DNA of 64,000 nt from Stictocephala bisonia (taxonomy: Eukaryota > Arthropoda > Insecta > Hemiptera > Membracidae). The notes under the pieces were generated by a model. That model had not been told where the DNA came from. It did not search any database and saw only the letters and a program-made list of their open reading frames with translations. The position numbers and the translations under genes were made by a program. This document shows positions 1-64,000 of the stretch, piece by piece; the stretch's first letter is position 1; each line of letters begins with the position of its first letter. The stretch lies in the NCBI GenBank assembly GCA_035578905.1, contig JAQJVL010000113.1, positions 248,001 to 312,000 of the forward strand, in the 5' to 3' direction.

Positions 1-117
1 AAAGACGTTTTTCATTTCATTTCATTTCAAATCGACAAGTAAAAATATTGATAATCTTTTGCAATTGAAATTCTTTAGCAGTCCTGTTCTTAGTTGTAGT
101 AGGAGTAGGGCACTTGA

Positions 118-1265
118 CTGGTTCCGGAGTTTTCTCAACAGGTGAATGTGGGTGAATTTTTGAGAACACCATTACCAGTTACCGTAGGTGTCCTCAGGGG
201 TCAGTATTGTCCGCTACATTATTCGTCATTTTTATTAATAATTTGTTAGAATTAGATTTTCATGGACATTTAACTGAATTTGCCGACGATATTGCATTCT
301 TCTACTCAAATAAAAACGTTGTATCCCTAGAAGCAGAGATTTTTAATGATCTGAGTAAGTTACGAGTTTGGTGTCACTACAATAGAATGGAAGTAAATGT
401 GAAAAAAACAAAATACATACATTTTGGTTATAAAGGGTTTGATTTTCCAACCATTCAGAAATACCATTCGATTGATTGTACTTACACAGATAATTGTAAC
501 TACGAAGGAATTGAAAAGGTAACTAATTTTAAATATCTTGGAATAATTTTAGATGAGAAACTAAATTGGAAAAACACACTTTGGAAATACACAATAAAAT
601 AAAATTTTCCATAAGATCGTTTTACTGCCTGAAAAACTTATGTGACGAAAATTTGTTACGTTCTTTATATCGTGCCTTAGTACAATCACGATTACAATAT
701 GGTTCAGCTTGCTGAGGAGACACTTTTAAAAGTCACGTGAACTGGTTGAGAACAACACAACATTATTTTATACAATGTATGTATGACTGAGGTGTTACTG
801 TGGTGTATATAGTAAAAATTATAGTTAGTATAGTCTTGACAATTGCTATGCATTTATTGTAATGTTCCTGTCAATAAAATATTTGATTTGATTGATTTTA
901 TTAGATTAATTATGAATCAAAATAGACTAGTGAGTTCCTATCCGCTATATCAGCAACTAAAGATTTTACCTATGCAACACTTGTATGTATATAATGTCCT
1001 TAAATTATTCTACCAAAGGAGTGGGAATAGAATTACTGAAAAGTCTTCGTTCTGTACTAGAAATGTTACAAAAAATATGTTACGCACTCCAAAGGTGAAT
1101 AAAGCATTTTTTAGTCACTCCTTTAAGTATAAAGGCCCAACACTTTTTAATAGTCTACCAGCTAATATCAAGGAAAGCAATTTAATAAAGCCTTTTACAT
1201 CTAAATTAATAAGTTGGCTGTTTACCCAGTCAGATTTAAGCTGGTTGAATAATATTTTAGTGTAA
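118..1265 (+). pseudogene. Decayed non-LTR retrotransposon reverse transcriptase (Jockey/CR1-like), C-terminal half
   Basis: A reverse transcriptase remnant, broken by frameshifts and stops. From the start: a WFRSFL block (about 118-145) typical of the region before the active site; then PQGSV (192-206), out of frame with the preceding Gly-Val codons because one base is missing; then LFVIFINNLLEL and the catalytic FADD motif (about 280-295) within a 131-codon open stretch (207-602). After a frame change at about 600 the text resumes with LRSLYRALVQSRLQYGSAC, then TGA where Trp is usual, then GDTFK. A 140-codon open stretch (843-1265) carries the conserved C-terminal domain, with RTPKVNKAFFSHSFKYKGPT and LFNSLPANIKE followed by a final WLF-type block. 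The endonuclease and the N-terminal RT blocks lie before the window or are lost. Seen: motif order. Known: this arrangement is standard for Jockey/CR1-clade ORF2. Certainly not functional. Confidence 0.9.
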
Positions 1266-1710
1266 CTTTATAAAATTGTAGATATCTATTTTCTTTTATA
1301 TAGTCACAATAGTTACTTCGAAGTTTTGTCTTTCTTTGTAATAGAAATTCAAGATTTTGTGTGTTCTGTTTTATCCTTTGCTATTATGTAAGCTATAAAC
1401 AAACAGTATGTATAAAAATAATAAATGAATAAAATTAAGCAGAATTGTATTTTAGTTTATGTGTGCAGTTTCTATTATAAATTTATAAATGTTTATTTTG
1501 ATTTATTGTTCTGACGATAATTGCAGCAGATCCCTTGGGGTTTGGCACACAAAAACTGTTATTTAAGCGGCTAGACTGTTTCTGTTGTTGTACATATCAT
1601 AAAAATAGATAACAAAACTGGTCACGCTACAGGAAACTGTGGCCAGTATTACTCCTAAGTTGTACATTATTGTAAACATTTATTGAATGAATAAAATCAT
1701 TTATAATATC
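1266..1710 (+). mobile_element. Probable 3' UTR and tail of the non-LTR element
   Basis: A+T-rich sequence directly after the RT C-terminal frame, without coding potential. It contains two AATAAA-rich tails, one at about 1410-1437 and one at about 1680-1700 (TTATTGAATGAATAAAATC), either of which could be the element's 3' end. The piece between them (1500-1690) is somewhat less A+T-rich. The boundary is inferred. Confidence 0.45.
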
Positions 1711-2365
1711 ATTTATCACTATCAGTTACTAAAGATTTGGTGAACACTGGAAAAATTAATTGACGTTTTTTTGCCAGCCATGGTGAAAGTTATATATTTC
1801 TAACTAAATGTGTTTAGTATTTATTAATTATATTTCGTGTCTCAGGCCCAATAATTTTCAAAACAGGATATTTAAAAAGGAAAACACTAAATCAGGATTA
1901 AGTTTTTTTATTCAAATACAACATGTGATTTCAACATACACGTTTATAGGATTGTAATGATGGCTTTACAAAATAAAAAACTTTTAAAATATATGTTAAG
2001 TGTGGTTGTGAAAATAGCATACAATTTCTGAATAAAAATATTGAATACATTTTAAAATATCATATTCACAGTACCACACTCACCATTGTTATTTTCTATT
2101 GGTATAAGAAATTACCAATATAAATTACACGTCTTTATGAAAAATTAAAATTAAAAAAATTAGTGTCGCTTGGACCTAGTCCGGTACTGGTGAACTTCGA
2201 AGATGATGTACCTAAACGTGAAATCGGCATATCACAGGAAACGTATGTACAGTCAAAGAGCAAAAAAATGTAAAACATTCCTTTAATTTAGATTAGGTTT
2301 TTGTGTATTAGAACAAGTAAAAACAAACAAAATATTTCTATTATTCTATTGGTTATTAAATTATT
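1711..2365. other. Unassigned A+T-rich spacer
   Basis: No supported gene, RNA or recognisable repeat. Very A+T-rich with short homopolymer runs. Confidence 0.6.
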
Positions 2366-2835
2366 AAGTCGGCACTGGTGGCGCAGTGCTGTAACCCAGC
2401 TACATGGGGACAAAGTGTTTGGGAGATTGTAGGCGATAGGCTGGATGCTCGGTCCTCTTAATACCGACATGGCGTCCGCTTGATGGTTGCTATCGGCGTG
2501 GACACTACTAGAGAAGTCTGGGGTGTCCATGTTGGGTGATAATCATTGTGCGGATGTTGTGTGGGGGAGATAACTGAGTATCAGGCTTGTCAATTAGCTG
2601 AAAATCAGACCAGCACTATGTGGTTCGGACTCCACGTAAAGCTGTAGGTCCCTTAGTTGCCCTGGCTGTTGGGCTATTAATAAATTGCCCTTTCTGAGGA
2701 ACAGTTGAACTCAGTTAGTAGCCAGACTACTATCATCCACACTCATCGTACACTCATAAAAAAAAACCATTCATATTCGCCTTAAAATACGCACAACGTT
2801 GTGTCGGCGTCTCATATGTAAGAATGTAAGAATAT
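2366..2835 (+). mobile_element. SINE-like interspersed repeat (family 1, long copy)
   Basis: A moderately G+C-rich island in A+T-rich DNA. It starts with a tRNA-like head (ACTGGTGGCGCAGTGCTG, box A-like). Its 3' half (about 2640-2815) reads as the same family as the repeats at 37.3-37.6 kb and 56.8-57.0 kb: 'gctgttgggctattaat', 'ctttctgaggaacagt', 'cacactcat', 'catattcgcc', then a 'cggcgtc' end and an A/T-rich tail. A middle section (2571-2625) recurs inside both arms of the giant element (12885-12935). Non-coding and mobilised by a LINE in trans if it is a SINE. The 80-codon minus frame across it is a chance frame. Confidence 0.65.
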
Positions 2836-3463
2836 TTAGCAAATTTATTAATTTTTATTTATTTGTATTTGTGAATTTTAGGACATTACGTTTGTTGCGT
2901 GTTAATTTTGTTATTGTTGATCCTAAATATTTTATTGAGTTGTGTTGTTTTTTTTTTTTTTTTTTTTTTTGCTTTATTTCTAAGAGTTCTAGTATATACA
3001 ATTTTTTTTTTGTTACGATATTTAAAATGTTTATGGTTATTTTATTGTAGTTATCTAATCAATGTGTCAGATACAGAATGGTCCACAAGAAAATAAATAA
3101 ATGAAAATAATAGTAATAATATGACAAATAAAATGGTTTATTTATTGTTGAATAGTTTATTATAAAATGTATTTATAAATATATATTTTAAATAATAATT
3201 GTTATACAGAATTAATTGTAAATAAGTGCATACGGTTTTTCCTCAAAAAGCACAGCTGGAGAGATAAATAAGAAACTGCTTGCATCAATTGTATTTGCAA
3301 GTAATAAATATATTCGAATTTTAGAAAATATAAAATATTTTAATTACTGCCTAACACAACATCCAAGCTGTTTTTTTCTCTTTTTTTCTTTATAACAAGT
3401 CTGCATAGAAGTGAAATGAATATAGGAAGTTATAAAACACAGTGAACACATATTTGTTAGTGA
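2836..3463. other. Unassigned A+T-rich spacer with poly-T tract
   Basis: A long T run at about 2946-2970 and further short T runs. No gene or repeat family recognised. The short open frames here are T-run artefacts rich in Phe and Leu. Confidence 0.6.
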
Positions 3464-3753
3464 CGCAACCATGTGTTAGTGACGCAACCATAAGTTAGTG
3501 AAGCAACCATGTGTTAGTGACGCAATCATGTGTTGGTGACGCAACCGTGTGTTAGTGACGCATACGTGTGATAGTGGCGCAACCGTGTGCTAGTAGCGCA
3601 ACCGTGTGTTAGTGACTCAACCATGTGTTAGTGACGCATACGTGTGTTAGTGACTCAACCATGTGTTAGTGACTCAACCATGTGTTAGTGACGCAACCAT
3701 GTGTCAGTGACGCAACCATGTGTTAGTGACGCAACCATGTGTTATTAGATTTT
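3464..3753 (+). repeat. 19-bp minisatellite, about 15 copies
   Basis: Head-to-tail copies of GTGTTAGTGACGCAACCAT with sporadic changes: GACGCA to GACTCA, ATACGTG for ACCATGTG, and one 18-bp copy. No coding meaning is apparent. TGACGCA/TGACTCA recurs in every unit and the latter equals an AP-1 consensus, which may be coincidence. Confidence 0.93.
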
Positions 3754-5130
3754 AAATCCACTTTGGGGTTTAATTCCATTAGTTTCTGGCTAATTATTTT
3801 TGAACAAACCACACTGTATTGCCTCACTTTGGAAATTACTATGAAAAACTAGATAACCCTTTCTAACAATGAATTCCAACTTTCATACAGAAAATAAAAT
3901 ATAATGTTGTTATTGAAAGTTAATTTTTTTTGTAGAATTTAAAAAAAAAAATATTAGTTTTGGTGGTAGGTTGCTTATAGGCCTACAAGTCATCTCATGT
4001 TTTTGAACTTTAATATATTTGTTTCATTGTATAACTTATTTTATTAACTATTCGTTATTAATTAAATATAATTTATTAATATAGTACATCTTAATATATT
4101 GTTACATTTCTATTAAATAAAAATTGACTTTTTTATGAAAATTCGTTTGGACACATTTCCATTCCAACCCCGTTTTCAGAGGTCATTACAACAATTTTGA
4201 AAAAAATACTAATTTCTCTGTAGTTTATTTGTGTAGAGATCTGACAGATTAATTAAGTGTACTTTTGTGGAAATATAATGAGGGTGAAAGGTAAGTGAAC
4301 TCGCTTGACATATATATGTGTTAATAGTACCTAGTTTGTATTAGGTACCTTCCTATCTAAGAACTGGGACAGCTAGTTTAGCAGAATGGATGACAAAGTC
4401 TGGCACTAACCGACCAGGATGAGTCAGTACAAGTTGAAACGATCTGGCATGAACCAGTACGGGATGCTGATGATCACATATTATGTTCACGGCTAATAAT
4501 AATAATCAATTATTATACCTTATATAAAATAAACAAATAACTATTCGATAGTTTAATTGACGTTACATCATTTATATTCTATTTTAGCTGTGAAAATAAT
4601 TATTAATAGAAAAAACAAAACAAAAGTAATGAGTTGGTCATCGAATATATAAATGACAATATATTTAATAAATTCCACTACAACAATGAAGAGGTCTCAA
4701 ACAATGTGTGAAATGCACTGGACCCACAAAGTTTGGAAGTCAGTGGAGAGGGGTAGATAAACTGGAGGGGGATGCAGTCTAATGCTTCGTTATGTAGATT
4801 ACGTACGTCCTTTGTCTTTGGTCTAACTTCGATGTTGTGGACTGAGTATTATACAGTGCATGATAAATATTGAGATATTGCAGACTACTAGCACTGGTAA
4901 CTAATATGGCGTTTGTATGTACAAAAACGGTAAACATATTTTAAAAGTTTAATTTATTAATTAGTATTTTTAAAAGAATAAGCAATCCTCTGACAAATAA
5001 TATTATTCCAAAAATTAGTAAATAGAAGTATTATGGTGGCATTAATATATTTTAAACTATTATTTTAACTCTATGAAGAGTCTTGTTTTATTATAATGAT
5101 ACATACATAATATGCTAATACAAGCTTTTT
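3754..5130. other. Unassigned A+T-rich region with a satellite-related fragment
   Basis: Mostly featureless. About 4731-4835 resembles other repeats in the window: the TATGTAGATTACGT...CCTTTGTCTTTGG block (about 4791-4822) matches the 163-bp satellite at 25.3 kb, and the preceding GTTTGGAAGT...GGAGAGG piece resembles about 32852-32880. It is probably a dispersed fragment of the same repeat family. Confidence 0.5.
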
Positions 5131-5345
5131 ATCCGGTGGTCGAGCGGTCTCCCAGTGCAGGTTTGATTGGCCTTGACTTTAAGAAGTTCAGTATATGTCT
5201 GTAATGTTCACCTTCCACTGCACTGGTTCGCTCCCTTACTTTGTCTGAACTAGTTCCTCGCACAGATCAATACTCTATGGAGTATGGGCAGAATAAGGAT
5301 AAGGAGACGGTCCTCTACATAGGAAAAGTAAAGTTTCAAGTAAAA
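5131..5345 (+). mobile_element. tRNA-derived SINE-like repeat (family 2)
   Basis: Starts with GGTGGTCGAGCGGTCTCCC, a strong match to the D-arm/box A of class II tRNAs (Leu/Ser type). A degenerate box B-like ACTGGTTCGCTCCC follows at about 5220-5235. The sequence is distinctly more G+C-rich than its flanks. No other copy was recognised in the window. Likely a pol III-derived SINE or a tRNA fossil; it does not fold as an intact tRNA by inspection. Confidence 0.5.
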
Positions 5346-6138
5346 GTTAACACTACAATTGATTGTCATATTTTCTTCATAAATCTCATTTAACGATGTA
5401 AATAGTCGTATGCATTACACTATTTACCTTAAGTCCACTAAATAAAATTAAAATTTCGGTTGGAATTAGCCATAATAAATACGTAAAGACAGCATTATAT
5501 TAATTTTTTTATAAAATGTAACAATTTTCAATTATTACTCTAAAATATTAAGAATAAAACGCGTTTTATGGATTTTTAAATAACAGTTAGTTTTAGTTCT
5601 TTATCAAGCTGAATATCTTTTTTCATCTAAATTAGTTTAATTCTTTAGTGTTTTGAATACACCTAAAAATTCGTAAACCAAATCACAGAGGGATTCTAAA
5701 AGTATCCTTTTATAAAGGAAATTAAGTAAATTTTGTACCGAAGGATATCATAATAGCACTACCCCCCAAGTGTTCCCGGTTATTCCTAAGAATCCAAATA
5801 AATAAAAAGTTTAATTTCTTTATTTATACAATAATTTTGCCTTCTACAACATGATCTCTATTATGAAAACTCTCTTTATAAATGAGTTTTTAGCTATTTT
5901 GGTGTAACTGACTTAAAATTATATATAACTACATATATTGAAAGACAGAATGGAGCTATTTTTTGATAAATCATAGATTCAGATGTTCCTTCTTTTCACT
6001 GATATATAAATACTCTACTAAATATTAATAACTTTTTATAAACATCAACCTATGTAAATGCTTTTCTAAACCTCAGTCCCTTCTTTATGATCGTATTTTT
6101 TTTAAAAAGTATTAACAAAAATCTCTATAAATAATGTA
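5346..6138. other. Unassigned A+T-rich spacer
   Basis: No gene or repeat family recognised. Confidence 0.6.
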
Positions 6139-6633
6139 TATACTTATTTACTTACTTACTTACTTACTTATTTACTTTTACTTACTTCCTTGCTTGCTTG
6201 CTTGCCTGCTTGAATGCTTGCCTGCTTGCTTGCTTGCCTGCTTGCTTGCTTGCCTGCTTGCTTGCTTGCTTACTTACTTACTTTTACTTACTTACTTACT
6301 TTCACTTACTTACTTTTACTTACTTACTTACTTTTACTTACTTACTTACTTACTTGCTTACTTCCTTGCTTGCTTGCTTGCCTGCTTGAATGCTTGCCTG
6401 CTTGCTTGCTTGCCTGCTTGCTTGCTTGCCTGCTTGCTTGCTTGCTTACTTACTTACTTTTACTTACTTACTTACTTACTTTCACTTACTTACTTTTACT
6501 TACTTACTTACTTTTACTTACTTACTTACTTTTACTTACTTACTTACTTTTACTTACTTTTACTTACTTACTTACTTACTTACTTTTACTTACTTACTTA
6601 CTTTTACTTACTTACTTTTACTTACTTTTACTT
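6139..6633 (+). repeat. Compound tetranucleotide field (CTTA/CTTG/CCTG/TTTA)n with higher-order repeat
   Basis: Runs of ACTT, GCTT and GCCT tetramers interrupted by TTTTACTT and TTTCACTT. A G-containing block at about 6186-6270 recurs at about 6361-6445, so a higher-order unit of roughly 175 bp was duplicated. The open frames of 230-310 codons here (Leu-Thr-Tyr and Leu-Ala-Cys polymers) exist only because the period has no stop in these frames; they are not genes. Confidence 0.95.
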
Positions 6634-7046
6634 ACTCACTCACTCACTCACTCACTCACTCACTCACTCACTCACTCACTCACTCACTCACTCACTCACT
6701 CACTCACTCACTCACTCACTCACTCACTCACTCACTCACTCACTCACTCACTCACTCACTCACTCACTCACTCACTCACTCACTCACTCACTCACTCACT
6801 CACTCACTCACTCACTCACTCACTCACTCACTCACTCACTCACTCACTCACTCACTCACTCACTCACTCACTCACTCACTCACTCACTCACTCACTCACT
6901 CACTCACTCACTCACTCACTCACTCACTCACTCACTCACTCACTCACTCACTCACTCACTCACTCACTCACTCACTCACTCACTCACTCACTCACTCACT
7001 CACTCACTCACTCACTCACTTACTTACTTACTTACTTACTTACTTC
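6634..7046 (+). repeat. (CACT)n microsatellite, nearly 100 uninterrupted units
   Basis: About 385 bp of pure ACTC/CACT tetramer with no visible interruption, returning to ACTT units at about 7020-7046. Read in frame it gives a Ser-Leu-Thr-His polymer. Its purity implies recent expansion. The exact length may be limited by assembly. Confidence 0.97.
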
Positions 7047-7555
7047 ATCTATGTAAGTGTATTTAAGAATGTCAATACATTTTAAAAAATTGTATAGTTG
7101 TTAATCATGACAAATATTTGAAATTGCTAAACATCCATTAATAAAAAGCTGTTTCAGAATTCATATTATTAATTTTGTTAAGGGGAAAGTATGAAATTTT
7201 AAATTTGCTCTGTGTTTAATTTTAAATACAGCAAACTGTCTGGCTCGTGGCGTAATTGATGTACTTTAATTTTATCAATTTAATATAAAAACCAAATAAA
7301 TATAGACAATAATTGTGTACTTACTCAGTTATATCAAGGTTTCTTGATTATATCTGCATGATTTACACAGAAAACAACCATTTAAAGCAATCCAATATAG
7401 TTTTTGTAGGAGTAGGTATATTAAATTAGGTCATAAAAGTTGATTTACTTTATTCTAAAAATAAGTTATATACAGAAGTTTGAACATTTATGTTTCCTAT
7501 ATCTCAAAAACAGTTAGCTTTATCTATTGCTCGCGCTTGGATATAAATTACGTAC
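7047..7555. other. Unassigned A+T-rich spacer
   Basis: Nothing recognised, except that TTAAATTAGGTCATAAAAGTT (about 7420-7440) recurs with changes just right of the next minisatellite (about 7815-7835), giving a loose direct repeat around it. Confidence 0.5.
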
Positions 7556-7702
7556 TCAATACCACAGTACGTGTATGGGCGGGCTGGTGGGTCAATACCA
7601 CCGTACGTGTATGGGTGGGCTGGTGGGGCAATACCACAGTACGTGTATGGGTGGGCGGGTGGGTCAATACCACAGTACGTGTATGGGTGGGCGGGTGGGT
7701 AA
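7556..7702 (+). repeat. 36-bp G-rich minisatellite, 4 copies, with perfect G-quadruplex motifs
   Basis: Units of the type CAATACCACAGTACGTGTAT followed by a G-rich block. Two units contain GGGTGGGCGGGTGGG exactly (7649-7663 and 7685-7699), four G3 tracts with 1-nt loops. The same minisatellite family occurs at 29.15-29.4 kb and 30.98-31.16 kb. The open frames on both strands result from the period being a multiple of 3. Confidence 0.95.
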
Positions 7703-8743
7703 ACGTAAACGTACATTCCGGGTGCATATATGTAATACACTACTGCTGTAATACGGGGGGTATATAGCTTATCGGGTATACAGCTTATCGGCAACATTTA
7801 CAAGTTACCCTATAGTTAAATTAGGTCGTAAAGTTGGCTAGCCATGATATTCTATATCATAGGCAGTGACAAGTAAAATTAAAACACTCAAACGCATTTT
7901 CCCCCTAAAATGTTATTTATAGTCTTTTATTATTTTTTATTTTAATTTTATTGAACTCCAAACCTGGTATCATTTTCTAATTTACATATTTTTAATTTCA
8001 TATTTTATACTTTTTTATTTCTAAAACATTTATAACAGTATAATTTGTTTATAACAATAAATGTTTTGACATTTATTTCTTCTTCGTGTTTATTTTCAAT
8101 AAAGTTCCAACATTTACCAAGAACATTATTATTAGACCGTACTCCTATAAAATAGCTGAGAAAATGTTGTCTATTAGGAAATTGTGATATTGTAGAAACA
8201 CCTTTTAATTTAACCATAATATTTTGTATGTGTTAAGTTTAATAACAAAGTTTTTATTTTATATTATTCTATTTCTTATTGACAAATAGCTAAAAAATTT
8301 AAATAATATTTCTAAAATACGCAACAACAATAATACACAACCACCCCTTTGTTAGCAGGTGTTCTATGGGGATGGGAGAACATCTCCAACCTGAAGGCAG
8401 GTTGACTGACACGTAATCATGCTCGGAGTTTTTTATAATGTTAGCCGTTTGAAAGCAATGTTAACTTACACCTTATTGAAATACAGATAAAAATCAAAAA
8501 ATTAAAAAATAGGGTTAGTGAAAAGCAAAATAAATTGTATTAAAATCTATCTAAACGTGTTGATACCATAACATTGTTATCTGTGTTTATTTTATTTTAT
8601 TTATTATTTTTTTCTAGCATTATTCTTGCTGAAATCCGTAATTATTCCGTTGTTTCATGATCTAAAAACGGAAACACTAGATAACCTGTTTAAAGGTTTC
8701 TACCAGATTTGCTGTACAGGAGTATGTATTTTATTATTGCAAG
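7703..8743. other. Unassigned A+T-rich spacer left of the giant element
   Basis: No supported gene. A 70-codon minus frame (8005-8217) has no recognisable feature. A slightly G+C-richer patch at 8340-8415 was not assigned. Confidence 0.55.
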
Positions 8744-8749
8744 TGTCAG
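8744..8749 (+). repeat. Left target-site duplication TGTCAG
   Basis: TGTCAG ends exactly where the inverted repeat begins (8750) and is repeated exactly at 21721-21726 where the other arm ends. A 6-bp duplication is the length known for Polinton/Maverick integration. Confidence 0.88.
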
Positions 8750-8780
8750 AGTAGTGTAAAACGCGGGTTCTGGGAGACCT

Positions 8781-9103
8781 TTTGACCTCTGTTATCAGTG
8801 TTATCACCACGTGTTGACCCCAGAGGTCAACTTTACTATTGTTTACAACTGATAATCAGCAAGGTCGTTGACCTTTCATTGATAATCACCACGTGGTGAC
8901 CTTGAAGGTCAAGTTTACTACGAGCACGTGGACCCCCCGCGACGTTGTCGTAGGTCAGTGTTGTTTTGGTGTGACGTCATACCGTTTTCGCGCTCTTTTT
9001 TCTGTCAGTAGTACACACATACTATTGTTTACTACAAGCACGTGGACCCCCCGCGATGACGTTGTCCTAGGTCAGTGTTGTTTTGGTGTGACGTCACGCC
9101 GTA
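8781..9103 (+). promoter_or_regulatory. Terminal cluster of palindromic factor-binding motifs (left arm)
   Basis: Seen: GTTGACCCCAGAGGTCAAC (8813-8831), AAGGTCGTTGACCTT (8861-8875, an inverted repeat of AGGTCA-type half sites with one spacer base, one mismatch), CACCACGTGGTG (8887-8898, perfect palindrome with an E-box), TGACCTTGAAGGTCA (8897-8911, perfect odd palindrome), and two TGACGTCA (CRE) sites at 8972-8979 and 9089-9096. A module of about 75 bp containing AGCACGTGGACCCCCCGCGA and the CRE is directly duplicated (8913-8985 and 9027-9102). Known: IR-1 AGGTCA sites bind ecdysone-receptor-type nuclear receptors and TGACGTCA binds CREB/ATF. Inferred: promoter, enhancer or transposase/host-factor binding at the tip. 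Confidence 0.6.
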
Positions 9104-9160
9104 TTTATTAAAATTAATTGTATTTATTTGAATTGCTGTGGCAAAAAGTGTCGAAGACCG

Positions 9161-9225
9161 GTGCCGGGATCGATCCTAGAACCTTCCGTTTGTGAAACGG
9201 AGTCGATACCACCGCAGCACAGTGA
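9161..9225 (-). ncRNA. tRNA-like (Val-CAC type) pol III unit, degenerate, left arm
   Basis: Read on the minus strand: TGCTGCGGTGGTATCGAC (box A/D-arm-like), then TCCGT-TTCACAA-ACGGA, a perfect 5-bp anticodon stem with a 7-nt loop showing CAC (Val), then AGGATCGATCCCGG, box B-like. The T stem pairs poorly and no full acceptor stem is evident, so it is more likely a tRNA-derived or SINE-head promoter than a functional tRNA. The identical copy is in the right arm. Confidence 0.5.
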
Positions 9226-9294
9226 CACACCCGAGAGGGTAACGTAAGTAGCGGCAGAAGAACGTGTGTGGCTTCGTTCGCTTCGCTCGACGAG

Positions 9295-10700
9295 CCACGT
9301 TATACTATATGAAATGTATTTTTAATTCGTATTTAATATAGTATTAATTTGTTCAGATGTGAAAAAAAAGTCTGTTGGTTTGTCGTCTGCTCCTCAGCTG
9401 ATGTGATGCCATATGAAAGATGCAAAAAAAATTTCTGTTTTTCTTTATACTATATAAAATGTACCAACTGTTTTTTCGCAGTGTTACCAACTCGCACGAT
9501 TAATTGCAAAAAAATATCTCAGTGCTGCCAACTCACACGATTTATTACATTATACTATAATAAATACATATACGATTATTAAATTATACTATATTAAATA
9601 CAAACACGTTTTTCGGTGTTACAGTAATATTAATTTAAATTCGTTATCCTTTTACGTTAAAACTATAATAAATACAATTTTTCCACAATAATTCGTATTT
9701 AATATAGTATTAATGACCATTCCAACCGAAAAAAAATCAGTTTCTCTTTATACTATATAAAATGTACGAATTGTTTTTTCGCAGTGTTACCAACTCGCAC
9801 GATTAATTGGAAAAAAAATATATGTCAGTGCTACCAACTCACACGATTTATTACATTATACTATAATAAATACATATACGATTATTAAATTATACTATAT
9901 TAAATACAAACGCGTTTTTTCGGTGTTACAGTAATATTAATTTAAATTCGTTATCCTTTTTTACGTTAAAACTATAATAAATACATATACGATTATTAAA
10001 TTATACTATATTAAATACAAACGCGTTAATACATACGTTAAAACTGGTCGTTAAGTATTAGGAGAACAGAACTTGGTAAGAACTCTGAACTCGACCATTG
10101 GCGCAATAATTTGTATTTAATATAGTATTAATTTGTTCTGACCATTTAAACCAGATGTAAAAAAAAATCTGTTGGTTTTAGTACCAGCTGATGTGGTTCG
10201 CTTCGCTTACGCCGAGCCAGATGCATTAGTACTATATAAAATGTATTTTTCTAATAATTCGTATTTAATATAGTATTAGTTTGTTCAAACAAAATCGGTT
10301 TTTCTTTATATTATATAAAATGTACCAACTGTTTTTTCACAGTGTTGCTAACTCACACGATTATTTGCATTATACTATATAAAATACATATATATATATG
10401 ATTTTTTTCTCTTTTTTAATAAATACAAATGCGTTTTTCGGTGTTACAGTAATATTATTTTACCTTGTTTTCCTTCACATATAATGTATATAGCCAACTT
10501 ATGCTTTCATTCGTAGTATACTATAATAAATCTGTGTACTATAAAAAGTGCATCGATATTTATTCTTTGTCACGTTATAATATAATAATTGTTATGACGA
10601 TAAATTTAAACAGATTAAAAAGGATTCTGGTTTTTCTGTGTACATATTTTATTTCAATATTATACTTATATACTATATGAAGTACATTGTTCATAATAAA
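9295..10700. repeat. Array of TTATACTATA / TATAGTATAA motifs with about 300-bp tandem units (left arm)
   Basis: At least 15 occurrences of TATACTATA(A/T) or its complement, embedded in TTTAATATAGTATTAA and TATACTATATAAAATGTA contexts. Larger units recur: GTTTTTTCGCAGTGTTACCA ... CACGATTTATTACATTATAC ... TTCGGTGTTACAGTAATATT at about 9465-9660, 9770-9965 and a partial one at 10330-10460. A+T-rich, with motifs in both orientations. Role unknown; candidates are binding sites, promoters or replication-type repeats. Some copies equal TTATAGTAT on one strand (e.g. 9552-9560), the published late-promoter motif of insect nudiviruses; this may be chance. Confidence 0.8.
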
Positions 10701-10914
10701 TCACTATTTTCGTTGTACTATAATAAATGCAATTAATTTTTATATATAAATCAGTTAGAATATCTTTGAAACAGCTAACACATTTATATTTATTTATTTG
10801 TATTACAATAATAAATGTATATTTGTTAATATGTATTAATTTAAGTTAAATTTTTATGTTTTAATACATTTGAGTATTAGGAGAGCAAAGACTGGTAGGA
10901 GTTATCAATGTTAC

Positions 10915-11035
10915 AGTTGCCGCCTGCGGCATACAAAGTGTCACTATCGAATCAGCGCGACCCGGCGACCTCTCCGTAAGATAGTCCGACTGCCTCGCGA
11001 ACTGATTATGTGACTGCTGCTAATTTCTGCTAGCC
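10915..11035. other. GC-rich island with hairpin in the left arm
   Basis: TGCCGCCTGCGGCA (10918-10931) is a perfect 6-bp hairpin with a 2-nt loop. It heads a block of about 100 bp much richer in G+C than its surroundings. It follows GTATTAGGAGAGCAAAGACT, which resembles GTATTAGGAGAACAGAACTT at about 10056. Open frames of 37 codons (+) and 54 codons (-) cross it but show no recognisable domain. Confidence 0.5.
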
Positions 11036-11510
11036 TGATACTTTGTTTTTCATTGCATGTTGTTCGTATTCCATATTTAAGTGGTTTTTTCCATATATTT
11101 AGCAGATGTATAGAAAATAAAAAGCATATTTTATTTAATAATTAATTTAGTATTTAAAAATCCTAAGGTAATATACTATTCTATATTTTTGTAATGACAT
11201 AAGTAACACAATATTTAAATTCTGTTATGGGATAAGTTATAGTAATATTTAATTAATTATTTAAAAATCGTAAGGAGAAGTTGTATTGCAGATATTTTTG
11301 AAGTAATAAGTCGGACAATATTTAAATGTTATTTAAGAATAAAGTATAATAATGTCGATTATTAAATACTGAAAACTCTATAAAAAATACTGTCTTTTTT
11401 AAAACCAACTGATGTATTTGTATGGTATGAAATTGTCCAAGTCCAATTTTGCTGATGCAATGTTTCATCATGTGTACTTGTGGTAGTAAGACAATGGTAA
11501 GACAGATATA

Positions 11511-11715
11511 AAAATTCATATAATTCAATAAAAATCTGCAAAGAGCGGAACTTCATCTGTACATACATGTATCTCAACAACAACAACAACAACCAAAATT
11601 AAATCAATTGGTAAATATTTGTAAGAATGTTTATTTTTAATATATGTGGTAGTGAGGCAGATATAAAAATTCATATAATTCAATAAAAATCTGCAAAGAG
11701 CGGAAACTTCATCTC
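11511..11715. repeat. Direct repeat pair (48 bp) in the left arm
   Basis: The block beginning AAAATTCATATAATTCAATA and ending GCGGAACTTCATCT occurs at 11511-11558 and again at 11667-11715 with one extra A. A (CAA)n run lies between them (about 11575-11592). Mirrored in the right arm (18745-18950). Two overlapping frames of 68-76 codons cross it on the minus strand (11322-11592); conservation between the arms only reflects arm identity. Confidence 0.85.
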
Positions 11716-12179
11716 AGATATGTAGAATTATGAGTTAAGGAGTTCAATTATTATTCCCTCACACGTTAACTAAAACAATCGAATAATATTGAATTACGAG
11801 CCATCTTTAGACATATTTAATATTACAATATGTAGCATTTACTTTAAGATATCAAATAAAGCCTCTCTATTTACAACAATACTTCAATAAGTTACATTCT
11901 ACTTATGACAAGGGTTTTAAAATAAAATTTGCTATACATTTCATTTCAGACTTATTAAACAAAACGTCATTCATCATTTGCATACTTAAGTCTTCTATTG
12001 AGAGGATGTTTTTTGAGTGAGTGTATGAATATAGAATGGGAAAATAATAGTTTATTTTCTCTAATATAATAAAATAGGCTATAGATGTGAAATTCTCTAT
12101 TCATTTTCTTTCAGATTTCCATTAGGATCTTACACATAAGAGCCTTACGTAAAATTTAAATCTAATATGTTAAACACAT

Positions 12180-13560
12180 TAGAGATTACAGTTATGTAAA
12201 TATTAAATGGACAAAAATGTTTAATTTCTTCATGAAAGGATCTTCATACATGTCCAACTATTATAATATTCCTGAGAGAAACGATTAATTATAAATGGCA
12301 CTTTAAGTTAATAACATGTTTTTTCCTGTTTTGTAAAGATAAATTCTCTTATTAACGAATTAAGTAAATAAAAAAACAATTCTATGAATCCATTAATAAC
12401 TGTATAGTGTATTAAATGTTGCATATTATTTTGACAATTTTATAATAATAATTGCCTTTTCTTATAATTTCAACATAAATATCACAAACACGTATTGAAA
12501 ACATTGAACTTTCAAATAACTTAAAAAAATTGTGACCGATTCAACATGAATAATTCATTTTAGTGAGATCAGAATAACTTCATTAATATAGATTTATTAA
12601 AAAAAGACATATTATTTGTTTATAGCAATAATAAATTATACTTTGTTACTAATTTTATCACATAAAAACTAAAATCATTAGCTCACTTTGAATGGAAAAA
12701 ACAATATAATACAATATAGATGTTAAATTCAATATACATTTAATTTCAGATATGCGTACAAAACGTTCTTCTACACTTGCATCCTTGAGTGCATACATAT
12801 GCGTTATGTTTAAGATGAGACATGTCTTGTATATGAGAAATTATCTAAGTTCCATTTTATCAGTGTCCGTATGTTGAGTAAGGATGAGAACTGAGTATCA
12901 GGCTTGTCAATTAGTTGAAAATCAGACCAATAATACATGTTTTTGATTCAACTCTATGTCCCTTAATTTCACTGGTTGTTAGACTTTAAATGAAATGTCC
13001 GTTCTATGAAACACTGTCTTGTCATATCTAAGAATAATACTTTATATTGTTTTCACTTAAAATGAGCCACGAGAGTAAATACTATAATGGACGTTATGTT
13101 TAAATAATTTGTATAACACAGGGTATACCAAATCAACCGTTTAAGTATATACTTCTTTTGTCTACATATCTTCTATATTCAGTTTAATGATAGAAATAAA
13201 GATGTAATGAAAATTATAGCAAAATAAATTAAACTTAGCTAAGTAAATTAATTTAGTGTTTTCATAATGATATTTTTATTAGTATTCGCATTATAGATTT
13301 CTAAATAAATGGCAAACTTTAGAGCTTGCAGTTCTGTATATATGGATATATATTAAATGGATAAAAATGTTTAATATCTCAAATAAAGGATCTTCATACA
13401 TGTCCATTTATTATAATAAACATGAGAGAAACGACTAAATATAAATGACACTTTAAATTAAAAAGTATAATTTTTTCCTATTTTGTAAAGATAGTTTCTC
13501 TTATCAATGAATTGGGTAAATAAAACAACAATTTTATGAATCCATTAATATTATAGTTTT
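12180..13560. repeat. Diverged internal modules of the element (left arm)
   Basis: A module of about 240 bp with the order 'attaaatgg(a)caaaaatgttta', 'aaaggatcttcatacatgtc', 'gagagaaacga', 'ttttttcctgttttgtaaag' and 'atgaatccattaata' occurs at 12180-12430 and 13320-13550. Related copies continue in the loop (14285-14460 and 15295-15545). The inner element therefore grew by repeated duplication of about 1-kb units. Confidence 0.75.
12862..13025 (+). mobile_element. SINE family 1 fragment inside the left arm
   Basis: ACTGAGTATCAGGCTTGTCA and the following 'ttgaaaatcagacca' match the SINE-like repeat at 2571-2625 with few changes. Downstream 'tcccttaatttcactggttgtta' resembles 'tcccttagttgccctggctgttg' of that copy. 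A shorter related fragment ending in 'gagaactgagtatt' is at 13562-13602. Present in both arms, so it predates the arm duplication. Confidence 0.65.
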
Positions 13561-14854
13561 CTCAATGTCCGTATTTTGTGCAGGGAAGAGAACTGAGTAT
13601 TACTGTCGGCTGAGCAGAACGAAAGAAGGATAAACGAAAAAATTAGTTTAATTTCTTGTTAGTATAATGCAAATAAATGCAAGTCTGTGTCATTGATGAA
13701 AATAAAAGTATTATCGATTAACAATTAAGCTGACTTAGTGATATGGTTCAAGTGGGGTCAAGCGTATGATAGCACACTCGAACTAGAAGTCTAAACTAAA
13801 TATACCAGTTATATTAACTTTAAAACCTAAGTAAATCGGTCAAAAAGGTCATATATGAGTAACTAAATTAATAAAATATGTATTTTTTAATTAAATTGAT
13901 TTTCAATTACGTTTGAATTTTAGTTTTTTCTAAAATGCCTGATAAACATTGCTAATAAATGACTATAACACCAATGTTTTAATAGTTAACTATTCTGAAT
14001 GTTTTACATTTGAGTAAACAAATACTATGATTAGTCGTTTAAGAGCTTTATATCAAGACATATTCTCTACTATGTATTGTACATTTACTTAACAGTAATA
14101 TAAAATACTGGATTTATAAGATATAACATGATTTTACAGAGTTATATTTCAATTTTGTGAAGCGATAAATATCTAATAACGCTTAAATTGTATAGTGATA
14201 AAAATTTTTAGATAACTAATGAGTAACTGGGTGTTTCTATATTTTTAGTTAATTTATATATTTATTTACCTCAATCACCCCATAAATATGAATTAATACA
14301 AGACATCAACATCACAGGAATGCTGAATGACAATCAGTGTAAAGCTGGTTTTTCACATTTTCTAAAAGATAATTAAACAGATAAAACAAAAATTTATAAT
14401 TCCGTTAATTACTACATAGTGAATTGAATGTTACATAGTATGCTACTAGTTCATAAAATAGTCTTTTGCTTATGACTGATTTTAAGTGTATAATTTATTT
14501 TGTTAAACATGACAATACTAAGGAGAAAATGTAAACTACAAAACAAATACGACCAACCTAATTGCATTGAACTAGTGTCAGTCCATTTATAAATATACAC
14601 TTATGTAAATGTTTTTTTCTGTGTGTGATCCTTATTGATCGACTTCTTTTAAATTACAAACTAAAACGACTTAGACTAGAATATACAAGCCTTGTAAATA
14701 TAATACACTTCATATTTTGAATGGACAAAAACATTCATATACAACAATTATAAAAGGACAATCATTTTAAGACTTCATTTTTTATAAATACATATATTTA
14801 TTTCAAATAATATTTTTTACGATGCCAGACAATGGTGTATATTAGACTAATGGA

Positions 14855-14962
14855 TCATGAATGATCAGACAATACGCCGTTGTATCCTATGGTATATTGG
14901 TATAAAGGTGTCTTCTCTTGGAAAGTCAGTTTATCCAAACAAGGCTGATCATTACCACCTAT
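14855..14962 (-). CDS. Candidate terminal exon in the loop (unknown protein)
   Basis: About 34 sense codons without a stop, containing CLDKLTFQEKTPLYQYTIGY, ending at TGA (14855-14857), in very A+T-rich DNA. A pyrimidine-rich stretch ending in ATAG at about 14959-14963 could be a splice acceptor, since an in-frame stop lies just upstream. An AATAAA signal follows within about 80 bases. No family recognised. It could equally be a chance frame or a decayed coding remnant. Confidence 0.25.
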   Translation of the reverse strand: MGGNDQPCLDKLTFQEKTPLYQYTIGYNGVLSDHS

Positions 14963-16037
14963 GTAATATGACAATTAAAACCTTGTATACATATAATATA
15001 AAATTGATTTATTTCCATTGAAACTATCATATGGATAGTACTTGCTGTTCAAGTACAGTTTTATGTTATCTAAGTTACAATAATCCACCTCAATGACCTC
15101 ATAAATGTGATTTAATACAAGACATCAACATCGCAAAAATGTATGAATCAATCGATTTCTTTTAAATGGCCAACTAAATTAGTTTAGGATAAAAAATGAA
15201 GGTATTATACAAATCATACACTTCTTATATCACCATTAGGATACTATGCATAAGAGCGTCAAATAAAATGTTAGTCTAAAATGCTTTACATATCAGAGCT
15301 TGCAGTTCTGTAAATATAACTAGATATTAAATGAACGAAACATTTTTTATTTCTCAATGAAAGGATCCTCATACGTATTCAACTACTCTATTAAAACTTA
15401 GCGAAATGATTTAAATATGAATGACACTCAGTGTAAAGCAGGTTTTTTCCTATTTTGTAAAGATAATCAAACGGATAAAACAACAATTTTATAATTCCGT
15501 TAATAACTACATAGTGAATTGAATGTTACATAGTATGCTACTTGTATAATTTATTTTGGTAAACATGACAAAACAAATACGACCAACTTAGTTACATTGA
15601 ACTGGTGTCAGTCCATTTATAAATATACTTTCATGTAAATTACAAACTAAAACGACTTAGTAGACTAGAATATACAAGTCTTGTAAATATAATACACTTC
15701 TGAGATATCCATTATGAGCTTTAACTTACTTTATAGTGTTTCACATATTATTGTTTATTAGTCTGTATATCAAATAAATATTAAATATTTTGAACGTACA
15801 AAAACGTTCATTTTTCAAATATCGGATATAAATTCATAAACATCAATTATATCATACTTGAGCCAAGCTATTAAAATTAAAGTTCATCAATGTTCTTTTT
15901 TAACTGTAAATATAATTTATATAATGAGATATTTGGGTAAATAAAACAATATACGAGATGTTCTATGCAAGAAATATATCTTATTCTTTATTTATTTACA
16001 CATTTTTCACATCTTTATTTACAAATATTGTCCTTGA

Positions 16038-16148
16038 TCAGAATCTTTGAACTTGTGATTCTTCAACTCCTTTAAGCTCGGCCATTAGTCTGTTGTAGAG
16101 TTCTTCCCCACACTCTTTAGGACCAATGGTGGGTGGATAGTAACATAT
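16038..16148 (-). CDS. Candidate terminal exon in the loop (unknown protein)
   Basis: A minus-strand open stretch that reads ICYYPPTI followed by GPKECGEELYNRLMAELKGV and a short polar end, stopping at TGA (16038-16040). The composition (charged, amphipathic, no rare-codon runs) is more protein-like than other frames in the loop, and AATAAA signals follow at about 16010-16020 and 15985. A stop lies in frame at 16149-16151, so the 5' limit would be a splice acceptor such as CCTAAAG (about 16115). No family recognised. It may be the last exon of an element-borne or captured gene. Confidence 0.35.
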   Translation of the reverse strand: MCYYPPTIGPKECGEELYNRLMAELKGVEESQVQRF

Positions 16149-19100
16149 TTATATAAAATGCTGTCAAAATCAGACGGTTATGCTTAAATAGGATCCAGAA
16201 GTTGTTATTGTTATCTTAAAGATACTGTTTCATACTAAAAGTTCACTCTTAACAAGTGTGATAATAGCGATTTTTGAAGCTAAAAATACACATACGAATG
16301 AAAATAACTTACGTTAAATTTCAATACCCATAACACATATAAAAAGTCATGTAATATTTTTGTTATTTTTAGTATAATAAATATTAAAGAATATGAAACT
16401 AAATCAACTGCGATGATGCTATTAAAACGAGACTCAGCCATATTACATTTGTATTATTTTTATGATAACTCTTTTTAACACTTTTTTTCTTTAGTTAGCA
16501 TACATTTTTATTTATTCCCCAATAAATTAGATATGATTTCCATGGTTAGTTTTAGTTGACAGCCATTGTAAAACTATACATTGTGAAGCCCAATAAATGA
16601 ATTTGAATGTGAAGTGCAGTTGAACATACAATACCTTCCCTTTCATCCAAATAATGAACTTTATATTAAAGGTAGCACTAAAAAACCATATACTGTACGA
16701 ACAAAACTATATACTTTTATATAAATACAAATGTACATAACTAGACTTTATATTCGTATAATACATTTAAGTATGTAGGATTAACATTTGCATTATACTA
16801 ACAAGAAATTAAACTAATTTTTTCGTTTATCCTTCTTTCGTTCTGCTCAGCCGACAGTAATACTCAGTTCTCTTCCCTGCACAAAATACGGACATTGAGA
16901 AAACTATAATATTAATGGATTCATAAAATTGTTGTTTTATTTACCCAATTCATTGATAAGAGAAACTATCTTTACAAAATAGGAAAAAATTATACTTTTT
17001 AATTTAAAGTGTCATTTATATTTAGTCGTTTCTCTCATGTTTATTATAATAAATGGACATGTATGAAGATCCTTTATTTGAGATATTAAACATTTTTATC
17101 CATTTAATATATATCCATATATACAGAACTGCAAGCTCTAAAGTTTGCCATTTATTTAGAAATCTATAATGCGAATACTAATAAAAATATCATTATGAAA
17201 ACACTAAATTAATTTACTTAGCTAAGTTTAATTTATTTTGCTATAATTTTCATTACATCTTTATTTCTATCATTAAACTGAATATAGAAGATATGTAGAC
17301 AAAAGAAGTATATACTTAAACGGTTGATTTGGTATACCCTGTGTTATACAAATTATTTAAACATAACGTCCATTATAGTATTTACTCTCGTGGCTCATTT
17401 TAAGTGAAAACAATATAAAGTATTATTCTTAGATATGACAAGACAGTGTTTCATAGAACGGACATTTCATTTAAAGTCTAACAACCAGTGAAATTAAGGG
17501 ACATAGAGTTGAATCAAAAACATGTATTATTGGTCTGATTTTCAACTAATTGACAAGCCTGATACTCAGTTCTCATCCTTACTCAACATACGGACACTGA
17601 TAAAATGGAACTTAGATAATTTCTCATATACAAGACATGTCTCATCTTAAACATAACGCATATGTATGCACTCAAGGATGCAAGTGTAGAAGAACGTTTT
17701 GTACGCATATCTGAAATTAAATGTATATTGAATTTCACATCTATATTGTATTATATTGTTTTTTCCATTCAAAGTGAGCTAATGATTTTAGTTTTTATGT
17801 GATAAAATTAGTAACAAAGTATAATTTATTATTGCTATAAACAAATAATATGTCTTTTTTTAATAAATATATATTAATGAAGTTATTCTGATCTCACTAA
17901 AATGAATTATTCATGTTGAATCGGTCACAATTTTTTTAAGTTATTTGAAAGTTCAATGTTTTCAATACGTGTTTGTGATATTAATGTTGAAATTATAAGA
18001 AAAGGCAATTATTATTATAAAATTGTCAAAATAATATGCAACATTTAATACACTATACAGTTATTAATGGATTCATAGAATTGTTTTTTTATTTACTTAA
18101 TTCGTTAATAAGAGAATTTATCTTTACAAAACAGGAAAAAACATGTTATTAACTTAAAGTGCCATTTATAATTAATCGTTTCTCTCAGGAATATTATAAT
18201 AGTTGGACATGTATGAAGATCCTTTCATGAAGAAATTAAACATTTTTGTCCATTTAATATTTACATAACTGTAATCTCTAATGTGTTTAACATATTAGAT
18301 TTAAATTTTACGTAAGGCTCTTATGTGTAAGATCCTAATGGAAATCTGAAAGAAAATGAATAGAGAATTTCACATCTATAGCCTATTTTATTATATTAGA
18401 GAAAATAAACTATTATTTTCCCATTCTATATTCATACACTCACTCAAAAAACATCTTCTCAATAGAAGACTTAAGTATGCAAATGATGAATGACGTTTTG
18501 TTTAATAAGTCTGAAATGAAATGTATAGCAAATTTTATTTTAAACCCCTTGTCATAAGTAGAATGTAACTTATTGAAGTATTGTTGTAAATAGAGAGGCT
18601 TTATTTGATATCTTAAAGTAAATGCTACATATTGTAATATTAAATATGTCTAAATATGGCTCGTAATTCAATATTATTCGATTGTTTTAGTTAACGTGTG
18701 AGGGAATAATAATTGAACTCCTTAACTCATAATTCTACATATCTGAGATGAAGTTTCCGCTCTTTGCAGATTTTTATTGAATTATATGAATTTTTATATC
18801 TGCCTCACTACCACATATATTAAAAATAAACATTCTTACAAATATTTACCAATTGATTTAACTTTGGTTGTTGTTGTTGTTGTTGAGATACATGTATGTA
18901 CAGATGAAGTTCCGCTCTTTGCAGATTTTTATTGAATTACATGAATTTTTATATCTGTCTTACCATTGTCTTACTACCACAAGTACACATGATGAAACAT
19001 TGCATCAGCAAAATTGGACTTGGACAATTTCATACCATACAAATACATCAGTTGGTTTTAAAAAAGACAGTATTTTTTATAGAGTTTTCAGTATTTAATA

Positions 19101-19769
19101 ATCGACATTATTATACTTTATTCTTAAATAACATTTAAATATTGTCCGACTTATTACTTCAAAAATATCTGCAATACAACTTCTCCTTACGATTTTTAAA
19201 TAATTAATTAAATATTACTATAACTTATCCCATAACAGAATTTAAATATTGTGTTACTTATGTCATTACAAAAATATAGAATAGTATATTACCTTAGGAT
19301 TTTTAAATACTAAATTAATTATTAAATAAAATATGCTTTTTATTTTCTATACATCTGCTAAATATATGGAAAAAACCACTTAAATATGGAATACGAACAA
19401 CATGCAATGAAAAACAAAGTATCAGGCTAGCAGAAATTAGCAGCAGTCACATAATCAGTTCGCGAGGCAGTCGGACTATCTTACGGAGAGGTCGCCGGGT
19501 CGCGCTGATTCGATAGTGACACTTTGTATGCCGCAGGCGGCAACTGTAACATTGATAACTCCTACCAGTCTTTGCTCTCCTAATACTCAAATGTATTAAA
19601 ACATAAAAATTTAACTTAAATTAATACATATTAACAAATATACATTTATTATTGTAATACAAATAAATAAATATAAATGTGTTAGCTGTTTCAAAGATAT
19701 TCTAACTGATTTATATATAAAAATTAATTGCATTTATTATAGTACAACGAAAATAGTGATTTATTATGA

Positions 19770-21175
19770 ACAATGTACTTCATATAGTATATAAGTATAA
19801 TATTGAAATAAAATATGTACACAGAAAAACCAGAATCCTTTTTAATCTGTTTAAATTTATCGTCATAACAATTATTATATTATAACGTGACAAAGAATAA
19901 ATATCGATGCACTTTTTATAGTACACAGATTTATTATAGTATACTACGAATGAAAGCATAAGTTGGCTATATACATTATATGTGAAGGAAAACAAGGTAA
20001 AATAATATTACTGTAACACCGAAAAACGCATTTGTATTTATTAAAAAAGAGAAAAAAATCATATATATATATGTATTTTATATAGTATAATGCAAATAAT
20101 CGTGTGAGTTAGCAACACTGTGAAAAAACAGTTGGTACATTTTATATAATATAAAGAAAAACCGATTTTGTTTGAACAAACTAATACTATATTAAATACG
20201 AATTATTAGAAAAATACATTTTATATAGTACTAATGCATCTGGCTCGGCGTAAGCGAAGCGAATCACATCAGCTGGTACTAGCAGACGACAAACCAACAG
20301 ATTTTTTTTTACATCTGGTTTAAATGGTCAGAACAAATTAATACTATATTAAATACAAATTATTGCGCCAATGGTCGAGTTCAGAGTTCTTACCAAGTTC
20401 TGTTCTCCTAATACTTAACGACCAGTTTTAACGTATGTATTAACGCGTTTGTATTTAATATAGTATAATTTAATAATCGTATATGTATTTATTATAGTTT
20501 TAACGTAAAAGGATAACGAATTTAAATTAATATTACTGTAACACCGAAAAAACGCGTTTGTATTTAATATAGTATAATTTAATAATCGTATATGTATTTA
20601 TTATAGTATAATGTAATAAATCGTGTGAGTTGGTAGCACTGACATATATTTTTTTTTTCCCAATTAATCGTGCGAGTTGGTAACACTGCGAAAAAACAAT
20701 TCGTACATTTTATATAGTATAAAGAGAAACTGATTTTTTTTCGGTTGGAATGGTCATTAATACTATATTAAATACGAATTATTGTGGAAAAATTGTATTT
20801 ATTATAGTTTTAACGTAAAAGGATAACGAATTTAAATTAATATTACTGTAACACCGAAAAACGTGTTTGTATTTAATATAGTATAATTTAATAATCGTAT
20901 ATGTATTTATTATAGTATAATGTAATAAATCGTGTGAGTTGGCAGCACTGAGATATTTTTTTGCAATTAATCGTGCGAGTTGGTAACACTGCGAAAAAAC
21001 AGTTGGTACATTTTATATAGTATAAAGAAAAACAGAAATTTTTTTTGCATCTTTCATATGGCATCACATCAGCTGAGGAGCAGACGACAAACCAACAGAC
21101 TTTTTTTTCACATCTGAACAAATTAATACTATATTAAATACGAATTAAAAATACATTTCATATAGTATAACGTGG
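19770..21175. repeat. Array of TATAGTATAA motifs (right arm)
   Basis: Mirror of the left-arm array. On the plus strand it reads as repeated TTTAATATAGTATAATTTAA and TTATTATAGTATAATGTAAT; the second contains TTATAGTAT. Confidence 0.8.
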
Positions 21176-21244
21176 CTCGTCGAGCGAAGCGAACGAAGCC
21201 ACACACGTTCTTCTGCCGCTACTTACGTTACCCTCTCGGGTGTG

Positions 21245-21309
21245 TCACTGTGCTGCGGTGGTATCGACTCCGTTTCACAAACGGAAGGTTCTAGGATCGA
21301 TCCCGGCAC
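21245..21309 (+). ncRNA. tRNA-like (Val-CAC type) pol III unit, right arm
   Basis: Plus-strand copy of the left-arm unit: D-arm-like TGCTGCGGTGGTATCGAC, anticodon stem-loop TCCGTTTCACAAACGGA, then GGATCGATCCCGG. The same reservations apply: poor T stem and no clear acceptor stem. Confidence 0.5.
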
Positions 21310-21366
21310 CGGTCTTCGACACTTTTTGCCACAGCAATTCAAATAAATACAATTAATTTTAATAAA

Positions 21367-21690
21367 TACGGCGTGACGTCACACCAAAACAACACTGACC
21401 TAGGACAACGTCATCGCGGGGGGTCCACGTGCTTGTAGTAAACAATAGTATGTGTGTACTACTGACAGAAAAAAGAGCGCGAAAACGGTATGACGTCACA
21501 CCAAAACAACACTGACCTACGACAACGTCGCGGGGGGTCCACGTGCTCGTAGTAAACTTGACCTTCAAGGTCACCACGTGGTGATTATCAATGAAAGGTC
21601 AACGACCTTGCTGATTATCAGTTGTAAACAATAGTAAAGTTGACCTCTGGGGTCAACACGTGGTGATAACACTGATAACAGAGGTCAAAA
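21367..21690 (-). promoter_or_regulatory. Terminal cluster of palindromic factor-binding motifs (right arm)
   Basis: Mirror copy of 8781-9103, with both TGACGTCA sites, the CACCACGTGGTG palindrome and the AGGTCA-type inverted repeats conserved without visible change. Any transcription it drives would be inward from the tip or outward into flanking host DNA. Confidence 0.6.
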
Positions 21691-21720
21691 GGTCTCCCAG
21701 AACCCGCGTTTTACACTACT

Positions 21721-21726
21721 TGTCAG
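21721..21726 (+). repeat. Right target-site duplication TGTCAG
   Basis: Exact copy of 8744-8749, abutting the terminal ...TTACACTACT of the right arm. Confidence 0.88.
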
Positions 21727-23520
21727 ACTTTAATGTTAATCTTGAATTAATTTTCATATAAAACGGCTTTCATAAATTACACTACAGTTACATTAAAATG
21801 TTCTTAAAATATACAACATCAAGTCTGCCTTGAATTTATATCTAGGGTAAAAACCAATATCCCTGTTTAAACCTCTTTCAACTTGCAGACCTTAAGTAAG
21901 AACAAATTTTGGAATTTACAAATTTTATTGTAATCTAAATGGCGGTTATTTCTTTTATACGCCAGTATACACTGTCCACATGCGGCGTTGCGCTTGTAAA
22001 TCCGTCATCCCCTTTGTTTTTTGTTTATGAACTCGATTTTAAAAAGTGTTTAAGATTTCTCATTTTGATTTACGTTCATTGACTATTTATATTTCTCTTG
22101 TTCATTTGTATTTCATTTCCTGGTCTGTCTAAAATAAAGAAGCAGAATCAGTCTTATATTGGTGTTAATTAGAATTACTAAATTTAAATTCATACTGAAA
22201 TATTTAATGAGTTCAAATATTTTTGAATACGCCACTATTTAAATGTACCGTAATTGTTGCTCCGAATGAGATAAATTCTGTAAAATAATCTTCCCATATA
22301 GAGTTTGTTCCGACTGAATTGACTATTAACTTAACTACGCATTTTGTCGAAGTTCAAAGTAATACCCAAACTATTGAGAGTGTATGTGTGGTTTGTTTCT
22401 TTTTTCAATCATGATTAATATCTTTTTTGATTTGTTATTAAAAAAAAAACATAATGTAATTTTTTTTTGTTGAGAATAAAAAGTTTTCACATCATATCAA
22501 TGTGTTTTCTATTTGTTAGTAACATTTTATTACACAAAAATAAAATATTAAGGTGTAACAAAATAAAATTTATTGTTAAAACATCACATAAAACACTTGC
22601 AGGGACTTATTATTTCCAATTGACTTAAAAAGAAATACGTACCTGTTTTATAGCTGAATCATTATTTGCTTCAGAAAATTACAAAGTATGGAAACAGTTC
22701 AACCTTTGATTAATTAACTGTTCTCAATGCGGACTTCGTTTCTTTTTTGTTACTTTTGATAACCTAATATCCACTTACAACGTTCTTTCATATACTTTCC
22801 CTACAAGGTCTTGTATGACACTAACTTTGTATTCAGAATGCTACAACTTGACAACTCATACACCATTTTAAAATTCAACAAAAAACCCTTTATTAATGTG
22901 TGATAAAGTGTTGAACTAAGTACCCTAAGGTATCATAATAACTATGGATATTTTCTATATCTTTTTATCTGAAACCAGTTTTCTACGAAGAACTATCTTA
23001 GTTTAAAGATTCTACAGATAAATTACCCCCCCCCCACCACCAACGGTTTTTGGGAGATTTATTTCTGTTAATCTCCCATTTATGCGTCTTCTAATGGGTT
23101 TCTTCTTTCTTAAGTACTATTAATAGAAAGTGTTCCTCTCAGCTGATCCAATCTGCCTTGTTCAGACTTAGGATTGAAAGTCCGACTTCGAAAACAATTA
23201 TTGTATCCGTTATTTATACAAAATGTGAAATAATTATTATTTATTTATTTTTCTTTTTTTTAGCCAAATATTTACCTACTTGGTCCAATAAATATTTATT
23301 TTAAAAAAACAGCTATTTTAATTTAATGATTTTGAAAGATTAAAATATCTCACGTAACAGTAAATTAGATGTGTGTTGTGTAGTAAGATATAAACATAGA
23401 TAAATTATTTCAATTTGAGAGCTTTATTTTCAAATTACACACAATTATACAACTAAATGAGGAATGATAATCAAGTCGTATTCATGTCTTCATTGTTATG
23501 TTCGTAAAAAAAATGCTTTT
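21727..23520. other. Unassigned A+T-rich region
   Basis: No gene or repeat family recognised. A C9 run lies at about 23026-23034. Confidence 0.55.
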
Positions 23521-23529
23521 CCTGTATTG

Positions 23530-23670
23530 GAATAGTATATTTCATAACAAGAGTGGAAAGTGGGGTTTTGCATGTTCGAGACCATATGTTTGAAGTGCGA
23601 GACTTGTCGAGCACTTCAAATGGTCGAGAACATACAAAACACTTTCACTCGAGTTTTTAACGATACTTTT
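23530..23670. repeat. Long imperfect hairpin (MITE-like)
   Basis: The arm AGTGGAAAGTGGGGTTTTGC...GTTTGAAGTGC (23552-23598) pairs with GCACTTCAAATGGTCGAGAA...ACACTTTCACT (23611-23649) around a loop of about 12 nt. Weaker pairing extends outward (AGTATATTTCATAAC with GTTAAAAACTCG on the complement). Probably a small fold-back MITE or its core. No TSD identified. Confidence 0.7.
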
Positions 23671-24022
23671 CAGTACACTACGGAATAAAAACTCATTTTT
23701 GGAATGTTAACTGTTTATTAAATTAGAAACATGTTTTAAAAACAGGTCTTGTTGACTGTGGAAAATTTTCGGTTGTAAACAATGTTACTTTCGGTAGTAA
23801 ACAATAGACAGCTGTTGAAAATATGATGTTTTGCAGGTTGTAAACACATAACGAAAACAGCTGAACTCATAGTAGTGTAGTGAAAATGATTAGTTTTCAA
23901 ATTATTGGTTTTCAGCAAGAATAGAGAAAAAACACATATTAGCATTGTTCTGGTTTAAAGCATTCAGATATATTTTCACATAATTTACTGACGTAGAGGG
24001 AGTCTTACATTTCATTAAGTCA
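23671..24022. other. Unassigned spacer with three GTAGTAAAC/GTTGTAAAC motifs
   Basis: GTTGTAAACAATGTTAC, GTAGTAAACAATAG and GTTGTAAACACATAAC lie within 90 bp (about 23772-23852). A 69-codon minus frame crosses them without recognisable features. Confidence 0.4.
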
Positions 24023-24292
24023 TCAAAGAACGAATTCGTTTAACCGTTCTCTTTTGGAACCCTTTCCTTTCATTCTTGGTGACCCAATCTCGAACATTGT
24101 TTTGTTCCATCTTGTTAATAACCTCTTTTCCTTGATGATTTTTTCCCACATTTTTCGTGTGCTAATAATTCTTCCTAACTTTGCCGAGGATTTTGGGTAG
24201 CTCACTTCTTGCTTTCGTATAGCCATCATCAACTTATTTAAAACTGGTATACTAAATTTATCAAACAACCGTACTAAACCAATACGACTCAA
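24023..24292 (-). CDS. Hypothetical small basic protein, 89 codons (doubtful)
   Basis: A frame from ATG (24292) to TAA. The product is strongly basic (many Lys/Arg), with a short hydrophobic N-terminal stretch (LVRLFDKFSIPVLNKLMMAI) and a Lys/Arg-rich C-terminal half, and no signal peptide or known motif. No neighbouring coding sequence supports it. It could be a decayed TE frame or chance. Not recognised. Confidence 0.2.
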   Translation of the reverse strand: MSRIGLVRLFDKFSIPVLNKLMMAIRKQEVSYPKSSAKLGRIISTRKMWEKIIKEKRLLTRWNKTMFEIGSPRMKGKGSKRERLNEFVL

Positions 24293-24389
24293 CTTGCTAA
24301 GTTTGATTATACTGTATTATATAAAGCCTCTTTCTTACTCTTGGAAATTTTGGAAAAGTCGAAAAATTCTAAAAAAATTTTAAATTCAG

Positions 24390-24495
24390 AGAAAAGACTC
24401 TCTCTCTTCCTCTCCCCCCTCCTCTCCCCCACCCCTCTCCTTCCCCTCCCCCGCCCCTCCCACTTCCCTTCCCTTCTCCCTCCCTTCCCCCTCCA
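24390..24495 (+). repeat. Polypyrimidine tract (C/T only, about 100 bp)
   Basis: CTCTCT followed by CTCCCC-, CCCTTCC- and CTCCCTTCC-type runs with almost no purine. It is capable of triplex (H-DNA) formation in principle. The Gly/Arg/Glu- and Pro/Leu/Ser-rich open frames on both strands are products of this tract. Confidence 0.9.
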
Positions 24496-25268
24496 GAATA
24501 TAACACAGCGCTCATGTTCGGAATAATGTTGCCACATCTGTACTTGAGTAGGCGACAATGAGGAAACAATAAACTTGTCAGTGTGGAGCACAGGAAGCGG
24601 AAGTTCAGGAGTAAGAAAAGGATATGAGTTTGGAGCACTTGTGGCGTTTCAAATTGTGTTTTACCAACTAGAACCATCTATGAGTCCAAGTCTCAGAGTT
24701 CCTTAATCTGCTTACAACGGTAGTAATTTAACATAAACCAATTTTTTTCCTATTTTTGAATCCACCTTAAAAATTATAGATGTTAAATTATTTTAAACTC
24801 TTCGTTTAGAAACTTATATTTTGTGTAACAGGTTAGAGTCAAAGTGTTTTGACGCACTGAGAAAAAGCATGACGATAACTGAAAAGAAATAACTTCAATA
24901 ATGTTGGAATACATCTTAAAATTAAAATTAGAAATTAAAAAATCAAAATACACATTTAAATACGAAATGAACAGTCTTTTTCCCTAAAAAATATTAGTTC
25001 TTAATCATTTATAATTCCCTAAATAAAAATAAGAAATAATAATGACTTATATTATAATTTAAACACCATAAAAGAGATATTTAGCTTCATATCTGAGCTG
25101 TTCAAGTCTTTCTCACAGCTACATATTTATTAGTATGTGTTATATAAGGTATTTGTACCAACTTTTGGAGAAATTTGGTAAAACAAAACTCAAATTTATA
25201 AAAAGTAAATAACAATACACGAAAATAATGTAGTGATTATTTTTCACTAGTTATTTTCAATAATGTAT
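24496..25268. other. Unassigned A+T-rich spacer
   Basis: No gene or repeat family recognised. Confidence 0.55.
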
Positions 25269-25775
25269 TTAGTTATGGACCCTCCTCCCACACAGATATG
25301 TACACTGAATATTGCAAGATTGATGAGGGTGGAGGTATAGGGGTGAGTTAGTATAGAAGGGTTGTCCTGGGTACTTCTTCCTCAGTCTATTAGTTATGTA
25401 GATTACGTCCTTTGTCTTTGGCCTCGTGTTCTTAGTTATGGACCCTCCTCCCACACAGATATGTACACTGAATATTGCAAGATTGATGAGGGTGGAGGTA
25501 TAGGGGTGAGTTAGTATAGAAGGGATGTCCTGGGTACTTCTTCCTCAGTCTATTAGTTATGTAGATTACGTCCTTTGTCTTTCGCCTCGTGTTCTTAGTT
25601 ATGGACCCTTCTCTCACACAGATATCTACAATGAATATTGCAACATTGATGAAGGTAGAGGCATAGGGGTGAGTTAGTATAGAAGGGATGTCCTGGGTAC
25701 AAACTCCTCAGTCTATTAGTAATGTAGATTACGTTCTTTGTCTTTGGCCTAGTGTTCTTAGTTATGGACCCTCCT
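25269..25775 (+). repeat. 163-bp satellite, three copies plus a partial fourth
   Basis: AGTTATGGACC starts at 25271, 25434, 25597 and 25760. Copies 1 and 2 are nearly identical; copy 3 has about a dozen changes; the fourth breaks off after about 20 bp. Each unit ends in TATGTAGATTACGTCCTTTG, a block also seen at about 4791. The repeated 61-codon minus frames are repeat artefacts, since the period is not a multiple of three. Confidence 0.95.
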
Positions 25776-25920
25776 GTCACACATATTTTGTTAAAGTGAA
25801 GGAAACGAATATATCTAGTTTGTTTACATAAAGTAGAGAGAAAATCCTAAAACAATGAAAGGTGATTCCTGGTACCAATGTGCATGATTTAACAAAATGC
25901 ATAACAGAATAATTAATAGA

Positions 25921-26034
<114 letters not shown>

Positions 26035-26199
26035 ACCCCAACATAAGCTGATTTATTTGATCATAAGTCAGTAAGTCATGGATTTATATATTCGATCTCC
26101 TTAGACTAAACTTCTCAATTTCATAAAATACAAAATGTATGTACTTAATGTGAGAGGGAGAAACAAGAGAATAATTATCTTAATTTAAAAAATATTGTG

Positions 26200-26200
<1 letters not shown>

Positions 26201-26250
<50 letters not shown>

Positions 26251-26251
26251 C
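26201..26251. repeat. (AT)n microsatellite
   Basis: About 50 bp of AT dinucleotide interrupted once by GT. Confidence 0.95.
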
Positions 26252-26850
26252 TACAAGATACATATCTACTGTGTTCTAATAAAGTTCCCTTTCCTTATAA
26301 GAAACATATTTATCATCACAGTGGTTGATACCAAATTATTTTTGTTGAAGGCATAAATCTGAAGAGCACGTTTGAACAAAGTTTTTTTCGGAAATTGAGA
26401 ATAACAATTAAATAAGCAATCTGATATATGTCTTAAAACGTACAGACTTAGGCTTGATATTAGCAATAAAACTATTCAAAAAATCTTCTTTTTTCACTGT
26501 TTCACAACGATCACGTGGAGTAAAAATGTGCAGTGGTTGAAAGCGTCACTGTCTGGTGGAGGAGGATATGGCGACGCAAGTGAATTGACAGGATTGTGCC
26601 TGAATCCTCTGACAGAGTCACATGTGTTTTAGAACACAATACTCAAACTGAAAGTGGTATGATTGAAAAATAATAATGAAACAGCTGATCTATTTCCATC
26701 ACAATTCCTCAATGGTGTAAATATGTATGTTTTATATGTTTAAGGTCCACATGATATTATCAAATGCTTACCAATTCCTGTTTATTATTTGTCGAAATAA
26801 TATCAGTAAACAGGAAAATATGTACTACAAATTAAATTTGATAGTATATC
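26252..26850. other. Unassigned spacer
   Basis: Nothing recognised. A 66-codon minus frame (26266-26466) has no distinguishing feature. Confidence 0.5.
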
Positions 26851-27436
26851 CCGGGTGTTCAAAAAGTCTGGAACCCCCTTAATATTTATTTTATTAATCA
26901 ATGGAGAACAATGAAACTCTAGGATTACGTCTTTACTGTAGTTACTGAACTTTTGGTCGTTTTAACTGTCCTTTTTCGCTTTGGGGGGACGTTATGTGAA
27001 GGAAATCTGAAAAATCTTAAATGTAAGCATAGGTCGAGTTATACTTCATTTTAAAGGTCATTGTAAGAGAAACACGTTGCCGCAACCCAGACTGAAAAAA
27101 GACTATTCGTTTGGAAATAAGAGCCTCTAAAAGTTTGGCTTCATTGGAACTTTGAGAGCCTACTATTTCCAAACGAGTAGTCCTTTTCCAGTCGGGGTTG
27201 TGACAATGTATTCCTCTAACAATGACCTTTAAAATGAGGTATAACTTGACTATGCTTACATTTAAGATGTTTTAGACTTCATCCACAGGACGTCCCCCCA
27301 CAGTGAAAAAGGACAGTTAAGATGGCCAAAACGTCAGTAACCACAGTGAGGACGTAATCCTAGAGTTTCATTGTTCTGTGTTTATTAATACTATATAGTA
27401 AAATATTAAGGGGTTCCAGACTTTTTGAACACCCCG
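26851..27436. mobile_element. Palindromic MITE, 586 bp
   Basis: TIRs: CCGGGTGTTCAAAAAGTCTG...GAACCCCCTTAATATT on the left, mirrored by AATATTAAGGGGTTCC...CTTTTTGAACACCCCG on the right. The inverted relation continues through most of the body: GTCCTTTTTCGCTTTG with CAGTGAAAAAGGAC, and GACTATTCGTTTGGAAAT with ATTTCCAAACGAGTAGTC at the centre. Both ends touch TATAT, compatible with a TA-type (mariner-like) target. No coding sequence. Confidence 0.88.
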
Positions 27437-28034
27437 TATATAGGCCGCTTATAAAGTGAAATCTGAAAGCACTGGTGCAAGAGAGATGCGCTGAGTAGTG
27501 GAAGTGAAACACAGAACAACTTTTTCCCCACTGCGTCATTCAAGTTAGTATTGTCATGGAAACTACGAAGACAGTAGGCCGAGGGCTGGTGGCTCAGTAA
27601 CAAAGCCCCACGCACTACGTCATTAGCAGCAGTGATCATTAGTTTGTTTAATTAACACTAACGAATCAAGCTTAGAACTATAATTAATTATTTAGTAATC
27701 AAATATCAACCAAACAATAACGCAATGAATAGTAATGTAAAAAATAAATAGCAATCAAACAAACTAGCACAGCTAATTCATTAGTCATAAAATGTTCTTG
27801 TTTTTTTTCTAAAGACTGTAGCGGAAGTTGAACTGTTGAAGTCAGGAGTTTGTTACGTCAGTGGTTAGAAAACTTTAATTCTACATTAGTACTCCACAAA
27901 TATAATACAGCAATTTTACAAAATAATGGTTTAGGTGATCAAATCAATAAATATGATCTTGAATACTTTTTATTTTTCAATTTTTTTTAAATATATATAT
28001 ATATTAGGCATAAGGAAATAAATTTATTTAACAC
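27437..28034. other. Unassigned spacer
   Basis: No supported gene. The 77-codon minus frame starting at 27639 runs into the MITE and is not credible. AT-dinucleotide run at about 27991-28006. Confidence 0.5.
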
Positions 28035-29151
28035 TTCAGTGTCATTAACTCCTGATAATAGCTGCACAGCATCCCTCTTCCCTATAAAGGTGACAGTCAG
28101 CCCGAAAGAGGGTTTTTGTTACTTAAGATCTTACTTGGGACAGAGTGAAATAATCATCTAATTATTGCTAAACAAACACAACAACTATACACTTAATTGT
28201 TTAATTTGTTGGACTAGTAACAATATTAGATGATTTTTTTAATAAACTGCTGTATAAAATAATTTAATTCTTTTATTATCCCACTGTGGGGCAGTAAAAG
28301 CACAACATACAATAAAATTATAAAGCCAATAGAACAGAAGTAACACTAAAACAAAAACCTATTTTTATCTCATTCTTCAATTATTAATTATTAATGAAAT
28401 GAAAGACTGATTTTTTTTCCACAATTCATCTAGATATAATAAAAATAAAAGAAAACAGATCACAATAAGTCATTTCAACATTCAAACAAAATAAAAAGAT
28501 CGTTTTGATCGATCTTGATTCAGTTACTGTTTCTGACAAAAAATATAAATGAAGTGAATGTCAATTCCTCATTGACTGTCTGCACTGTACTCTACAACGC
28601 TCGCCCATTTTGTACAGAAAATGTCATATTTTTCTATCTAAAAGATTTATAATTACGTTCTAAAACACATAAATCAGTTTGGTTGCGTATTGCTTGTTTC
28701 TAGGTCAATAAATAAACTTTAAACGGCGGAAACAAATATTATCAAAACTATAAAACATTATGTAGAATTTAAACCAGAATGCCTCTTAAGGGCTGTGACT
28801 TTAGAGTTAAATAGAAGGGTTGAACATAACAAGTAAAAAAAAGAGAAGTATGAAGACTATCGGACAAATATTTATTTGTCCGATCAGGTAAGAGGTACTG
28901 TGTTGGCTTTACATTCTCATATTATTAAGTTCTTTACAGTAAACATTTTCTAAGTAGGCACTGATTGGTTGATTAAATATTGTTGACTCAATTTTGTTCA
29001 CCGTATGGCAACGAGTATACGAGTACAAACTATAAGATAGAAAAAATATTTCAGTTCATAATTATTTATAATATTGTACAATAATGGGTTTACTATAGCA
29101 ACAATAATAACCAATTTAAATACCCTATAGTTTTAAAATTGGTTTAATTTG

Positions 29152-29405
29152 CTACTGTACGTGTATATGTGGGCGGATGGGTCAATACTACTGCACTTTG
29201 ATGAGTGGACGGGTGGGTCAATACTACTGTACGTGTGTGGGTGGGCGGGTGGATCAATACTACTGCACTTGTATGAATGGACGGGTGGATCAATACTACT
29301 GCACTTGTTTGGGTGGGCAGGTGGGTCAATACTACTGTACGTGTATGGGTGGGCAGGTGGGTCAATACTAATGCACTTGTATGTGTGGGCAGGTGGGTCA
29401 ATACT
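29152..29405 (+). repeat. 36-bp G-rich minisatellite, 7 copies
   Basis: Units GTGGGTCAATACTACTGTAC-GTGTATGGGTGGGC(A/G)G with variants (CACTTG for ACGTG). Same family as 7556-7702. It lies outside the strong left arm and runs in the same orientation as the array on the other side, although the arms are inverted. Confidence 0.93.
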
Positions 29406-29850
29406 ATAGTTCGAATAAAATAACTTTGGTACTGGCGGAACGGCCTCACGCCACTGGTCTGAAATGACAAAACTCTGAGCTTTAACTTGCTGTCAAACGT
29501 AAAATAAGTAAGCAATAATTTTCAAACTAATTGTATAGTGTACACCATTTTATATTCTTTAAGGAAAAATTATGCTGGAGATTTTTCTATAGCTAATTTG
29601 CTTTTTAAAGTGATATTTGTATTTAAAAACACATGAAGTGAAATTGCACGTGAGTCGTCTTTAACCTGTCACTGTTGCGAGAATAATAATAATAAAATAA
29701 TATCTTGTGGATGGATGACAGTTTGATTTATTGTGATTAGTTTGGTATAAGTCTCATTTAATAATTTTAACAGGTTAATGAGAAATTAATTTTTTTGTAA
29801 ACCCTTGCAAACTCTGAAACGAAAAACGCTAGACAAAATTTCTTTGAGCA
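29406..29850 (+). repeat. Core left arm of the second inverted-repeat element
   Basis: From AGTTCGAATAAAATAACTTT to about CGCTAGACAAAATTTC; pairs with 30530-30970 at roughly 85-90% by eye. Confidence 0.88.
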
Positions 29851-30529
29851 AACATTAACTGTGTTATTTATGTATTACTAAAATAATACTGTGGTACTAA
29901 TAAAACATGTGGAAAAATAATGAAGAGTTGATGAAGTAAACTCATAGTTCGTTTACATCGAGGCTGTGTCGGACGCGTAAGGTATACTCTGCTCAAGGGA
30001 AAGTGTAGACTGAATATTCAGCCCAAGCGTAAAACGAATTCCGGTCGACGATATTTTCAAGAAATGTTTCTCCAGTAATAAATAAGGTAAGTTACTGTAG
30101 TTGACTGTTGACTTTGAGGTGTGTTCGTGTTTATTTCTTTATCGATTTAACAGTGCTTACTATAGTATAACCACTAGTTTATTTTGATTACAGTTATTTA
30201 GTTTTAGTGATATTACAATTTTTTTTATTTAGATGTGACAATAATGCTATAGGATTCAGTGTTTAAATAATTATCAGTGTTTATTGCAATTCTAATATTT
30301 AGGCTCTTTCAAATTTTAGGTAATGTTCTATTGGTAATTGACAAGATTTGTTTGCAATGGAAGAGGCCAGAGCTGAGCCAGTGACTGTACATTGTGCGTG
30401 TGGTATCACCGCCGCCTTGTTGACAATCTAGTTTTGAAAACTCCTGAATCTTTCTTCCTAGTTCAAGAAAATTCTATTTAATACGAGAGTAAGATTTTAG
30501 TGTCACTTAAATAACATAATTAATTTAGG
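29851..30529 (+). other. Loop of the second element with exon-like sequence
   Basis: A G+C-richer stretch (about 29958-30086) ends in AATAAG|GTAAGT, a good 5' splice donor (GTAAGT at 30087-30092), resembling a non-coding first exon. Downstream, GCAATGG starts a 24-codon frame (30357-30431) reading MEEARAEPVTVHCACGITAA before a stop. Inference: a captured host promoter/first exon and a truncated second exon, or a chance arrangement. Confidence 0.35.
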
Positions 30530-30970
30530 TTTAAACAGATTTTGTCTAGCGTTTGTCATTACCGAGTTTGCAAAGGTTTACAAAAAAATTAATTTCTCAC
30601 TAACCTGTTTGAATTATTAAATGAGATTTATACCAAACTAATCACAATGAATCAAACTGTCATCCATCCACAAGACATTATTTCATTATTATTATTCTCG
30701 CAACAGTAACAGGTTAAAGACGACTCACGCGTAATTTCACTCATAAAAACGTGTTTTTAAATACAAATATCACTTTAAAAAGCAAATTAGCTCTAGAAAA
30801 ATCTCCAGCATAATTTTTCCTTAAAGAATATAAAATGGTGTACACTATACAATTAGTTTGAAAATTATTGCTTACTTATTTTAAGTTTGACAGCAAATTA
30901 AAGCTCAGAGTTTTGTCATTTCAGACCAGTGGTGCGAGGCCGTTCCGCCAGTACCAAAGTTATTTTATTC
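30530..30970 (-). repeat. Core right arm of the second inverted-repeat element
   Basis: Inverted partner of 29406-29850. The shared text runs from GATTTTGTCTAGCG to CCGCCAGTACCAAAGTTATT. The frames starting MLTYF(T/K)FDSKLKLRVLS in each arm are simply the two copies of the same sequence. Confidence 0.88.
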
Positions 30971-30977
30971 GGAGTAT

Positions 30978-31160
30978 ACTGTACGTCTATGGGTGGGCAG
31001 GTGGGTCAATACTACTGCACTTGTATGTGTGGGCAGGTGGGTCAATACTATTGCACTTGTTTGGGTGGGCAGGTGGGTCAATACTACTGTACGTGTATGG
31101 GTGTGTCAATACTACTGAATCTGTATGGGTGGGTCAATACTACTGCGCTTGTATTGAGGT
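30978..31160 (+). repeat. 36-bp G-rich minisatellite, about 5 copies, degenerate
   Basis: Same unit as 29152-29405, with two shortened copies at the right end (GTATGGGTGTGTCAAT and GTATGGGTGGGTCAAT). The open frames here are repeat artefacts. Confidence 0.92.
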
Positions 31161-32005
31161 CACCACAGTAAGTTGTACCACTTTAAATTAAAAAATTAAA
31201 CCAATTATTACTGGTTTCTGCTGCCTGGAATTTACTCATTGTGCTACCAACAAGTCAGTACATATAATGATTTATGAGATGTAGAATGTGGTTATAAATA
31301 ACAAAATGTTTGTATTGTTTACAACAACAAGGCGAGAGTTGTGACAACAGACAATTGAGGATCTCTTTAGCCCTATTTAGCTCCCGTCCCCAAACACAAA
31401 CAGTCAATGAGTGAGTTGAAATTGACCTAATTGACACATTCTCTCATGAACATTAACTGCATCGCAATGTTATTTAGTAAAGTTTTAATTCCTTGGACTT
31501 TCACAATTCTATTCTGTGGTAGATAAATAGTTGAAAAACTATATTTCAATTTGTTTGATAATTAATAAAAATTTTAAAAATTTTATAAGAAAGGTGTCAG
31601 TAATAGTATTATTATTGATTTAGTTACTGTTATAATTTTGTGTTAATTATTGTCACTTGGTTTTAACTCTATATTTCTACTGTCTCACTTATATGTAATT
31701 AATTACACATTAAATTAATATTGTTATCTTACAGTAAACTTAAAAATTAAAACAACCTGGAAACGTCATGAATTAGATATATAAAATAGTAAAATTAAAT
31801 ATTATTGTAAAATAACACAATATTACAAAACCAAACAATGAAACGTGTAGTTATTTTCCTTGTTTAGGTTTAATTAGATGGTTTTTTCCCATTACGATCT
31901 GAGGTAAGCCTTTAATTAACGCAGACCCTCCCTGAGGCTCACTGTCACCTTTATAGGTACGAGGGATACTGTGTAATTATGATCAGTATGTAATTAAACT
32001 GTAGT

Positions 32006-32409
32006 ATGAAATACGTGTAACATTATGTGAGTTAATGAATGTGTCAAATATGAAATAATAATGGTATTAAATTTATATTTTTCTATATGTAAAATATGTT
32101 AAACAGTTTTGCATATAAGAGTCTATCTGGCAATAGTTTTATCAGATAGTTTACTTTTCGTAACCCTACTTCACAGTACGACTAAAACATATATTTTTAC
32201 TACTTACCATGGTTTATTCATTTAAATAACCAATAGTCAATGTTTGAACATTTATTTTATTTCCGTACAATTTACCATAAAATATTTCCCTCACACTTAA
32301 TGTTCGATACTATAAAGTATGCATAACTATACAGTTTAAAGAATTGTATTTCAACTAAATGTATCCTTATGCAACCTTATGCAAATCCACCCGTAATGCT
32401 ATTGCAGGA
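32006..32409. other. Unassigned A+T-rich spacer
   Basis: No gene or repeat recognised. Confidence 0.5.
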
Positions 32410-32740
32410 TACGTGATAACAAACTTATGATAATAAAGAGGTGTGTTATGATCCGTGTTAACAAGGGTGATGATAAAGAGATAACAAGTCTGTGATAATA
32501 AAGAGGTGTGTTATGATCCGTGTTAACAAGGGTGATGATAAAGAGATAACAAGTCTGTGATAATAAAGAGGTGTGTTATGATCCGTGTTAACAAGGGTGA
32601 TGATAAAGAGATAACAAGTCTGTGATAATAAAGAGGTGTGTTATGATCCGTGTTAACAAGGGTGATGATAAAGAGATAACAAACTTAAAATAATTAATTA
32701 GATTTGTAATGTTCCGCGATAACAAGGATGATGATAAATA
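32410..32740 (+). repeat. 65-bp tandem repeat, 4 copies plus degenerate ends
   Basis: GTGTGTTATGATCCGTGTTA begins at 32441, 32506, 32571 and 32636, an exact period of 65. Units include GATAACAAGTCTGTGATAAT and are almost identical. The last copy decays from about 32690. Confidence 0.96.
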
Positions 32741-33200
32741 CATAAGTAGCTTATCAATATCATTACAACGTGTCATGTCATAGTGTGGATAATATATGTG
32801 GGTCGTTTGAAATGTTCAATGAGTGTGGTGGCAACACTGGTGTTTTAAAGCAGTTTGGAAGTGTGGAGAGGAGGGAAATGGGGTTAAAACTGGAAAACAT
32901 GGGGTGAGATGGGTACAATCATTTAATGGTCTGTATTGAAACCTCATTGGTGGAAACAAAGTTGAGCTACTACCCTGTGAAATCCATTCAAACACTGATA
33001 ACCCAAATAGAATACGACATTATAAATGTTGCTCAAAACGTAAGCTGGCATTTCAATGTTTGCCAATTTTGTGCTTTCTTAAATTTAAGCATAGCGGTTG
33101 TCCGGTGACATATTTTTCACAGTAATTATAAGTAATTAGTAAACACTAAAATATATCTTAATAAACTTTGTTTTTTGAAATTTGTTAATGATGGATTATC
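32741..33200. other. Unassigned spacer with a G-rich purine patch
   Basis: GTTTGGAAGTGTGGAGAGGA and following G-rich words (32850-32915) resemble about 4731-4760, so this may be a fragment of the same dispersed repeat. A 60-codon plus frame (32926-33108) has no recognisable feature. Confidence 0.4.
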
Positions 33201-34150
33201 GGATAAGGGAGACAAAGGTAGTTGGACATTTGCCATCATTACGTAAAAAATACCAATCACGACGTTTGATTTGGTAAAACCCAAATCTCTTTCAAGTGCA
33301 AAAAACTAAATTACTTCTACACAAACATGTTATAAAACTACTTTCTTAAACTAATAAACTTATCTACATTAATAACTATCTACATTTTAACCTAGAACCT
33401 AGAATGGGGACAACAAAATGAACTTCTACTAAATATACAAAATGTTAACAGGGTAAAATTAATATAACTAATTAGAAGTTGCCTAGGCCTGAAAAAATGT
33501 TAAAACAATTAAATTAATATTTCAATCATACTAAAATGAGATACAATAACAAAGCATAAATATATGGTACCTGAAAAGATGGTCGAAAGACTTGGTCTTT
33601 TTTGTAATATTTGATTATTGTAGTGTTGTATTCATATTAACTGTTTGTCTTTTCAGGTTAAATGTAAATGTAATAGTTATTTAAGTAATATTTAATTTAG
33701 ATAGATGTAGTCTCAGTCCTTCCGAGTCAAATATATCATTTTTGTGCATGCTTAATGTTATTTTAAATTAATAGTGTTTTTCAGGTACCGTATATTATGC
33801 TTAGTTATTGAATTCTCATTTTAATATGATTGAAATATTATTTAATTGTGTTTTAACATTTTTTTCAGACCTAGGCAGCTCCTAATTATTTATATTAATT
33901 TTACCCAGTTTACATTTTGTACATATAGTAGAAGTTTTGTTGTCCCCATTCTAGGATCTAGGTTAAAATGTAGATAATTAATGTAGATAAGTTTATTAGT
34001 TTAAGAACGTAGTTTTATAACATGTTTGTGTAGATGTAATTTAGTTTTTAGCACTTGAAAGATATGTGGGTTTTACCAAATCGAAACGTCGTGATTGGTA
34101 TTTTTCACGTAATGATGGCAAATGTCCAACTACCTTTGTCTTCCTCATAT
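33201..34150. mobile_element. Fold-back element, 950 bp, arms of about 375 bp
   Basis: The left arm (33201-33577) and right arm (33777-34150) are inverted copies: GACAAAGGTAGTTGGACATT at 33211 pairs with AATGTCCAACTACCTTTGTC ending at 34140, and GGTACCTGAAAA (33566) pairs with TTTTTCAGGTACC (33776). Loop of about 200 bp. Arms roughly 85-90% identical by eye. No coding sequence and no TSD identified. Confidence 0.9.
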
Positions 34151-35378
34151 CTTAATCAGATTCATTTTGTATTTCTGTTATGATTTTCCGACGAAAATAT
34201 TTTTTGTAAAATTTGGATTTTATCATGTTATCAAATATTGTCAATACTTAATGGACATATTATATTTGAGTTATAACTTGTTAAGAAGACTAATGATGTA
34301 AAAGTAATGAAGGGACTTCAAGGTTCGAGCTCTGCCGGAGTTCACCAGCTTAGGGTCAATTGTTTTTCCCTAGAGGGCTAGTTAGATTTTAATTATTTTA
34401 ATGCTTTTAAAATTTTTAAATAAAGTTAAAAGGGTTTCCGCTCAAAGTTGAAAAACGCTACTTTGAGTTTTAATTACTTATAATGAAATATTTATTACCA
34501 TAAATTTGTATTTAAGGACAAGAATAAATTATTAATGAGGAATGCTTTCCACAGTTGGAAGGAGATGAGAATTCTTTAGTCATTAAACATTTCCCTCTTT
34601 TAAAAATATATGACATAAAGTAATCTGTTATTACTTATGAACTGTGTACAATATAACAAATCACATATACAGCAAGTGTATTAACAAGGGTTTTAAAGTA
34701 AACTACTGAAATGGGACTTATACTTAATCTCTGTAATTATTTGACAATCCAAATAGGCAAATTCAAGATAACATAATAACTCCACTATTGCTTATTTTAT
34801 TAAGAGTCCAAAACATTTAATCTAGTACAATTTTTAATCTTTGATAATTAAATTGACTGGTTGTGCATTTTCATGAAACTCAAATCTATATGTGAGAATA
34901 AGAAATTTTATCGAATCTTGTTGAAAAGTACATTGCAAAGTATGATATTCACTGGTGATTTTCAGTCATTAACATAGAGTTATTCACTCTAATATTCAGA
35001 CAACAATGTTACAATGGCTGCAGTTATGTAAACACACCTATTAATTGCATATTTCCCAAAATGGCTTTTCAAAATTCGACTATCAATAAATTATCAAAAT
35101 TTACATAAATGGTTTTTATACAAATTTTAAAACATTTGTAAAATTTCCTACATATTAGAAATGTTTTTAACTTGTTCCATTTTATTCGAGTACATTTTAT
35201 TTTTTTTTTTTTAACCGCGCCATGTTTTATAAACCGTTCAATTATTGATACGACTTAAAAAAACTCTGACAGTTACACCACTTGTAGTAACAATGTTAAC
35301 AAAAGTATCAAACCACTCCAAATTTCATTCTATGTTGGACAAATATGATTTATTCTTCAACTCTTCAACATGCGTAAA
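34151..35378. other. Unassigned A+T-rich region
   Basis: No gene or repeat family recognised. T run at about 35200. Confidence 0.55.
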
Positions 35379-36570
35379 GCCATCCCTTAGCTAACAAGTG
35401 TGTAGCGAGGCCGTATATCTCGGCGTCCCCTGATGACAGATTTACCAATACACATTCAATCCCTAGAGCCGCTTATGTGGTTTAGTTTAACTGTAGGTCT
35501 GATGTGTGGACCATGAGTAAATCACAGCCATCCCTTAGCTAGTAGGTGTGTAGCGAGGCCGTATATCTCGGCGTCCCCTGATGACAGATTTACCAATACA
35601 CTTTCAATCCCTAGAGCCGCTTATGTGGTTTAGTTTAACTGTAGGTCTGATGTGTGGACCATGAGTAAATCACAGCCATCCCTTAGCTAGCAGGTGTGTA
35701 GCGAGGCCGTATATCTCGGCGTCCCCTGATGACAGATTTACCAATACACTTTCAATCCCTAGAGCCGCTTATGTGGTTTAGTTTAACTGTAGGTCTGATG
35801 TGTGGACCATGAGTAAATCACAGCCATCCCTTAGCTAACAAGTGTGTAGCGAGGCCGTATATATCGGCGTCCCCTGATGACAGATTTACCAATAGGCTAC
35901 ACATTCAATCCCTAGAGCCGCTTATGTGGTTTAGTTTAACTGTAGGCCTGATGTGTGGACCATGAGTAAATCACAGCCATCCCTTAGCTAGCAGGTGTGT
36001 AGCGAGGCCGTATATCTCGGCGTCCCCTGATGACAGATTTACCAATACACATTCAATCCCTAGAGCCGCTTATGTGGTTTAGTTTAACTGTAGGTCTGAC
36101 GTGTGGACCATGAGTAAATCACAGCCATCCCTTAGCTAGCAGGTGTGTAGCGAGGCCGTATATCTCGGCGTCCCCTGATGACAGATTTACCAATACACAT
36201 TCAATCCCTAGAGCCGCTTATGTGGTTTAGTTTAACTGTAGGTCTGATGTGTGGACCATGAGTAAATCACAGCCATCCCTTAGCTAGCAGGTGTGTAGCG
36301 AGGCCGTATATCTCGCCGTCCCTGATGACAGATTTACCAATAGGCTACACATTCAATCCCTAGAGCCGCTTATGTGGTTAAGTTCAGCTGTTGGTCTGAT
36401 GTGTGGACCATTAGTAAATCACAGCCATCCCTTACCTAGCAGGTGTGTAGTGAGGCCGTATATCTCGGCGTCCCTTGATGACAGATTTACCAATAGGCTA
36501 CACATTCAATCCCTAGAGCCGCTTATGTGGTTTAGTTCAACTCTTGGCTGAACTAACTGAAGGTCGGACG
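35379..36570 (+). repeat. 148-bp satellite, 8 copies
   Basis: GCCATCCCTTAGCTA starts at 35379, 35527, 35675, 35823, 35976, 36124, 36272 and 36424. The common period is 148; three copies have a 4-5-bp GGCTA insertion (ACCAATAGGCTACACATTC). The unit is G+C-richer than its surroundings and contains GCGAGGCCGTATATCTCGGC, a near-palindrome. The last copies are the most diverged. The 86-codon frame at 36291 is an artefact. Confidence 0.97.
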
Positions 36571-37290
36571 CGTGGACCTTGTTTTAACATATTCACTTTC
36601 TACTCTCATAATTCATAGACAAATTGTCCTTCCTAGTTTGGAAAAATAAATTTCACTCTAACAGGTTCTAGTGCTGTTTTTCATTATTTTGACAAACTTT
36701 TTAAATCTAGCCCTTGTCACTTGAAATCTTATAATTAAAAAAAGAAATCATGCACTTTCTCTGTATGATATATGATAATTTTAATTTCATCATGAATTCT
36801 AAATTTATTTAAGACTAGGGGTATATATATTATTAGTTTTATCTAATTATTTAATAATTAGTGATTTGCCCTAGTTGAGAATGTTTTAATATTGCTGTTA
36901 TAACTCAATGAACAAAGATATTTATCAGTAAGTCTAGTTTTTTGTAAGCCGAAAGTCATTCATAATCTATTCAAAATAATTCGACATTCTATTCGTGCTC
37001 AAATGAAAGTTTATTTTCAATCACCACTGCTTTGTATCATTGCCTTAATAGAATTTCAAAAAGGTTTTCCGAAATCTATGCAATAAAATTAAATAATTCA
37101 TTACGTATTTAATATATTAACAAGGCTATATTTTTTTAAACTATGGAACTAAAGAAAGCAATAAATAGCTAGGCATGTATATTAATGCTACATGTTCGAT
37201 CTAATTTAATGAGTTGTTGTTGACGATTTTCGTTAAATTATGGGGAAACACAACAGCGATAATGGATGGCTGTGAAAGAGTAAGTGTATA
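36571..37290. other. Unassigned A+T-rich spacer
   Basis: No gene or repeat recognised. Confidence 0.5.
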
Positions 37291-37299
37291 TGATCTTAC

Positions 37300-37585
37300 T
37301 CATTAATTGGTCGGTAGCGTAGTTGGTTCAATTCCAGCTTCATGTGCTAAAGGTTGTCAGTTCGATCCAAATCAGAGTCAATACATTTTGAGAAGGATCA
37401 GCTGATAATCACCGGCTGTTCATTTGTCATTGGGCTATTAATTAATGACACTTTCTAAGGAATAGTCGGCCTTAGTTTGTAACAATGACTACATTCGCAC
37501 ATCTACACTCATCACACTCATTCGAAATCCATATTCGCCCATATCGTGACGATCGGCGTCTTAGGAATAAATAAATAAATAAGTT
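37300..37585 (+). mobile_element. tRNA-derived SINE (family 1)
   Basis: The head TTGGTCGGTAGCGTAGTTGG is box A-like and GTCAGTTCGATCC is box B at about 37358-37370. The body has GGATCAGCTGATAATCACCG, ATTGGGCTATTAATTAATGA, GAATAGTCGGCC and CACTCATTCGAAATCCATAT, ending in CGATCGGCGTC and an (AAATA)n tail (about 37566-37584). Close relatives at 56765-57020 and 2366-2835, with a partial tail at 60345-60450. Transcribed by pol III when active; mobilised by a partner LINE. Confidence 0.85.
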
Positions 37586-38524
37586 TGCAAATTATTTTAA
37601 TCGTAACATTTCTTAACATCGATCCAGTTGCCTCTCTCAAAATAATGTTTCTCCAATTAGTTTAGTAAACAAGGCGAACATGTTTTATACAAATCTTCCA
37701 TGTACTATACTATCGTTGCCATCAGTCGTTAAATGTATAATAAATTAAGATTTAAAAGTCTTCATGTTAACAAAAATATATTGATTACCAATATATAATA
37801 GATAAAAAGTAATATTAAACCGCTTACATCTTGGATTTTTAATTGCTTCAGAAAACTTTATAAGTACTGAATCTGTTCAACCAGTGATAAATTGTTCTCA
37901 ATTCTAACTTTGTTTCTTCGCCGTCCAGATTACATGTTTGCTTTCTAAAAGCCACTTACAATAGTTTTTAATTGCTTTTCTAATCAGCTCAAATAACAAA
38001 CATATCTCTGTAAATATTAACACTGAACGCTCAATCACTCATCACTAATTCTCCAACTTCCATGTAGGTAGAGAGCAGATATTTTGTAGGTTGTTTCTTT
38101 AGGTTTTAAATAAGACAAATATAGTATTTTTATCTTGATAAACTACTCATAAGGGGTAGAAACCGCCCCTAAAAGATTTTTTCATAAGGATGACTTTGGG
38201 TTGATTTTAGTAAATTAATAACACCTGTTTGGTAAATAAATAAACATTTTTATTTTGTATTTTTGACATTGTACTATTGATCCCACATAACAAAGTTAAT
38301 CTGTGAATGGTGCATTTTTAATATTACACCATGAGTTTAATCTTCAGTTGTTCACTTTAAAAAAAAAACAGATGAAATAATGCGTTTGAAATAGGCTAAT
38401 AAATACCATTGAGTGCTATAAATAGGTAGAAACGCAGGTAGTGTGAGTGAGATACTGTAAGTAAACTTGATATTGTGATTTTACGTTATACAGTTAATCT
38501 ACTTATTTGCAGTCAAAAGTCTCA
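37586..38524. other. Unassigned A+T-rich spacer
   Basis: No gene or repeat recognised. Confidence 0.5.
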
Positions 38525-38605
38525 TACCGAGGCCGAAGATCGAGGTGTATCGCGCGCAGCGAGCGCCGGGATTGGCACGCGAAGCGTGCAGGGTGTCCTC
38601 CTAGT
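38525..38605. repeat. GC-rich quasi-palindromic island
   Basis: ACCGAGGCCGAAGATCGAGG and CGCGCGCAGCGAGCGCC, then GGCACGCGAAGCGTGC, a near-perfect hairpin. The style (CGAGGCCGNAGNCCGAG, GCGAAGCG) matches islands at 53.1-53.4 kb and in the giant element's arms (9272-9297, 10199-10222). Probably a fragment of a mobile repeat family. Confidence 0.55.
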
Positions 38606-40934
38606 TTAGTATAAAACATATTGATGAAGTTCGTTTGCAAATTGTATCTTAGTATTAGACTCCACAACCTATGACGTCATAGTTTTCCTCGCGTGACAAA
38701 CGAAGGTTACATTATTTACGAGAGATGGAGATTTATTACCCTTACCAATGGACTTAGGAGATTTAGTATCCACATTTATCTTATGTCCTTTCAATGTACC
38801 AGTTTTGTGTTGTAGCACCTTGCCTATTGTGTATGCAGTGGTTTACCCCACTCTATATTGTCACAACATTTATCCCAACTATTGACTTTATAGTGTCCCC
38901 AACCATAGTCATGGATGTTCGTGGTTCTCTACCGCAATACATTAAAAAATTATTATTTATTTCGACTATAGTTTATATTATTAACATTGATCTTCATTAG
39001 AATATAGTTATATATCTGCCATCAAATACAAATCATCGTACCTGTATCCTTTGGAAAACAAAATATTTACTTTCATGATAAATCATGCAACTTCAATACT
39101 ATTCGTCCATTTTTTATATTTATAAATTCACTATTTATATCAAGTTGTTTCATTGAAAGTTTAAAACCACTTTTGTTACTTGCAAGTAACAAAACCAAAT
39201 TCTTTATTTAAACTAGTACTGAATAATTCCAATTCATGACAACTTAGGAATTGGATCAAGAGCGTTTTGAAGAGTAGATTATTTTCTTGTATAACCTTCT
39301 AAACATTGGGTTTGATGAAATATTATTAAAAGTTCCAGGCATGAATAAACCTTGTTTTAAAATTTTATTTTATTTTTCAAAATACACCTTACAAACATTT
39401 AAATTGTTGAAAAAATTATGAACACGAATAACTGTTACGTGAAATAATTATTATTTAGCTCCATAACATAAGAACAGATAAATAATGTTATTTCATCTTC
39501 GATTGCGTAAATTTTAATATAAAACTACGCATTATTTTATGTGTCAAGTGCGCGCGTTGATGTCACTGGAGAGGACACACGAGTGCACTTTCTAATCCTC
39601 TGGAGTGCGTACGTTAGTTTATTAATCTTTTAAAAATATGGGCTCACTCTATAGTGGTCACTTATATCTTAAAAGAAAGGTTGTGAAATTGTAAATGGTG
39701 AGCTCATCCCATTAATATTGATAGACTGCTTAGTGTTAACTTTTACTTATTATATCTTAGACTAAAACAAGATAGCGAGAAGTTCTTCAAATATTTCAGA
39801 ATTTCTTTTTTTACTACCTATTCAAATGTTATTCGATAGTTAAAATTTGTATTGCCATTTATTTTAATACTTTGGATAACTTAATTATTTATATTACGTT
39901 CAAATTGTATGTCCGGTTTTAAAAAAGCACAATGTTTCGTCTGATATGTCAGTAAATTATTTCAATAATGTATACTCAGCGAGAGTTTAAATATTGTTGT
40001 TGTCATATGTAACTTTACTACCAAGTAATTTCTACTCCCCTACTATTGGTAACCTATCAGACAGTTTATATAGCATATAGTGTTACATCATTATAAATGA
40101 GTGGTTGAGAAGGATCAAAACGTCCTATTTCACCTTGTTTGTTGACACAAATTCTACTCATAAACTTTAAATTACAAGCCAATTATTACGACCTCAAAGA
40201 GCCTGGTTCAAACGCCTAATTACACAAACATTGAGCCTCCCTTTTATGTGCCTAAACAAACATTCACAAACTCTAGTAATCACCCATAGTCTATCATATG
40301 GCAATTATGTTGGATTATTATTAATTATTTAAAAATTATACTGATCGGAAAATAGTACGTTATGTACTGTGAATACAAAAAAAGCACTGATATTACAAAT
40401 AGGTTCAAAGAAAAGACATCTAAATAAAAATGAGACAAACTCGAAGATTTGTAACTCCTTTAAAACCAATTTGAATATGGCTCGTTCATTTTTGTAAAAA
40501 AATAAGTTCGTATAAGACTTTTCTCAACAGAACACAGTAACTATCAACAGTAACTGCGTTCCTCCCTGTGCGGGTACCTCCGTACCTCTAGTCCAAGGTT
40601 CTTTACAGGAGAGACTAGAATGGCAGTTGATTGCCTGTATGTGATGCCAGAACTTTCTCGAAATGGCGCCCAGGAAGACTTAGATCCCCTTCCAAAAGCA
40701 TCTTGAATAACACATCTGGAAACATCTAGACTCGCAGTGGCACTTTATTAAAAGGACCAAAAAGCAACCAGAGTCAGTTCAGTGGAAGAGTGTCTTCATC
40801 CTGAAGTGAAAGTGACAGTCAAGTGAGAGTGTTCACGAACAGTGACAGATATTTTGCAAACACTAACTCAAGTGTGATAAGTGGCATTACTTATTGTAAA
40901 TAATCTTTGATATGTAGTAAAATCTTAAACCACA
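38606..40934. other. Unassigned region
   Basis: Mostly A+T-rich without a supported gene. A G+C-richer patch at 40555-40800 shows no recognisable frame or pol III box. Small frames (e.g. 38794-39000) lack features. Confidence 0.5.
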
Positions 40935-41255
40935 AGAAACATTTATTGTTGTTGGACTATATTGTTGTAATGGGTTAAAATTATACAATTCACTGCCGAT
41001 CGACCTAAAATTTTAACAAAATATCAATCGTTTTGGGAGATCATTGAAGCAAATATTGCTTGCCCAGTGCCAATATAGCGTCCGGGATTTTTCTTTTAGT
41101 ACAAATAATTGTATTTCAATTAGTTGTTATTCTATCTATTATTCTTTGTATTTGTTTGAATAAAACTTAGAATACGTTTCCAATGTAAATATGACGCTGT
41201 TATGCAGATATATCTGTCCAAATAAAGAATGTTTTGAGTTTGAGTTGAGTAGTTT
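40935..41255 (+). pseudogene. 5'-truncated non-LTR retrotransposon 3' end (Jockey-like)
   Basis: The C-terminal RT-associated motif GLKLYNSLPIDLK is readable at about 40970-41010, with the frame continuing to a stop at about 41078. A 3' UTR follows with TATCTGTCCAAATAAAGAAT and a GAGTTTGAGTTGAGT tail at about 41235-41252. The upstream edge is abrupt, as expected for incomplete target-primed reverse transcription. Confidence 0.75.
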
Positions 41256-42170
41256 GCGTGCCAAAACATACAAAAATTTTACTTACAATACATTCAATAA
41301 ACAATTTTTTAGTGATTTATTATTTTTACAGTATAAGCACTTTTTTATATAAAACAGTAATTACATATATCAGTAGATAGTAAAATAGTTTTAAAACTCT
41401 TATTAATCGATGTGATAAAATAGCGTTTATTTTAGTCACTTCAAAAGTGACAATGTAGCATCAGTGAGTTTCTCTATGAATCACTATAATATCAATTCGA
41501 TCAATTGTTTGACCACTCTTATGTTGTAACCATGTTGTACCCATAAATTGATTGCACATTGAGATAGTGAGACTCGATCGAACTGCGTGGTTTGGGAAAC
41601 ATACCCGCGGTAATTAAAACGTGTCGCTGTGGAAAGTTGAGGAGAGTGAGTGGGAAAGCTGATTTATTAGGAACTGGATGACAACGACCCGAACTCACGT
41701 GGGGTCAGACCATTTACAGGTTCATAGTTTACTATACATAAGCTATTGTATTTGTATTTGTAACCAGAATCCATGATAAAAATTGTATTTATTTAAAATG
41801 TCATAACGATTCTCCCAAAACTATATCCTGATCACCTAAAAAGGTGTTTGCTACTTTTGATCAGAGAAAAAAAATAGAGGTCACTTTTTATGACTGTTTT
41901 ATACAACTAAAAATGTACGTCTTTATACAACTATTGCAATAATTACTGCATTCATCCCTGAGGATTGGGAGGAATAAGGGAGACATTAACAAGATGCTGA
42001 CTCTGCCATTGCATGGAAAAGTGGATAAATAAACATTCTACACAGGAACTCGACTCACATTTAGCGCACTATTTGATCTGACCAATGTATCTTTCTTCTC
42101 AGTAATAAGGTTTAATGAGTTTTCAAAATGTTTTTAATAGTTTTGAAAAATATCAGCCAATCAAAATCCT
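41256..42170. other. Unassigned region
   Basis: No supported gene. A G+C-richer patch at 41570-41720 is not assigned. Confidence 0.5.
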
Positions 42171-42173
42171 GTC

Positions 42174-42640
42174 GTGTGTGTTATAAATGGTTATAGAAAA
42201 TTACCTAAAAATAATATCCCCTATTCCCAACACTTTTATGAATCAATCTGGTTTCAGACTGAACGTAGTGGTTGTGACAGTTTAACGACACTAGTTTGGG
42301 TTAGGTTTTCTCAGAAAATAAAAACTTGGATAACCTTTAATAGATCTCACCCCAGCTTAGAAGATTATGACAATAGTTTGGAGAAAATGTCTCACAGTAA
42401 AGTTTTGTAGTCTGATTGAACTTTCTTTCGGTTGCTGTAAATCTTTATGATAACTGACTAAAGTATGCACTCTAGTCAACTAAATGACAACTCGGCATCC
42501 CACCTGGACCCGTAATCGTTCGTCTGCTGTTCAATATTCACACTGGTGATATCTCAGGTCTATAATCACAAAATATTTATGCCAATGATATTATATCAGC
42601 CTATGAACATACACGTTAATACCCGTAATAACTGACACTA
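42174..42640 (+). pseudogene. Decayed non-LTR reverse transcriptase, central part
   Basis: The open stretch 42174-42410 contains FYESIWFQTERSGCDSLTTL, matching the 'Q-x-G-F-R-x-x-R-S-x-x-x-x-L-x-x-L' block of non-LTR RTs. After a gap the active-site approach is readable in one frame as GIPPGPVIVRLLFNIHTGDI (about 42494-42553), the Q of PQG changed to P. After an in-frame stop comes YANDI (about 42580), the catalytic YADD box with its first Asp replaced by Asn. Clearly inactive. Later decayed sequence to about 43345 may belong to the same copy. Confidence 0.75.
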
Positions 42641-44030
42641 TCAACAGTTCTGCGGTTCTCGCAGAGTATTTTTTTACAACTTAGAATCTGTTTCCGAATC
42701 TCTTTAAAAAACAGGAGTAGCAAGTTTCTACCTTATCAGGCTGATCAAGACCCATTAAACAGTAAAGACCAACATTGATAGTCTTTAACACAATGAACAC
42801 CCTCATGGTAGTTAATCTAAATTATTCTCTCACCTTCAAAAGTCAGAAGTCGGCAGATAAACTAAAAGCAAGGACATTCACAGCATTTGGATGATATTGG
42901 GAAGCTAGCGCCTAAGCTTAAGACTTCAACCGAAGTGTTATTAGCCAGTGAATGAAATAGTTGGGTAATGGCTAGTGATAAAAATGAAACCACAGTGAAT
43001 CTCTCGTTACACATGACTCAAAGATTTGCTGATTTTCAACTTTCTCCGTTAGATGTTTGAAGACAAAGTTTTAGTGGGTATCATGTAGAGAGTTGAAGGC
43101 TGTCAGAGATATGAGCCAGGCGGCAAAAGGCAAAAGAGAGGAATCTTTTGATCCATTGGCCTCAAGCAATAAACTTGTCTGTGTTCGCCGGCCACAACAA
43201 AGCTTGCACACTTGTTGTCGAATGTAAACGATATTGTTCATGTGTGCAATGTAGTCAGATGCTTACTATTAAAAGTTTCAAGGATTGGAACTTCAACATT
43301 CTTAATAGATCGCCTTTATTTAAAGCATTTATTGCAGTGAAATAGCAATTGAATAGTAGGCGAACTCTTACTAAATTATTTCGTTAGCTAGACATAGCCT
43401 ACTAATAACGACGGCTATGAAGAAAATTACAAGTCAGAGGAACGTGAACGAAGAAAACAGTTGAAAGGGAAGAACCGAACGAATCACACATCGACAGACA
43501 AACGAAAACAAACATAGAAGACGGAGGGGATATCCCAGAGACAAAAGAAACAGCGCCATGGCATAAGTGTTACGCCCTACGAACCAACTCAAATAACCAT
43601 ATACAGGTACAAAAGTGGACCGCTTAAAATTTACTAAAATTTAGTTGTTGTTTGTTTATATCGACAAAGAGTAAATCAAAGATTAATTTTATAAGTAATC
43701 AAAAATATTTCATTTTACTGTTTTTTTATTATGACCATAAACTTACCATTCACTTCATATAAAACATTGATTATTATTTTTAAAAATACTCGGATTATTT
43801 TTCGCTAAAGCAAAAATACAGACATTCAAATGCGAGTGTTCATTATTCATTATTAATGAAAATATAAAATGTTCAATTATTTTCAAAACATTGTTTCAGT
43901 TTTAAAAAAAACCTCGTTCAGAATATCACTTTTGTTTTATGAATTACTTTAGTTGTACTAAAGCCATTTCTGTTAACTTTATTGGTATTGCCCGAGGCCT
44001 AAACAGATCATTATAAACATTCGTAATAGG
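42641..44030. other. Probable continuation of the decayed retroelement, then spacer
   Basis: 42641-43350 is less A+T-rich than the surroundings, and a 65-codon frame (43148-43345) lies at its end without a decisive motif. A purine-rich stretch at 43430-43560 is unassigned. 43600-44030 is A+T-rich spacer. Confidence 0.4.
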
Positions 44031-45165
44031 ATGTTATCACAGGATAACGGCGTCAAGCAACGTCGAGCGTGGCTGTTTGTTGGATGGCTAAGCGATGCTG
44101 GTACAGAGGGTAACGGCGTCAAGCAACGTCGAGCGTGGCTGTTTGTTGGATGGCTAAGCGATGCTGGTTCACAGGATAACGGCGTCAAGCAACGTCAAGC
44201 GTGGCTGTTCGTTGGATGGCTAAGCGATGCTGGTACAGAGGGTAACGGCGTCAAGCAACGTCGAGCGTGGGTGTTCTTTGGATGGCTAAGCGATGCTGGT
44301 ACAGAGGGTAACGGCGTCAATCAACGTCGAGCGTGGGTGTTCTTTGGATGGCTAAGCGATGCTGGTACAGAGGGTAACGGCGTCAATCAACGTCGAGCGT
44401 GGGTGTTCTTTGGATGGCTAAGCGATGCTGGTACAGAGGGTAACGGCGTCAAGCAACGTCGAGCGTGGCTGTTCGTTGGATGGTTAAGCGATGCTGGTAC
44501 AGAGGGTAACGGCGTCAAGCAACGTCGAGCGTGGCTGTTCGTTGGATGGCTAAGCGATGCTGGTTCATAGGATACGGCGTCAAGCAACGTCGAGCGTGGC
44601 TGTTCGTTGGATGGCCGAGCGATGCTGGTTCACAGGATAACGGCGTCAAGCAACGTTGAGCGTGGCTGTTCGTTGGATGGCCGAGCGATGCTGGTTCACA
44701 GGATAACGGCGTCAAGCAACGTTGAGCGTGGCTGTTCGTTGGATAGCCGAGCGATGCTGGTTCACAGGATAACGGCGTCAAGCAACGTTGAGCGTGGCTG
44801 TTCGTTGGATGGCCGAGCGATGCTGGTTCACAGGATAACGGCGTCAAGCAACGTTGAGCGTGGCTGTTCGTTGGATGGCCGAGCGATGCTGGTTCACAGG
44901 ATAACGGCGTCAAGCAACGTTGAGCGTGGCTGTTCGTTGGATGGCCGAGCGATGCTGGTTCACAGGATAACGGCGTCAAGCAACGTTGAGCGTGGCTGTT
45001 CGTTGGATGGCCGAGCGATGCTGGTTCACAGGATAACGGCGTCAAGCAACGTTGAGCGTGGCTGTTCGTTGAATGGCCGAGCGATGCTGGTTCACAGGAT
45101 AACGGCGTCAAGCAACGTTGAGCGTGGCTGTTCGTTGGATAGCCGAGCGATGCTGGTTCGCAGGT
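44031..45165 (+). repeat. 66-bp satellite, about 17 copies, two subfamilies
   Basis: The unit is GGATAACGGCGTCAAGCAAC-GT(C/T)GAGCG...GGCC/CTAA-GCGATGCTGGTT/A. Copies up to about 44560 form subfamily A (CAACGTCGAG, GGCTAAGCG, mostly GTACAGAGGGTAACGG). Copies from about 44570 form subfamily B (CAACGTTGAG, GGCCGAGCG, GTTCACAGGATAACGG). One unit near 44567 lacks a base. Because 66 is a multiple of 3, frames of 179-217 codons stay open on both strands; there is no start context, domain or flanking coding sequence. CpG density is high for this window. Confidence 0.97.
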
Positions 45166-47177
45166 CACCTTTAAGCTCTTGGTTTTGGTTTTAAGATCTA
45201 ACTTTTCGTAGTAAATTAACGCTTCCTTTAAATTTTTTTGATCTTAAACATAACATTTGAATGATAATTTTTGTAAAGATAACTTAATACTGCAATTCAA
45301 CGTATTTTTTTAGTTTGCGCGTATTAATATTGAAGTTCTAGGGTTAGAGTAAACATATATTATATCCATGTTCAAACTTTTCTATCAGGTGTGTTCATCA
45401 AATGTGTGTAGCTAAGAGAACAAAATTTTACTATCTCAAGGTAAACTATTACACAAACTCAATAACCAATGAGCAAGGCTAGCATCATGAGAACTTAACT
45501 ATTTCAGAAGAAAACATGTTAATATTTTACAAAAGCATGATACAACATTTTAACGTTTCATAAAACTTAATTTCTGTTAATTAACCTCTGGTTAAATTTG
45601 CACATAATCCCTCGAGTCAATAAAGGTAGATGTAGCTCTCGCCCACAGGGGATCTTGAGGTAATATCTTGATTAATAGTCTTACCTACTACGTTTACAGA
45701 TATACGCTTACGGTAAGGCTATTAAAACGTTTTGAAAATCACAGTAATACATTTAATAAGTTAAAATAATTACTTTTTCATGTTGTAGGAATGGTATTGA
45801 ATAAACAATCATGCAAGTGTTAAGAAACGTTAGGGTACGATGGAAACATAGTGTTTGAATTGAACTGAAACACTTCTTTATTGAAACGAAATTAGAGTAA
45901 CATTTTTACAGTTAACTTCTAAAGTGTTTGCTAAGCGAAGATGAACAACAAATATACTGTGATAAAAAATATGTTACGATTAAACAAACTCAGCTACAGT
46001 GAACTTAAAGAAAATCTATATTTTCTTTATAAGCAAAGCTGTTTATAACTAACTGGATGTTGAAGAAAACCGTTTGGCAACTCAGAGAAGGAAGAAATAG
46101 GGGCGTTTTCTCATGGCTGCAGCGAACGCCTTAGTGGTAGTTAGAATTTAGGCCGGTAGATAGGGCTAGTATATCAACACGCACGTTGCTCAAGAGAGGG
46201 CGGAATAAGTTACAAAGGGGTTTCTTCCTCTCCACCAGAGTGTGATGTCGATGTTTCAAGTGAGAGTGAAAATAGGGGGGTGAGAGAATGAGGAAAAGTG
46301 TTTGGAGGGGAAATGACATCGAGGGAGTGACGATTGTACTGCCGTTGTCATCCACTACGGTGAACTGTAGAACTTACCACTCGACACACCATGTTTCCTG
46401 TTTCACACATATTCAGTGTAGTATTACACCTTTGCTTATTTATGCTTTCTCTGTGCAGGCAACAATAAGGTCAGAATAGATCAGGGAACAGCCATAGTTA
46501 GAGTACGGTATTTTATGGCAGTAAATTTCAGTTTAAGTAAAAAAAAGTCAAATTACAGGAATAACAGAATTCCAACGTGTTTATAAGCACCATTTAGTAT
46601 TAATGTTTAAAGGCATAAAACAGCTCTTAAAAATAAAATTTACAAGAGAAACATCACCCAAATTTAGCTTAAGAATCTACAGAGGGTGTCGGCCATGTTG
46701 GTTTTAATAACATTAGAACAATGTTATTTATGAATCCAAAGTGTTTCATTTTAAGCACTATCATATTGCGCATTGAGTTTGCTTTTGACATTTTGGATAC
46801 ATACGCCTAGTTTTGAAAAATATGTGAAAATAAAAACGTTACACTAAATAGTTTTTGTATTTTTTTTCTTTATAACTAATTACGAATTTGCAAAGCAACT
46901 CCAACCTGCAATATCATTCTTGGTATAGTGCACTTTGTTTGGAAAATCCGTTAAAAAATAACTCTTTAGTTTGGATACGCAAAATAAATAATATTGTTCT
47001 TATGGGATTAAATCCAACATGGCTAACAAACTCTGCAGACTCTTAATCAATATTTGTACAAGGGGGTACAAATATTACGGGTGATTGATGATTACTAGTT
47101 ACATCAATCATAGTTGAATTACTGGCAATTGTGTTCAATTACATTATGCCAACTACTCAGTCCAGGAACTGTACTTG
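45166..47177. other. Unassigned region
   Basis: Mostly A+T-rich. A G+C-richer, purine-biased patch at 46080-46400 carries only short overlapping frames on both strands with no recognisable motif. Confidence 0.5.
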
Positions 47178-47812
47178 GTAGATATGGAATACCGCGGTCC
47201 CACCCAAGTTTCACGATTTATTTTTGTAACTAGTCGGTATTAACTCCACGAACACGAATCCGTAAAACTTTTTCTCGGAAATCCCGATTTTTCGTTGAAA
47301 AAAAATAAGAATACTATTTCACAACAAAACTATTTATTCTACATTAATTTGCTGTCGTTTCTTTAACACCAATTGAAAAAAAAAACTATTATGTTGAACA
47401 TCTAATTCATCATAAGACTTAGGTGTTAAAAAAATGGGTATGTTAGGTTATTTTTGTTAGTTTGGTTAACATGTTAGGTTACATTAGGTTAGGTTAATTT
47501 AGATTACATTGGGTAGGTTATCTTATTTCAGTTACGTTAGGTAGGTTAGTTTAGGTAATTTTAGGTTAGGTATGGTCAGATTCGTTATAAGTTACCTAGA
47601 GTATTGACAGATAAAATGTACCCATCAAAGTACTAGGAACAAACCTAACCTAAGGTAACCTAACACAAAAGTCTAACCAACCTAACTTAACCTAACCTAA
47701 ACTTAACTAACCCTCCGTTTTTAACTACTATAGATTCATGTTTATGAGGTTAATATTGATTGGTAGAAACAATCGTGAATATCGAGTGGGACCGCTATAT
47801 TCCATATTTACC
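47178..47812. mobile_element. MITE with TTAGG-like inverted body, 635 bp
   Basis: TIRs of about 95 bp, imperfect: GGTAGATATGGAATACCGCG-GTCCCAC on the left against the reverse complement of GTGGGACCGCTATATTCCAT-ATTTACC on the right. Pairing continues through CACGATT/AATCGTG and GGTATTAACTCC/GAGGTTAATATTG. Inside, GGTTA-type pentamers (47440-47585) face AACCT-type pentamers (47640-47712), so the whole element can fold on itself. No coding sequence. Confidence 0.82.
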
Positions 47813-48590
47813 GTGATAAAAACAAGAGGTCAGTTATCCACGAGTTTCAATTCCAGCAAGGAAGATAAAACAATTGTATGATTCAAAGACAAGACTCGCC
47901 AGATGTTAAGAACGGCGTCCCAGCTTGGGGCTAATGAGATTTCTTCAACGCCCTCTTAGACTCATATATAGAGGGTAATAACTACCCTTGAGATAGAATG
48001 GAATTCTGTAAAGTTCACAAAGTTATCAATTTACAATTTTATATAAACTTCTTAACGGAAGACATTTTTAATGATAATGTATAAGTATTTAACAAACAAT
48101 TTTAAAGTAACAAAAGGAATTACTATCTTATCATTTTTTTTAAATTTATGTTGTAAATAATGAAACTGGTAACAATTTATCCATAACAAATCTATGACAT
48201 TTGATGTTTTTTTAACGTTTCAATATTGCTTTGAGCCAACTAATTTTCTAAATAGGTTTTATGTCTTTGTTACTAACTTTTTTCTGAAATCTCTTATATA
48301 GCAAATGTGTAACTGAATCATAAATTATTTCATACCTAATAAATAAAAAATTTTAAAATTGGTTTTATCTCTCGCATTGCTTTACTTTATCCAAATGTGC
48401 TCTCCCTTATTAGTTGGTTTGGAAATGTTAAGGGATAGCGTACAGTTATAAGATATAGTGTTTTCATTTTTATTTCTTTAAGTTACACTAAGCGTAAATA
48501 CTCACTATACTGGAGTTAATAAGTCCTATGACCCTTGCAATAGCTAAGGGGTATATATAACATCCTTTTTTATTCATAAATTCACTTACT
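47813..48590. other. Unassigned spacer
   Basis: No gene or repeat recognised. Confidence 0.5.
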
Positions 48591-48722
48591 AGTTAACAGG
48601 GGCCTGCAGGCCTGTGCGTGAACTATATTCAAAGAGCGAAGTCACGACCGTTAGCTCAGTTGGGGATTCGAACGCTGAACTTTTCCCTCCGCAGTCCGAA
48701 GCCTTAGCCCCTAGGCTGGTAA
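48591..48722 (-). mobile_element. tRNA-derived SINE-like repeat (family 3), minus strand
   Basis: Reverse-strand reading: GGGGCTAAGGCTTCGGACTG (box A region) and CAGCGTTCGAATCCCCAACT (box B), followed by a short body ending in GGCCTGCAGGCCCCTGTTAA. The head matches the plus-strand copy at 56020-56170 (GGCTAAGGCTTCGGAC, GGTTCGAATCCC), confirming a family. Confidence 0.7.
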
Positions 48723-48939
48723 TTTTATTAAAAATATAAAATACAGCATATTTTCATAACTGTATAATTAATGAAAAGAAATTAATTTTTGTGGTCCATT
48801 GTCTGTTGATAATTTTCCTATAATGCTAATACTCAAAAAGAATTTACTGTAATACGTTCAATGGTTTATTTGGTCACAAGTCAATTTTACATGAGTTCAT
48901 TCACTCTGTTACCAAGGAATTCTTATATAACACTTATAA
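48723..48939. other. Short A+T-rich spacer
   Basis: Nothing recognised. Confidence 0.5.
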
Positions 48940-49016
48940 ATTATATGTAATCTAAATACACACATAAATTATATGTAATCTAAATACACATATAAATTAT
49001 ATTTAATCTAAATAAT
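48940..49016 (+). repeat. Short tandem repeat, 3 copies of about 28-29 bp
   Basis: TAAATTATATGTAATCTAAA followed by TACACA(C/T)A is repeated three times, the last copy with ATTTAATC. Confidence 0.85.
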
Positions 49017-50611
49017 TGTACATTGTATAAGTTAACACATTAACCAACTCAATATCGTTCAAGAATATCCCTTAATCGTCTAAAGTGCAGGTCACATGCC
49101 ATTGGTATACGATGTATTATTAAATTGGGTGGTATCTAATTTTCTAATGCATCTAATTTACATGTATCGTATTACGACTTATGATTCCATGAAATGCCAA
49201 AGAAGAGAGCTGAAATAAACTATAGTTCTATATTCTGTATATTAATACAGGCAAAATAGTCACCTATTATGAATTCTACTCTATGAAAATTTGGCCATCA
49301 ATATGATTTCAATAAGATGATTCGTTTCTCCCACAGCATTATATGTGCCTTAAGACTACATTAGGATGTCCATTTATATAAACTCACTACCTATGGCTGT
49401 GCAAATGAGTCGTTTCACATAATATGAAATGTTGATTGTTCACAAATGAAAGCCAGATATTAACAATTGTCAGAATTTACTCAACGCTCATGATTACTTA
49501 GTACAAGTAATTACTGTTTCATCACTACCACTGCTGTTAGTATGGTTCAGGTTAACACATATGAACCATGACAGAATATTTATTATATATTGGTATTGTA
49601 AACAATATTATAGTGTTAATTTTCGTATTAATTATATAATCATGAAGGTTTGTAACTTAAAAATAATTTTTAATTAAAAATTTTTAGGACAAAAATATTT
49701 ACAGTTTTAATGTTTAACTACTTTTTCAAAGTCAATCACTGAATAAAGTGATCGAATATTACTTTTGTAATATATTTTATTTCATATAAAACAATGCTGT
49801 GGTTGTTGGCTTTTAACAATACTCATTTCACCCTCAGATTTCTTAGTTCTAAATCACCTATCCAGTAACATATAAATATGACCATCACATGTTTTGTTAG
49901 GTTTGTTTACTTTATTTGATTTTTTGTCATTTTAATATTAAATTAACCACTTATTCTGAAAACTAGTGTGTATTTAAGAAAATAATGAATAACCATTATC
50001 CAGATGTGTCTTCCTAAAAATAGCAACTTAATGAGCGTCATTCATTTCATCACAATAACGTTTAAAACATTTGGAAAATTTTCCATTGAACTATTTTCAT
50101 TAAAATTGCTAATATGTACAAAAATCACCAAAATTCATTTACACTTTCCAAAAATGTAAGTGGCAGGCCAAGTTCAGTTGTAAATATTTTTTAATTATTA
50201 TTGGGGCCATAATTTCCCATAAGAGGCAGGTACGAAGGTACTTCATGTAATTGAGGAGACCGTGAAGGGCGTTTATGGTCATTACAGCCCTCAGCGAATA
50301 TCGTTACCATCTCGGAGAGAAAAAAAACTTTCCACCCACTATAAAACCAATGTTAGACATTTACAGAATAATTAGTGGAGTATTTGTTATTTAATTTTAG
50401 GAATATTGTAAATGTAGTTGAAATGATACTAAACAATCCAGTTTTTCAATAGTAAATAGTTTACTTACAATGAATGTTCTTTAAATTGACTTATCGAAGT
50501 TTTTGTCAAGACCTCTTTTCAATTTTGTTTTGTTTTTATTTTTATTTTATTTTTTTTAGCCTAAAGGGTTTACATAATATCCTTACGTAAATATTGATTT
50601 ACAAAATTGAA
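49017..50611. other. Unassigned A+T-rich region
   Basis: No gene or repeat family recognised. A G+C-richer patch (50200-50330) is unassigned. Confidence 0.5.
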
Positions 50612-50737
<126 letters not shown>

Positions 50738-51059
50738 GTGGACGTTGTTTGATATGTAACAATGAATTATTCTCTCATTTAAGTAACAAACTCTTGGAAT
50801 AATGAAAATTGTATTGATATTCAAAAAAACTTTAGCATCCTCATGCATAAATATTAAACAGTGTCCTGAATATAACGTGGAGCACTGGAATTGATATCCA
50901 GAGATGGTCTTTCAATGCGTGCACTGATTTTATATTTAAAACCAGTTGTACACGATACAATTTTAAAATTTTTGTAAATTTAAAAAAGGTTTAAATTATA
51001 AATCTCCTTAAACATATGTGATACCAAATATATTATCAGTTCATGTAACTAGTGTTTCA
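50738..51059. other. Unassigned spacer
   Basis: Nothing recognised. Confidence 0.5.
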
Positions 51060-51390
51060 GGAATTAACCGTTTATTTATTTGTTATTCTTATTTATTTGT
51101 ATAGTATATTTATTTGTTTTTGTTCGTATTTTTACTGGTTTTGTTGTTTTTTCATTATTGTTTAGATTATTGTAGCATATCGAAGGCAAATAAGTCACAA
51201 GTTCGTTAAGTTGCGTATATCTGAGAATACTGAGTAAGTACCTGCCCTAAACCACGTATATATTGTATACTACTTCTTAAATATTATAATCATACGTTCC
51301 ACATTGTGGTCCTTGCCGACAAGCTCTGCCAAGCCTGGCAAGGGTACGTATCTATAACGCCTTGTAATACTTTAAATAAATAACCAATTA
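51060..51390 (+). mobile_element. Possible non-LTR retrotransposon 3' UTR fragment
   Basis: A T-rich, TTTATTTGT-repeating stretch is followed by a less A+T-rich block with GCCGACAAGCTCTGCCAAGC and GGCAAGGG. It ends in GTAATACTTTAAATAAATAA, a layout like the 3' UTRs at 40.9 and 56.2 kb. No coding part to confirm it. Confidence 0.35.
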
Positions 51391-52440
51391 TTTATACATA
51401 GCTATCATATTAAGCATAATTGGTTCTTAAAATATCTATGTTAGTTCCAAAATTAAAAGTAAAAAATGTTATCCATTAAAATATATGATGTATTATTATT
51501 TTACTATGACGAAATTCCAAATGGATATTTTTAAATGTAACATATTTTATGGTAGTAATACAGATAGTATGCATCATACAGTAAATCATAAAGAATGGTT
51601 CAATGAAACAAGTGGAAATATAGTGTACTTCTACCAAACATGTACAATTTATTATATATAATCAGCTTATATAAAACTATTTGCAATATTTCTATAGGGA
51701 ACTTAATTTGAACATAAGAAGCATTATGACACAATTTATAAAATTATGTTAAATAAGGGTCAGTTCATATAAAATTTAACTTTTATTATAAGCATTAGTA
51801 AATTAGCAATTAAATAATCACATATCTCATCCATAGAGTATTCCGTGCCAATAGAATGGTAAATCCCAAACATTATAAAAAATATGTAGATACTAATAGG
51901 ACAAATAATAAAATTGGCACTCACTCAAGAAAAACAGTTCATTACCACAGATTACATTACTAATTATAATGTTGACGATGAATCTGAGTTCAAATTAAAT
52001 TATAAATTGTTTCGAACGTCAGATCAAATAAAGTTCGGAATACGTAAAAAGTTTCGAATTGAGTAATAATAGATCTCACGTATATTGTGAGGGAGAGGGA
52101 GAGAGGGGGGAGAGAGTTCAGTATCATTATACATCAAGCTTAATCAGTTTATCCAACAAAAAAAAAATAAATAAATACACCAGGACTACGTCTTCCGTGA
52201 TTAAATACCCGGCCAGCCTGACCGCTGAGCTGTTAGTAAATAAAGAACCCTTTAAGCACACATCGTTAATTACAGAACGCTTGGGATCAGAGACGTTAAC
52301 CCTACAAATTTTAAATCGCTCAAAATCACCTTATAACACTTTAAAAGTATATTGTTGAAGTCTCATATCTGTAGAATGTGCAAGTCTTAATATTGTATAG
52401 TCCATTTTCAGTAATTATTTCAGTTATTATTTTTTTTTTT
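51391..52440. other. Unassigned region
   Basis: A+T-rich. The 99-codon frame (52059-52358) starts after a GAGGGAGAGGGAGAG tract and lacks recognisable features. Confidence 0.45.
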
Positions 52441-53480
52441 TTATCTATATACTATAAAGCTTAATTTAGTGACTCACTGACTGACTGACTGACACTAAAT
52501 GTTGAGGCACTTCTTGGCGTCTACCACCATAAAGTGTATACTTGGATTGAAGCTCTCGGTCTGAAACTTCCAGGAAAATTCACAAAAGTTTACTTTTTTC
52601 ACTCGTAAACAAGAAGGCGGATTCTTTTCCCCTAAAACTGCCCCAATGTATTTCTTATGGGAAAATCACAAACAGTCGTTTTTATAATCTGACTTGAGAA
52701 AAAGCATGAGTACAATTGTCAAACCTTCACAGTTCTATCCGCTTAACAAACTAGAACCTTATATATAAATTTCAGCTTAAAAATGTTGGGTATTGGGGGC
52801 CCAAAAACTTAAAACAAATCTTATCTACTCAAGTGAGGTATCAATTTAAAGCTATTTTCTCCTTAATACAAATATACCATCAGATATTGTAAAGGGCAAA
52901 TAATAAGGGATATATGCCCCCAAAACAAATTAAAATTTCCTAAAGTCAGAAAAAGGGCAATACTAAAATAAAACGCCAAAGTGGGGTATCAAATTAAAGA
53001 CATTCTTCTCTTCGATACTAATTTACCATCCAATTTTAGAAAAGACTATGTTTAGGGGCTCCAATGCCACGAAAACCAAAATTCATGGTCATACTGGTCA
53101 ACAATCCTGGCGAGGCAGTAGGCCGATCTTCTTCATGAGGCGACATGCAAAGATCCACAAATGGGACTGTAGCAGAGTGCCATGGTGAGACCGAAGGCCG
53201 AACTTTCCCCCGCGAGGCCCTAGGCCGAGTTCCACAAAGGTGCCCGTAGCAGAGCGTCTTGGCGAGGCCGTAGGCCGAGCTCTCCTACGAGGACACGGGC
53301 CGAGTTTTACAAAGAAGCTAAAATCAGAAGTCCCAGGCGAGGCCGCAGGCCGAGCTTACTTAACGAGCGTAGCGAGTGATGATATTAGCAGTTAATATAT
53401 AAAAGTCAAACGTCCGTACGTTTGTGTACACGAAACTCGAAAATTAATTAATGGATTCACATGAAATATTTACTTAACTT
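52441..53480 (+). mobile_element. Interspersed repeat with GC-rich 'GCGAGGCCG-AGGCCGAGC' tandem core
   Basis: It opens with TATCTATATACTATAAAG and a (GACT)n stretch (52471-52492), then a body of about 600 bp. The core (53100-53365) repeats GCGAGGC(C/A)GTAGGCCGA(G) at loosely 60-100-bp spacing, at about 53109, 53200, 53263 and 53338. It ends with AACGAGCGTAGCGAGTGATG and TATATAAAAGTCAAACGTCC. It has no TIRs or coding sequence. Class unresolved; a Helitron-like or other non-autonomous element is possible. Confidence 0.55.
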
Positions 53481-54904
53481 TGCATTTATACAGGTTGTTG
53501 AAAAAATGCAGGGCAAAACTTCAGGAAATGATTAAATAGGTAAAAATTAAAAAAAGTGTCAATTAAGATGTGTCTTAACTCGCTTAGTTTGGCGTCTGTC
53601 TATCTATGTGTTTTTAAAACAATAGCTTAAATATTAGATATAGTTTGAAACTTGATATGAATATTTAACTTCAAACAACTTAATATACTCTAAAAAATTT
53701 TAATTATATTTTTACCCGTTTCGAAATGGCGGCCGTTTAAAAATTGTAATGCTAAATTTCATGAAAGCCAAAGCAAAAACAAATCATTGTCACAGTACCT
53801 AATATTTAGCTTAAAACAAGGCAAATCTTTTGATACGTCATTTGTTACAATCGGACAGTAAATAACTGACAAAATGTTATTTTTCTGATTGTGTGCAAAC
53901 TTTTACTGGTGGTTTTGTTCAAGCCAATAGACACAAGTATACTGAAAATTGCAAAAACATTTTGGCAATAATAATAAATGGCTTTCAAAAACACTAAATT
54001 ACCTAAATATATCCCATAGATGTAGTGGTAGAACTCTTGGAAAAGTTTACCTCGTAGATCCACGACAGGTCAAATCCAAGGTATAGCATGTTTGTACAGA
54101 ATGCTCATAAAATAACAACTATATTGTTGTAAGTCATAATTATATTACAAACTAAAATTGTGATCAACCAAGTAGAATATCTATGTCTTAACTCTCGTGC
54201 ACAATTAACAATCATCCTTGTCTTTTACACATTCAAGGAAACGTATTTTCGTTGATAATCCATTATTTGAGATGTATGCGTGCTCTTTTATTATTATTAA
54301 GTCGGCCTTAACATAAACCCATGTTTGGTTCGGGTCATTAAATACTAATAGATTCATTTTAAAATTTTTTTAATTATTAATTTAAGTTTTAAATTGTATC
54401 ATATTTGGGAAAGTATAATTCTAATGTTCTTTAACTAAATTAAATAACTTAACTACATTTTACCATAAATTAGGTACTCATTTACTGGAAGTACCAAGAT
54501 CTTAATTCTGGTAGGCGTACCGTTAAAAAATTTGTTTATATTAGTGGCCTAAACATATAAGATGATATATTTAAACTTTTATTTAATTGATCCTTATGTA
54601 CATGTATCTTTTTATAGCAAATTTTCTACATTTTTTTAAGAGGTAAAGTTTTCCCAGACGATCAGACGAAATTTGCCAAGTTTATTCAGTCGTGAACACA
54701 AGTTTATTCTGACATCTGTGCCTGATGTATTCCGTCAAGGGTGGCTGGTCATCTGTTACAGAAAACCATACTTGAAAAAAGATCGAAAACAAACCACACT
54801 AATATACTGATGACTTCATACATTTAGTATATTTTTTCAATGCAAACAAAGTTTTACGATTTGATATTTTATGTGTACTGGGGTTGGATTCATTAATTGG
54901 ATCG
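53481..54904. other. Unassigned A+T-rich region
   Basis: No gene or repeat recognised. The 72-codon minus frame (53845-54063) has no distinguishing feature. Confidence 0.5.
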
Positions 54905-54914
54905 TCTACCACAG

Positions 54915-55152
54915 AAGTCATGTCCGTAATGTGGGTGGGCTGTCACTTGGAGTCATGTCTGTAATGTGGGTAGGCTGTTACAAGTAATCGTGGACGTAAT
55001 GTGGGTGGGCTGTTACAAGTAATCGTGGACGTAATGTGGGTGGGCTGTTACAAGTAATCGTGGACGTAATGGTGGTTTGGATGTTACAAGTAATCGTGGA
55101 CGTAATGTGGGTGGGCTGTTACAAGTAATCGTGGACGTAATGTGGGTGGCCT
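54915..55152 (+). repeat. 35-bp minisatellite, about 7 copies
   Basis: Unit GTTACAAGTAATCGTGGACG-TAATGTGGGTGGGCT. The first two copies are diverged (GTCATGTC(C/T)GTAATGTGGG) and one central copy has GGTGGTTTGGAT. The frame 55077-55415 begins inside the array and is not a credible gene. Confidence 0.95.
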
Positions 55153-56019
55153 TCCACGTAAGTGTCGTTTCCGTAAGAATTATTTCTCCAAAGAATTATC
55201 CCAATTTACCAGTGAGGTTAAGGTGTACTCGGGTGCACTGTTCTAACAACTTCGTTACGATGTTGTTACGTACAAAACTTGTATGTTTACGCCGTCATGC
55301 ACAGATGGTTAAAGGTGTATGTACATTTTGTTTGTTTTCATTCAATTTTAAAATGTGTTGTGTGGTTTTTGTGAACTTACTGAACCTTCGTGTTCGTGTA
55401 ACGAGCGTTCTTTAACTTACTGAAGAAGAATGAGCCTAATCACTAATTAACTAAGAATCTAATGACTATCGATAAATCGGAAACGCATAATCCATTTGCT
55501 TGATTCAGGTTCATAAACTATTGTCTAACATCTTTTCGGGCTTAAAATGACTGAATGTATGACCTTTTCACAAACAGTGTAGATATTTTTACTAAGTAGC
55601 TGAGTTGTAATATTCAGCTCCTTTAATTGCTACTGCAGAGTAATTACAATTTATAATTACCTCGCCAATTAAGTCTTCACCTAATAGTATACTATTCCTT
55701 AAGTAATCTTCTGTAAGGTTCGTACAGAAAAATCCAAATTATGACTTTAATATTCCTTAATTGTTATGCAATTAATAATACTTCGTCGGATCTATTAATT
55801 TAATGGAGCTCAATGGGTGCTTGTATGAAACAGCGACAACTAAAGTCATTATCTGCTATTAGTCCTAATGAAGCCATTATAACACAAGGGTGTGTTCCAC
55901 CATCTTAGTGGTGCTCACAGGCATTATGTTCTAGTCGATAATTGCACGGTTCATATTGGGGTTAGATCTTAATGGTTTTACATGGTACGGTGGATTCCAG
56001 TGAAATAGCAGGCTTATTG
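55153..56019. other. Unassigned region
   Basis: No supported gene or repeat. Confidence 0.5.
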
Positions 56020-56175
56020 ACTCAGTGGCTAAGGCTTCGGACAGCTGAGGGCATTGACTAAGGTTCGAATCCCTTCTGACCTAAGTGTAGGTGATCCACT
56101 CATATACTCTCAGGCCCATAGAACTGGCGAATGAAGTTTTTACGACAAAAAAAGAGACAATGTTTATCAGAAATT
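56020..56175 (+). mobile_element. tRNA-derived SINE-like repeat (family 3), plus strand
   Basis: GACTCAGTGGCTAAGGCTTC (box A) and AAGGTTCGAATCCCTTCTGA (box B) lie about 35 bp apart. A short body with CCACTCATATACTCTCAGGC and an A-rich end follow. Partner of the minus-strand copy at 48591-48722. Confidence 0.75.
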
Positions 56176-56229
56176 GTCATTGATGCTAAAATAGTAAATT
56201 AATTTAGTTTGGACCAGTGACAACATGTC

Positions 56230-56630
56230 CTATATAATCAAAGTTATAATATTATTTCACGTTATAATATTATTTTGAACATGATTTTTTGCTTTGTAAC
56301 CTGATTTGTAAATGTGTTGACATATGTATGTGTGTATGTAAGTAAGTATTTTTGGTTGGTTGTGTATTTTAGTTTTTACTTTTACTATTTGTTATATGTA
56401 GGTCTACTCTAGCAGAGACTTTCTCTTTTTAATCTAATATTATAGTTTAAAATTATTTATTTATTATACAGTAGGTACCTTCTCTCTTTTTTGCTTAGTT
56501 GGAACCCCAAATGGGCTCTGTCTAGGGGCACCTATTATTTACCAATTTGTGTATATGTAAATCAACAAAAGTGTCAATTGTAAAATTTTGGTAAATAAAG
56601 AATTATTATTGTTATATTATTATTTAAGTT
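56230..56630 (+). mobile_element. Non-LTR retrotransposon 3' UTR with microsatellite tail
   Basis: T-rich non-coding body, a short GTATGTATGTGTGTATGTAA run, then TTAGTTGGAACCCCAAATGG and GGGGCACCTATTATTTACCA, ending in TGTAAAATTTTGGTAAATAA-AGAATTATTATTG-type repeats. This is the common 3'-end layout of CR1/Jockey-type elements. The coding part is absent (5' truncation). Confidence 0.6.
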
Positions 56631-56764
56631 TGGACATATAAATGGCGTATAATGTTTACACTACTAAGACTCATAAATTTACACTGAAAGTCCAGACGGA
56701 ATAACTTAAACTCATGATGGGGCTCAGGGTATTTGGAAAGTTAACAGAAGCCAATGACTTCGTG

Positions 56765-57022
56765 ACGTACTTTGGCGCAAAGCTCAGCTTTATAAGTTAA
56801 AGATCTTCAGTTCGATCCCAATTAGAGTCATAAAAAATGTTGAAAGGGATCAGCTGGAAACCACTGGCTGTTAATTTATTGGGCCATTAATTATTGACAC
56901 TTTCTGAGGAATAGTCAGCCTTCCTTTGTAACAATGACTACATTCACTCATCTACACTCATTCGAAATCAATATTCAGCCATATCTTGACGATCGGCGTC
57001 CTAAGAATGAATAAATAAAATG
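56765..57022 (+). mobile_element. tRNA-derived SINE (family 1)
   Basis: GCGCAAAGCTCAGCTTTATA (degenerate box A), CTTCAGTTCGATCCCAATTA (box B), then the family body: GGATCAGCTGGAAACCACTG, TTGGGCCATTAATTATTGAC, GAGGAATAGTCAGCC, ATTCGAAATCAATATTCAGC and CGATCGGCGTCC, with an AATAAATAAAAT tail. About 80-85% similar by eye to 37300-37585. Confidence 0.85.
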
Positions 57023-58029
57023 TTTAATTTTGCTTTAATAATAGTCGCACAAACAAGATAAGAGAAACAGCTTACAATTTACTTTACAATATTTGTGTTT
57101 CACATTTTACATATTTCTCTGTTATTACTTATTAATGACGTTTATTTGCAGTTTCTGAACACATAGTTGTAGTCTATGGCATACAACCAATCGAATAAAA
57201 TTTGAAGTTTCGGTAGATATATTTTAATCGTATTAGATTGTTTTCGTACTATGCTTTCATGATTTGGCAAAGAGTTATCCTTCTTGAAGAACCGTTCTTT
57301 GCCTAATTGAATTTTTCAGTGGTAATTCCGTCATACATTTTCAATAAATGTCAGTTCTAATTATAATGGAATTACGAAAAAAAAACAAATACAAATCAAT
57401 ATTCTAACACTATCGTATATGTTATAACACAAATGAATAATAATTATTTATGAGTTAACATTGAACAGTAACAATATCATGTCTGAATATTGGATCCTTT
57501 AACGGTTATTGGCCAGACAGGTGAAGTTTATTGATTAGCAACTCAGCCTGTAGAGTGCAGGCAAATGTCCGGTGGGTTACATGAAATGGTGTTGTCTGTG
57601 ACGTGTTCAATCGGTACCAGTACTAATTATGATTGGCTGAAAAATTCATATGAAATCCATTTGAATTAAACATTTTTTTATCTAACGAATTACCAAAATG
57701 CTGAAGGAGTTATATCCAGCGACATCACAGGCCAGTAGATTTTATTTTCAAGCGTACAAGAAACTTAAATCTGATTGGTAATAAATTTCATACCAAATAC
57801 CAATAATAATAATATAATACAGTATACCAAGTTGAGAGGCAGCTTTTCTAATAAACGTGCAGGCAGTAAACGTACAGCTGATAAACGAGGTTAATAAAGA
57901 GGAAATGGGGTGAGAAAACCATGATTAAGTAATATAATTAATGCACCCATCTTTCTTGTATACTGTAAAGGACTATGTATTACTACCACAGTACTCGTCC
58001 TTCGTACGGGGTTTACGTTAATTTATAGC
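57023..58029. other. Unassigned region
   Basis: No supported gene or repeat. Confidence 0.5.
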
Positions 58030-58555
58030 CTACTAGCTGAACCCGGCGGACGTTGTCTCGCCTTTTATTTTTCATTGACATACCAAAATAAAGCAATAAA
58101 AAGAATTATAGAAAAAACCATTATTTATTAAATGAGTGCAAGAGGGTAAACAATATTTTTGGTCTTCTTATTTGGTGTATAAATGTAAAGTTTTTTTGTA
58201 GTGTGTGCTACACTCTCAAGGTGAAATGTAGAACTACAATAAATCAAAACATATACAGTACTGTTGTTGTGAGAACTTCAATCTGCTTATGGCATGTGAA
58301 ACTACATTAAACCACACAGTCATATGTTTTTTGTAAACAATTCAGATTCTCCATTTGAATAACATGGGATCTTTAGGAGCCCGTGGGGTGGGACCCTGTG
58401 GACGGATCTGCATCAAACTTCACAGAAACCATCTCGGAAGTATACAGGACAACATCCTAAAGTTTCATGGCGATCGGTTGGATGGATTGGCAGCGCATAA
58501 ACTTCAAACATATATATATATATACAAACATCCTCTTTTATAAATATAGATTGTG
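58030..58555 (+). mobile_element. Interspersed repeat of the insect 'CTAGCTGAACCCGGC' type
   Basis: It opens with CTAGCTGAACCCGGCGGACG-TTGTC and closes with AAGTTTCATGGCGATCGGTT...GGATTGGCAGCGCATAAAC, an AT run and TCCTCTTTTATAAATATAG. This opening/closing pair is widespread in insect genomes, often annotated as Helitron-like or unclassified. The short frame 58355-58543 within it is not a gene. Confidence 0.6.
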
Positions 58556-58909
58556 CTACAAAAATACTGTTCTAATTCCTATAGTTACAATTCCAGCTGA
58601 TAAGTGGTAAATAAGTTGATAAATATTATTCACCTTAATGCTTCTATGTAAGTGGTATATTTAGTTAGCAGTGTATTTAATAGAATAAATAAATCAGCTG
58701 ATTTCGCCCATGTGACGTCACAGTCTACAGCGCAGCCTCTTCGTGATACCTACCGTATTTTCTCGTTACCGTGCGGTGTGGCTATGTTTGATACGGTATT
58801 TAATTCAGAACTATGTAAGTTGTTTGTTTATTCCTACAGATGATTAATGAAACTACTATAAACAATTATTGTCAAGTTAGTATTGCAATAGGGCTTGCAT
58901 TGATATTTA
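58556..58909. other. Unassigned spacer
   Basis: A 63-codon frame (58652-58843) shows no distinguishing feature. Confidence 0.45.
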
Positions 58910-59102
58910 TTAGAACCCCTGGGTTGGTGCCTGATGGAATTTCAAAATAAAGATAGACCTATGTGTTAACCAGAGAACCAAAGTATTTCCTTACAAAATT
59001 TCAGCTGAATGGTTAGTTTTTGCATGCTTGAATAAAACACACACACTCACACAGACACAGGCAGACAGACAGACGCCATTAGAGTTTTATATAATAGTAA
59101 GA
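58910..59102 (+). mobile_element. 3' part of a second interspersed repeat
   Basis: AAATTTCAGCTGAATGGTTA, then CACACACACTCACACAGACA and the GGCAGACAGACAGACGCCAT block, ending TTTTATATAATAGTAAG. The layout is the same as the closing part of the repeat at 58030-58555 (AAA-TTTCA...GGTT, then microsatellite, then short terminal AT block), but a different family. Confidence 0.5.
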
Positions 59103-59294
59103 AATAAATTGTTGATGTCAATATTTATTACTGTTATTCAATTCCATAGGCATTAACATTAGTTCCATATTTCTTGATTATACACGTTGAGACATTCTGA
59201 TTGGAAGCTCAAGGGATTTGATAACGATACTTACATAAAAAAAATTAAAATAATAATATTAAATTTAAATTAATAGTAATATAAAAATTAATAT

Positions 59295-59635
59295 TTATGT
59301 TAGTTTGGGTAAGTTTAGGTTAGGTGAGGTTAAGTTGAGTTAAATTAAGTTAGGCTTAGTAAGGTTAGGCTAGGCTAGGTTATGTTAAGTTAGGTTGGGC
59401 AAGGTTAGGTTAGGTGAGATTAAGTTAGGTTTGTTTATTTTAGGTTAGATTTGGTTATGTTAGATTGTTTTTTTGTTAGGTTTGGTTATGATAGGCTAAG
59501 TTTTTAGGTTAGGTAAGTTTAGGTTAGGTTACGTTGGTTTAGGTTAGGTTAGGCTGGGTTAGGTTAGGTTATATTTCATCAGGTTCGATTCGATTAGGTT
59601 GGATTGGGTTAAGTTAGGTAAGGTTACATTAGCTA
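59295..59635 (+). repeat. Degenerate TTAGG-type (insect telomere-like) tract
   Basis: About 340 bp dominated by GGTTA/AGGTT pentamers with frequent substitutions (GGCTA, AAGTT, GATTG). All in one orientation, unlike the inverted arrangement in the 47-kb MITE. An interstitial telomere-like relic or half of a related mobile repeat. No perfect long TTAGG run. Confidence 0.85.
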
Positions 59636-60344
59636 TGTCATAAAATAGATTTCTAAGATGAATAGACCACAGAAGAGTAAAATCAAAATAGTTGCAGTTA
59701 TTTCGACTTTTAAATTATTTAGAGGGACCATTAAGTAAGGATTTATAATCATAAAATTGTATGTTATGTTAAATAATTCTCAACAACACATAATTCATCA
59801 CTACGTTACAGTCACACCACAAAATAGTAGTGACGTTGATAATACACGGTGGTCATCCCTAAATCCGTCTACGCCAATAATGCCGCACATATCCAAATAC
59901 GTTCCATTATTGTCCGATAATATCTGGGTGGAACAGATATAACGATATCCCTTGACATGGAGCGTTCATCCGCTTTATGTATGAAAGGGCATTTTTAACA
60001 GTTTATTCTTTATGCATTTATTATAGTTATCTTTTTATCTAATACTAAAAATGTTTCTGTTTTACAAAATATGAAATTATTTATTTATCAGCTGTTATTT
60101 ACTGTAGATATACATTTCCATATAAATGTTTCACTTATAACACGATACTAAACCAGAAGTTCGTTATTGGCTAACAATTAATATTTGATTAGGATTCTGC
60201 TTTATTTATATTTTTCTGATGATTTCAGAGGTGGATAAAAATTGGATATTGGATATTGTAAACCTCGTTGATGTAGGCAAATCTGAGACAACGTCCACAA
60301 ACGATCAGGGACATTTTTCATATATAATTTTGTATTGTCAGCTT
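59636..60344. other. Unassigned spacer
   Basis: No supported gene or repeat. Confidence 0.5.
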
Positions 60345-60450
60345 TTGCACTGTTAGTAACCAGACTACACAGATCATCCACACACTCATTTGCTCCTCAT
60401 ATTCGCCCATATACCTACGATCGTAGTTTTAGTGATGAACAGTGAATAAA
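60345..60450 (+). mobile_element. SINE family 1, 3' tail fragment
   Basis: GTTAGTAACCAGACTACACA, ATCCACACACTCAT and CATATTCGCCCATAT followed by TACGATCG match the 3' part of the SINEs at 2.7, 37.5 and 56.9 kb. The head is missing. Confidence 0.6.
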
Positions 60451-60676
60451 AGTCATCAATATCATCATTATCATTGATACTAAAATACAAAGTGTCCAGA
60501 TCGATTAGTGGTTCATCCGAGAAAGACTCACAAAGCTTGTCAAAAAAGCCAACGAAACAAAATGTTTCACATACATTACGTGGTTCAAATTAATCGATTA
60601 ATTGAAAAGTTGTCCACTACACTTGGTCACTGAGCTAGTAATATATTACCTTTTCTGAATTTATGTGGATCATAAC

Positions 60677-61022
60677 AATGAAAACGGATCTATAAGAAGT
60701 GAAATAAGATAGGGGAATAATCAGACTTCCTATAGTTGACAAACGAGGTTAGCGCGGCTGGCGATAGACAGTGTTTTTCGAGAATTGTTGCCACCATAAT
60801 GCCCTTCCTTGTCCACCGTTTCCGTTCCCTCTCATCCTCACATCAATTTTTAATCTTCCCTCTTCTCCAGGTGGCCGCGCTGCCTTCTCTGCCATTCTCT
60901 GTCTCACTCTAGTCTGCCGCGCAACAAGCTCAACCTAGCGGCGGCCGCGCCAAGATAGCAAAATTAGAAAAAAGGAGTCTGACTTTTTAACAATGGCCGT
61001 TTACTTCTTATAGATTTTCATT
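60677..61022. mobile_element. MITE, 346 bp, GC-rich centre
   Basis: The left end AATGAAAACGGATCTATAAG-AAGTGAAA mirrors the right end TTTACTTCTTATAGATTTTCATT. A second pair is CAGACTTCC / GGAGTCTG. The centre (60740-60955) is unusually G+C-rich, with GCGGCGGCCGCGCC. No coding sequence and no clear TSD. Confidence 0.75.
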
Positions 61023-61215
61023 GATAGATCATAGTTAGGAACCGGATTCCACAGATTCCAGTCCTCCCTCTCCAATAATTCTCCAAACGTAGCTTTTATT
61101 CTGTGATTATTGTATAAAAAGTTATAATTAATTTTTATGTTTATGTCCATTTTTAGATATTATTGGACGTAATCTTAATTTACATACATTCCTTGGACAA
61201 ATATAGTTCATAAGT
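61023..61215. other. Short unassigned spacer
   Basis: Nothing recognised. Confidence 0.5.
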
Positions 61216-61235
61216 ACATACAATATGAGGTTTGT

Positions 61236-61286
61236 AATCATATTGATAAATTGATTATCAATATGATTGATAAATCATATTGATAA
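61236..61286. repeat. Overlapping palindromes ATCATATTGATAAAT/ATTTATCAATATGAT
   Basis: AATCATATTGATAAATTGAT-TATCAATATGATTGATAAAT-CATATTGATAAAT forms two alternative overlapping hairpins. Confidence 0.8.
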
Positions 61287-61489
61287 ATGTAAAATACAAC
61301 ACGCTTATTTATTATTATTTATTAACAAAAAGCAGGGCTTTTATAGTTAAGTAAGATACTAATTATTATTAAAATAAAGCGACAACTGACACGCGTCCAA
61401 TTAAATTCCACTTAATTGAAAACCTAGGACTGACAAATAAATCAATATATGGTTTTGCGTGCTTTTCTCGAACAAAGAATAGAAAATGA

Positions 61490-62400
61490 CTGTACAGTTT
61501 GAAGGCGAGAATTGCCGGACTTTATAACATTCTTGAAGGGCTTTCTTGGCAGGAGGTTGATGAAATTTGTCCACGCTTCCTTAGAACCATGTCGAGCGAG
61601 TATTTACTAACCTTGATGTAAAAAACGTGTTTTAAAATGACTAAACAGTTTGAAGGCGATAATCGCCGGACTTTATAACATTCTTGAAGGGTTTTCTCGG
61701 CGGGAGGTTGATGAGGTTTGTCCACGCTTCCTTAAAACCGTGTCGAGCGAGTATTTACTAACCTTGATGTGAAAATTTTGCTTTAAAATTACTAAACCGT
61801 TTGAAGGCGAGAATCGCCGGACTTTATAACATTCTTGAAGGGTTTTCTCGGCAGGAGGTTGATGAGGTTGTCCACGCTTCCTGAGAACCGTGTCGAGCGA
61901 GTATTTACTAACCTTGATGTGAAAATGTGCTTTAAAATGACTGTACAGTTTGAAGGCGAGAATCGCCGGACTTTATAACATTCTTGAAGGGTTTTCTCGG
62001 CAGGAGGTTGATGAGGTTTGTCCACGCTTCTTTAGAACCATGTCGAGCGAGTATTTACTATCCTTGACGTGAAAAATGTGTTTTAAAATGACTAAACAGT
62101 TTGAAGGCGAGAATCGCCGGACTTTATAACATTCTTGAAGGGGTTTCTCTTCAGGAGGTTAATGAGGTTTGTCCACGCTTCCTTAGAACCGTTTCGAGCG
62201 AGTATTTTCTAACCTTGACGTGAAAAACGTGTTTTAAAATGACTAAACAGTTTGAAAGCGAAAATCGCCGGACTGTATAACATTTTTGAAGGGGTTTTCT
62301 CAGCAGGAGATTGATGAGGTTTGTCCACGTTTCCTTAGAACCATGTCGAGTGAGTATTTTCTAACCTTGATGTGAAAAATGTGTTTAAAAATGCCTGTGC
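61490..62400 (+). repeat. 151-bp satellite, 6 copies
   Basis: TTTGAAGGCGAGAATCGCCG (or variant) starts at 61498, 61649, 61800, 61949, 62100 and 62251. Periods are 151, 151, 149, 151 and 151. Each unit contains the small hairpin GGCGAGAATCGCC and CCGTGTCGAGCGAGTATTTA. The last copy is the most diverged. The minus-strand frames of 67-77 codons (repeating MDKPHQPPAEKTLQECYKVR) cross unit boundaries and lack independent support. Confidence 0.96.
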
Positions 62401-64000
62401 AGGTTACTTAATTATAAGTTTATTTGAAAAGTAGAGTAAAGATTTTCATATAATATACCAGTACTTAAAATATAATTTCAATTTGATATGATGAATTGTG
62501 TATAGATCATTTTTAGAAGTAGTCAAAGTAATTATGAAAACTGGTGATATGATGTTTTATTATTTTAATATGAATATTTTTTTATGTATGTATATTACCT
62601 TAGGTCGATGTACGGTTTATTACTTGTCCACGATGTTTAATACGAGTATAACTAATTAAATAGATTATTACGTATTTTATTTTAATCATAGATAAGTAAC
62701 TTTTCTAACATCGAGAAGTATTGTTCAAAACGTAACTATACACGTGTAACCTGAATCATTGTTCGTTGTGTAACACTATCATGAAATACAATCATATAAG
62801 CTTAATTAGTCACATACATCTAGGATTATTTGTTTGATTAGGCGAAGCATAGACACATAACATTTATTTGATATATTTCATTATATACACTGTTATGTAT
62901 AATAGTTAATTATTTTAGTATTTGCAAGATATATAATAAAAACTATAATAACATTTTAATTTACGTTTCTGTATTTGCATCCTTTACAAAGTCTATGGAT
63001 AAATGTACCGTATTAATATTCTTAACTGTAATAAAAACATTTTTCCTAATAAAACTAACGGTTATCCCAAAGGAAGAATGTTTGCACCAAGAATATATGA
63101 CGGGTATTCCTCTATGACTCATTTACTGATATGAACTCATTCCCTAGGGCTACCCAAAAGATTCATATCCCCAATCAACCGTACAGAGCTGCAAAATTAA
63201 AGGCAATTTTTTTCTTGCCTCCAGTTTTTTAATTAGAGCTAGGGCTAATCCATCAATTATTCCTCAACATAAGTTTGTTCTTTCTGTTTATAATATTCAG
63301 TATTTTTTAGATAAGGTAAAATATAATTTTTCTAAATTTTAATCAACTACGTTTTTCAGGCAGGGGGCATGCCATTTGTTACAAATAAAATATTTTTTTC
63401 TAGCAGGAACATTTCATAAATACTCACTATTAACCACAAAACTGGAATTCAGATCGTCCTGGAAGCCAGGCACCCTAATTTAATGCAAATTACAAATTTT
63501 TGTTGAGTAAATAAATAATAGGAATAAATTAGGTTATGTTCGGTTAGGTGAGTAAAAATGTTATTCAAACCAATGATATTATTCATTCTCAGCATAAAAA
63601 TATTTAAAATTATTGAAAAATAAAGATTTTTTTAAGTTGGATTTTAAAAAGTAATATTATGTATGATTATAAAACTATTTTTTATTTATTTATATTTTTT
63701 TCGGTAAAAACGAGTTCTCCGTGGTTGAAATCTACCTCGTATTTCAATACTTGTGGAAAATCAAACTCATATTTCACCACTTTTTCCACAAGAAATCGTA
63801 TTTTCAGAAGTGGCTAGAAAGTGTATAATTACTGTTTATAGAGAAACAACGAAGAATGAGTTGGTTAAGGCAGTGACTCAAGTCTTACTGGACATTCTAC
63901 GGTACCAGAAACAAACAGTTGATAGAACAGAGAGTTGTCATATTTGCATAGTCACATGACAAAGTCTTTTAAGAACTAAAACATTTACCAGACCCCTGTG
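62401..64000. other. Unassigned A+T-rich region
   Basis: No supported gene. A short GGTTATGTTCGGTTAGG piece (about 63532-63548) is TTAGG-like. At 63705-63790, GTGGTTGAAAT..., CTCGTATTTCAA and CTCATATTTCACCAC form a loose direct/inverted arrangement, perhaps a small repeat. The 68-codon frame at 63753-63959 has no recognisable motif. Confidence 0.45.

What the first reader, a model, noticed from the sequence alone, without database searches (positions are those of the whole stretch)
8744..21726. A 13-kb fold-back element with about 4.9-kb near-identical arms and a clean 6-bp target-site duplication
Seen: arms 8750-13674 and 16786-21720 are inverted copies, bounded exactly by TGTCAG on both sides, with AG...CT termini. 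Known: Polinton/Maverick elements make 6-bp TSDs, start with AG and have long TIRs. Unusual: the arms make up three quarters of the element and no polymerase, integrase or capsid gene is present. It may be a new non-autonomous giant-TIR derivative or a new class of integrating element.
Basis: partly seen in the sequence, partly recalled or inferred. Interest (0 to 1): 0.92.

Follow-up and report, generated by a model that had tools for sequence, protein, structure and literature searches.

The report
Mirror-image dimers of a virus-like transposon
The 13-kb mirror-image element is a damaged copy from a young family of giant palindromes that look like inverted dimers of a virus-like transposon (a Polinton), with the same transposon end on both sides and inserted into the chromosome like the parent.

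Summary
In detail: arms 8750-13674 and 16786-21720 (9 substitutions, 3 indels in 4937 columns) between AG...CT tips and exact TGTCAG duplications. Of 22 facing tip pairs examined in this genome, 20 have exact 6-bp duplications, all different. The same tips bound ~20.5-kb coding Polintons (DNA polymerase, integrase, capsid, ATPase). The window element belongs to a gutted family (centre sequence on at least 39 contigs). Ten members read in detail are palindromes with arms up to about 9 kb and loops of 207-979 bp. In all 20 arms, three Polinton landmarks lie in the order of a Polinton read from its right tip inward: right-end sequence, 3' capsid scrap, left-end gene scrap. So they look like inverted dimers with two right ends. 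The window copy lost its axis through a ~6-kb deletion found nowhere else, hence short arms and a 3.1-kb 'loop'. C301 (18.2 kb, AACGAT duplication) has PolB mirrored at equal distances from its tips and capsid sequence at its middle, so such dimers probably arose more than once. Mechanism (inferred): fold-back synthesis during replication, then ordinary Polinton integration. Arms are alike within elements (0.15% against 0.85% re-paired). Empty sites could not be tested. New variant of a known kind.

The parts
8744..8749 (.). left copy of target-site duplication TGTCAG
8750..13674 (+). left arm (4925 bp), 9 substitutions and 3 indels from the right arm
8750..9346 (+). outer part of Polinton TIR (94.6% to L029 92-703; TIR of the coding Polintons is about 835 bp)
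9593..11479 (-). scattered short segments (45-73 bp) of right-end-specific Polinton sequence in the left arm (probe L030 8700-9479)
13675..16785 (+). apparent loop: unpaired inner part of the left arm; in relatives this stretch, or most of it, occurs as inverted pairs
14806..15085 (-). antisense scrap of the Polinton major capsid gene (residues 302-362 and 390-420 of the L030 ORF)
16029..16128 (-). scrap of the left-end Polinton gene n131 (97% to L029 1224-1323)
16785..16786 (.). deletion junction found only here (5979 bp missing relative to C146, including the axis; 2-bp microhomology AT)
16786..21720 (-). right arm (4935 bp)
18981..20877 (+). the same short right-end-specific segments in the right arm
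21721..21726 (.). right copy of target-site duplication TGTCAG

Best explanation
The element is a defective member of a Polinton-mobilised family of inverted dimers. SHOWN: same tips and 6-bp duplications as coding Polintons; three Polinton landmarks collinear with a Polinton read from its right tip inward, in both arms of ten relatives; single-copy loops of 0.2-1.0 kb at their axes; arms alike within elements; window axis lost by a deletion found only here; a second element (C301) with PolB mirrored about its middle. INFERRED: an internally deleted Polinton lost its left end as linear DNA; during strand-displacement replication the free 3' end folded back on its own strand and primed synthesis out to the right tip. 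This gives a palindrome with two right ends. Both ends keep the TIR, so the palindrome can be replicated by the Polinton's polymerase and integrated by its integrase in trans. Displaced single strands of such a genome snap back along the arms, which would re-template one arm on the other and keep the arms alike. In the chromosome the long palindrome is fragile, and in this copy a deletion took out the axis. I put about 0.85 on 'Polinton-mobilised inverted dimer' and about 0.5 on the fold-back-during-replication step.
For: TSDs at 20 of 22 facing tip pairs. Coding relatives between the same tips: rve integrase, A32-type ATPase, double jelly-roll capsid, dUTPase and a DNA polymerase ORF (PHROG 1907, 2.8e-7); its probe lies between the tips in C2178, C4260, C4720, C176, C274, C3058, C1631. 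20 of 20 arms collinear right-specific > capsid 3' > n131; control: the right-end probe has no hit in the left half L029. C146 left end matches the Polinton right end at 98% for about 1.6 kb, beyond the 835-bp TIR; its right end carries the same right-specific 0.75 kb at 97%, starting 835 bp from the tip. Loops 207-979 bp, homologous between elements. Centre on 39 contigs among 40 scored hits of 140 candidates. Mean left-right divergence 0.148% against 0.855% for shuffled pairing, 0 of 20000 shuffles; sister arms cluster in 8 of 10. C301: AACGAT at both tips, PolB probe inverted at 7312 and 7298 bp from the tips (7312 in C4260), capsid sequence at the middle.
Against: In four of the ten (C5372, C5458, C323, C7554) and in the window the right-specific matches are short (45-120 bp). 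In eight elements the axis lies 1.4-1.8 kb beyond the n131 scrap, in sequence without a match to the Polinton left TIR, so the fold point is not tied to the left end. Window 10.5-14.8 kb (but for 63 bp), 15.1-16.0 and 16.1-16.8 kb match neither Polinton half that I held. C301 is known from its tips, probe positions and 321 middle bases only; its junction was not read. Sister arms do not cluster in C2716 and C7819; the window's outer arms differ more from each other (0.30%) than from the nearest other element (0.10%). By shared coverage the sister arm is the best partner for 15 of 22 arms, ties for 1 and loses for 6 (unequal pieces). C7554 and C4987 have discordant arms. The polymerase ORF has no Pfam PolB or PDB match, so 'protein-primed' is taken from the family, not tested. 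The n131/left-end assignment rests on one coding copy.
Confidence: 0.68

Rival explanations
1. TIR expansion: an ordinary non-autonomous Polinton whose right TIR spread inward onto the left side by gene conversion or break-induced replication in the chromosome until only a short centre stayed unpaired.
For: Within-element homogenisation is real. TIR recruitment of internal sequence is described for Galileo (PMC3573991, passages read). Fold-back members exchange modules: C323 has another tip on a 98% core; C219 is half coding and half fold-back by hit positions.
Against: The arm spans a whole gutted unit, right tip to a left-end gene, not half a unit as conversion to the midpoint would give. 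C301 has PolB at right-end distance from both tips.
Confidence: 0.19
2. Composite: two Polinton derivatives inserted close together in opposite orientation, deleted between, then moved as one unit by the two outer right ends.
For: Would give two right ends. C3248 has inverted PolB copies and tip-like ends 36 kb apart without matching flanks, as two insertions might.
Against: Arms more alike than different copies would need later homogenisation. No tip within 3 mismatches in the four inner regions searched.
Confidence: 0.09
3. Assembly artefact.
For: Palindromes are hard to assemble. C4987 and C3248 lack a TSD; C7554 and C4987 have discordant arms.
Against: Unique different flanks with exact different 6-bp duplications, also in contigs of 1-14 Mb (C2, C113, C146, C323, C301); arms differ by point mutations.
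Confidence: 0.02
4. A new class of integrating element with its own machinery.
For: No ORF of 80 aa or more in the window copy.
Against: Shares tips, TIR and gene scraps with coding Polintons in the same genome.
Confidence: 0.01

Closest known systems
Polinton/Maverick (adintovirus-like) elements
   Same: AG...CT tips, 6-bp TSD, TIR; 20.5-kb coding relatives in the same genome with integrase, capsid, ATPase, DNA polymerase
   Different: no genes in the window copy; two right ends; arms up to about 9 kb in relatives; palindromic dimer layout
Fold-back TIR transposons (Drosophila FB, Galileo)
   Same: long inverted arms, non-autonomous, arm recruitment and chimeric copies with unmatched flanks (Galileo: PMC3573991, passages read)
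   Different: Galileo is a P-superfamily element with TIRs up to about 1.26 kb in that paper and 7-bp flanks; here Polinton tips, 6-bp TSDs and arms up to about 9 kb
Adenovirus 12 SYREC / symmetric adenovirus genomes (recalled; the papers listed are not about them)
   Same: protein-primed linear genome with the same end on both sides of a giant palindrome
   Different: adenovirus forms are packaged defective genomes; here integrated, amplified transposons; no packaging tested
Ordinary internally deleted Polinton (C1410, 6.1 kb, this genome)
   Same: same tips and a TSD
   Different: right-end sequence at one side and left-end sequence at the other, not palindromic at the points read

Membership tests
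Polinton/Maverick | 6-bp target-site duplication (recalled as typical) | tested here: met
   window TGTCAG; 20 of 22 facing tip pairs in all
Polinton/Maverick | AG...CT ends and TIRs (recalled as typical) | tested here: met
Polinton/Maverick | encodes protein-primed PolB and DDE integrase (PMC6431247, passages) | tested here: not met
   absent from the window copy; integrase and a DNA polymerase ORF in coding relatives with the same tip. So it is a non-autonomous derivative, not an autonomous Polinton
Polinton/Maverick | descent from a Polinton | tested here: met
   TIR, right-end segments, capsid and n131 scraps in the window; same in ten relatives
Fold-back transposon (FB/Galileo) | long inverted arms with short loop | tested here: met
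   ten relatives; the window copy has a longer loop after axis deletion
Fold-back transposon (FB/Galileo) | P-superfamily transposase or its 7-bp flanks | tested here: not met
   6-bp TSDs and Polinton coding relatives
SYREC-like symmetric genome | same genome end at both sides | tested here: met
   right-end-specific sequence in both arms of ten relatives and, as short segments, of the window
SYREC-like symmetric genome | extrachromosomal, packaged, terminal-protein-bound form | not testable with these tools
   needs DNA from tissue or particles

The most novel reading that the evidence does not exclude
Polintons in this genome repeatedly throw off symmetric genomes with two copies of one end. 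One gutted line of these became a successful parasite of the Polinton: it replicates by protein priming from two identical ends, resets its arms to identity at each round by snap-back of the displaced strand, and re-integrates. It would be a heritable counterpart of adenovirus symmetric defective genomes.
Probability: 0.35. Interest if true: 0.82.

Novelty: new variant of a known kind. Interest (0 to 1): 0.72.

Why it matters
Polintons are described as replicating with a protein-primed polymerase (PMC6431247, passages), an inference from their genes as far as I recall. A family of integrated right-right dimers, plus a second element of that layout with PolB in both halves, would be a genomic footprint of how such linear genomes misreplicate and of how a defective form can spread on a helper. 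It also puts palindromes of up to about 19 kb, probably dozens of them, into one genome: a natural test of palindrome fragility and axis deletion, of which the window copy looks like a case.

Tried and rejected
Chance or artefact as source of the repeat: rejected on TSDs and flanks. tRNA or known RNA: none in the window or in the nine loci scanned, none in window 8600-21900. Left TIR or tip remnant near the axis: none found (ten inner ends, four inner regions). Relatives in viral contigs: none by exact tip pattern or capsid. C3248 as a 36-kb coding dimer: inverted PolB, a left tip at 29213 and a right tip inferred from six bases ending at 65501, but flanks CACACT and CAGTGT do not match; left open. 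The capsid census scored 40 of 505 candidates and did not reach C301. An integrase census was asked five times and never answered; searches with window 13400-13950 and 10500-13600 did not complete. Empty site: the joined-flank search was asked 11 times and never answered. Literature: among the papers listed by searches I saw none on palindromic or dimeric Polintons (titles and abstract starts; others listed only part of what they found); passages of PMC6431247, PMC12721341 and PMC3573991 were read; PMC1450207 (the 2006 Polinton paper) is not held.
Full report
OBSERVATION. The arms are at the stated coordinates and differ by 9 substitutions and 3 indels in 4937 columns. Tips and TGTCAG duplications are exact. 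There is no ORF of 80 aa or more inside.

THE TIP IS A POLINTON TIP. The window lies in contig C113 of a 1.68-Gb genome (organism not named). The first 407 bases match at 99% or more at all 40 places scored, of 1010 candidates. The exact 30-mer occurs 44 times, 13 times as facing pairs on one contig; a second tip type occurs 15 times, 5 times as pairs. All 18 pairs were read, plus C4720 and C176 (tips with mismatches), C301 and C3248. Of these 22, 20 have an exact 6-bp duplication, all different. C274's lies in a repetitive flank. C4987 has none; C3248 has none, and its right tip is inferred from six bases. Two coding copies from which I read one half each hold BIR, rve integrase (with a sub-threshold chromo match), an A32-type ATPase, PLA2, a double jelly-roll capsid, dUTPase and a 959-aa ORF with DNA polymerase similarity (PHROG 1907, E 2.8e-7; no Pfam PolB match; no meaningful PDB match). 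A probe from that ORF lies between the tips of C2178, C4260, C4720, C176, C274, C3058 and C1631 (40 of 252 candidates scored, 23 hits at 98% or more). The TIR of the coding copies is about 835 bp.

THE FAMILY. The window 'loop' occurs as inverted pairs at many other loci (35 of 1104 candidates scored). Ten relatives were fetched in pieces and studied in detail; C4987 and the middle of C2601 were fetched too but left out of the counts below (C4987 has discordant arms, C2601 only its middle). The ten are palindromes with arms up to about 9 kb and spacers of 322 (C323), 332 (C5458), 207 (C7819), 527 (C6380), 536 (C2716), 497 (C7554), 332 (C5372), 244 (C3145), 979 (C3164) and 471 bp (C146). Spacers are homologous between elements, which suggests one origin. 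The window copy has no match to any of the ten spacers. TSDs were read for three of the ten (C146, C323, C3164; all exact); for the other seven the tips were not in the pieces held.

WHAT THE ARMS ARE. Three Polinton landmarks were placed in each of the 20 arms: right-end-specific sequence inside the TIR, the 3' part of the capsid gene, and the left-end gene n131. All 20 have them in the order and orientation of a Polinton read from its right tip inward. The right-end probe has no hit in the left half L029; the left-end probe has one 57-bp hit in the right half L030. The right-specific match is long (331-766 columns) in C146, C7819, C3145, C6380, C2716 and C3164, and short (56-120) in C5372, C7554, C5458 and C323. 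In C146 the left end follows the Polinton right end at 98% for about 1.6 kb, and the right end carries the right-specific 0.75 kb at 97%, starting 835 bp from the tip. The window copy has the same landmarks, the right-specific ones as 45-73 bp segments. Much of the rest of the arm matches neither Polinton half held. From n131 to the inner arm end is 1.4-1.8 kb in eight elements without a match to the left TIR. The dimer is therefore head to head, but the fold point is not tied to the left end.

THE WINDOW COPY. From 9680 inward it resembles C5372 (99.6% to 16128) and from 11869 C146 (98.4%, contiguous to 16785). Relative to C146, bases 1873273-1879251 are missing, with a 2-bp microhomology. 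The 34-base junction occurs only here (up to 2 mismatches). So the 3.1-kb loop is one-armed remainder after an axis deletion, possibly in place.

ARM SYNCHRONY. Over a 2.1-kb inner segment of ten elements, mean left-right divergence is 0.148% against 0.855% for re-paired arms; 0 of 20000 shuffles reach it. Sister arms cluster in 8 of 10 (C5372's are identical and tie with the window; the C146 fork has 87/87 support); C2716 and C7819 do not. By distance 7 of 10 are closer to the sister than to any other element (C7554 by a hair), C5372 ties, C2716 and C7819 are not. The window's own outer arms differ by 0.30%, with another element at 0.10%. By coverage at 96% identity or more, the sister is the best partner for 15 of 22 arms, ties for 1 and loses for 6; pieces are of unequal extent. 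The clearest cases are C323 (1.00 against 0.31) and C3164 (0.96-1.00 against 0.57-0.61). C7554 and C4987 have discordant arms, and C4987 has no TSD, like recombinants between copies.

RECURRENCE. C301 has tips at 1085455 and 1103681 with AACGAT on both sides, the PolB probe inverted at 7312 and 7298 bp from the tips (7312 in C4260), and 321 middle bases that are capsid sequence at 99% in one orientation. By these positions it is an inverted dimer of right ends with PolB in both halves, separate from the window family. The sequence between these points and its junction were not read. C323, C2, C29, C31 and C1991 carry the second tip type, all five with TSDs; C323 and C2 also hold the family centre.

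ORDINARY DERIVATIVES exist as well: C1410 (6.1 kb) has right-end sequence at one side and left-end sequence at the other. C30 (6.85 kb) holds related core sequence (81-86%) in one orientation at the points read.

MECHANISM. Shown: Polinton-type integration, dimer layout of landmarks, synchrony, axis loss. Inferred: loss of one end of a linear Polinton, fold-back priming, copying out to the remaining tip, protein-primed replication in trans, snap-back resetting. The adenovirus parallel is recalled. No call tested replication.

VERDICT. A real, well-bounded Polinton derivative whose palindromic dimer layout I did not find described in the listings seen; the library holds only part of the literature.

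Noticed in passing
G000:C219:888108-908161: Tips 20 kb apart with the fold-back centre near the middle, PolB and capsid hits in the left half and fold-back arm hits in the right half: a half coding, half fold-back chimera by hit positions.
   Followed up: partly
G000:C3248:29213-65501: Two PolB copies in opposite orientation at right-end distance from tip-like ends, 36 kb in all, but no matching target duplication.
   Followed up: partly
inner arms of C323, C7819, C2716, C7554, C5372: The small left-end gene n131 is open over the aligned part in both arms in 5 of 8 elements that hold most of it; it might be the one protein that the palindromes still make.
   Followed up: partly
G000:C323:992554-1009989: A second tip type (AGTAGTATAATATGGGAG) on a core 98% identical to the window's: tips are swapped between lineages.
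   Followed up: partly
L029 (C2178:19100-29000): The coding Polinton carries a BIR (apoptosis-inhibitor type) domain, a phospholipase A2-like domain and a T7 tail-fibre N-terminal domain.
   Followed up: no
window 43977-45243: GC-rich minisatellite open in frames of both strands (WLFVGWLSDAGTEGNGVKQRRA-like repeat).
   Followed up: no
window 6131-7085 and 7556-7700: Tetranucleotide-type repeat stretch and a 36-bp tandem repeat just left of the element.
   Followed up: no
window 29133-29521: Repeat with IDPPAHPYTYSS-like units on the - strand, akin in translation to the 36-bp repeat at 7556-7700.
   Followed up: no
window 156-1265: Frames that look like a LINE reverse transcriptase (FADD-type motif, recalled; not tested).
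   Followed up: no
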